In this document: positions 1 to 32,527 of the stretch, in pieces
Numbering within the stretch: position 1 is the first letter of the stretch
Layout of the letters: each line of letters begins with the position of its first letter
Virus record (IMG/VR): IMGVR_UViG_3300040807_002188
Coordinates: 1 to 32,527 of that record
Direction: 5' to 3' (one strand)
Length of the DNA stretch: 32,527 bases
From: a virus
The notes under the pieces: generated by a model
What the model saw: only the letters and a program-made list of their open reading frames with translations
Told to the model about the DNA's origin: nothing
The model's database searches: none
Program-made: the position numbers and the translations under genes

Positions 1-899
1 GTGTCCAGTTGTTGAGAATGCCATTCACTGTCAAGTTTAGTTTCACAGGTCGGGCAATGACCCTGTTCATAAAGGTCAATCTTTTTCTTTAAGTATTCAA
101 TCTCATGCTTAAGTTTACTAGCCTCGCTTCTAGAATCTTCATAGGTTTCTTTAAATTCACCAATCTCTCCTGTGATTTGATCCTTATCTACCTTTAACTC
201 TTTAATTTGCCCATTAAGTTCTACTAGTTCAGATTTTAATTCTTCGATTCTCTCTTTATTTTTTTGAGAAGACTCTTCAAGTAGTGTATTTAATTTAGAA
301 CGAACTGACTGAATGGAATCCATAATTTGGGTCAATTCTGACTCATATGAATTAATATCGATTTTAATGTTTCTTCGTTCTTCCTTAATTTTTTGTTGCA
401 TCTCATTCAAAACCGAGAAACCAAACATCTTATCGATGATTTGTTTTTTATCACTATTACTCATTGTCAAAAAGGACTTAAAGTCATTAATTGACAAGAT
501 TATAATGTTCTTAAATACATGGTACGGGATGCCATATACCTCTTCTTCAAGGTATTCTTGAACGCTCTTCTTACCAGCTTTATCAAATTCTACACCATTT
601 AATTTAACCGTAAACACACCAGGATCAAGACCTCTTTCAATATCAACATCAATTGATCCACATCTTAATTTAATCTGAACCCAAAGCTCACGATTAATCC
701 TATTAGGCAAATCACCTAACTTAACTCCTTCAACTTTACCATACAATGCGAAAATAATTGCATTGGCAATCGTTGTTTTTCCATCTCCATTCTTTCCAAG
801 TGTCAAGAAAAGTTCAGAATAATCCTTTTCAAATTCGATTGTTTGAACTTTATTTCCGTAGCTTGCAAAATTTTTAAATGATATTGAATCTATTCTCAT
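1..899 (-). CDS. 46: gp46-like recombination endonuclease subunit, SbcC/Rad50 type (C-terminal part cut off by window edge)
   Basis: ATPase subunit of the gp46/gp47 (Rad50/Mre11-like) complex that resects DNA ends for phage recombination-dependent replication and host DNA breakdown. The frame stays open from an ATG at 899 to the window edge, giving about 299 residues. The N-terminus MRIDSISFKNFASYG is typical of SMC/Rad50 heads, and a Walker A GKNGDGKTT lies at residues 35-43. A long charged, coiled-coil-like stretch follows. CPTC at residues 282-285 is a zinc-hook CxxC, so the window ends just past the hook; the returning coil and the signature/Walker B half are missing. The start overlaps the gp47 stop as ATGA, implying translational coupling. 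Family assignment is firm. Confidence 0.93.
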   Translation of the reverse strand, partial: MRIDSISFKNFASYGNKVQTIEFEKDYSELFLTLGKNGDGKTTIANAIIFALYGKVEGVKLGDLPNRINRELWVQIKLRCGSIDVDIERGLDPGVFTVKLNGVEFDKAGKKSVQEYLEEEVYGIPYHVFKNIIILSINDFKSFLTMSNSDKKQIIDKMFGFSVLNEMQQKIKEERRNIKIDINSYESELTQIMDSIQSVRSKLNTLLEESSQKNKERIEELKSELVELNGQIKELKVDKDQITGEIGEFKETYEDSRSEASKLKHEIEYLKKKIDLYEQGHCPTCETKLDSEWHSQQLD

Positions 900-2002
900 C
901 TATCAATGTCATGATTATATGCACATAGGTCATGCAATTGTTTTAATTTATATTTGAGCCTCTGTTTTGTTTCATCGTCGTAATTTAGATTATCAACGTA
1001 ATTATCACATAGGTTCAATATATTGTAGTTTTTATAGATTTCTTCATCTAAATCATGAAAGTCCTTATCTATAATATCGTCATCTTGATAAATGTTAGGC
1101 TCTAATCTTCGCCCAATATTTTGAATTTTGTTGATTAATTGGCCAAGAGAATTAGAAGCTGCTATTTTACTTGGTACGAAAAGGTCAACAAAATTATTTT
1201 CAATCTTCCTCTTAAATTCACCTAGGGGTACATCATATAACTTTGTAATGTTATACTTCAAGAACTTTGGTGATATGTTATTAGGAAAGAAAGTTTCTTC
1301 CATGTTGTCTAAATCAACCAGGTCAAACCCCTTTTGATTACCTCTATCCGATCTTGTTAGTTCATATGGAGTTCCAACCATTAACAACTTTTCCTTTTCT
1401 TGTCGATAATGAATATGTCCACTATAAACTCGAGTATACTTACGATATGTTGAAGGTCGGGTACCATGGTCATTCTTAACCTTTTCATTAAGATAGAGAC
1501 CACTAACTTCTGAATGACAAAATACTATTTCTGCATTTGGAAACTCTGCAAGTGTCTCAACTTCATGGTCAACATCACGTCTCCATGGCATCAATAAAAC
1601 TTTTCTTCCATTCCAATCAAATTGTCGAGGTTCTTTATATACCTGTACATTTGGAATCCATTTCAAACTATCAATTGAGGAAACTTCATTACTTTTCTTA
1701 GCCCAAATATCATGGTTACCTACGATGATATGAACTGGCAAAATTTCACCAAGTCTCTCAAAGATTTCAACTGCATAGTTTAGAACCTTAATATTAATCG
1801 ATTGTCGATTATCAAAAGTATCTCCTACCTGTACCAAGATGTCTCCTGGTTTTACGTTCTTTTTTAATGTTGGTATGAATAGGTTCTCAAAGAAGTCTTT
1901 TTGAATCTCAAGCCATTCTTGTGAGTTAGCTCGAACTCCAAAATGAAGATCACCAAGAATCCAAATTCTTTTTACACCATCATTTAAATTGCCATCAATC
2001 AT
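896..2002 (-). CDS. 47: gp47-like recombination endonuclease subunit, SbcD/Mre11 type
   Basis: Metallophosphoesterase nuclease subunit that partners gp46 in DNA end resection. The calcineurin-like motifs appear in order: GDLH (D18, H20), GDTFDN (D61, D64, N65), GNHD (N96, H97, D98), CHSE (H163) and GHIH (H196, H198). These supply the two-metal site expected of Mre11/SbcD. At 368 residues it is close to T4 gp47. Its ATG overlaps the stop of the upstream gp33-like gene (TAATG), and its TGA overlaps the gp46 start (ATGA), so the three genes look translationally coupled. The C-terminal third has no motif I recognise and probably contacts gp46. Confidence 0.94.
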   Translation of the reverse strand: MIDGNLNDGVKRIWILGDLHFGVRANSQEWLEIQKDFFENLFIPTLKKNVKPGDILVQVGDTFDNRQSINIKVLNYAVEIFERLGEILPVHIIVGNHDIWAKKSNEVSSIDSLKWIPNVQVYKEPRQFDWNGRKVLLMPWRRDVDHEVETLAEFPNAEIVFCHSEVSGLYLNEKVKNDHGTRPSTYRKYTRVYSGHIHYRQEKEKLLMVGTPYELTRSDRGNQKGFDLVDLDNMEETFFPNNISPKFLKYNITKLYDVPLGEFKRKIENNFVDLFVPSKIAASNSLGQLINKIQNIGRRLEPNIYQDDDIIDKDFHDLDEEIYKNYNILNLCDNYVDNLNYDDETKQRLKYKLKQLHDLCAYNHDIDR

Positions 2003-2442
2003 TAGAATAACTTCTTAATATTTTTACGACCTAAAACACCGGTCTTTAGGTCAAGTTCTTCAATTAAGTCCTCTTTATATACATTTGAAAGAGAATTATA
2101 GAACTTAGTTGGGTTAATATCAAAATAGGTACACATCTCACTAAAGATGTCGATTCTACTATAGTTCTTAACCATTTCTTCAACAACATATCCATATACG
2201 TCGTTAATTTCAACCTTCTTTAGTTTTGTATTTCTACCGTGTTCATCAATTTCATTAAATTCCTTAAATCTAGAGTTCATTACTAACTCATGAATTTGAT
2301 TTGCAATTAAATCATAATGAATCTTTTCCTCTTCTGATTTGCTATCTACCCAACTTGGGTCTAGATTAAATGAAAAGTTTGGTAGAATCTCAAAATCTGG
2401 AGATTCAAAGTTATTGTCAAATATTTTATCTCTTTCTATCAT
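2002..2442 (-). CDS. 33: gp33-like late transcription coactivator (tentative)
   Basis: Small acidic protein of 146 residues. The segment from about residue 85 (YVVEEMVKNY, then a helix, then INPTKFYNSL and DLIEELDLK) matches the layout of T4 gp33, which has IIEKMVEEFG, a helix, IPETQFAKFI and IIEKIQSEAI. T4 gp33 bridges the sliding clamp and host RNA polymerase for late transcription and ends in a hydrophobic clamp-binding peptide. Here the C-terminus is NIKKLF, also ending in hydrophobic residues. T4 gp33 is shorter (112 aa); the extra length is a polar N-terminal region. It sits between gp41 and gp47 with ATGA and TAATG overlaps. The call rests on remembered pattern similarity, so a different small replication protein remains possible. 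Confidence 0.55.
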   Translation of the reverse strand: MIERDKIFDNNFESPDFEILPNFSFNLDPSWVDSKSEEEKIHYDLIANQIHELVMNSRFKEFNEIDEHGRNTKLKKVEINDVYGYVVEEMVKNYSRIDIFSEMCTYFDINPTKFYNSLSNVYKEDLIEELDLKTGVLGRKNIKKLF

Positions 2443-3755
2443 ATTCCGTGTAGATTACTGTTTGTTATTTCATCAGTTTCAATTAACCGCATATAACTCC
2501 AGTTAATGTTTAGCTTACATTTTGTTCCTTTACCCTCTCCATCTCTCATCTTTAAGATTTTGAGCCAATATTCATCACTTGCTCGCATTAGGTCATCTTG
2601 AATAATACCAAACATAACATCAGCAGTGTGAGAAAGGCCAGCAGATTCAGCAATATCGCTCATTGTTATATCACTTGAATTATAACCACTTCTTGTAATC
2701 TGTGTTGCTGTAACAATTAACCAATCATGTCGTTGACCCATTGCTCTTAAATCTTCTGCAATTTGTTTAATCTTTAAGTAAGTATTCTCACTATTTGGAT
2801 TACGATAATTTGCTAAGATGTTAATGTAGTCAATTACGACTGCTCCGATTTTGATCTGCTTTTCTTCCTCAAGTTGAGTTATATATGCATCAATGTCAAG
2901 TACAGTTGCTTGTGAAGTTGGCATTTGCTTAATGAATAGCTGACCTGGTGGGGTAAATCCATCTCCAACAGTTTCAAGTCTTCTTTTAATATGTTCATGA
3001 TTTTTTGCCTTTTCAGCATAGTCATTAATATCTATTGAAAGTAGATTTGAACCAATACGCTTTACAAATTTATGAGCTGCCATTTCTGCTGTAATTACAA
3101 CAGTGTTAACTCCCATTTTTACAAAACTTGCAGCATCATTTGCCAAGTAGATTGACTTACCAATGTTTTGCTCCCCAGCATAAACTACTAGGTTGCCGCC
3201 TTTATCATAACCTCCTCCAAGAACTCGATCGACGAAGTTATAACCAGAGCTAACTTTTTCAGCCTCTTTCTGGTTGTGATCTTCTGCATTAAAGAAATCT
3301 AGACCAAGATCAGAATTAAATGTAATATTATTACGATCATTGATTAACCCTTTTACTTTTTGAATAATACTATCTGCATTCTCAGGTGTGACCTGTGTTG
3401 TTTTAATAAATTCAATAGTATCAATCAAAGAAGTATCGAACGTTCTCCATTTGATCCAGGATTCAGCTGTTGAGGTCAACCATTCTTCATCATATTGTGC
3501 TAGGTCAACGTCAAAGATAACATCAAGAATACCGTCTGTAATCTTTTCTTTTGCTTTCTTATAGTTTTGTACTAGAAGTTTAATTTGATCCTTTCCAGGA
3601 GTTTCATTAAACTTAACATAGAACTTATTCGCAAGATAGCTTAGAATGTCGATCTCTTCCGAAGTGTAATATCCGGTTTTGATTGATTGTAAGTACTTGG
3701 GTTTCTCTAATGATAGCCGAAAGAATATTTTTTCGAAGTCTTGTCCGAACTGCAT
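2439..3755 (-). CDS. 41: gp41-like replicative DNA helicase (DnaB family)
   Basis: Hexameric 5'-3' helicase that drives the fork and carries the primase gp61. It has a DnaB-type N-terminal helical region (about 1-165) and a RecA-like motor. The motor shows Walker A GEQNIGKS at 194-201, the TAEM segment with E224, Walker B AVVIDY at 305-310 and a TQITRSGY segment near residue 355. The length of 438 residues is close to T4 gp41 (about 475). The stop overlaps the start of the gp33-like gene as ATGA; it follows uvsX by about 30 bases, so it belongs to the uvsX-41-33-47-46 run. Confidence 0.93.
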   Translation of the reverse strand: MQFGQDFEKIFFRLSLEKPKYLQSIKTGYYTSEEIDILSYLANKFYVKFNETPGKDQIKLLVQNYKKAKEKITDGILDVIFDVDLAQYDEEWLTSTAESWIKWRTFDTSLIDTIEFIKTTQVTPENADSIIQKVKGLINDRNNITFNSDLGLDFFNAEDHNQKEAEKVSSGYNFVDRVLGGGYDKGGNLVVYAGEQNIGKSIYLANDAASFVKMGVNTVVITAEMAAHKFVKRIGSNLLSIDINDYAEKAKNHEHIKRRLETVGDGFTPPGQLFIKQMPTSQATVLDIDAYITQLEEEKQIKIGAVVIDYINILANYRNPNSENTYLKIKQIAEDLRAMGQRHDWLIVTATQITRSGYNSSDITMSDIAESAGLSHTADVMFGIIQDDLMRASDEYWLKILKMRDGEGKGTKCKLNINWSYMRLIETDEITNSNLHGI

Positions 3756-3785
3756 ATTAATCTTATTTAAAAGTTATAGATCGGA

Positions 3786-4895
3786 TTAATCTTCTGTTTC
3801 TTCTATTAATTCTTCATAGTCGAATTCAACTTCAGTACTATAATTAAATAGAGGTTTAATTTTCTCTTCAATTTTTTCAAGAACCTCTTGAGTAAATACT
3901 TTTTCAGTAAAGAATTCATTATTCGGTACGGTTTCATCAAGGTGCTTACAGATCCAGTTACGTGCTGTTTTCTTAGGAATCTTTTCACCCTTTTCAATTA
4001 CACCTTTAGTAATACCAATATCTTCCCAGTCGATGTACTGCTCTAATCCAACATATCTATTCATACCTTCACTAAAGTGTAAGTGGAATTTGATTGGATT
4101 TGGTTTTGCAAAACGATTCTTGTTTGGTTTCGCGGTAACAATAATACCTGCCTTTTCTCCGCTAGAATCTTTAAGTTGAGCCTTGTTTAAGAATAGGACA
4201 ATCGATGCTGCATATTCTGGTCCAGTACCACCACCTGCAACTTGACGACTAATAAAGTCCTGTGTTTGGTATGTGTGGTTTGTGAACAGGAATGGAATTT
4301 TAAGGTCAGCAAGGGGAGTCATAATAATACGGAAGATTGACTTCAAGATCTTTGAACGAGTCATATCACTCTTTTCAGAACCACTAACTGCGTCGTCAAT
4401 CTCCTTTTGAGTTGCAAGGTTACCAGCTGAATCAAGAATAATCATCATCTTTGGAAGATTTGCACCACCTCTTTTAGCTTCTTGCATTCTCTTCGTAATT
4501 GTAGTTACTGAAGATCTAAACTCTTGTACTGTATTAATTGGTTGGTAGTTAACTTTATCCGTATCAATACCAAACTTTTTCATTAAATGTTTATCAACTG
4601 CCGCTTCTGAGTCATAGAAGATCACACTGTAACCCATATCGATTGCTCTACGAATAGAATTTAAGATCAAATATGTTTTACCGGTACCTGAAGGTCCGGC
4701 AATTGAACAAGATCTATTATTTGGCCATCCACCGAAAAGACTACCACTAACACAAGCATTGAGATGATAATTGCCGGTGTCAATCCACTCAGTAACATCA
4801 CTAAAACTTGAATTCGACATAACTGAACCAAGAGGGTTCAAGCTAGCTAGTTCAGCATTAATGTCATCAAAACTAAATTCTTTATTTTTTGCCAT
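3786..4895 (-). CDS. uvsX: UvsX recombinase (RecA/Rad51 family)
   Basis: Strand-exchange recombinase for recombination-dependent replication and repair. Walker A GPSGTGKT lies at residues 67-74, an acidic DSEAAV at 95-100 and Walker B MMIILDSAG around 150-158. The product of about 369 residues has the acidic C-terminal tail (EELIEETED) typical of UvsX. I chose the ATG at 4895 (MAKNKEFSFDD) over an in-frame ATG at 4967 because the longer form would run deep into the preceding 61-aa gene and adds residues unlike the family. The sequence before the chosen ATG is AT-rich without a clear Shine-Dalgarno. It overlaps the 61-aa gene by 14 bases. Confidence 0.93.
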   Translation of the reverse strand: MAKNKEFSFDDINAELASLNPLGSVMSNSSFSDVTEWIDTGNYHLNACVSGSLFGGWPNNRSCSIAGPSGTGKTYLILNSIRRAIDMGYSVIFYDSEAAVDKHLMKKFGIDTDKVNYQPINTVQEFRSSVTTITKRMQEAKRGGANLPKMMIILDSAGNLATQKEIDDAVSGSEKSDMTRSKILKSIFRIIMTPLADLKIPFLFTNHTYQTQDFISRQVAGGGTGPEYAASIVLFLNKAQLKDSSGEKAGIIVTAKPNKNRFAKPNPIKFHLHFSEGMNRYVGLEQYIDWEDIGITKGVIEKGEKIPKKTARNWICKHLDETVPNNEFFTEKVFTQEVLEKIEEKIKPLFNYSTEVEFDYEELIEETED

Positions 4896-5067
4896 AATTT
4901 TTAAATATTTTTTTGTCTTTTTCTCGGAGTCTTTTAAGCTGTTCCATAAGCTCGTTTGCTTCAGCATTAAGATCTTTCATTTGATCCTGTAGCGCTGCAA
5001 GTTTAGAATGAATCGCTTGGTATTCTAATACGATTTCTTTCTGTTCTGTTGTTAGACTATCAATCAT
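4882..5067 (-). CDS. small coiled-coil protein of unknown function
   Basis: A 61-residue, highly charged protein with hydrophobic residues at heptad-like spacing (IVLEYQAIHSKLAALQDQM, then LNAEANELMEQLKRL), so probably one long helix or dimeric coiled coil. Nothing identifies its activity. It starts with an ATGA overlap on the stop of the 58-aa gene upstream and ends 14 bases inside uvsX, so it lies in a tightly coupled run gp43B / 58 aa / 61 aa / uvsX. That context suggests a small replication or recombination accessory role, which is inference only. Confidence 0.7.
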   Translation of the reverse strand: MIDSLTTEQKEIVLEYQAIHSKLAALQDQMKDLNAEANELMEQLKRLREKDKKIFKNYGKK

Positions 5068-5240
5068 TTTTTAACCTCTCCAAAAATGTTTATTTGGCCT
5101 GAAAGTTGTTCGTCAGCTAAGCTTTCACTTTGTTGCTTTTTCATATTCCAAACCAATTTTCTAACTTTGTCTCCAAATTCTTGATTATTTGGAGTCTCTC
5201 TTTCTAACTTGATTAATAATTCTCTTAGTTCATTTTCCAT
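5064..5240 (-). CDS. 58-aa protein with a clamp-binding-like QINIF motif
   Basis: Short gene starting ATG at 5240, two bases after the gp43B stop, and ending TGA at 5064 in an ATGA overlap with the next gene. The product begins MENELRELLIKLERE and is mostly helical and charged. Near its end is SGQINIFGEV, which resembles the bacterial beta-clamp-binding pentapeptide QLxLF and related PIP-type peptides. The tight spacing on both sides and the absence of competing frames support a real gene. A link to the gp45 clamp encoded about 1.2 kb upstream is speculative, as the motif is short. Confidence 0.65.
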   Translation of the reverse strand: MENELRELLIKLERETPNNQEFGDKVRKLVWNMKKQQSESLADEQLSGQINIFGEVKK

Positions 5241-5242
5241 AA

Positions 5243-6445
5243 TTAAAATAGTGCTGAAGCATAAATTAAATTAGTATCTAGAGTCTGAAGTCCAATTGCC
5301 TTTAATACACGGTTAAGCGGATCGATCATTGACTTTTCAAATTGAGTGTCATAATCTACTGGAGGAGCAAACTCATAAGGATGTTCGCTTGGCATATATG
5401 CAAACATATCGCTTATATTACCTTTCACATGATAGATTTTTAATTTTTCACCGTTACCAATCAGTTTATACTTGTTTTTGTATTTTTTGTTATTATTTAA
5501 TAGGTAATTATAGAATCCTGCTGCTTTTACATTCGGTGGACATTTTGATCCAAACTGGAGTTCAATTTGGTCATCAACAATATACTTTTCAATATTATTA
5601 GTTCTCTTATTAAACGCAGTATCATCGACGTCTGCTAATTGAAACTCTTTCTTTGCCTGCTTCATGAAATTTACTAATTCCTGTAAGTCTTCAGCAGTTG
5701 GCTTCTCATGCTTCTTGAATAAGATTTTAAGTGCTTCATTTAATTTGCCCCTAACAAATGTTGGCGTAGATGATTGGATAGTATCGAAACCAATTGTCTT
5801 AATCTTCTTTAAGGAAGGGTGACGATCTGTCGATTCAAGTTTATCATCCCATGCAATATTTTGAATGTACTTTTTCTTACTCATCCAAATACCACCATAT
5901 GCTATCGTCTCAAGCTCAAACATTAGGTAATTATCAGTGTTTCTCTTCTCAGCATACTTTTCCATTGCCTTAACGATATAGTCCTTTAGTCTAAAATCAT
6001 ATAATTCAATAATAAAAGTATCAATTGTAAGAGGTTCTCCTAACCACTCAATTGAATTATACATTTCTTCAAACTGAACATAACAAGAATCAGTATCGAT
6101 GTAGATTACAGAAGGTTTCTCAAGTTTGTGCTTGACTTTAATATTGAACCTTTCATGAACTGCGCTATCTTTGTGAAAGAACTCTTGAAAGTATTTGTTT
6201 AAGATTGCTTCCGAATAGAGAATTGCATCTTGGCCTTGTAGAGTAATCGACTCGGCCATGTCGATATTAAAGAAGTGAAACCACTTGTTACCGAATGCAC
6301 CATAGATAGAGTTCAAAGTTACTTTTACAGCTTGTTCATATGCAGTATACTTAGCAGAAAGCTCCTCATAATGATTTATAAGGAGTTCTGCTTCGTCTTT
6401 GCTTAGCTGATCGGTTGGCTTATTCTTTAACTCTTCTATGTTCAT
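5243..6445 (-). CDS. 43B: DNA polymerase gp43, C-terminal half (palm motifs B and C, thumb)
   Basis: Family B DNA polymerase fragment of 400 residues. Motif B (KVTLNSIYG) is at 41-49 and motif C (YIDTDSCYV, catalytic D117 and D119) at about 115-123. The exonuclease domain and motif A are absent and lie in a separate gene at 11365-12765. The first 40 residues correspond to the distal fingers helix, so the break is in the fingers, between motifs A and B. The C-terminus YASALF is hydrophobic, as expected for a gp43 clamp-binding tail. The start is one base after the gp45 stop, so clamp and polymerase fragment are co-translated. The two fragments together total 866 residues, near T4 gp43 (898), which argues for a functional split enzyme. 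Confidence 0.94.
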   Translation of the reverse strand: MNIEELKNKPTDQLSKDEAELLINHYEELSAKYTAYEQAVKVTLNSIYGAFGNKWFHFFNIDMAESITLQGQDAILYSEAILNKYFQEFFHKDSAVHERFNIKVKHKLEKPSVIYIDTDSCYVQFEEMYNSIEWLGEPLTIDTFIIELYDFRLKDYIVKAMEKYAEKRNTDNYLMFELETIAYGGIWMSKKKYIQNIAWDDKLESTDRHPSLKKIKTIGFDTIQSSTPTFVRGKLNEALKILFKKHEKPTAEDLQELVNFMKQAKKEFQLADVDDTAFNKRTNNIEKYIVDDQIELQFGSKCPPNVKAAGFYNYLLNNNKKYKNKYKLIGNGEKLKIYHVKGNISDMFAYMPSEHPYEFAPPVDYDTQFEKSMIDPLNRVLKAIGLQTLDTNLIYASALF

Positions 6446-6446
6446 A

Positions 6447-7190
6447 TTAAGCAGTTTGGCAAGTAGAAACAGTTAAAAGAGTTTCGCTATCTTTTGATGC
6501 GAATACTACCTTTGAAGAAGAAATGTAAACATTTTGCTCTTCTTTATCAAGTAGGTTTAAGTACTTTTTATAAACTGTTACATCACCATTGCCGTTGCTT
6601 TCTGGGTTAATTACAACGTTGAATGATTTACCTTTAACATTTACACCGCTACTGCTAGAGTTAATTGCAAATGTTTCATCTTTATCAAGATTAAATAGAT
6701 TCTTAACTTTACTAATTGAATAGGTGTCTAATTCAAAGTTAAATTCACTACCATCTTTTGAGAAGATTGCTTCAATTTGTTCTTGTGTAAGATCTTTAAA
6801 ACCAAGAGATGGTTCAGAACATGCAAGTGTAATTTCAAGTTCGTCATTAAATAGACGAAGTGTTGAAGCTACTAAGTCTTCATCATTTTCAATGAATTCA
6901 ATTTCACCTTTAATGGCATCACTATCAAAGTGCTTAATTGCATCAATAACCTTAGATCCATCAAAGAATGCAATCTTCATCTCTTTATCTGTGTCTGGAG
7001 AAGATGCAAGTTTAAAAATAACATCAGTGTTAACTGCATGATACTTTACTGCATCTCTTTGCGGAAGATAAACCGCTGAAGTAATACGATTCTCATCCAT
7101 TTTCATGTAGATGAATGAATCAATTAATTTAACACGATTGATGAAATCTGTCAATGCATGTTGGTCAACTCGATCAATTACTAGTTTCAT
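6447..7190 (-). CDS. 45: gp45-like sliding clamp
   Basis: Protein of 247 residues, close to T4 gp45 (228), starting MKLVIDRVDQ. It shows the alternating beta-strand pattern of clamp domains. The segment FNVVINPES, then YKKYLNLLDK, then a strand pair ending SETLLTVS parallels the last domain of T4 gp45 (FNFIINMAN to the C-terminus). The main support is position: it abuts the gp43 C-terminal gene with one base between, and clamp and polymerase are often neighbours in T4-like phages. It would act as the trimeric processivity ring for gp43 and, in T4 biology, as the mobile enhancer of late transcription. Weak primary conservation limits certainty. Confidence 0.72.
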   Translation of the reverse strand: MKLVIDRVDQHALTDFINRVKLIDSFIYMKMDENRITSAVYLPQRDAVKYHAVNTDVIFKLASSPDTDKEMKIAFFDGSKVIDAIKHFDSDAIKGEIEFIENDEDLVASTLRLFNDELEITLACSEPSLGFKDLTQEQIEAIFSKDGSEFNFELDTYSISKVKNLFNLDKDETFAINSSSSGVNVKGKSFNVVINPESNGNGDVTVYKKYLNLLDKEEQNVYISSSKVVFASKDSETLLTVSTCQTA

Positions 7191-7250
7191 ATTTTTTTAT
7201 TTGTTTAAAGAATTTAGAGGTTATATGTTGACTAATCAAACTGTTTCACA

Positions 7251-7283
7251 TAAAAAAGCCAGGGAGTAGCGAATTCCCTGGCT
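7251..7283 (-). terminator. intrinsic terminator, copy 1 of an identical 33-base hairpin
   Basis: On the minus strand a 9-bp stem AGCCAGGGA / TCCCTGGCT with a 9-base loop is followed by TTTTTTA. It lies after the capsid-targeting-type gene at 7308 and before gp45, in the right orientation to end the former. The same 33 bases occur at 7760-7792. Confidence 0.85.
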
Positions 7284-7307
7284 TAAACTCTAAAAAATAG
7301 AGATGTT

Positions 7308-7718
7308 TTATTTTATCGTTGAATATGCTTCAAACCATTCAGGTGTTGAAATAACCTTGTCTGTTGCTCCAGTTCCGTCGATGTTGATTTGAATTAATCC
7401 TCCTTGTTTCTGGATAGATTTCCAAAATTTCTTTAAAACTCCGATTTCTTTATATAAATCTTGATCAAATTCAAGAACTTCAATTCCAGTAATATTTTCT
7501 GCGTCAAAAGGTCTAAGATAAGAATGTCGACCGGATCCAACTGCATGTGTTTTTTCATCTCTACCCATTTCTATTCTTGAGTAGACAACTCCAAAATAAT
7601 TTACATTTGTAAGTTCAGATACCTGAAGAGTCTTAGCTTTTTTATATTTATTTACAAACTCTTCTGCTGAATAACTTGCTTCATTAACAAATTGCTCAAA
7701 TAATTTAACGTGTTTCAT
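7308..7718 (-). CDS. putative packaged protein with capsid-targeting-like N-terminus, unknown function
   Basis: A 136-residue protein starting MKHVKLFEQFVNEAS. This matches the signature shared by other genes in the window and resembles the T4 internal-protein capsid-targeting sequence MKTYQEFIAEA. Cleavage after VNE would leave about 123 residues. The mature part has no motif I recognise; it is a mixed alpha/beta sequence ending near PEWFEAYSTIK. The gene stands alone as a cassette between two identical 33-base terminator hairpins, with a GATATATAA box 30 bases before the ATG. It interrupts the nrdA-gp45 interval, far from the main cluster of similar genes. Confidence 0.8.
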   Translation of the reverse strand: MKHVKLFEQFVNEASYSAEEFVNKYKKAKTLQVSELTNVNYFGVVYSRIEMGRDEKTHAVGSGRHSYLRPFDAENITGIEVLEFDQDLYKEIGVLKKFWKSIQKQGGLIQINIDGTGATDKVISTPEWFEAYSTIK

Positions 7719-7739
7719 TTTGCTAATTTTTTTTACTTA

Positions 7740-7748
7740 TTATATATC
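7740..7748 (-). promoter_or_regulatory. GATATATAA promoter-like box upstream of the 7308-7718 gene
   Basis: GATATATAA on the minus strand, 30 bases before the ATG at 7718 and just after a terminator hairpin. It recurs before other genes (11337, 17758, 24416, 28754) and resembles the T4 late promoter core TATAAATA. Assignment as a promoter is inference from position and recurrence. Confidence 0.45.
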
Positions 7749-7759
7749 TAACAAATTTC

Positions 7760-7792
7760 TAAAAAAGCCAGGGAGTAGCGAATTCCCTGGCT
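7760..7792 (-). terminator. intrinsic terminator, copy 2 of the identical 33-base hairpin
   Basis: Identical over 33 bases to the hairpin at 7251-7283: stem AGCCAGGGA / TCCCTGGCT, then a six-T run on the minus strand. It ends transcription from the gene at 7850. A second short inverted repeat, CCGTTA / TAACGG at 7798-7815, lies just before it and may add structure. Confidence 0.85.
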
Positions 7793-7849
7793 AAAATCCG
7801 TTAACGATGTAACGGTCCTAAAATGTGGTCCTATTTCATACCACTGGAT

Positions 7850-8395
7850 TTATATTATTCTGATTGGTTTTTTGTATCTATACCCATTTTCTATCTTTTC
7901 TATATGTTTTGGATAAGGAAGATTATGAGTTGATTTAAAAATACCATCGATAGGTTCATATTTATATTTATGTACTTCTCCTAGTCTTTTAAAAGTATTG
8001 TGATATTTATAAACTTCTAATTGAATGTTATTATAAAATCCTTTTTTCATTAGATCTACTCTCCACAATGAAGTAATATATGAAAGATCAATAAATATAT
8101 TAAGTTCAAATCCAATAGAAATTATTTGTCGCATTACTTCTTTAATCTTGTCTGGTTCATATTCACCAATCATAAACATATCAATGTCCCAACTATCCCA
8201 ATCCTCTAATAATCCACCAGCAACATATACCTCAAAATCATTAACATATTTAACTTTATTTTTTATTTGATAGATTAAAAATTTAAAAAGTTCATGATCC
8301 TGATTAGGAATAGAATACCAAACATCTGACGAAAATTCAGCATATTTGATATTTCCTTCCCATCTTAACAAATTTTTATATAAATTATCCATCAC
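7850..8395 (-). CDS. small nucleotidyltransferase-like protein
   Basis: A 181-residue protein with the core of a Pol-beta-type (minimal) nucleotidyltransferase: VAGG (G60, G61), then WDSWDIDMF with D70 and D72 as the paired metal-binding acids, and a possible third acid in FIDLSY about 30 residues later. Enzymes of this fold transfer nucleotides to RNA, proteins or small molecules; the substrate here is unknown. Unlike the similar-fold enzyme at 19021-20148 it has no capsid-targeting-like N-terminus. It overlaps the end of nrdA by 11 bases and is followed by a terminator, so it is the last gene of the nrdB-nrdA unit. The start may be the second Met. Confidence 0.6.
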   Translation of the reverse strand: MMDNLYKNLLRWEGNIKYAEFSSDVWYSIPNQDHELFKFLIYQIKNKVKYVNDFEVYVAGGLLEDWDSWDIDMFMIGEYEPDKIKEVMRQIISIGFELNIFIDLSYITSLWRVDLMKKGFYNNIQLEVYKYHNTFKRLGEVHKYKYEPIDGIFKSTHNLPYPKHIEKIENGYRYKKPIRII

Positions 8396-10226
8396 AACTT
8401 AAACAATCTGGATCCGTTGCTCTGGTTGCAATGTCTCCTCGTAAAACGCTCTCCGTTCTCATGTAATAGAGTGTCTTTATACCTTGATCGTATGCTTCAA
8501 GGTGAACTTGGTTAATAAACTTAGGATCCGCTGTATTTGGGAATGCTAGGTTTAATGAAACTGCCTGGTCAACATATTGTTGTCTAACTCCAGCTTGACG
8601 TACCAATTCCATTTGATTGATTTCCTTAAATGTTCTAAACACATCTTTCATTGGAATAAAATCTTTCATGTCCTCTTCAGACAATTCGTCTTTATGAATT
8701 GGCATGCCCTCTAATTCTCCATGATTTACATAGTAGTTATCCATCCAATCAATTCCTTGAACACTTCCACCGTCTTCTAGTATTTTATCCCAAGTATCTT
8801 TTGTGTTTTTACCAATCATCTCAAGTGCTTTCTCGAGTGTATTATTCTTACGGATAAATGTTCCTTTTGCAGTTTGCTCAGTAAATACATTCGCCGCCCA
8901 TGGTTCAATACCTGGAGAAACATTACCACTTAATTTACTATTAGAAACTGTAGGAGCTACGGCTCTAAGGTGAGTGTTACGCATTCCAGTACCAACACAC
9001 CATAGTGGTTCACCATATTCCTTTGCCATATCACGGCTTGCCTTTTCGCTTTCGGTCTTTAATTCACTAAAAATCTTACGAGTTTCAAACTGTGCAGTTA
9101 GCCCTTCAAATGGTATATTTCTGTCCTGTAGATAAGTGTGCCATCCTAGAACTCCAAGTCCTAGTGCTCTTCCCTTTTCTGCTGAACGGACAGAGTTCTC
9201 AAATCCTCGCATGTATTTTGCCTTCTGGATAAATTCTTCAAGAATACCATCAAGGAACCACGTTGCTGTATAAATTAAGTCTGTGTCCTTCCACTCATCG
9301 TATTTTGCAATATTTAGTGAACTTAAACAACAAACAAATGAGTGATTTTCATCAGTATGTAATGCAATCTCAGAACAAATGTTAGTCATATAAACTTTTA
9401 GACCATTGTTCTTGTAAGCATCTGGATTTGCATTGTTTACATTACCTTTAAACATGATATATGGCTCTCCAGTTGCTCTACGCTTTCTTAATAAAGCAGC
9501 CCATCTTTTACGCGCTTCCTTATCTCCCTGTTTGATTTTGTCCATAAAACCGTCAGGGACAACAACGCATTGGTGTAGATTAAGAGATTGTCTATTTACA
9601 TCTCCTTTTGGTTCACGAATTTCTAGCCATTCCCAGAAATCTTTGTGTTCAATATCAATGTTTACTGAAGCTGCTCCTCTGCGAACACTACCCTGATTAG
9701 TTGCTAAAATTGTTGAATCGTAAATCTTACAAAATGGAACTACACCATCACTTGTACCATTACCACGAATCTTAGCTCCGGCTGGTCTAATTTGGTTAAT
9801 TCCGATACCAACACCGCCTCCATGTTTTGCAAGTAGCATCATTTCTAAATTCTTTGCACCAATGTCGTGGATTGAATCGGCAACATCAATACCAAAACAA
9901 CTGATTGGTAAACCACGTTCAGTTCCAGTATTTGAAAGTACCGGAGAAGCAAGATTTAACCAGCCCTTCCAGATATAGTCAAAGAATTTACTAGCCATCT
10001 CAGGTTTTTGTAGCCTTTTAGCAGAGGTAGTAGCAACTCTCCAATATGCATCTTTTGGTGTTTCACCCTCTAAAAGATAGCCATTACTAATTGTTTTTAC
10101 ATAAATTTCAGTGTTGGCCCATGTTGGAAAGTCTACTCCGAGTTCCCATCCTAAAGCCTCACCATGATTAATACCATCGGTGCCTTCGCTCATTTTCTTA
10201 TCATTTTTTTTAAAAAAGTTAATCAT
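8385..10226 (-). CDS. nrdA: ribonucleoside-diphosphate reductase large subunit (class Ia-type NrdA)
   Basis: Catalytic subunit that reduces ribonucleotides to deoxyribonucleotides for phage DNA synthesis. The active-site cysteine pair is C110 (PISCFG) and C300 (VCCLSS); the NICSE motif gives N282, C284 and E286; the radical-transfer tyrosines appear in LYYMRTES near residue 590. The C-terminal redox pair is C608 and C611 (DCLSC). At 613 residues it is shorter than T4 NrdA (754), and the N-terminus goes almost directly into the catalytic domain, so an ATP-cone (overall activity site) seems absent. It follows nrdB by 18 bases. A later in-frame start at M12 is possible. Confidence 0.96.
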   Translation of the reverse strand: MINFFKKNDKKMSEGTDGINHGEALGWELGVDFPTWANTEIYVKTISNGYLLEGETPKDAYWRVATTSAKRLQKPEMASKFFDYIWKGWLNLASPVLSNTGTERGLPISCFGIDVADSIHDIGAKNLEMMLLAKHGGGVGIGINQIRPAGAKIRGNGTSDGVVPFCKIYDSTILATNQGSVRRGAASVNIDIEHKDFWEWLEIREPKGDVNRQSLNLHQCVVVPDGFMDKIKQGDKEARKRWAALLRKRRATGEPYIMFKGNVNNANPDAYKNNGLKVYMTNICSEIALHTDENHSFVCCLSSLNIAKYDEWKDTDLIYTATWFLDGILEEFIQKAKYMRGFENSVRSAEKGRALGLGVLGWHTYLQDRNIPFEGLTAQFETRKIFSELKTESEKASRDMAKEYGEPLWCVGTGMRNTHLRAVAPTVSNSKLSGNVSPGIEPWAANVFTEQTAKGTFIRKNNTLEKALEMIGKNTKDTWDKILEDGGSVQGIDWMDNYYVNHGELEGMPIHKDELSEEDMKDFIPMKDVFRTFKEINQMELVRQAGVRQQYVDQAVSLNLAFPNTADPKFINQVHLEAYDQGIKTLYYMRTESVLRGDIATRATDPDCLSCDG

Positions 10227-10244
10227 TAAAATAGTTGTTTGGGA

Positions 10245-11249
10245 TTAAAATATATCGTCTTCGTCCCAGTTTTCATCTTCTCCTGCTTTTGAGTAATCAG
10301 TCGGTCTAATTGCAAAAAAGTCAGTATGTGTAGTTCCTCCAGTTAAATGATAGAACCAATCAAGCTCAGATGCTTTATCTTCATCGTACTCCATAAATGG
10401 ACCCTCAGAATAGCCAAGCTCTGCAACTTTCTCATTAGCTCTTTTAAGAATAAAATGCTTCAAATCATCAGCCTTCAAATTTTCAAGGTCACCCATTTCA
10501 AACATCTTATCAATGAACTTATGTTCCATTTCAACCATTAATTCAGCTGCTCTAATAACATCGTCCTTTACCTCTTCTTTTAATTCAGGATATTCTTCAC
10601 ACATGTGTCGGAATAATTGACATCCCATTCTACTATGTAAAGATTCATCTCTTACTGACCATTTCATCTGCTGACCGATCCCTTTAAGAAGGTTACGCAT
10701 CTGAAATGAATACAAAACTGCAAATGATGAATATAGTGAAACTCCTTCAGCAAAAGCAGAGAAGATTGCTAGTGATCTGGCTACCTGTTTTCTAGCCTCA
10801 GAACTTTGTGCTAAGTCTTCATGCGTCCAATCCGCTTCAACTGATGTTAAGTGTTCAAATTTATCAGCAGTAGCTGGTTCATGAAGGAAAGCTGTAAAAT
10901 CCTCAAGACCTAACGTTTCATTTAAATATGAGTAAGCCGTTGCGTGAATTGTTTCTTGTGAGCCAAACATCATTGCCATCTGTTTGATCTCATGTTTAGG
11001 AAACCATTTAGTTACCATACCTGTCCAGTAATCTGAAACAGCACATTCAGTTTGAGCAAAACCTAATAGGATGTTACCAACAAGATTTTTTTCATGCTCT
11101 TTCATCCTTTCATTCCAATCTTTGACATCTCCTTGCATAGAGATCTCAGTGTGGAGCCAAAATGCTTGCGCCTGTTTGAGCCAACCTTCAGTATAATAAA
11201 TTGAATATTCAAATGGTTTAAATTCTATTCTTTCTTGAAATAATGACAT
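10245..11249 (-). CDS. nrdB: ribonucleotide reductase small subunit NrdB
   Basis: Radical-generating subunit paired with NrdA. The metal ligands can be placed as E68, E99, H102, E168, E202 and H205, with the radical tyrosine at Y106 (ETIHATAY). The spacings E68-E99 (31), E168-E202 (34) and E202-H205 (3) equal those of E. coli D84-E115, E204-E238 and E238-H241. The first ligand position thus holds Glu rather than the usual Asp. At 334 residues the length is normal, and the acidic tail (EDENWDEDDIF) fits the peptide that docks to NrdA. Its leader carries a GATATATAA box and a strong hairpin. Confidence 0.95.
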   Translation of the reverse strand: MSLFQERIEFKPFEYSIYYTEGWLKQAQAFWLHTEISMQGDVKDWNERMKEHEKNLVGNILLGFAQTECAVSDYWTGMVTKWFPKHEIKQMAMMFGSQETIHATAYSYLNETLGLEDFTAFLHEPATADKFEHLTSVEADWTHEDLAQSSEARKQVARSLAIFSAFAEGVSLYSSFAVLYSFQMRNLLKGIGQQMKWSVRDESLHSRMGCQLFRHMCEEYPELKEEVKDDVIRAAELMVEMEHKFIDKMFEMGDLENLKADDLKHFILKRANEKVAELGYSEGPFMEYDEDKASELDWFYHLTGGTTHTDFFAIRPTDYSKAGEDENWDEDDIF

Positions 11250-11280
11250 AATACTCTTATAATACCTATTTTTTTAGACT

Positions 11281-11311
11281 AAAAAGGGTCTAAATCTCCA
11301 TTTAGACCCTT
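11281..11311 (-). terminator. strong hairpin between gp43A and nrdB (terminator or leader structure)
   Basis: On the minus strand an 11-bp perfect stem AAGGGTCTAAA / TTTAGACCCTT with a 6-base loop is followed by TTT. It fits an intrinsic terminator after gp43A. A promoter-like GATATATAA box lies upstream of it at 11329-11337, so if that box is active the hairpin would sit in the nrdB 5' leader. Confidence 0.7.
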
Positions 11312-11328
11312 TGTTTGCTAGTTGTTTT

Positions 11329-11337
11329 TTATATATC
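11329..11337 (-). promoter_or_regulatory. GATATATAA promoter-like box upstream of the nrdB hairpin
   Basis: GATATATAA followed by AAAAC, between the gp43A stop and the hairpin at 11281-11311, 88 bases before the nrdB ATG. Its downstream A-rich context matches the copy at 17758. Promoter function is inferred. Confidence 0.4.
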
Positions 11338-11364
11338 AAGCTATCTAAAGGGAGTGGTTAAATT

Positions 11365-12765
11365 TTACTTAAATTTTTTTTTAAGTTCATGTGCTTTTTC
11401 ATAGTATTCATATGATGTCTTTTTGTAATCTTTACGTTGAGCGTACAGGTCACTGAGGATCTTTTTCAGGATAGAGTCCTCTTTTGAATAAACTACACCA
11501 TTCTCACAAACAATTTCATCTGGATTCTTTCTACGTTCTTCGATTTGATCTTTTGGTATCATATCAATATAAGCATCCGGAGAGATATTAAATTGTCTCA
11601 TTACTGAAGGATATAGTGATGCAAAGTCAAATGCACTTACACCAGAATAATATCCAACGATTGGTTGTTTTACAAAAGCACCGGCATATTTACCATCTTT
11701 TTTGCCCTCTTCTCGGTTATAATCAACGCCAATTTTACGATTCATTTCAGCCAGTTTACGAGCCATTAGTGCTTCTGTTACCGCAACTGGAGAAGCTGCT
11801 TTATAAAGTGGCATTTGTGTGATTGTTGCAAGAGTCAACAGTACTTCCATTGACTTTAGCTTTTGGTCAATGTAATAAACAAGAATTGAATCGACAACGT
11901 TATAATAAATGTACTTAACAAAATCATTTTCATATAGATCTTGTAAGCCTCCAGTGTATTTGATCTTTGCAACATCAAGAACTTGACCGGCTACAAAATC
12001 AAGTTTGTTTGATTCTTTTACCTTTACGCTTCGATCATACTTATCATAAAGTTGCATGTAATCAAGAATACCCATATGAAGTGGTCGACTATCATTACTA
12101 TCAAGAGATCCTGTAACTGCAACTTCAGTTAAATCAATTTGAAGTCTTTTACATCGATTAACAATATATTGCCAGTCATAATTAATAAAGTTCCATCCTG
12201 TCATCATTGGGAACTTGGGAAGAAACTTGTGTAGGAATGTGTACAGCATATTATACTCATCCTTAAACTTATAATAACTAAACTCCCAATCTTGATCGTA
12301 GTCTTTAAAATGCTTATTAGTGTCCTCTTCAATCTTTTTGATTTTATCAGGGGCCATATCTTCAAGACCTAATACAATTACCTTTCTCTCTGGTGTAACA
12401 ATAGAGAATGAAAGTATTCTTGTTTTAGCATCTTCGGGTTTTGGGAAACCATCAACAATCTCAGTCTCAATATCGACAAAGTATGTACGTGGAACATTAA
12501 AGGCAAAGATTTCTTCACGATCACTTTCAGGTAAAGAATCCATAAAATAGACAAGCGAGAACTTGTTAAATGATCTCGCTCTTTGTCTTTTAATTGGGCG
12601 TTCATCCCAATTCTTGAAGGTATTATCCTTCCACTTATCTTTATCTTCAGTGACTACCCAATTTTCAAATTGACTGACTGGGTATCTTTTAAACGCTACT
12701 TTGCCCTCTTTATTATAGTATGATACAATTACTTCTTGGTCTCTTTGTTCTATATCTAGTAGCAT
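11365..12765 (-). CDS. 43A: DNA polymerase gp43, N-terminal half (exonuclease domain and motif A)
   Basis: Family B polymerase fragment of 466 residues. It holds the 3'-5' exonuclease motifs Exo I (FVDIE, D98 and E100), Exo II (NFINYD, N192 and D197) and Exo III (YNVVD, Y288 and D292). Polymerase motif A (DFASLYPS, from D380) follows. It ends in a basic helix (YEKAHELKKKFK) in the fingers, before motif B, which is encoded at 5243-6445. It must assemble with that product to be active, since catalytic acids come from both. Known split gp43 genes in some T4-like phages break in the same region. The gene lies 24 bases after mgsA, and a hairpin terminator follows. CATATAAAAATA just upstream is a possible promoter core. 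Confidence 0.94.
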   Translation of the reverse strand: MLLDIEQRDQEVIVSYYNKEGKVAFKRYPVSQFENWVVTEDKDKWKDNTFKNWDERPIKRQRARSFNKFSLVYFMDSLPESDREEIFAFNVPRTYFVDIETEIVDGFPKPEDAKTRILSFSIVTPERKVIVLGLEDMAPDKIKKIEEDTNKHFKDYDQDWEFSYYKFKDEYNMLYTFLHKFLPKFPMMTGWNFINYDWQYIVNRCKRLQIDLTEVAVTGSLDSNDSRPLHMGILDYMQLYDKYDRSVKVKESNKLDFVAGQVLDVAKIKYTGGLQDLYENDFVKYIYYNVVDSILVYYIDQKLKSMEVLLTLATITQMPLYKAASPVAVTEALMARKLAEMNRKIGVDYNREEGKKDGKYAGAFVKQPIVGYYSGVSAFDFASLYPSVMRQFNISPDAYIDMIPKDQIEERRKNPDEIVCENGVVYSKEDSILKKILSDLYAQRKDYKKTSYEYYEKAHELKKKFK

Positions 12766-12789
12766 TCAGTTTATTTTTATATGTACTTG

Positions 12790-13191
12790 TTATATTTGAG
12801 AATCTTGAGATGTTTCCACTCGGTCGTTTAAATATTTAGCAATAATATGAGCTGCTTTATAATTAGTTGCCAAGGGAACATTATGAACGTCACATAATCT
12901 CATCAACATTGAAATATCAACATCATGTGGGTGTTTATCAAGAGGGTCCCTGAAAAAGACTACTGCATCCATTTCTCCACGAGCAACCATTGCTCCAATT
13001 TCCGCATCACCTCCAATAGGACCACTATTAACACACTCTACCTTTTCAACACCAGCATGTAAGATACTGGATCCTGTTGTTCCGGTCGCTACAATCTCTA
13101 CGTCTTTCCGATTAAAAAAATCTAATCTTTTCATCACAAAGGCAACCATGTCTGCCTTTTTACCATCATGTGCTATTAGTGCTATTTTCAT
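12790..13191 (-). CDS. mgsA: methylglyoxal synthase
   Basis: Converts dihydroxyacetone phosphate to methylglyoxal and phosphate, a bypass of lower glycolysis that relieves sugar-phosphate build-up. Aligning to E. coli MgsA, the phosphate-binding and catalytic residues are intact: AHD with H8 (E. coli H19), TGTTG at 36-40, SGPIGGD with D62 (D71), DPL with D82 (D91), PHD with H89 (H98) and D92 (D101). The 133-residue length is slightly below the bacterial enzyme (152). It is the last gene of a three-gene set with a HAD protein and a small unknown, directly before gp43A. It is an auxiliary metabolic gene, probably acquired from a bacterium. Confidence 0.93.
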   Translation of the reverse strand: MKIALIAHDGKKADMVAFVMKRLDFFNRKDVEIVATGTTGSSILHAGVEKVECVNSGPIGGDAEIGAMVARGEMDAVVFFRDPLDKHPHDVDISMLMRLCDVHNVPLATNYKAAHIIAKYLNDRVETSQDSQI

Positions 13192-13201
13192 TTATTGTTT
13201 T

Positions 13202-13486
13202 TTACCATTTTGATTCTCCATTTATACAAACCATTTCGTCTACCACCGTTTCCCTACTATTCTCTTTTGGTAGTTCAGGGCAAAGTACATTTCTCACAAA
13301 GTCTTGTGCCTCTTCAAGAGTCTTGAAAGTGGTTCTATTTTTATATTCAGTATGTTTAATGTCTTTCCAATAAGACCACCATAAGGACTTTTTCCACTCT
13401 TGTATGTAATAATACTCATGTGAGACATTTCCATTCTCGTTAAAGTATTCGTAGTGTTTGATTAAAAAATTTGCTTGTTGTTTCAT
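13202..13486 (-). CDS. unknown protein, 94 aa
   Basis: A 94-residue protein rich in aromatic residues (HYEYF, EYYYIQEW, LWWSYWKDI), with a helical second half (KTLEEAQDFVRNVL). I recognise no family or catalytic motif. There is no signal peptide or membrane segment. Its ATG overlaps the stop of the HAD gene (ATGA) and it ends 10 bases before mgsA, so it is translated with them. Confidence 0.7.
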   Translation of the reverse strand: MKQQANFLIKHYEYFNENGNVSHEYYYIQEWKKSLWWSYWKDIKHTEYKNRTTFKTLEEAQDFVRNVLCPELPKENSRETVVDEMVCINGESKW

Positions 13487-14100
13487 GCTAAAAATTTTAA
13501 GATTTTATCCTTTACTCCACTTTGTTTGATACCTTCATTGTCCCGTGGAGTCCAAACAAAGTTTTCAAGACCCCAATCCTCTCGGTCAAATGGACCATAA
13601 CTACTATTTTCAACATGAACGCCCATATGTAGGTCATCAATAGCAACCCAATGAGTAACCTCTGGGTGGTCTCTTAACCATCTTTTAATCTCAAAGTGGC
13701 GTTGTTGTTCAAGGTCTTCATTACGGTTCCATGGAAACTCACCGTGTGGTTTAATGAATCCTTCTTCAACCCAATCGGTATAGTGAAACCTTTCGGTAAT
13801 GCCAATCGGTCGCTTAATAATACCCTGAGACTCGTAGTAATCACCCAGCTCTTCCAGGTTTGCGTGAAGTCTCCAATCTGATGATACTACTATCTCCGCT
13901 CCTGTTTCCTCTAAGATTGAGTTAAGTACCCCAATGGCCTTCTTATCAAAGTTATCAAAACGCACTTCAACTGGCCCATTGTCACCAAAGCCCTTACGTG
14001 GATTGTCTTCGGTAAAAAAAGACTTTTGCTTCTTGAACCTACTGCCCCAGTTATTTGAGAGGCAAATTACACCGTCATTGTCTAAGAAAATTACTTTCAT
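13483..14100 (-). CDS. HAD-superfamily phosphatase-like protein
   Basis: A 205-residue protein with HAD motifs: motif I FLDNDGVI, with D6 as nucleophile and D8 as acid; motif II VVSSDWR near residue 77; and motif IV IDDL near residue 154. A segment with a conserved-looking histidine-rich HPEVTHWVAIDD precedes it. The order (DxDG, then FD and a helix, then VVSSDWR) is that of HAD domains linked to Swiss-army-knife RNA-repair proteins. Substrate is unknown: a nucleotide, sugar phosphate or nucleic-acid end are all possible. It follows a terminator and opens the HAD / 94 aa / mgsA set. CATATAAG a few bases before the ATG could be a promoter core but is very close. Confidence 0.78.
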   Translation of the reverse strand: MKVIFLDNDGVICLSNNWGSRFKKQKSFFTEDNPRKGFGDNGPVEVRFDNFDKKAIGVLNSILEETGAEIVVSSDWRLHANLEELGDYYESQGIIKRPIGITERFHYTDWVEEGFIKPHGEFPWNRNEDLEQQRHFEIKRWLRDHPEVTHWVAIDDLHMGVHVENSSYGPFDREDWGLENFVWTPRDNEGIKQSGVKDKILKFLA

Positions 14101-14148
14101 GTTTCTTATATGTTAGAAGTTACACTTGTTTCCTAAGCTAATATAAAC

Positions 14149-14178
14149 AAAAAAGCCGAGACTAAAAAATCTCGGCTT
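14149..14178 (-). terminator. intrinsic terminator after the 14201-14560 gene
   Basis: Minus-strand 9-bp stem AAGCCGAGA / TCTCGGCTT with an 8-base T-rich loop, followed by a six-T run. It separates the packaged-protein block from the HAD-mgsA set. Confidence 0.85.
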
Positions 14179-14200
14179 AAATTATTTTAAATAATGTAAA

Positions 14201-14560
14201 TTAATCAAGTGTCATTTCAAAGGGTAAATCACTTGGTTCAAAGTAACCTTCGTCTCCGTGTAGACCATACCATTTTCTACCATCTGTAAAGTAGAACCAA
14301 GTACGTGCCACATCATGAACCACTTTAAATGGTCTCTGATATAATTCAAACTTTATTGGTTTAGCAGTACCTCTAGCTAAATACTTTAAAACTGGAACAC
14401 CATCATCCCATGTTTTAGTCGTAGTAGTAGCCTTAATGGTGGCTGATTTACCTTTTAGTTTTGCAGTGTATAATTCTCCGCTAACTTCATCTGCAAGAGT
14501 GATTGCTGCATCAGAATCCATTTCATTAATAAATGATTCAAATAGTTTGATGTGTTTCAT
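14201..14560 (-). CDS. putative packaged protein with capsid-targeting-like N-terminus, unknown function
   Basis: A 119-residue protein starting MKHIKLFESFINEMD, the same signature as neighbouring genes; cleavage after INE would leave about 106 residues. The P1' residue is Met rather than the usual small residue. The mature part looks like a small beta-rich domain (KSATIKATTTTK, PFKVVHDVARTWFYFTDGRKWYGLHGDE). I recognise no catalytic motif. It is the last gene of the block and is followed by a terminator. Confidence 0.8.
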   Translation of the reverse strand: MKHIKLFESFINEMDSDAAITLADEVSGELYTAKLKGKSATIKATTTTKTWDDGVPVLKYLARGTAKPIKFELYQRPFKVVHDVARTWFYFTDGRKWYGLHGDEGYFEPSDLPFEMTLD

Positions 14561-14572
14561 TTTCTTACTCTT

Positions 14573-15193
14573 TTATTTAAGGTCCATTCTAACCTTGAAC
14601 TTTCTATCCTTAATAATAGCATTCATTTCGTTAGAAAGGTGGGCTAAGATTTCCATTTGAGCATTTCTTGCTGCTTCATCAACTGAATCTTCAGCCATGT
14701 CCTCTTTGAATTGATTCCAGTTAACTTTAGTCTCATGATACCATTGACCGAAAGCATCTATCAATTCAGTTGCCGGTACATCAAGACTTGGTAGTTCAAT
14801 ATATTCTTCATTCATTTTAGATTCAATTAAGCTTTCATTTACAAAGCTCTCAAAATTCTTTAGATGTTTCATCTTTTTACGTTTCTTTTTATATTCTTCT
14901 TCTGCATCGCCTTGTCCTGCAGGAACATCACCAGAGCCAGTAGTTGTGGACGTTGGTAATTTAATTGGTCCCATTCCGCTGATATTACTAGGTGTGACAT
15001 TTTCTACAACCTCTGGAAGTCCTTCGTGTTTCGTTTCTGCAAAATCCTTTAATTGTTTCAAGGTCATGCCATCGACTAGGTCTTTTACCTTATCTCGGTA
15101 ATCAGCGTCAACGTCAGAAAGTTGCATATCGCCTTTCTTGACTGCGTATGCAACTCCCATTAATCGTTGTTGTGTTTTACTAGTGCTTGGCAT
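14573..15193 (-). CDS. DUF3008-like domain fused to a capsid-targeting-type segment
   Basis: The first 60 or so residues (MPSTSKTQQRLMGVAYAVKKG to DFAETKHEGLPE) match the small DUF3008-type protein common in T4-like phages, whose function I do not know. A Gly/Pro/Thr-rich linker (about 70-95) and a lysine cluster (YKKKRKK) follow. Then MKHLKNFESFVNES appears at residues 108-121, a full copy of the N-terminal signature seen elsewhere. The remaining 85 residues are acidic and helical. Either this is a true fusion, or an internal start at 14872 also makes a separate packaged protein. No stop separates the two parts. Confidence 0.78.
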   Translation of the reverse strand: MPSTSKTQQRLMGVAYAVKKGDMQLSDVDADYRDKVKDLVDGMTLKQLKDFAETKHEGLPEVVENVTPSNISGMGPIKLPTSTTTGSGDVPAGQGDAEEEYKKKRKKMKHLKNFESFVNESLIESKMNEEYIELPSLDVPATELIDAFGQWYHETKVNWNQFKEDMAEDSVDEAARNAQMEILAHLSNEMNAIIKDRKFKVRMDLK

Positions 15194-15210
15194 CTTTTAA
15201 TGGTTTTTAA

Positions 15211-17727
15211 TTACCAAACGTAATCCATCTTTTCAATTTTAGAGATTCTATCTTTAATCGACTTAGCGTAATTTTTTACTTCTCTAGCGTAGTAATTGGT
15301 AGGATATCCAGCCTCTTCTTCGCGCTTTGCTTGATTTGTATAGTCTACATATCTGTTAAAGTCATCTAGAAGATTTTGCATTGCGTTTGAAGCATCTCTT
15401 AGTTTAATCTCGCGGCCTTTAGGATCCTTTCCGATGATAACATCTCCGTACTTTCCTTTGTTACCAGCAGCTAAACCATCTTTAATTTGTGCAGTAACAA
15501 CATCAATTGCTTTTAGAACTTCTGCATCAACTGGCATTGCAGCAGCTCTGTCTGCTAAAATTATATGGTATCTGTCAAGGTTTTCTTTCTTAAAGTCTTT
15601 ATCATTTTTGAATGCAACTGCTCCTTTTTTAGCAGCAGTTCTTTCATCTCTCTTTGCTTCTGTTGAATATCTTGCTCTTAAAATATCTAAGTCTAGAACA
15701 TATGCTCTATCTGCAAGTTCAGCAACTTTAGATAAACTTGAAATACCTGAACCCCAAGTATCATTAGCTGCGCTTTTTCCAAAACCAGCTCCGTCATTTC
15801 TCTTAGTTTTAGCTAAACTTTTTGTTCTTTCTTTAGACCAACGACCTGACCATTCTGCAGCTAACCATTCGTTTGAACCATCAGTTACTCCAAGTAGAGT
15901 ATTTGCTGGAATCGTTGTAACTCCCCAAGAATTTTTACCAGCATATGGGTTTGGTTTTTCATTTGTTGTAAAGTATAGATAAACTGCCTTGTTTCTCTTT
16001 TCTTTTCTAGCCTGCTCTGGATCCATTTCAATAATATCAACATCTTGAATTTTATCTAGTTGGATTTTAGCCATTTGGTAAAAAGCCTTAGCAAAGTCTT
16101 TAGGCATTGAACCTGCGCCTGTTAAGATTGATTGTAACTTCATTGAGCCAAATGCCTCATTAACTAACTCTTCAGATTCTATAATAGACTCTTTAATACC
16201 TAAAAAGTCTGCGGCTGCTGCTTTTAATTCATCATATGTGTACTTTCCTGAAAGAGCATCATCTAAAATAGTTCCAGACTTTTTACCACCAGTTGCATAA
16301 AGCGATACGTGGTCAAAACCTAACCAGTCTCCACCTCCAAACTCATCCTTTGGATTCAAACCAAGATCGGTTGAAAGTGTAAATGAAAGTGATTTTCTTC
16401 CTAAGAATTGGTCATTGTAACCTAATTTTCCAGCCTTTACATAGGCTGCTGGGTTTACAGCTTCATTAACTGACTCTTTAATACCTAAGAAGTCTGCAGC
16501 AGCTGCTTTTAATTCATCATATGTGTACTTTCCTGAAAGAGCATCACCTAGGATAGTTCCAGTCTTTTTACCACCAGATGCATAAAGTGATACATGGTCA
16601 AAACCTAACCAGTCTCCACCTCCAAACTCGTGTTTTGGGTTTAAGCCAAGATCCATTGAAAGTGTCTTAGAAAGAGATCTTCTTCCTAAAAATTGATCGT
16701 TATAACCTAGTTTACCAGCTTTAATAAAGGCTGATGCATTAACTGCTTCATTTACATTCAATAGTTCATTTTCTACAAATGAATTAAATGATTCATGTAC
16801 GAATGTGTTTTTCATATCTTTATTTTCTTTTTCTTTAATAGTTACTGGGTATGTTTTACCATCAAACTCAAATTCATCTTTACCCTCGTCTTTGGCTTTT
16901 TTGGCAGCGGCAACAAATGCTCTACCCTCTTCGATTGTAGATTCTTCAAGTTTTTTAGCAGCTAGTTTAGGATCCTTTTTAGAAACGTTATCTAAGTAAG
17001 AACCATCTCCCCAAAACATAACAACTTTATCAGTTTCTGTAGTTGAATACATGCCTGGTTTATAAACTGCTATGTTTTTTAGTTTTTTATTAGAAGCTAT
17101 AGTTTTCTTCATGAAGTCGATTGCTTGCGCCTCAGTTCTAAACTTTTTCATTGCACTTACACCATCACTATAAATCACTTCGTAGTTTTCAGTAACCGCT
17201 GATTCTTCAATATATTCAGCTAGATCTGGATCTGCCCAACCATATTCTTCATCAGCTAATACCTTTTCAAGATCTTTTCTCTTACCTTGCATTGTGATAA
17301 CTGGGTGACCTCCACCTGGACCATCCATTTCTTTATTGATAATTTCAACCTTGTGTTTCTTTAAGAATTTAAGAAAGTCTTTATTATCTGGATCCATTGC
17401 ATCCATTTCAACAGTTGCTTCGCAAATTGCTCCTTCATTAACACTAATTGCTGCTAATGCTCTCTTACCAAAACTAGAAAGTGAAATACCGTCTTCTGAT
17501 ACGTTAAAGTACTTTGCATTTCTGCGTGTCCATTTTGAAGTGTCTTTTGAAAACTCTTTAAGAATATTATTAAACTCTTCTTGAGTTATTTTACCATCCT
17601 TAATTGCTTCAAGTATTTTATTTCTAACTCGAGCATTCTTACCAACTTCTACGGCTGGGTGGTTTTCAGTGTATCTTCTCTTAAGGGTAATCTTCTTTCC
17701 CTCATTGATAAAATCTTGAAAATTCAT
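15211..17727 (-). CDS. large putative packaged protein with tandem repeats and several prohead-protease-like sites
   Basis: An 838-residue modular protein. It opens with a short version of the shared signature, MNFQDFINEG. Candidate cut sites of the form V/I-N/T-E recur: VNEG near 97, AVTE at 177-180, VNEA at 325-328, VNEA at 420-423 and VNEA at 522-525. A second signature-like stretch, MKNTFVHESFNSFVENE, starts at 305. A tandem 95-residue duplication spans about 325-514. The module DEFEFDGKTYPVT (284-296) is shared with the gene at 22970-24373. The last 300 residues are a charged region I cannot assign. It may be a scaffold/core-type protein or a polyprotein cut during head maturation; its function is unknown. 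Confidence 0.78.
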   Translation of the reverse strand: MNFQDFINEGKKITLKRRYTENHPAVEVGKNARVRNKILEAIKDGKITQEEFNNILKEFSKDTSKWTRRNAKYFNVSEDGISLSSFGKRALAAISVNEGAICEATVEMDAMDPDNKDFLKFLKKHKVEIINKEMDGPGGGHPVITMQGKRKDLEKVLADEEYGWADPDLAEYIEESAVTENYEVIYSDGVSAMKKFRTEAQAIDFMKKTIASNKKLKNIAVYKPGMYSTTETDKVVMFWGDGSYLDNVSKKDPKLAAKKLEESTIEEGRAFVAAAKKAKDEGKDEFEFDGKTYPVTIKEKENKDMKNTFVHESFNSFVENELLNVNEAVNASAFIKAGKLGYNDQFLGRRSLSKTLSMDLGLNPKHEFGGGDWLGFDHVSLYASGGKKTGTILGDALSGKYTYDELKAAAADFLGIKESVNEAVNPAAYVKAGKLGYNDQFLGRKSLSFTLSTDLGLNPKDEFGGGDWLGFDHVSLYATGGKKSGTILDDALSGKYTYDELKAAAADFLGIKESIIESEELVNEAFGSMKLQSILTGAGSMPKDFAKAFYQMAKIQLDKIQDVDIIEMDPEQARKEKRNKAVYLYFTTNEKPNPYAGKNSWGVTTIPANTLLGVTDGSNEWLAAEWSGRWSKERTKSLAKTKRNDGAGFGKSAANDTWGSGISSLSKVAELADRAYVLDLDILRARYSTEAKRDERTAAKKGAVAFKNDKDFKKENLDRYHIILADRAAAMPVDAEVLKAIDVVTAQIKDGLAAGNKGKYGDVIIGKDPKGREIKLRDASNAMQNLLDDFNRYVDYTNQAKREEEAGYPTNYYAREVKNYAKSIKDRISKIEKMDYVW
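16186..16755 (-). repeat. tandem 285-bp duplication inside the 838-aa gene
   Basis: Two adjacent in-frame copies (16471-16755 and 16186-16470), each encoding 95 residues that begin VNEAVN and include AGKLGYNDQFLGR, GGGDWLGFDHVSLYA and GKYTYDELKAAAADFLGIKES. The copies differ at scattered positions, mostly conservatively, so the duplication is not brand new and both copies appear to be under selection. Each copy begins with a VNEA cleavage-like site. Confidence 0.92.
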
Positions 17728-17749
17728 ATTTAGTGATTATTTTGTTTTT

Positions 17750-17758
17750 TTATATATC
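17750..17758 (-). promoter_or_regulatory. GATATATAA promoter-like box before the 838-aa gene
   Basis: GATATATAA lies 31 bases before the ATG at 17727, nearly the same spacing as at 7748. It overlaps the end of the upstream gene, encoding its last Asp-Ile and stop, so its conservation could partly reflect coding. Promoter role is inferred. Confidence 0.4.
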
Positions 17759-19012
17759 TTTCTTTAAGAATTGAGAAAAAGTAAGCAGTGTTGATTCTTC
17801 AATCGGACTATCCTGCGTCTTTAACTTTTGATGATTTAAGTATGTTTTAAATGGCATCACGCTTGATTCATTACTCTTTAACATCACTATTCCATCAATT
17901 TTCTCTACAATTGCGTTAATTTGCCCCATTAAATCAGCATTAATAATATCAGTCTCTTTGGTTCGCATTTTTCTAAAGGAACCAAGTGCAATTTGATAGA
18001 GTTCAGAAAGAACTTTATTACTTACAAATTCAATTGTCTTTTCGTTTTTAATAAATCTAGTGTTTAACCCAAATTCTGGACGATCGCTAAAATCAGCAGA
18101 GTTAAAACTAACACCGGCATATTTAGATGCATTTTCATTGACGTATGCATTAAATACATTTGAAATTAATTCAATATATCTTTCATCTGCTTGATCTGAT
18201 TCAAGCTTAATGTTATTAATATCATAATCACTAAAGAATTCTACTAGATCAAGTAACGAAATCTGGTAAGTGTCGCTTGGTTTTCTCTCTTCATTAACAC
18301 TTTTTCTATCTTCGCTAAGTTTAAAATTCTTAACAGTTTTACCGTTGAAGAAGTTAAGAACTAGGCAATCAATTTCACCATCTAAATCTTCATTAAGAGC
18401 AGTTTTACTTAGTGAGCTATTAAAAATGTTATATGCTCTTCTAGTAAAGCTAAGAGATTCATATGCCTTCTTTCTTTCTCCTTCACTCATTTCTAGAAGT
18501 TTAACTAATTCATCCTTTTGGTGAGAATCTAAAACTCCTTTAAAAACAACCTGTGGTCTTTGTACCTCTAATTTATCTGCCCATTCAAAAAGAATCTTTG
18601 GGTCTCTAATTACCTTTTTAATTAGGGTATGATCTGCTGGATTCATTACTTGAATATGCGTCAAGATTAATCCGTTAGTCGGAGTTTGGTCATATTTTAT
18701 ATCAATTGTCTGGTTGTCGGTCATGTAGTCAAAACCAAACTTCCAGTCAAGAGGCATTGTTGACTTTACATCATCGTTAATTGATTCAAAATACTTAATT
18801 GCATTTTCATAGTATTTTGCAAGTGTACGATCAACCTTATCAATTGGTTTCTTTTTACCACTCTTAAAATATAAATAATCGGTTGATGTTTTCTGAACAT
18901 GAAACGAAGAAGCCTGTACTTTTTCAGTAACAACACATGGAGACTTTAACATCTCCATAAATTCTTCTCTATTTGTTGATTCAAAATATGTATGTAAGCT
19001 TTGTAATGCCAT
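17750..19012 (-). CDS. putative ligase-like nucleotidyltransferase (tentative)
   Basis: A 420-residue protein. Near the N-terminus VVTEKVQASSFHV (K31) resembles motif I of RNA ligase-type nucleotidyltransferases, where a Lys-x-Asp-Gly lysine takes AMP; here the Asp-Gly is replaced by Gln-Ala, so activity is uncertain. Possible later motifs are GEIDCLVLNF near residue 219 and EKIDGIVMLK near 378. The N-terminus MALQSLHTYFESTNREE is only a loose match to the capsid-targeting signature, and a better-looking TLLTFSQFLKKDI is at the C-terminus. It sits inside the run of signature-bearing genes, nine bases after the Pol-beta-type enzyme gene. Confidence 0.5.
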   Translation of the reverse strand: MALQSLHTYFESTNREEFMEMLKSPCVVTEKVQASSFHVQKTSTDYLYFKSGKKKPIDKVDRTLAKYYENAIKYFESINDDVKSTMPLDWKFGFDYMTDNQTIDIKYDQTPTNGLILTHIQVMNPADHTLIKKVIRDPKILFEWADKLEVQRPQVVFKGVLDSHQKDELVKLLEMSEGERKKAYESLSFTRRAYNIFNSSLSKTALNEDLDGEIDCLVLNFFNGKTVKNFKLSEDRKSVNEERKPSDTYQISLLDLVEFFSDYDINNIKLESDQADERYIELISNVFNAYVNENASKYAGVSFNSADFSDRPEFGLNTRFIKNEKTIEFVSNKVLSELYQIALGSFRKMRTKETDIINADLMGQINAIVEKIDGIVMLKSNESSVMPFKTYLNHQKLKTQDSPIEESTLLTFSQFLKKDI

Positions 19013-19020
19013 ATCTTTTA

Positions 19021-20148
19021 TTATTTAGCCATGTCTTCTGGTAACGGCAGACCTGACATTCCCAATTTAACTTCAAATTCTTTAAAGATTTCATCCCTTT
19101 TTTCAGGGAACTTAAACATTGCTGAGTTAATTAAGTCTCTTAGACTTTCATAAGTCATTAAATCACTTACCTTTGCACCGGTAAAAAGAAGGTCTGCAAT
19201 CTCTTCCGGTACTCTTGTAATTTCCTTATCGAATTCTTTTAGTAACTTTGCGTTTTTAACTAATCCGCGTTTTCCAACAAATGATTTACGAACTTTAACA
19301 ACTCCTTGATTTAGTCTAACAACAAATGCTTCGTATTCTTTTGTTTCTCCCTCTTCAGTTTGGTCTAAGATTTCAACAAATGACTTACCAATTGCTGCCA
19401 TTAAAAGGATGTTTCTATATGCACCTTTATACTTTGACTCGTCCTTTGTGAAATCTGGAGAATGGTACATAAATCTACTCCAATTAATATCTCTTGATAA
19501 CATTAAGTCAACCTGTCCTACTCCATTATTTGCTTTACCATCAATTGGTGCTGCAATTGATACCTGCTGAAACCCTACAGCCATTGAGGTGTCTAGTCCT
19601 TTTGACTTCAATAAATCATTCATATCGAAAAGAACTTTACCGAGTGAAGTATCTAAATGTCCTGCAATCTTATCTGCTGAAACCGCAATATCAATGTCTC
19701 CACTAGTCTGTCCTGGATTCTTCTTTCCAGCACTACCAATAACTGCAGCATCCTCTCCGATACCATCAATTCCAAGGTGTGGAAATACGTTTTTCTCGAT
19801 CCATGCTAGGGTACCTGCAACCTCATCCTGTTCAAATGGTCTGGACTGTGCGATCGCATTACCACTTTCAACTACGAAAGATTCTGGAAGTGGTTTTTTG
19901 TCAGCATATCTTAATTTGTTGTACCATTGATTAGATAGTATATAGTTAGCTGCAAAGTCTTTTAGCTCTTTTTCACTACCAAATCTTACACCACCCGCTT
20001 CAATGTCGTGACCTTTATAATAGAGATTGTAGTTAGCACCTCTTGAATCCTCTTTAGTCTTAAGGTAAACAATATCGTCGTTGCCAATATATTTGTCAGG
20101 CATTTTGCCTTCACTTATAAACTGCTCAAATAATTTAACGTATCTCAT
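19021..20148 (-). CDS. Pol-beta-type nucleotidyltransferase with capsid-targeting-like N-terminus
   Basis: A 375-residue protein starting MRYVKLFEQFISEGK, a clear signature match with a cleavage-like ISE-G. From about 137 it has the nucleotidyltransferase core: IGSAGKKNPGQTSGDIDIAVS with G138, S139, D151 and D153, and the third acid in VDLMLS (D214). The first 90 residues are a separate domain (DIVYLKTKED, NLYYKGHDIEAGGV) that I cannot assign. The fold transfers NMP to RNA ends, proteins or small molecules; substrate unknown. The ATG at 20148 overlaps the stop of the upstream enzyme gene by one base. If the signature works as in T4, this enzyme would be packaged. Confidence 0.75.
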   Translation of the reverse strand: MRYVKLFEQFISEGKMPDKYIGNDDIVYLKTKEDSRGANYNLYYKGHDIEAGGVRFGSEKELKDFAANYILSNQWYNKLRYADKKPLPESFVVESGNAIAQSRPFEQDEVAGTLAWIEKNVFPHLGIDGIGEDAAVIGSAGKKNPGQTSGDIDIAVSADKIAGHLDTSLGKVLFDMNDLLKSKGLDTSMAVGFQQVSIAAPIDGKANNGVGQVDLMLSRDINWSRFMYHSPDFTKDESKYKGAYRNILLMAAIGKSFVEILDQTEEGETKEYEAFVVRLNQGVVKVRKSFVGKRGLVKNAKLLKEFDKEITRVPEEIADLLFTGAKVSDLMTYESLRDLINSAMFKFPEKRDEIFKEFEVKLGMSGLPLPEDMAK

Positions 20149-20744
20149 TATATGTGTTTTCTTAATTTGTCATAGTATTTATAAAGATATTTCGGCACCA
20201 TCTTTTCGAATGCTTCTCTATCATCATTTGCAAGTGCTTCTCTAGTCTTAGTTCCACTTGGACCACCTTCGGCTCTTGCATCTACCATTTCTAATTTAAA
20301 GTCAGGATGTACTACAGTATCGGTCTTATCACTAGTAACATATTTAATCTGTGGTGTGTATGCCTTGATTCTGTCGCTTCCAGCTCCGACTCCAACAGTC
20401 TCATAACCCTGTTCTCTTAAGAATCTAACAAACCAAGGAATAACTGTTCTACCATAACTATTCGGGTAGATAAAGAAATCTGCGATCTCTTTTTCATTTT
20501 TAGCAACCTCTTGTCCAATTTGAAGTAAAAGGCTTTCTGGGAATGGAGACTCTTCACGCTTTGAAACTATTTGCATAGCAACAACTGGCTTACCGAAGAT
20601 TTTGGCAGCATTCTTAAGCGCTGCGATATGTCCATTATGGAATGGCTGAAATCTTCCAGGCATTACTACAACTTCAGTACCCTCAATTGGTTGAGTTACG
20701 TCAGCCTCGTTAATGAATTGTTCAAATAGTTTAATATGTTTCAT
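20148..20744 (-). CDS. cytidylyltransferase / NMN-adenylyltransferase-like enzyme with capsid-targeting-like N-terminus
   Basis: A 198-residue protein. Residues 1-14 are MKHIKLFEQFINEA, the best match in the window to the T4 capsid-targeting sequence. The enzyme fold starts at VVVMPGRFQPFHNGH (HxGH-type motif, H36 and H39), and the second nucleotide-binding motif is SGTKTRE at 163-169, comparable to ISGTxxR of nucleotidyltransferases. The architecture fits NadM/NMNAT or related NMP transferases; NAD+ synthesis is possible but the substrate cannot be fixed. Its stop overlaps the start of the Pol-beta-type enzyme gene, so the two enzymes are translationally coupled. ATATAAATG about 40 bases upstream is a possible late-type promoter core. 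Confidence 0.83.
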   Translation of the reverse strand: MKHIKLFEQFINEADVTQPIEGTEVVVMPGRFQPFHNGHIAALKNAAKIFGKPVVAMQIVSKREESPFPESLLLQIGQEVAKNEKEIADFFIYPNSYGRTVIPWFVRFLREQGYETVGVGAGSDRIKAYTPQIKYVTSDKTDTVVHPDFKLEMVDARAEGGPSGTKTREALANDDREAFEKMVPKYLYKYYDKLRKHI

Positions 20745-20782
20745 AATTAAAAGTTTGGGATTCCCATTATTTTTAGCTTCAT

Positions 20783-21211
20783 TTATATTTTATCTAAAAC
20801 CTTAACATTGGGTTCTTCGTAGGCAATGGATGTTGCTGGGTATTTTTTAAACAATTCTTTAAATATTTTTAATGATTTTTCAAATGATTTTTTTGTTAAT
20901 TCAACTCCTAACTGTTCTAATCCTGTATCAAATACATTAGCTATAGATAAATGATAAGTTCTACCCGTTCTCTGTGCTTGTTTGATGAGTGCATTTTGTT
21001 TTGATTTAATAGAATCGTACGCATTCTCAGCAATTTCTTCTAGAGACATGTCCCATGTTATATCTTCATCTGAGTACTGTATTTTTGAAATAGATTCAAC
21101 TACAGCTAAATTCTCATCTAATAGAGAATCTCTATATGTGTAATAATCTTTTCTAAGTTCACTTGAGATAGACTCATTAATAAACTGTTCAAATAGTCTT
21201 ACGTGTTTCAT
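20783..21211 (-). CDS. putative packaged protein with capsid-targeting-like N-terminus, unknown function
   Basis: A 142-residue protein starting MKHVRLFEQFINESIS, with a cleavage-like INE-S. The rest is charged and largely helical (LRKDYYTYRDSLLDE, LEEIAENAYDSIKSKQNALIKQ, LTKKSFEKSLKIFKELFKKY). No catalytic motif or membrane segment is visible. It is the second of three consecutive short signature-bearing genes. Confidence 0.8.
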   Translation of the reverse strand: MKHVRLFEQFINESISSELRKDYYTYRDSLLDENLAVVESISKIQYSDEDITWDMSLEEIAENAYDSIKSKQNALIKQAQRTGRTYHLSIANVFDTGLEQLGVELTKKSFEKSLKIFKELFKKYPATSIAYEEPNVKVLDKI

Positions 21212-21217
21212 AATTAA

Positions 21218-21661
21218 TTAATCTATTGTTCCAGAGGTTCTACCTCTTTTTTTATAAAAATCTGTGATTGATTTTGCGTATGAACCAAATCCTTTGCTCC
21301 AACCGTCTACTAGTTCTGACATTTGGTCTTCAGTTAACCAGGTTGGATTAGAATTACCATCGAAAATATACACCTCAACACCAGCTGTCCAGCTTCTAGT
21401 TTCTCTAAATCCTAATTTACTAAGAATTTGTACTGGCATATGGTGACCTGCAACTTGCGCAACACCAAAAGGTTTGTTTGATTTTGGATCATAGTCGAAA
21501 TGAATCACGTCATATTGACTACCACCTTCTAATTGGTAATATTTACCATTCATTGAAGCTCCTCCATTAGGTGGAGTTAATTTACCTGACTTTTCAAGTG
21601 CAGCAAATAACTTTGATATTGCTTCATTAATATATTGCTCGAATAGTTTTATGTGTTTCAT
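21218..21661 (-). CDS. putative packaged protein with capsid-targeting-like N-terminus, unknown function
   Basis: A 147-residue protein starting MKHIKLFEQYINEAIS, with a cleavage-like INE-A. The mature part contains GKYYQLEGGSQYDVIHFDYD, then PFGVAQVAGHHMPVQILSKL, then GVEVYIFDG, suggesting a small alpha/beta domain; no family is recognised. Unlike many genes here it has a clear Shine-Dalgarno, AAGGAG, five bases before the ATG. CATATAAAAG upstream may be a promoter core. Confidence 0.8.
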   Translation of the reverse strand: MKHIKLFEQYINEAISKLFAALEKSGKLTPPNGGASMNGKYYQLEGGSQYDVIHFDYDPKSNKPFGVAQVAGHHMPVQILSKLGFRETRSWTAGVEVYIFDGNSNPTWLTEDQMSELVDGWSKGFGSYAKSITDFYKKRGRTSGTID

Positions 21662-21669
21662 TTTACTCC

Positions 21670-22968
21670 TTATCTTTTATATGCTAAGATACTTCTAATT
21701 TGATGAATTGGTGCAAAAATACCAGTGTACTTATAAACTTTGCCTTTATACACAAAGGTTATACCTTCGGTTGGTACAATGTTTTCTAATCCACCTACTG
21801 CAGCAACTCTACTTAACTCATGTTCTAATTTTTCAACATCAGTAGCATCACCATTCTTTTTGATTGTATTAATTGTATCTTCAATCTCTTTTCTCATCTG
21901 TTCTCCAGCCTGTGTTGGATTTGCTGACAAGAAAGCCTCCATATGCTTCATCATCTCTGTCCCAACCTCAAGGAAAAGATTTTCAAGAGGAGCATAGATC
22001 TTTTTCTTAATCATTTTACCCTCTTTTTTCTCAAGATCAGTGTACCACTTAGCGTTATCTCCAAGATCCGCCTTAATTTGACGAGCATTATAACTCTTGT
22101 CAATGTCTCCAAGTCTTCTTGCTAAACCTTCAACAGACTCTTCTGGAATGGTAACTCCATCCCTTTTAGCTAATTCCTGTACCATGTTTTTAGCTGCACC
22201 CATTACAAAGTCCTGAACTGTTGAGTCCAGTGTAATTCCAGCATCTTGCATGATCCCTTTTAGTTTGTCATTATAATACTTTGCTCTTGCTTTAGTATTC
22301 TTAAATGGCTTAATAGGAATGTCCTGTGGTCCACGAACATAGAACATTTCTTGAGCGGCTGCATTTGCATCAGCAATCATCCTTCCAAGATCACGCCCGG
22401 CTTGTTTATCCTCTCCAACTACATTGCCGTCCTCATCATATTCTACAATACCATGGAAGACTAATAGGTCTTGGCCATAAGGAACTGTGTTTTGCGTAAC
22501 TGGCGTCATAATCTCAACGCTTGCGAATTTCTTACCCTCGTCAAACATCCTTTCTTTATCCGCCGGAGAAAGTGCTCCAATTGAATTTTGAAGATCGCGC
22601 ATTGCTGCATTATATGCAATTTCAATGTCTCCTCTGTCTTTAAATTTTGCGGCAAGATCAGCTGCTGTCATTGCTTCTGCTCCGGCATTTTTAAGATGGC
22701 TCTTATTTCTGGCAGCAATTAATTGACCATTCTTCCATGAAATTGAAAGTTGCTGACCATCTGTCTTTTCTTGCACGAAGTTTTCTGGGCCAAATGCACC
22801 TTCAACTGTAGAGTCAATCATCTCCTTAACGTCCTTCATTGTTAGACCTAGGTCCTCGAATGGATGTGTTAAGTGACCATATGCTCCACCTTCGTTAATA
22901 GATTCGAGCCCAGTATCCCTGAGCTCTCTTTCTGTTAAAAATTGTTCGTATGTAAATAGTTTTTTCAT
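21670..22968 (-). CDS. ligase-like nucleotidyltransferase with capsid-targeting-like N-terminus
   Basis: A 432-residue protein starting MKKLFTYEQFLTERE, with further INE-G at 24-27. VQEKTDGQQLSISW holds a K68-x-D70-G71 motif I of covalent nucleotidyltransferases (RNA/DNA ligases and capping enzymes). KFASVEIMTP (E152) can be motif III-like, and EGITFVYKGKVYKYTG near the C-terminus resembles motif IV. GHLTHPFEDLGL before motif I recalls a family of uncharacterised proteins in marine T4-like phages that have a Lys-x-Asp-Gly core and an adjacent His-Met-x-His-x-Glu-Asp element. It probably forms a lysine-AMP intermediate; the acceptor is unknown. It starts one base after the stop of the 467-aa gene. 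Confidence 0.68.
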   Translation of the reverse strand: MKKLFTYEQFLTERELRDTGLESINEGGAYGHLTHPFEDLGLTMKDVKEMIDSTVEGAFGPENFVQEKTDGQQLSISWKNGQLIAARNKSHLKNAGAEAMTAADLAAKFKDRGDIEIAYNAAMRDLQNSIGALSPADKERMFDEGKKFASVEIMTPVTQNTVPYGQDLLVFHGIVEYDEDGNVVGEDKQAGRDLGRMIADANAAAQEMFYVRGPQDIPIKPFKNTKARAKYYNDKLKGIMQDAGITLDSTVQDFVMGAAKNMVQELAKRDGVTIPEESVEGLARRLGDIDKSYNARQIKADLGDNAKWYTDLEKKEGKMIKKKIYAPLENLFLEVGTEMMKHMEAFLSANPTQAGEQMRKEIEDTINTIKKNGDATDVEKLEHELSRVAAVGGLENIVPTEGITFVYKGKVYKYTGIFAPIHQIRSILAYKR

Positions 22969-22969
22969 C

Positions 22970-24373
22970 TTATCCTAAAGAAGATTGTAGCATTCCAACA
23001 CATGCTCCGTAGTCATCTCCGCATTTATCTAAAATACCGTCGACTACCTCCTGTGCTTTTGCTTCATCAAAGTCTTCTCCAAATGCTTTTTGAAGTACGG
23101 TGAATGCATATTCTTTAAATTCATCAGCTGACTTGATTTCAGCTTCAGTAACCGCTGATTCTCCAGCAAATTCTTCTGCATTCTCTTTGTCATCCTTATC
23201 TACTCCGGTAACTTTGTACTTTTTACCATCAACTTCAAATTCATCTTCTCCGTCTGCAATTGCCTTAGCTCTTGCTGCTCCAAATTCATTACCTTCAAGG
23301 ATTCTAGCCTCCATAACTTCTCTACTTTCAAATTGAGCATGGAAATCAGCTACTAACTGCGCTGCCATTTTTTCATGTCCAATAGAATCTAGGTAAAGTG
23401 CAGTTCCTTCAACGATTCCAAGACCTCCCCATTCAGCAGCATTTGAAATTCTAGAAGCCTCATCATAAAGAGCATCTTGAATTCTCTTTGCTGAAACTTT
23501 AGCTTCAATATTTCCAAGTCCGCTTACCTTTGTTACGATTGGAGATAGTGCACCTTTAATATGTTTCATAATTGCATTTCCTTCTCTAGAGAAGTTAGCG
23601 TCTTCCATCGCAGCTTGGAAAAGAACTTTAATTGCTCCAAGTTGCATATTTTTACCATCTACTAAACTTGTGTATGTCTTACCAAATAGATGATTATATT
23701 GAGTCACTACTTTCTTAGCCGTTCTTCTGCTTTCAATTGGAAAAGAACCAACAGCTTCATTAATCTCAACTGATTCAAAAGCTGGCTTTAAATCACTATC
23801 TTCATAAGTGTCTAACATGTACCATTCTCCGTCGCGCTCATCATATAGATAAATGTACTCTGCCCAAGAGTCTTTAGCATTGCCAATAAAGTTTCTAATG
23901 CTACCAACATTACCGGTTAGGGGTTCATCTCCATCGTTGTAATAATTAATCTTCTTTGGGTCAGCTTCTAGTCCAGATCCAGCTCCATTTTGTAAAACTA
24001 CATCAACATTCTTTCTTTTTGAACCGCTGTAGCCCTTTTGAATTAAGGGTAGCATATTTTCTGGATAACCATCATAGTGCATGTAAACTGCTTCGATGTC
24101 TCCTTTTCTATTAATTTTACCAAAGAAAGAACGTGTTCCCTCTGTTACTAATGAAAGCGACTCATTTAGATCAGTACCTTCAAGTCTTGAAAAGAACTCT
24201 CCTCTTTTTTCTTCGTCTAGTTCAGATACTTTCGTAACTCCATATTCTGCTAATAGATCTTTAAAACTACGTGCAGTTTCTTCTCTAGCTTCTGTTTGTT
24301 TTGCTACTTCTTCTGCTGCTAATTTTTCAGCTTTTAATTTTGTGAAGTCTTCAAATGATTGTAATCCAGCCAT
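22970..24373 (-). CDS. putative packaged or head-core protein, 467 aa, with several protease-like sites
   Basis: The N-terminus MAGLQSFEDFTKLKAEK is a loose version of the shared signature, followed by a charged helix like a scaffold. Cleavage-like sites recur: LNE-S (69-72), VTE-G (76-79), INE-A (204-207), ILE-G (358-361) and VTE-A (408-411). A compact segment (about 92-190) includes AVYMHYDGYPENM and DSWAEYIYLYDERDGEWYML. The module DEFEVDGKKYKVT (377-389) is shared with the 838-aa protein, as is the phrase ESAVTE. Function unknown. It is the first gene of the accessory block, preceded by a GATATATAA box. Confidence 0.75.
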   Translation of the reverse strand: MAGLQSFEDFTKLKAEKLAAEEVAKQTEAREETARSFKDLLAEYGVTKVSELDEEKRGEFFSRLEGTDLNESLSLVTEGTRSFFGKINRKGDIEAVYMHYDGYPENMLPLIQKGYSGSKRKNVDVVLQNGAGSGLEADPKKINYYNDGDEPLTGNVGSIRNFIGNAKDSWAEYIYLYDERDGEWYMLDTYEDSDLKPAFESVEINEAVGSFPIESRRTAKKVVTQYNHLFGKTYTSLVDGKNMQLGAIKVLFQAAMEDANFSREGNAIMKHIKGALSPIVTKVSGLGNIEAKVSAKRIQDALYDEASRISNAAEWGGLGIVEGTALYLDSIGHEKMAAQLVADFHAQFESREVMEARILEGNEFGAARAKAIADGEDEFEVDGKKYKVTGVDKDDKENAEEFAGESAVTEAEIKSADEFKEYAFTVLQKAFGEDFDEAKAQEVVDGILDKCGDDYGACVGMLQSSLG

Positions 24374-24407
24374 TATATTATTTTATTTTTTGATTATGTC
24401 TGTTCTT

Positions 24408-24416
24408 TTATATATC
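24408..24416 (-). promoter_or_regulatory. GATATATAA promoter-like box before the accessory block
   Basis: GATATATAA followed by AAGAAC, 43 bases before the ATG at 24373. It overlaps the uvsW Asp-Ile-stop codons. It would be the natural promoter for the whole packaged-protein block, but this is inferred from recurrence and position only. Confidence 0.4.
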
Positions 24417-25916
24417 TCCGTCAAATTTAACCTTTTTAATGTCGTATTTGAACTTTTGTTCTTTATAGATTTTTTGACGAGCTTTTGCGTGTCTTATTAG
24501 ATAATTATCCCAATCCGGTGAGCTAATATCATCAACAAAGTCAATAATCGTAACACTGTCCTTTGATTCATGCTGTCTTAGTCCACGTCCAATCGATTGT
24601 CTAATTATTACTTCACTTTTAAACGATTCCGTAAAGAAGATATTGTGAATCTTTTTAATTGAAATACCAGTCGAGAAGGTACCATAACTTGCAACAATAA
24701 CAACTTCTTCTCCCTCTTCCATTTTCTTTTTATATTCCTCACGGATGTCCTTATCTGTTCCACCATCAACATAGTAAACAGTCTTATCACTTTCCTGTCG
24801 AAGCTTTTCATATATCTTCTGACCATGTTCAATGCGGTGGAAAAGTACAAGGGAATTGCCTCGTACTCTGGAAATAATGTTACAAATGAAGTTGAGACGG
24901 CCTTCCGACTGAATGATGTAATTTTGTTCAAATTTAAATACGTCTTTGCTTTCATATTTATTAAATGCCATTTCCTTAAAAGCTTCTTTTGTCTTTTCAG
25001 GAGCATAGTCCATTTCAATAACCTTTACACGACACTGTGCAATATGTCCCTCATTCTGAAGAAAATTTGCGCTTACTTCGGTAATTAATGGACCTGTATA
25101 GGCCATCAGAGTTAAACGATCCAGAGTTCCAGACTTTGGTATAGTACCGGAAAGGCCATATCGATAGTCGGCATTTTTACACTTCGATAGGATCGTTTTA
25201 ATTGACTGTGATTTTGCCTTGTGTGTTTCGTCAATAATCACAGCATCAAATTGGTCAAAATATTCTGCCTTCTTTTTAATTAGGGACTGATAGGTACCAA
25301 TCACTACATTTCTACCAGCTCTGATCTTTTGACCACTATAAATTTGCTGAATCTTGATGTTTACCTGGTTACGATAGTTATAATCCATAAAGTCCTCACT
25401 TGCTTGAATTACTAGTGAGACGTTTGGTACAATAAACAGGATTTTTTCAGCCTTTTGTTTCTCTAAAATATATGCAACTGTTAAGAATGAAATTAATGTC
25501 TTACCAGCAGATGTTGCAAGTTCTGATAGACACTTTCTAAATTTTAATATGTTATATGCAGCATCGATTTGATAATCACGAGGAGTAATATCTGAGTCCT
25601 CAAAGAAGTCAAGAGCCCACTTTTCAAAAGATTCTGCAGTAATATCTTTATCAAATAGTTCAGTGATACCATTAATCTTTAATTCATATCGATACTCTTT
25701 ACAAATATCGAAAACCTCTTTCCAAAGACCTGCCGGAATCCATTTGTCATCCTTTACATATGAAATATAACCATCCCAAACCCCCTTCTTGACAAGTGGA
25801 TTAAATCTCCACGAGTCAATTCTCTTTGTCAATGATATATTCAACTGCTCGAGTTCTAATGAAGTAGCATCATCAATTCTAAGTAGTTGCTTATTTTCTG
25901 TTAAACTGAGCTCCAT
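24408..25916 (-). CDS. uvsW: UvsW-like DNA/RNA helicase (SF2)
   Basis: Superfamily 2 helicase that in T4 unwinds branched recombination intermediates and R-loops, switching replication from origin- to recombination-dependent mode. The TPRDYQ motif is at 111-116, Walker A TSAGKT at 135-140, the DETH box at 229-232, SGT near 256 and motif VI QSIGRGLRQ near 440. At 502 residues it equals T4 UvsW in length. The N-terminal about 100 residues form the small domain seen in UvsW. It lies next to uvsY, as in T4. Confidence 0.94.
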   Translation of the reverse strand: MELSLTENKQLLRIDDATSLELEQLNISLTKRIDSWRFNPLVKKGVWDGYISYVKDDKWIPAGLWKEVFDICKEYRYELKINGITELFDKDITAESFEKWALDFFEDSDITPRDYQIDAAYNILKFRKCLSELATSAGKTLISFLTVAYILEKQKAEKILFIVPNVSLVIQASEDFMDYNYRNQVNIKIQQIYSGQKIRAGRNVVIGTYQSLIKKKAEYFDQFDAVIIDETHKAKSQSIKTILSKCKNADYRYGLSGTIPKSGTLDRLTLMAYTGPLITEVSANFLQNEGHIAQCRVKVIEMDYAPEKTKEAFKEMAFNKYESKDVFKFEQNYIIQSEGRLNFICNIISRVRGNSLVLFHRIEHGQKIYEKLRQESDKTVYYVDGGTDKDIREEYKKKMEEGEEVVIVASYGTFSTGISIKKIHNIFFTESFKSEVIIRQSIGRGLRQHESKDSVTIIDFVDDISSPDWDNYLIRHAKARQKIYKEQKFKYDIKKVKFDGDI

Positions 25917-25941
25917 TCATGGCACAGTCTTTTTATTTACC

Positions 25942-26367
25942 TTACAAGTCTTTAATCGCTAACCTGTTTCGGATGGCAAATCCCATATTATCTAGGGTTT
26001 TTACCGATTCCTTGAAAAAGTCTAGTTGATTTTCAAGGTGTGAGAGTATTGCATTTTCATCTGCTAAATCAGACTCGATAAATCGCTCTTTTTGCTTTTC
26101 ACCAAGTTTATAATCATACTCATAGTAACGTAGATATGCCTCTCTGTATCGATCGTTTATCTTACGTTTCTGATCTTTGATTTTCACATTAATATATGCA
26201 ATGTGGTCAATCATTTTTTGTCGGTTAGATAACACCATCGCAATAGTGTCTTCCATACCGTTTATGTATCTTAGTGATTTTGCAAGGTCCTGGATTTTAG
26301 AGGTCCATTCTTCTCGCTGATCACTTAATTTCTTATCCAGTGCTAGGATCTTTTCTTTATTTGACAT
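25942..26367 (-). CDS. uvsY: UvsY-like recombination mediator
   Basis: A 141-residue helical protein (T4 UvsY is 137). The C-terminal part, LDFFKESVKTLDNMGFAIRNRL, parallels T4 UvsY's LLDFCSGALDAIKSRGFAIKHI. The central region is charged and helical. T4 UvsY loads UvsX onto gp32-coated single-stranded DNA. Position directly before uvsW, the T4 arrangement, supports the call. Confidence 0.85.
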   Translation of the reverse strand: MSNKEKILALDKKLSDQREEWTSKIQDLAKSLRYINGMEDTIAMVLSNRQKMIDHIAYINVKIKDQKRKINDRYREAYLRYYEYDYKLGEKQKERFIESDLADENAILSHLENQLDFFKESVKTLDNMGFAIRNRLAIKDL

Positions 26368-26379
26368 CTATATTATGTG

Positions 26380-26601
26380 TTAAAACAGTCCTTTACCTTT
26401 ATTCTTCTTCTTAATGAACTTTGATACCTTTAACTTCTTTTTAAACTTCGGTTCTTCAATATCAATCTTAGGGGCCTTATGATCGTATTCAGCAGAGCTA
26501 AAACCAATAATGGCCTTCATCCCTTTAAACCGGTCACGGTCCCTGTAAAAATCATCAAGATCCTTGTCTACCATCTTTGTTATTTCTTCTATACGTACCA
26601 T
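26380..26601 (-). CDS. small basic protein ending in GLF, unknown
   Basis: A 73-residue protein with an acidic/helical N-terminus (MVRIEEITKMVDKDLDDFYRDRDRF) and a very lysine-rich C-terminus (FKKKLKVSKFIKKKNKGKGLF). The first 13 bases overlap the end of the gp61 gene, and uvsY follows. The basic tail suggests nucleic-acid binding; the extreme C-terminal Leu-Phe resembles the ends of gp43B and the gp33-like protein here. No family is recognised. Confidence 0.72.
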   Translation of the reverse strand: MVRIEEITKMVDKDLDDFYRDRDRFKGMKAIIGFSSAEYDHKAPKIDIEEPKFKKKLKVSKFIKKKNKGKGLF

Positions 26602-27665
26602 AGATCCAATTGACTTGATGTGAAATACTCGTCCATCCTTTTAATAGCTGGATTCTTTAATTCAAAACATTTAATTACTAAGTCGTTTAGATCCTTTATA
26701 TCATATGTATCTAATTTATTATCTTTTAAAAATTTAGACCACATAAATACAGCTCTGCCCTTCTTTAGTTTTTCCATCATCTTTTTCTTACCTGTTTCGT
26801 CATTATCAAACATATAACGAACGGTTGCCATTTGATCGAACTCTTCAGTGTTTCTTCCGGCAGTTGCAAGTGCAAGACTATTAGTCATAAACTTAGCATC
26901 GATCGGTCCTTCAAAAATAGTAACTGGTCGTTGGAAATTAATTTGCATAATTCCAAATAGTGTCGACAGTTTTGTTATCTTTTCAAGCTCTTCTTTGCTA
27001 ACTTCTAATTCCTTACCTAGCTCTTCATATAATTTTGGAAGGTCATATGTTAGGTATCTTTGTCCCTTTCCTTTCATTCTTCGACTTTGTGCCGACATAA
27101 TCTTGCCATCACTGGTAAAGTTAAGAATCCAGAGACGGTTGTCTCTTGGACTAAATAGGAACTCTTCACTTTTTTTATGAAGTAGTCTTCCTTTTAGATA
27201 GAGCCAAATCCAATCACCGGGTTCTATTTCTCGGGCACCAAAGCCCTTTTTGAATTCTTCAATAGGTATTGCTAAATCACTTACACTTTGAAATACGGAG
27301 TGTGTTAACGTATCGGCCTGTGAAGTTACAGACCTGTTGTGTTTGATATAGTCAATAATAGTAAATGAATCCTCTGAACTGGGAAGTCTTACCTCATTCT
27401 CACGGAGAAGAGTTTTAAGGTCAGTGTGATACCCACAGTTATAACAATGATATTGAAGAGTGTCCCAGTACATGTTACCCCTCTTCTTTGTATCATCATT
27501 ATGCGAATCCCCACAATAAGGACATGCCATAGTAATTCTACCAGGCATGTCCTTTAGCATTTGCTTGTTGGGATTTGAATGTGCTGTTAGACATACGTCC
27601 TTCAGCGCTTTCATAATCTTTAATCTAAGCTCTTCAGTAAGCTGTGGATTAGATGTCGAGGTCAT
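26589..27665 (-). CDS. 61: gp61-like DNA primase
   Basis: Primase that works with the gp41 helicase to start Okazaki fragments. A zinc ribbon is formed by C48, C51, C74 and C77 (CPYC and CYNC). The TOPRIM core shows FEGPIDAKF (catalytic Glu) near residue 245 and FDNDETGK (DxD) near 285. The length of 358 residues matches T4 gp61 (342). The start overlaps the gp32 gene by 17 bases. The order 32 / 61 / 73 aa / uvsY / uvsW groups replication and recombination functions. Confidence 0.94.
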   Translation of the reverse strand: MTSTSNPQLTEELRLKIMKALKDVCLTAHSNPNKQMLKDMPGRITMACPYCGDSHNDDTKKRGNMYWDTLQYHCYNCGYHTDLKTLLRENEVRLPSSEDSFTIIDYIKHNRSVTSQADTLTHSVFQSVSDLAIPIEEFKKGFGAREIEPGDWIWLYLKGRLLHKKSEEFLFSPRDNRLWILNFTSDGKIMSAQSRRMKGKGQRYLTYDLPKLYEELGKELEVSKEELEKITKLSTLFGIMQINFQRPVTIFEGPIDAKFMTNSLALATAGRNTEEFDQMATVRYMFDNDETGKKKMMEKLKKGRAVFMWSKFLKDNKLDTYDIKDLNDLVIKCFELKNPAIKRMDEYFTSSQLDLWYV

Positions 27666-28560
27666 CTAGGAAAGAATCTAGATCATCATCACTTGAAACT
27701 TCAGTGGTTGAAGATTCTACAGTTCCAGCTGTTTCTGCAACTTTCTCTTTTTTCGGAGCAGCTTTCTTAGTCTCTTTTTTCGGAGCTGAAGAAGTTACTT
27801 CAGAGATTGCATCACCTGGATTTAGATACATCTTTAAAATTCCATTTACGAAATCACGAGTTTCACCATCCCATGCTTTGTACTCATAAGCTGCAAGTGA
27901 AGGTGCGCTTTCTAGTTCTTCTTTAATTGCAGCCATTGACTCTTTAGTACGTTCTGCTGGAGAACCATTTACATCAATTGCTGAACGAGAAGAAGAGAAC
28001 TTCGACTTATCATAGTTATTATATTCACCTTGACGAGTAATAATTAACTCAAAGTTTTTACCTTCAAATAGGTCAAATACTTGAGTTGGTTCGCCAAAGT
28101 CTGGTTTCAATTCTGCGTCAATTTTCTCTTTGATCTTGTAACCGAACTTGTAAATCATGTAAGTTCCTTCCAAGTCTGGATTCTGTGGATCCTTAATAAT
28201 CTTAATTAGAGAATAGTATTGTTGACGTCTTTTAAGTTTTTCTGATGCTTTACGATCAACTGCTGAATCAGAGTTGCGAAGCTTCCAGAATACGTCTGCG
28301 ATTGGGCATTTTTCACCAATTGAACTTGGAGAATCTACCAATTTACCGTCACCGTTTGAGTCTGTCAACCAGTGTACGTATTTTTGAACTAGAGAATTAC
28401 GAGGATTCTCTGGATTTGGAACGAAGCGAATTAATGCTTTGTAAGTTCCGTCTTTACCGTCGTCAGCCGTTGGTTTATAAACCTCGCTAACTGTGTTTGT
28501 TGTGGGCTGATGCGTTTCAACGTCTTCTACACCCAAATTAAAAATGTCAAAATCTGCCAT
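27649..28560 (-). CDS. 32: gp32-like single-stranded DNA-binding protein
   Basis: Coats single-stranded DNA in replication and recombination and recruits partners through its acidic tail. KALIRFVPNPENPRNSLVQK and YVHWL at about 41-65 correspond to the OB-fold core. The tail is acidic and ends DDDLDSFLDDLDI, the hallmark of T4 gp32. Before it lies an Ala-Pro-Lys-rich linker (about 258-275). Only one cysteine (C85) exists, so the zinc knuckle of T4 gp32 (H64, C77, C87, C90) cannot form. Its length (303) equals T4 gp32 (301). A long structured leader precedes the gene, and AAAGGA lies about 12 bases before the ATG. Confidence 0.92.
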   Translation of the reverse strand: MADFDIFNLGVEDVETHQPTTNTVSEVYKPTADDGKDGTYKALIRFVPNPENPRNSLVQKYVHWLTDSNGDGKLVDSPSSIGEKCPIADVFWKLRNSDSAVDRKASEKLKRRQQYYSLIKIIKDPQNPDLEGTYMIYKFGYKIKEKIDAELKPDFGEPTQVFDLFEGKNFELIITRQGEYNNYDKSKFSSSRSAIDVNGSPAERTKESMAAIKEELESAPSLAAYEYKAWDGETRDFVNGILKMYLNPGDAISEVTSSAPKKETKKAAPKKEKVAETAGTVESSTTEVSSDDDLDSFLDDLDI

Positions 28561-28640
28561 GTCTTTAATTTTCCTTTAAATTTTTGTTAAACTGTTAATT
28601 ATATACTTCTAAATGACAATGTTTCACTATACTCAAAAAA

Positions 28641-28728
28641 TCATCGCATCAATTAAAAACCTATCGCGGTTAGCGTAGTCATAGAACTGACCCTTATTAT
28701 TTTTGATGTGATGAAACGTGAATAATAA
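28641..28728 (-). promoter_or_regulatory. candidate pseudoknot in the gp32 mRNA leader
   Basis: On the minus strand, TTATTATT (28728-28721) pairs with AATAATAA (28701-28694), an 8-bp stem. Inside its loop TCATCACATCAA (28714-28703) can pair with TTGATGCGATGA (28652-28641) at 11 of 12 positions. These interlock as an H-type pseudoknot. The 80 bases from there to the gp32 ATG look AT-rich and unstructured. T4 gp32 represses its own translation by binding a leader pseudoknot and spreading toward the ribosome site, and this layout fits that model. An alternative pairing of GTTTCA and TGAAAC (28712-28717 with 28621-28626) competes. No folding energy was computed. Confidence 0.45.
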
Positions 28729-28745
28729 TTATCCATCATCATATA

Positions 28746-28754
28746 TTATATATC
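28746..28754 (-). promoter_or_regulatory. GATATATAA promoter-like box in the gp32 leader region
   Basis: GATATATAA lies 194 bases before the gp32 ATG, directly after an inverted repeat CCCA...AAGGTT / AACCTT...TGGG at 28754-28785. A second weaker core, GTATATAAT, is near 28604-28597. If the first is used, the mRNA includes the pseudoknot. The rest of the 28561-28871 gap has only a 29-codon frame and no convincing gene. Confidence 0.4.
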
Positions 28755-28819
28755 CCACGAAAGGTTTGTTTCAACCTTACCTGGGACTTATTTTATATTT
28801 TTTTATGTGATTATGAAAC

Positions 28820-28847
28820 AAAAAAGGAATGCTTGCATAAAACCTTT
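28820..28847 (-). terminator. possible intrinsic terminator after the RuvC-like gene
   Basis: On the minus strand, AAAGG and CCTTT flank an inner ATGC-AA-GCAT hairpin, followed by TTTTTT. The stem is interrupted by an internal loop, so strength is uncertain. Position 25 bases after the RuvC-like stop fits a terminator. Confidence 0.45.
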
Positions 28848-28871
28848 AAGTTCTTTGAAGGAGAGATAAGG

Positions 28872-29525
28872 TTACTTGAGCGGCGGCTTAGAAATCATAG
28901 CTGCTAGGAAGAAAGCATCGACTAGGTCGTCAATAGGTTTAGGGATCTTTTTCCCAAAGTCTTGACCCTTGATCCACTCATAAAAAGGACTCTTCTCGAG
29001 ATTTTCGTCCCCTATTCCATTATTAAAAAAGACTTCAAAGAGCTGAGACTTATTCATGTTTCCCTTCCCAGCAAACTTCTTTATCGTGGTTGGAGCAGCA
29101 GTCTGTAGATCTTCTGGTTTCAGGGTCTTTAAGAGCTTTAACTTGAGAATAGCGGCTCCGGCTGCCATATCAATCATGTTATTAGTTCCCATCTTTGACC
29201 CATAACTGGTCCCTTCAAATGCAATTGTAAATGAGTCTCCTACAAAAGATTCCTGTAAGACAAGATTAATTATATCGTCTGCCATTCGATCGTATCTTTT
29301 AATCTTTGCAAGCTCTGCACTTGAGAACTCTTCATCATTACTAAAATCTGGCTGACTAACAAGAGTTACGTCCTTTAGGAGACCTATCTCTTCTTGGAGT
29401 TTCTGGTCATTCTTGGTCCCAGTCCCTGGTTTCATGTATGCTATAAAATGATACTTTTTACTTTTATCATTATAGATACAAATTCCTGGAGAATTAAGCG
29501 AAAAATCGACTGCTAAGTAATTCAT
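28872..29525 (-). CDS. RuvC-like Holliday-junction resolvase (RNase H fold)
   Basis: A 217-residue protein with the RuvC acidic tetrad in order: D7 (LAVDFSL), E104 (IAFEGTS), then D200 and D203 (DDLVDAFFLA), the last pair with the same spacing as D138/D141 in E. coli RuvC. TTIKKFAGKGNMNK near 146-159 is the basic segment typical of RuvC before the last acids. It would resolve branched DNA before packaging. T4 uses the unrelated gp49 for this, so a RuvC-type enzyme here may replace or supplement it. It shares one base with the stop of the upstream 126-aa gene. Confidence 0.8.
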   Translation of the reverse strand: MNYLAVDFSLNSPGICIYNDKSKKYHFIAYMKPGTGTKNDQKLQEEIGLLKDVTLVSQPDFSNDEEFSSAELAKIKRYDRMADDIINLVLQESFVGDSFTIAFEGTSYGSKMGTNNMIDMAAGAAILKLKLLKTLKPEDLQTAAPTTIKKFAGKGNMNKSQLFEVFFNNGIGDENLEKSPFYEWIKGQDFGKKIPKPIDDLVDAFFLAAMISKPPLK

Positions 29526-29905
29526 TATACTTTTTTACCAAGTGCAGATCCTAAAGCGGCACCTACAAGTCTTGAAGTTAATAAATCATATAGAATTCCT
29601 TTTTGAATACCGAGAACTTTAGCAATCATTTTACCAACCGTCTTACCAAGGGCAAATCCAGCTAAACCACCAAAAATAGAACCTAATAGACCTTCATTAG
29701 TTACCTCTTCATTAAATCTATTTATGTCTAATTCTCCGTGTTCGTTTGAATATTCTAACATGAATTGTTCAAGAGCAGCGTCTACTTTTTCTTCTAACTC
29801 ATCGGTCCATTCTTCCTGTAGGCCCTCTGTCAGGATTCTTAGATCCTCTTCAGTTACCATTTGTTCAGAAAGGTACTCGTTAAATGTCTTAATTGTATTG
29901 CTCAT
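29525..29905 (-). CDS. putative packaged glycine-zipper protein
   Basis: A 126-residue protein. Its N-terminus MSNTIKTFNEYLSEQ is a variant of the capsid-targeting signature, and RILTE-G at about 24-28 is a cleavage-like site. The middle is acidic. From about residue 71 (NEGLLGSIFGGLAGFALGKTVGKMIAKVLG) to the end (LVGAALGSALGKKV) are two hydrophobic, Gly/Ala-zipper segments of the kind that insert in membranes or pack as helices. This looks like a pre-protein whose membrane-active part is released. It lies between tail and recombination genes. Confidence 0.75.
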   Translation of the reverse strand: MSNTIKTFNEYLSEQMVTEEDLRILTEGLQEEWTDELEEKVDAALEQFMLEYSNEHGELDINRFNEEVTNEGLLGSIFGGLAGFALGKTVGKMIAKVLGIQKGILYDLLTSRLVGAALGSALGKKV

Positions 29906-29907
29906 AG

Positions 29908-30459
29908 TTATTGTATTTCTAACTCTATATTTATCTTATTATAAAAGAATGTCACTTCGAATGTACTAAATTCAGCAATGTTTTCGCTCATATTTAAATT
30001 TAGCTCATTAATTGAGTTCATAATTGGATTCTCAAACTTAAAATAGGCAACACTAGCCCCTTCAGCATCAAGTACCCTCATTGTTAAATCTTGAGTAAAT
30101 GCCCTTTTAGTCGACCTAGCATAATAATATAGAAGAGTGTCTTGCATAATCCAATAGTTAATAAAACCATCGAGTAGTTGCATTGTTACTGTAAACTGAC
30201 GCTCTACTGTATTTTGAATCGGTACAGCCCCTCTATGATACCTAATTGTACCATCATTGTCCTGCTGAGTTACTGGATCGAAACTTATTCCAGGAACATT
30301 TAGACCTTGAATTGAGTAATTAATAAAGTCAATCGGTTCAGCAAGAAGGTTTCCAGGAATCTTTTCTAAATAAGCCTTGTACTTATTAGCAACCTCCTCT
30401 GGAATAAACTTTCTCGGAAACCTAAAGTCGTATGTATTATTTCTACTATTTAAGATCAT
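29908..30459 (-). CDS. tail-tube-like protein (gp19-type fold)
   Basis: A 183-residue protein similar in layout to T4 gp19 (163 aa). LNVPGISFDPV (53-63) corresponds to the segment after the first strands, RQFTVTMQLLDGFINYW (87-103) to gp19's DWTVTVMNDEAHDARQKF, and YFKFENPIMNSINELNLN then EFSTFEVTFFYNKI (139-176) to gp19's final strand pair. Paralogous baseplate-tube proteins share this fold, so it could be a tube-initiator-type protein rather than the main tube subunit. It shares one base with the stop of the large upstream structural gene. Confidence 0.7.
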   Translation of the reverse strand: MILNSRNNTYDFRFPRKFIPEEVANKYKAYLEKIPGNLLAEPIDFINYSIQGLNVPGISFDPVTQQDNDGTIRYHRGAVPIQNTVERQFTVTMQLLDGFINYWIMQDTLLYYYARSTKRAFTQDLTMRVLDAEGASVAYFKFENPIMNSINELNLNMSENIAEFSTFEVTFFYNKINIELEIQ

Positions 30460-32527
30460 TATTCAACTGTAAATCTTCCTTTAATAACTGCCGTCTCTTC
30501 ACTGCCGTTATCTAATCCAATATAGAATGTTCTTGAGGCCATTCCTCTAATCTGAGCAGCGTTTCCTTCATCTACTTTAAATAGGATTTCTCCGTTACTC
30601 ATATCTATATCCTTACTTGGTATATGGTTAAACTTTTTGCGAACTTTACCATCTACAAAGTTAAGAGTCATATTTTCAACTGATGTAAAATCAAGAGCTT
30701 CAAAGTCATCTCCATTTTTTCTAGCTATCTTAAACTTGAAGTATGATGTCATTGGATAGATTCCAATTTCAAGGTTTTCTGAAGTTACAAAATTAGAATT
30801 GCTAAAATATCTGTCATTAACCTCGTTTAATTGACCTAAATCAGTGATTGAAGCCTCTGCTGGATTTGAAGTTGCGACAACATTATATCTTTCAATAAAT
30901 GTCTTAATTTTCTTCGTAGTTCTTGGAATAGTCGCAGCGATTGCGTCTCTAACGCTTCTATTTCCAGAAAGGTTCGGTAGAGTATTAAATACCTCAGTAG
31001 TTGAATTATTTCCAGAAATATTTATAGCTCCTAATTTTTTACCATATTTTGCAGCTTGGTTTAAGGTTAAACTAGCCCTTTTTACAATTTGAGTATTATC
31101 GGTCTCGTTATAAATTCTCATCGTTACATCAATTGAAAAATTAACCGCAACATTAGAGTTCATAATAACCGGACGGTATAGAATTGGAGTATCAAAATCT
31201 TCAGCTTGTGTAAATGTCGTATCAAATGTCTTAATTTGACTTAACCCAACCTGTTCATATGTCTCAACTTCATATAGGACAACTATGTCATCTGAACTTG
31301 TATTGATTCTATTTAAGATATATGCCTCAAAAGCACTTGCACTACCATCGCGTTCTCCATAAATTTTAAAGTAGTCTCCATCATCTGCATCCTCTACAAC
31401 TACCGTAAAGTCTTGGAATTCATCCTCTCTTGCGATTGTAAATGCATTTTCTTCTCCTAATTGAATGTAATCAAATCCAGATTCGGTTGAAATTCTATCA
31501 ATTAGTGTAAACTTAATTCCATAATTTGAGGTTGGATCCAGATCTGAAGACCCTTGAGTTCCATCACCGTAAAAGAAATCATTAAATTCTGGGTTCTGGT
31601 TACCAATAATTGTAGGAACCTTAATTTCAATAAATTTAGCAAAAAGAGTCTCTCCTAAAACAAACGGCTTAGGATTAGAAATCTCATAGTTACTTTGATT
31701 TAAATAGACTAATTGCGTTAAATTGTTTTGAACTCCACTAGTTCTATCGGCTAAAACTTGGAATAAAAAACCTTCATATCCTCTACTCGCAAAATTATAT
31801 CCACTTCTTAAGTGTAGTCTAATTGAATCATATCTAATAAAGTTTATTGCATTAAATGCAGCTGCTTGTGAAGATATTAGATCGGCCTCATTACCACCAT
31901 TCCAGTCTTCATTGTTATTAATGTAGTTAAAAGTTTCATATGCTCCAGTTGAATCATATCCAAGTAGAGCCCATTTTGTAGCATCATCTGGAGTTTTAAC
32001 AGCATGGAACCGACCCTTTAATTGATTAATGTCATTTCCAGTGTCCTCATCTGGCGTTGCAAAAAGTGGATTGGCTTTTTCGCTAACGTTTATAACACCA
32101 CCTTTTAATAGAACAGAGGTATCATTGTATTCATACGATACTGTACCAAGTGTGTTTGGTGTGAAAGTACCAATTTGATTAGTTGCAGAATAACTATAAA
32201 TTCCTAAGTTTCCAGTGATTGTAAATTTAGTTGGATCTGGTAATGCACTTAAATCAAACTTATAGGTCTTTCCTACCTGTAATAATAACTTTCTTGCTGC
32301 AAATCCCTCAACTGCAAGATAACCAAGACTAGAAGTAACATCAAAATTAACAACGTCTCCTCCAAGTTCGTGTATTAAATGTCTCTTTGAGAATGAAACA
32401 CCATCAACCGTATCGAGAACCTTAATCTCGCTACCATTATCATCGACTTCAATGTCGTAAGCCGTTGGGTTTGATTGATCGTGATAGATGAACTCTAAAA
32501 GTACATCTTCATCGATTCTAAAGTATG
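30459..32527 (-). CDS. large virion structural protein, N-terminus cut off by window edge
   Basis: One frame runs without a stop from the window edge to the stop at 30459, at least 689 codons. The Met codon at 31163 is internal: the reading continues upstream through TFTQAEDFDTPILYRPVI. The sequence is beta-rich with many Asn, Asp, Thr and Ser residues and few cysteines, for example GKTYKFDLSALPDPTKFTI, KPFVLGETLFAKFIEIKVP and DDGDYFKIYGERDGS. This is typical of baseplate or tail-associated proteins, and the neighbour is a tail-tube-like gene. I do not recognise a specific T4 counterpart. Confidence 0.7.
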   Translation of the reverse strand, partial: YFRIDEDVLLEFIYHDQSNPTAYDIEVDDNGSEIKVLDTVDGVSFSKRHLIHELGGDVVNFDVTSSLGYLAVEGFAARKLLLQVGKTYKFDLSALPDPTKFTITGNLGIYSYSATNQIGTFTPNTLGTVSYEYNDTSVLLKGGVINVSEKANPLFATPDEDTGNDINQLKGRFHAVKTPDDATKWALLGYDSTGAYETFNYINNNEDWNGGNEADLISSQAAAFNAINFIRYDSIRLHLRSGYNFASRGYEGFLFQVLADRTSGVQNNLTQLVYLNQSNYEISNPKPFVLGETLFAKFIEIKVPTIIGNQNPEFNDFFYGDGTQGSSDLDPTSNYGIKFTLIDRISTESGFDYIQLGEENAFTIAREDEFQDFTVVVEDADDGDYFKIYGERDGSASAFEAYILNRINTSSDDIVVLYEVETYEQVGLSQIKTFDTTFTQAEDFDTPILYRPVIMNSNVAVNFSIDVTMRIYNETDNTQIVKRASLTLNQAAKYGKKLGAINISGNNSTTEVFNTLPNLSGNRSVRDAIAATIPRTTKKIKTFIERYNVVATSNPAEASITDLGQLNEVNDRYFSNSNFVTSENLEIGIYPMTSYFKFKIARKNGDDFEALDFTSVENMTLNFVDGKVRKKFNHIPSKDIDMSNGEILFKVDEGNAAQIRGMASRTFYIGLDNGSEETAVIKGRFTVE

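Follow-up and report, generated by a model that had tools for sequence, protein, structure and literature searches.

A T4-like environmental phage encodes four neighbouring nucleotide-transfer enzymes, namely, two proteins with predicted RNA-ligase folds (LIG1 and LIG2), an NMNAT-like enzyme (HIGH), and a Pol-beta-type enzyme (POLB), and each of them carries a terminal sequence resembling the capsid-targeting tag (CTS) of T4. We tentatively propose that the four enzymes form a cooperating tagged set that would be packaged in the head, injected, and act most likely on RNA ends. The cassette is likely to have been overlooked because it is frequent in environmental contigs and almost missing from cultured phages. 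The motifs, the two predicted ligase folds, the tags, the protease-like sites, the linkage, and the fusions were obtained here from the window (the whole stretch of 32,527 nucleotides that was analysed) and from its relatives. The original prediction placed four enzyme genes in this region and noted a one-base overlap between the two central ones; all four are indeed intact minus-strand open reading frames (Table 1), and the junction between HIGH and POLB reads ATAATG.

Table 1. Genes of the cassette, neighbouring genes, and predicted tags, in window coordinates.
Feature	Position	Strand	Description
LIG1	21670..22968	-	432 aa; covalent nucleotidyltransferase with a predicted RNA-ligase fold; K68 (codon 22765-22767) as nucleophile
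LIG1 N-terminal tag	22930..22968	-	MKKLFTYEQFLTE; second candidate site E26 before GGAYGH (codon 22891-22893)
HIGH	20148..20744	-	198 aa; NMNAT-like HIGH-superfamily nucleotidyltransferase
HIGH N-terminal tag	20706..20744	-	MKHIKLFEQFINE before A
POLB	19021..20148	-	375 aa; tag, extra module of ~80 residues, Pol-beta-type nucleotidyltransferase from residue 95 (19024-19866)
POLB N-terminal tag	20110..20148	-	MRYVKLFEQFISE before G; second site VVE before SGNAI (E94 codon 19867-19869)
LIG2	17750..19012	-	420 aa; predicted Rnl2-like RNA-ligase fold (residues 1-238) and helical C-domain; motif I EKVQAS, K31 (codon 18920-18922)
LIG2 C-terminal tag	17753..17803	-	site IEE before S, then LLTFSQFLKKDI
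Small tagged protein	20783..21211	-	142 aa; tag MKHVRLFEQFINE before S
Small tagged protein	21218..21661	-	147 aa; tag MKHIKLFEQYINE before A
Small tagged protein	14201..14560	-	119 aa; tag MKHIKLFESFINE
Multi-module protein	15211..17727	-	838 aa; MNFQDFINE start; 14 protease-like sites
467-aa protein	22970..24373	-	start MAGLQSFEDF; 7 protease-like sites
HAD phosphatase	13483..14100	-	untagged; Swiss Army Knife RNA-repair family (PF18143, 2.1e-22)

The ligase-like EKTDG motif that had been pointed out in LIG1 occupies residues 67-71, and E67, K68, D70, and G71, together with R87, E152, E401, G402, and K413, are invariant in 45-48 homologues; with these residues, LIG1 displays motifs I, Ia, III, IV, and V of the covalent nucleotidyltransferases. 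In two relatives (L103 and L105), a split intein lies within this K/xDG motif (EK/TDG). Pfam contains no family for LIG1, neither the LIG1 nor the LIG2 profile found a meaningful match among PDB sequences, and a comparison of the two profiles detected no relationship between them (prob 0.7). A fold comparison with RNA ligases, suggested as a check in the original prediction, was run on models of both proteins, and RNA ligases head both searches, above DNA ligases. For the AF2 model of LIG1 (pLDDT 85.8; residues 21-30 below 50), ranks 1-23 of a Foldseek search against the PDB are all ligases, nearly all of them RNA ligases, with no E below 1e-3, and the VIA Z score to the Naegleria RNA ligase is 8.4.

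LIG2 had been described as a second, weaker ligase-like protein with the motif EKVQAS. The motif is present, with E30 invariant and K31 conserved in at least 90% of the family, but “weaker” undersells the protein, because its model (AF2 pLDDT 87.0; residues 400-420 below 50) matches T4 Rnl2 better than the LIG1 model matches any ligase (Foldseek E 8.3e-7; VIA Z 11.5, rmsd 3.8, 186 residues aligned). We therefore assign this predicted model to the RNA-ligase superfamily fold; one member of the LIG2 family also matches PF09414 (8.8e-5). K231 is conserved as well, and the acidic residues of motifs III and IV vary; since these two motifs are not canonical, LIG2 may be inactive. Both proteins resemble T4 RNA ligase 2, the Naegleria RNA ligase, and Trl1 in their predicted fold and in the order of the nucleotidyltransferase motifs, but differ from them in the large helical insert of LIG1, in the EKxQAS sequence that replaces the KxDG-type motif I in LIG2, and in the tags that both carry. 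No relation could be detected between LIG2 and an EKLDG protein of Phosso.

The enzymes recur together. LIG1 was found in 136 loci, LIG2 in 143, and HIGH in 149, counts that are not independent, because the loci overlap and all except five were fetched by LIG2, HIGH, or POLB queries. LIG2 is fused to HIGH in most relatives, a HIGH-LIG1 fusion occurs in Mel-JY01, LR756508, and MAG contigs, and the order LIG1-HIGH was seen in one case. Linkage and fusion thus bring LIG1, LIG2, and HIGH together in many different arrangements, and POLB is an optional partner. Ligase-like genes also adjoin POLB in Menderavirus and Phosso, and the neighbours of distant POLB genes give a mixed picture in Pfam: thymidylate synthase in 6, cytidylyltransferase in 5, 2H in 2, and RNA ligase in 2 of 115 proteins. 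The T4 late-promoter octamer occurs at chance level (5 versus 4.1 expected).

HIGH, predicted to be a cytidylyltransferase/NMNAT-like enzyme, is confirmed as such by matches to PF01467 (E 1.8e-7), to phrog_3041 (3e-11), and to the archaeal NMNAT MJ0541 (E 1.9e-14). Both signatures of the NMN adenylyltransferases, GRFQPxHxGH and SxTxxR, are present (GRFQPFHNGH and SGTKTR) and aligned with those of MJ0541, and GRFxP..H and R168 are invariant. The agreement across both motifs is a point in favour of an alternative, namely, that a packaged set modifies metabolites or the host: the NMNAT-like enzyme would make NAD or another dinucleotide on entry, countering NAD depletion or capping or modifying host RNA, and the ligase-like enzymes would move NMP to RNA or protein. 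The authors of the S-CREM2 virion proteome have proposed an early-acting virion NMNAT, and the fusion of both ligase-like proteins to HIGH fits the same idea. We nevertheless consider it unlikely, since no NadV-type or Nudix partner is visible in the window, the ligase folds indicate RNA sealing, and nothing points to protein targets. Of the targets originally foreseen for nucleotidyl transfer (RNA, NAD-type metabolites, or host proteins), the general theme is supported and RNA is favoured, both ligase-like proteins matching RNA ligases over DNA ligases and an RNA-repair-family phosphatase gene lying nearby; NAD-type metabolites may still be served by HIGH, whereas no evidence was found for the modification of host proteins.

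The Pol-beta-type enzyme (GS...DID) of the original prediction was likewise borne out. In POLB, the GS...SGDIDI...QVDLM pattern varies hardly at all among 50 diverse homologues, and the GS...DxD...D triad is complete, with G138, D151, D153, and D214 invariant and S139 conserved in at least 90%. POLB reaches the cut-off of no Pfam family, RlaP and Pol-beta palm included; its closest, sub-threshold match is PF14792 (Pol-beta palm; 0.021, in 3 of 50 members), other weak scores being 0.091 for PF18765 and 0.93 for PDB Mnt. The RlaP family model matched none of the 50 members at E 0.1 (HMMER only), and a PDB search with the POLB profile returned nothing significant. A Menderavirus homologue was recognized by hhalign (E 1.1e-6).

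DNA repair by a packaged Pol X and ligase has been proposed for other viruses, and here POLB might fill and the ligases seal nicks and gaps in the incoming genome. The sub-threshold palm match, the position of the block amid replication genes, and the fact that phage DNA is the first thing that packaged enzymes would meet are in keeping with such a role, but RNA ligases outrank DNA ligases for both models and the adjoining phosphatase belongs to an RNA-repair family, and we regard DNA repair as quite unlikely.

In T4, CTS residues 4 and 7 act in targeting and residues 8 and 10 in processing. We defined a T4-type CTS as aromatic residues at i and i+3, an aliphatic residue at i+4, and Glu at i+6, near a terminus. 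Sequences of this form (FEQFINE and variants) are enriched at the N-termini of LIG1, POLB, and HIGH, with the residue spacing of T4 CTS positions 4, 7, 8, and 10, and the tag ends in a prohead-protease-type site. The tag core was found in 73 of 82 LIG1 family N-termini (15.7 expected), where the tag and an [LI]xE/GG site are kept and the linker varies. The original prediction gave capsid-targeting-like starts to three of the enzymes; these starts are indeed tag-like, but the fourth enzyme, LIG2, is tagged too, at its C-terminus, where the aromatic [FY]xx[FY] core occurs in 68 of 104 distinct family members (11.2 expected; maximum 22 in 1000 shuffles) and the tag is kept across the family, with the LIG2-HIGH fusions also ending in it. 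Untagged POLB homologues from Lak and Phosso begin with (M)SGMAI and (M)GGAAF at the second POLB site, that is, at the predicted cut. The non-enzyme proteins of the block together contain 28 protease-like sites, versus 7.0 expected (0 of 500 shuffles). The supposed dominance of the enzymes among the tagged proteins is not supported, since they account for 4 of the 11 in the window. The nearest relative has 171 gene calls, of which 24 bear an N-terminal tag (2.6 expected), and most of these are small proteins with no assigned function. One tagged, core-like acidic protein of 134 aa in that relative adjoins the protease and capsid genes.

The system resembles the internal head proteins of T4 and Alt, whose CTS is cut by gp21, in its short N-terminal tag, its equal key-residue spacing, and the cut after Glu. 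Relatives of the cassette also encode a gp21-type protease and a gp23-type capsid protein, as for the T4 head (PF03420 and PF07068 in 15 of 17 longer contigs; the window is a fragment). However, the cargo consists of nucleotidyl-transfer enzymes and not of an ADP-ribosyltransferase or small internal proteins, the tag of the LIG2 family is C-terminal, and extra modules separate tag and enzyme. Virion mass spectrometry of the cyanophage S-SM1 detected T4-GC190 (SSM1_190), the cytidylyltransferase that S-SM1 shares with S-SM2; this protein is homologous to the HIGH domain (iE 2.6e-21) and bears a tag of the same form (MKKFSAFLNE before A), and in S-SM1 its gene overlaps a neighbour with a ligase-like KWDG motif. 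Unlike the cassette, S-SM1 and S-SM2 yielded no LIG1, LIG2, or POLB homologue in a profile search, and DUF6267, the neighbour of T4-GC190, has no detectable relation to LIG1. The possibility that the cyanophage cytidylyltransferase itself contains LIG1 was rejected, since the HIGH domain alone is common to both. The T4-style packaging originally suggested thus has comparative sequence evidence and a virion-borne tagged homologue behind it, and for this phage itself we infer, with good support, packaging in the manner of the T4 internal proteins. It is improbable that the enzymes work solely inside the infected cell, with a tag that serves as a domain of some other complex and with protease-like sites that are incidental. 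Such a reading would suit the tags on many small proteins encoded at a distance from the head genes and the location of the block in the replication region, but the enriched sites, the T4 spacing, the tagged HIGH homologue in virions, the tagged protein beside the protease and capsid genes, and the homologues that start at the predicted cut all argue against it.

Among possible substrates of the tagged set, we favour RNA (tRNA) ends because of the RNA-ligase folds, the Pol-beta partner, the nearby Swiss Army Knife (SAK) phosphatase gene, and the 25 tRNA genes of the nearest relative. The SAK family (PF18143) is present in 5 of 16 longer contigs and adjoins the cassette mainly in the clade of the window; neither a polynucleotide kinase nor RtcB was seen in the window. 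In phage RNA repair, RlaP (Pol-beta enzymes), RNA ligases, and SAK-HAD phosphatases are paired according to the literature. The cassette is similar to the RlaP systems of jumbo phages in that a Pol-beta-type enzyme is encoded with RNA ligases and such a phosphatase, and differs from them in that POLB lacks an RlaP model match (HMMER only), an NMNAT-like partner is added, and the enzymes are head-tagged. We know of no established place for an NMNAT-like domain in RNA repair.

We speculate that the removable tags, N-terminal in LIG1, HIGH, and POLB and C-terminal in LIG2, would pull the enzymes into the prohead core, where a gp21-type protease would cut them at [ILV]xE before A, G, or S during head assembly, and that the mature enzymes would be injected together with the DNA. 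Their substrates would probably be host or phage tRNAs cleaved by defence ribonucleases. The SAK phosphatase, made in the cell, would clean the 3' ends, POLB would replace lost nucleotides, and LIG1 (and LIG2, if active) would seal the ends via a lysine-NMP intermediate, while HIGH may supply or recycle a dinucleotide cofactor or activate the RNA end. A more specific version, possible but rather doubtful, is a complete RNA-repair kit of two RNA ligases, a nucleotide-adding Pol-beta enzyme, and an NMNAT-like partner, packaged by N- and C-terminal tags and injected to forestall host anticodon nucleases; in the LIG2-HIGH fusion, the NMNAT part could then recharge an NAD-using ligase by converting the released NMN back to NAD.

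Packaged phage enzymes such as Alt and the virion RNA polymerases are already known. No report of a packaged RNA ligase was found in the open-access literature searched. The polyvalent packaged proteins of phages are similarly multi-domain, packaged, and injected on entry, and the description consulted makes no mention of packaged RNA ligases; the cassette differs in that its enzymes and modules are separate and have protease sites lying between them. If the packaged RNA-ligase set is real, the phage could repair or modify RNA ahead of any protein synthesis, a point relevant to phage survival under rapid tRNA-cutting defences. A C-terminal capsid-targeting tag, if confirmed, would broaden the T4 rule and help in deducing from sequence which proteins uncultured T4-like phages package.

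This 32.5-kb virus fragment comes from the part of a T4-like phage genome that serves replication, with genes for an SbcD-type nuclease, a gp41-type helicase, UvsX, NrdA, NrdB, UvsW, a primase, an SSB, a RuvC-like resolvase, and a DNA polymerase spread over two ORFs. Roughly ten genes form a block flanked by the polymerase and UvsW, and the majority of them begin with MKHIKLFEQFINE or a variant. Four members of this block are considered here: LIG1 (a putative RNA-ligase-fold nucleotidyltransferase with EKTDG), LIG2 (Rnl2-like, with EKVQAS), HIGH (NMNAT-like), and POLB (Pol-beta-type). All four ORFs are intact at the positions originally given, and the one-base overlap of HIGH and POLB was confirmed. 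Gene starts in the window mostly have A-rich upstream sequence in which no clear Shine-Dalgarno site is seen, a pattern shared with Bacteroidota phages.

LIG1 has an ordered covalent-nucleotidyltransferase motif set that is invariant across 45 to 48 homologues, with identity down to 28 to 34%. RNA ligases top the PDB matches of its model (pLDDT 85.8), though with low scores (Foldseek E 8.5e-3 at best, VIA Z 8.4), and among predicted viral proteins the model strongly matches phage cytidyltransferase-like fusion proteins (E 4e-38). In loci L103 and L105, LIG1 is interrupted by an apparent naturally split intein lying exactly between EK and TDG, inside the active-site motif; its N-half begins with CLSPGT and its C-half finishes with VHN ahead of TDG. 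Catalytic sites are favoured intein positions. LIG2 keeps E30 and K31, the canonical KxDG is absent, and its model (pLDDT 87.0) clearly matches T4 RNA ligase 2 (E 8.3e-7, Z 11.5, 186 residues). HIGH is NMNAT-like across both signatures, and POLB keeps GS, DxD, and the third D across 50 diverse homologues.

In the loci retrieved by LIG2, HIGH, POLB, and LIG1 queries, LIG1, LIG2, and HIGH co-occur nearly throughout, with locus counts that are not independent because the loci overlap and several derive from one contig. The gene order is a relative of the window's 467-aa protein, LIG1, an enzyme segment, a relative of its 838-aa protein, and a DUF3008 protein. The segment comprises separate HIGH, POLB, and LIG2 genes in the window clade and a single LIG2-HIGH protein, without POLB, in most other loci; Microcystis phage Mel-JY01, LR756508, and several MAG contigs have a HIGH-LIG1 fusion instead. 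Because HIGH is joined to both ligase-like proteins, there is good evidence that it shares work with both. Related or similar sets recur in distant phages. In Menderavirus, HIGH, a protein with KMDG, and a homologue of POLB (hhalign E 1.1e-6) are encoded by overlapping genes; Phosso encodes an EKLDG protein and POLB; and in cyanophage S-SM1 a DUF6267 (KWDG) gene overlaps the HIGH-protein gene. From their motifs alone, the KMDG, EKLDG, and DUF6267 proteins may be ligase-like. S-SM2 SSM2_160 has a look similar to the PD-(D/E)xK-like pattern of a Menderavirus protein.

In the T4 capsid-targeting sequence, residues 4 and 7 serve targeting and 8 and 10 processing (PMC9026906), the same spacing as F-x-x-F-I-x-E in FEQFINE of this phage; we call such terminal stretches tags. 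Prohead-protease-type sites, [ILV]xE[AGS], number 28 in the six non-enzyme block proteins (7.0 expected; 0 of 500 shuffles), six in the enzymes (4.6 expected), mainly at tag and domain borders, and 14 in the remainder of the window (17.5 expected). In LIG1 relatives, a variable linker separates the conserved tag from a conserved [LI]xE site before GG. In POLB relatives, the tag runs directly up to SGNAI, and the Lak phage and Phosso homologues, which lack a tag, start at that residue; in the window's POLB, an 80-residue module with a second site at its border separates tag from enzyme. The LIG2 N-terminus has no tag and is folded in the model. Its C-terminus is a site plus LLTFSQFLKK, an ending shared by LIG2-HIGH fusions, and the tag core is present in 68 of 104 distinct LIG2-family C-termini (11.2 expected).

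The nearest relative (166 kb, taken in pieces) has enzymes ~84-96% identical to those of the window, and 24 of its 171 gene calls are N-tagged, versus 2.6 expected (maximum 6). A 134-aa acidic tagged protein adjoins its protease and capsid genes. The original prediction that enzymes dominate the tagged set was not borne out, because most tagged genes of this relative are small unknowns.

The cyanophage virion data come closest to a direct packaging test, for HIGH only. The putative cytidylyltransferase T4-GC190 was detected in S-SM1 virions by mass spectrometry (PMC3037559), and S-CREM2 virions also contain a cytidylyltransferase (PMC10665884). T4-GC190 in S-SM1 is SSM1_190, which is homologous to HIGH (iE 2.6e-21) and whose N-terminus, MKKFSAFLNEA, is a tag plus a site.

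Coordinates of the features discussed
Source	Position	Strand	Feature
Window	5243-6445, 11365-12765		Split gp43-type DNA polymerase; nrdA and nrdB in between
Window	7308-7718		Small tagged protein beyond block
Window	12790-13191		MGS-like (methylglyoxal synthase-like) domain protein, PF02142 6.4e-15
Window	13483-14100		SAK-HAD, PF18143 2.1e-22
Window	14573-15193		DUF3008 protein; tag (MKHLKNFESFVNES) inside the protein around residue 109, either flanked by two modules or at an internal start
Window	15211-17727		838-aa protein; domain repeats with protease-like sites between, resembling packaged polyprotein
Window	17750-19012	-	LIG2
Window	19021-20148	-	POLB
Window	20148-20744	-	HIGH
Window	21670-22968	-	LIG1
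Window	22970-24373		467-aa protein
Window	29525-29905		Small tagged protein beyond block
L103	6378-8162		LIG1 with apparent split intein
L105	7437-9221		LIG1 with apparent split intein
Menderavirus L164	4300-5244		Protein between POLB and KMDG protein; PD-(D/E)xK-like pattern
Nearest relative, L283	18061-19119	-	Tagged second Pol-beta-like protein
Nearest relative, L289	6143-6859	-	Tagged protein with HELEH
Nearest relative, L290	4900-5772	-	Tagged HD-domain protein, PF01966 1.2e-7
Cyanophage L294	2496-3470		DUF6267; ligase-like-looking KWDG motif, overlaps virion cytidylyltransferase gene

As for function, RNA repair has been described for jumbo phages (PMC7824862), and the predicted RNA ligase folds, the Pol-beta partner, the gene for SAK-HAD (a Swiss-Army-Knife RNA-repair-family phosphatase), and the 25 tRNA genes of the nearest relative are consistent with repair of this type. 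Two rival explanations are that the set modifies NAD or the host when the phage enters, or that it repairs DNA nicks. The NMNAT-like enzyme is the odd one of the set: it could supply NAD to a NAD-using step, recycle NMN released by a ligase that uses NAD, or serve to activate RNA ends. Counterparts are known for every single part; their combination, a head-targeted ligase set, and a conserved C-terminal targeting tag appear, within the searchable scope, to be new.

What the first reader, a model, noticed from the sequence alone, without database searches (positions are those of the whole stretch)
28641..28728. Possible gp32 autoregulatory pseudoknot in an otherwise compact genome
The 311-base gap before gp32 is the largest non-coding stretch here. 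It contains an 8-bp stem and an interlocking 11/12-bp pairing, followed by an unstructured AT-rich leader to the start. T4 gp32 uses exactly this type of leader to repress its own translation.
Basis: partly seen in the sequence, partly recalled or inferred. Interest (0 to 1): 0.65.

Follow-up and report, generated by a model that had tools for sequence, protein, structure and literature searches.

The report
Conserved three-way-junction RNA upstream of gp32
Upstream of the gene for a phage single-stranded-DNA-binding protein lies a real, evolutionarily conserved folded RNA, but it is a three-way junction apparently made from its own promoter, not the T4-style pseudoknot suspected, and the gene seems to have a separate promoter downstream of it.

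Summary
The 12-nt pairing (28714-28703 with 28652-28641, - strand) is conserved through compensatory change in seven diverged lineages, but it closes a three-way junction with two hairpins. A promoter-like element, GAAAC-N17/18-TATAA, lies between the structure and gp32 (28627-28598). It is present in 63 of 63 distinct ruvC-gp32 intergenic regions and the motif is enriched, on the gene strand only, in a 166-kb relative. A second copy (28774-28745) lies just upstream of the folded RNA. The likely primary gp32 leader is therefore about 30 nt and lacks the structure, but it carries UUAAA repeats (2.1 per 45 nt against 0.36 in other leaders), the T4 operator's second component. Most relatives carry a 56-75-codon small ORF between the same two promoters instead of the RNA; the exchange is a single switch on the gp32 tree. 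No Rfam family matches. I read it as a clade-specific noncoding RNA (or long-leader element) of large marine phages, probably of Bacteroidota. Transcription and function are inferred, not shown.

The parts
27649..28560 (-). gp32-like single-stranded-DNA-binding protein gene
   Evidence: PHROG 224, E 2.3e-41; tblastn to gp32 of over 2000 phages
28561..28598 (-). AT-rich gp32 leader with UUAAA/UUUAA repeats (predicted transcript start near 28591)
   Evidence: TTAAA 2.14 per 45 nt across homologues against 0.36 in 53 other leaders of the relative G002
28598..28627 (-). proximal promoter-like element P2: GTGAAAC-N17-TATAAT
   Evidence: motif 7 against 0.73 expected in window, 18 against 3.1 in a 166-kb relative, present in 63/63 distinct intergenic regions
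28641..28714 (-). three-way-junction RNA core: closing helix 28714-28703/28652-28641, hairpin 2 28692-28688/28681-28677, hairpin 3 28671-28668/28661-28658
   Evidence: same fold in 10 of 10 sequences, permutation tests, covariance model hits, pair counts
28665..28675 (-). tentative short pseudoknot: CGC 28675-28673 with GCG 28667-28665 in the hairpin 3 loop
   Evidence: suggestive only: p 0.004 against shuffles, 54 of 720 permutations as good
   Evidence: native no better than permuted, 2255 of 5040
28745..28774 (-). distal promoter-like element P1: TTGAAAC-N17-TATAAT, predicted start near 28738
28813..28841 (+). divergent promoter-like element ATGAAAC-N16-CATAAA, pointing at the 3' end of the ruvC-like gene
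   Evidence: a loose form of the motif occurs on this strand in 59 of 63 intergenic regions
28872..29525 (-). RuvC-like Holliday junction resolvase gene
   Evidence: PHROG 159, E 1.4e-14

Best explanation
Shown: a conserved RNA fold, a three-way junction with a closing helix of variable sequence and two hairpins, lies on the gp32 strand between two copies of the phage's own promoter-like motif. Inferred: the upstream promoter (P1) transcribes this RNA as a separate noncoding unit, occupying the slot that a 56-75-codon small gene has in other members of the phage group. gp32 is transcribed mainly from P2, giving a leader of about 30 nt without the structure. If gp32 represses its own translation, it does so by cooperative binding to the UUAAA-rich leader over the ribosome-binding region, without a pseudoknot nucleation site (RB49 also keeps the repeats without a recognisable pseudoknot). 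The RNA itself most likely acts as a small noncoding RNA, made or processed from the P1 transcript; its target is unknown.
For: Same fold in all ten sequences; native re-pairing best of 5040; compensatory changes, 0/500 shuffles; model from two lineages finds the window and L002/4/5, second model finds L007, L011, L012. Promoter motif enriched and on the gene strand only in G002, both copies in 63/63 regions. Small ORF in the same slot in relatives, one switch on the gp32 tree. UUAAA enrichment in the short leader. T4 and RB49 comparison: PMC535899, PMC3014915.
Against: No transcript data: promoters and starts are predictions. No terminator shared by the lineages ends the P1 transcript before gp32 (a U-run follows the closing helix in the window but not in L007, L013, L018 or L025; sequences), so readthrough into gp32 is likely and a cis role cannot be excluded. 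Seven lineages only, all from one phage group; L013 is not found by the model. Individual folding energies are only modestly low.
Confidence: 0.5

Rival explanations
1. The three-way junction is a cis-acting part of a long gp32 5' leader made from P1 (about 178 nt), affecting gp32 mRNA stability, processing or translation, possibly as a binding site for gp32 or another protein.
For: Same strand, directly upstream, no shared terminator before gp32 (sequences); the tandem promoters would give both a long and a short leader.
Against: P2 transcripts would lack it in every lineage; relatives keep the gp32 leader but have a small ORF in place of the RNA.
Confidence: 0.35
2. One reading: a T4-type H-pseudoknot that nucleates gp32 binding and represses gp32 translation.
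For: Both stems can be drawn in the window; UUAAA repeats follow.
Against: The first stem does not covary; the second is the closing helix of a nested junction; a promoter lies between it and gp32; the structure ends 81 nt before the start codon with a predicted start in between.
Confidence: 0.08
3. The folded region is a decaying remnant of the small ORF with no function.
For: The start codons at the small-ORF position survive (ATGATGATG) with short, differently broken reading frames; L019 has a decayed small ORF.
Against: Two-sided compensatory changes across lineages with different helix sequences are not expected of decaying sequence.
Confidence: 0.07

Closest known systems
T4/T2/RB69 gene 32 translational operator (pseudoknot plus UUAAA leader)
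   Same: Lies 5' of a gp32 homologue; unstructured A+U-rich leader with UUAAA repeats up to the start codon.
   Different: Conserved fold is a three-way junction, not a ~28-nt H-pseudoknot; it ends 81 nt before the start with a promoter-like element in between; gp32 binding untested.
RB49 gene 32 leader (UUAA/UUAAA repeats, no recognisable pseudoknot; PMC535899)
   Same: UUAAA repeats kept without a T4-type pseudoknot.
   Different: RB49 is not reported in that paper to have a structured RNA between tandem promoters upstream.
Rfam structured RNA families
   Same: A conserved, covarying intergenic RNA is a familiar kind of thing.
   Different: No family reaches its gathering score in the window or 13 relatives; only weak sub-threshold matches.

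Membership tests
T4-type gene 32 autoregulatory operator | H-type pseudoknot in the leader | tested here: not met
T4-type gene 32 autoregulatory operator | UUAAA/UAAA repeats between structure and start codon | tested here: met
   2.14 TTAAA per 45 nt against 0.36 in other leaders
T4-type gene 32 autoregulatory operator | Structure is part of the gp32 mRNA leader | tested here: inconclusive
   A conserved promoter-like element lies between structure and gene; transcripts from P1 could still include it
T4-type gene 32 autoregulatory operator | gp32 binds the leader and represses its translation | not testable with these tools
   needs binding and translation assays
T4-type gene 32 autoregulatory operator | Downstream gene is a gp32 homologue | tested here: met
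   PHROG 224, E 2.3e-41
Known Rfam RNA family | Score above the curated gathering threshold | tested here: not met
   0 matches in window and 13 relatives

The most novel reading that the evidence does not exclude
A previously undescribed phage noncoding RNA with its own promoter occupies, in some lineages, the exact two-promoter slot that a small protein gene occupies in the rest of the group: an RNA-for-protein exchange at the gp32 locus.
Probability: 0.3. Interest if true: 0.55.

Novelty: new member of a known kind. Interest (0 to 1): 0.38.

Why it matters
It adds an undescribed, covariation-supported phage RNA motif and a promoter class for a group of large uncultured marine phages. It also shows that, in this group, the UUAAA-rich gp32 leader is kept while the element next to it is exchanged, which bears on the open question of whether gp32 autoregulation needs a pseudoknot.

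Tried and rejected
Rfam at gathering and at E-value thresholds: nothing credible. DNA-level search of named phages: no match. Exact motif AACGTYRRCCGCGTAGG in IMG/VR: besides clade members, the matches lack the fold and the promoter context and are taken as chance. CM R1 on 27 other relatives (small-ORF type and L019): no hit. More gp32 queries from lineages L012 and L013: no further RNA lineages. Only one bacterial genome match, a 38-residue piece in a Bacteroidia MAG. The intergenic RNA as a coding region: reading frames from the shared ATG break at different places. A shared terminator: the U-run after the closing helix is not common to the lineages. Alignment A2 held two hand-edited rows (one base left out of L004 and of L013) and was not used for any claim; A1 and A3 aligned the helices out of register and were not used either. 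The small ORF: no credible Pfam or PHROG match.

Full report
What was checked. The gap 28561-28871 between the ruvC-like gene and gp32 (both on the - strand) is 311 nt, the largest between ORFs in the window. The gp32 and ruvC assignments rest on PHROG matches.

Homologues. gp32 and ruvC queries of IMG/VR returned 80 loci each, giving 63 distinct ruvC-gp32 intergenic regions. They fall into two kinds. Ten distinct sequences (seven clearly diverged lineages: window, L002/4/5, L007/11, L012, L013, L018, L025) have a 296-315-nt gap. The others have 368 nt or more; of those read in full, all but L019 carry a 56-75-codon small ORF, and L019 keeps a decayed copy. The small ORF matches no known family convincingly. 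Two further gp32 queries added no more RNA lineages. On the gp32 tree the small-ORF group is one side of a branch (support 99/93), so a single switch explains the distribution; its direction is not determined.

The fold. Each of the ten sequences folds by minimum energy into the same three-way junction: closing helix, hairpin 2, hairpin 3. Individual energies are only modestly low (window z -2.0; all between -0.1 and -2.1), so the case rests on comparison. When 5' and 3' regions cut by a fixed rule are re-paired among seven lineages, the native order is the best of 5040. With arms taken from the folds, 2, 1 and 20 of 5040 permutations do as well for the three helices; that version is partly circular. 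A covariance model built from L018 and L025 alone finds L002/4/5 (E about 2e-5) and the window (2.6e-4) at the homologous place. On the resulting alignment 98.9% of cells pair, 10 of 19 pairs change on both sides, no shuffle of 500 reaches this, and sliding partners by 1-3 columns drops pairing to 27-46%; the alignment was fitted to the structure, which favours it. A second model built from those six recovers L012, L007 and L011 as the best hits in their loci (E 0.015-0.02), but not L013. In each genome where it is found at a credible score it is found once. U-G and G-U pair types in the conserved helices fit the - strand as the RNA strand.

Its second stem is the junction's closing helix. Its first stem (28728-28721/28701-28694) is all A-U; across lineages native pairing is no better than permuted (2255 of 5040), and shuffles of the window alone reach its energy in 3.6%. 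A different, very short pseudoknot between the linker of hairpins 2 and 3 and the hairpin 3 loop is possible (p 0.004 against shuffles, but 54 of 720 permutations as good), and is left as a suggestion.

Promoters. GAAAC-N15-18-TATAA occurs 7 times in the window against 0.73 expected. In a 166-kb relative the N16-18 form occurs 18 times against 3.1, all on the gene strand, 10 of them in the intergenic 17%. All 63 distinct intergenic regions have one copy just before gp32 (spacing 17 or 18) and one further upstream. In the window these are 28627-28598 and 28774-28745. The inferred gp32 leader from the proximal one starts near 28591 and excludes the fold. No transcript data are available, so both starts are predictions.

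The leader. TTAAA occurs on average 2.14 times in the last 45 nt before gp32 across the homologues, against 0.36 (maximum 1) in 53 other leaders of the 166-kb relative. A Lak phage gp32 leader also shows many such units by eye. In T4 the operator is a pseudoknot plus UUAAA/UAAA repeats; RB49 is reported to keep the repeats without a pseudoknot (PMC535899; PMC3014915).

Reading. The fold is real; T4-type membership fails on the pseudoknot and is unproven on transcript and binding. I prefer a separate noncoding RNA from P1, with gp32 regulated, if at all, through its short UUAAA leader (0.5); a cis-acting part of a longer gp32 leader is the main rival (0.35). The closest named records by gp32 and polymerase are very large uncultured phages and phages of Prevotella and Chryseobacterium, so the host is probably a marine member of the Bacteroidota (inference).

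Noticed in passing
Window starts at 22968, 21661, 21211, 20744, 20148, 14872, 14560 and 7718 (all - strand); also in L192, L194, L195, L198, L199: Eight window proteins of unrelated sequence begin with nearly the same 13 residues (MKHIKLFEQFINE and variants); at least a dozen more in the 166-kb relative. From memory this resembles the capsid-targeting sequence of T4 internal head proteins with its protease site, which would predict a set of proteins packaged in the head.
   Followed up: partly
28813-28841 (+ strand): A divergent promoter-like element points antisense into the 3' end of the ruvC-like gene, through a conserved GGAGAGATAAGG stretch; a loose form is present in 59 of 63 intergenic regions. 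In L042 and L065 this module is duplicated.
   Followed up: partly
L020, L026, L041, L046 and others, between the two promoters: A 56-75-codon small ORF of unknown family sits between ruvC and gp32 in most relatives; L019 has a decayed copy.
   Followed up: partly
L202 1340-1414 (Prevotella phage Lak-B5): The leader of the gp32 homologue holds a dense run of TTAAAG units, like the gp32 leader of this group.
   Followed up: no
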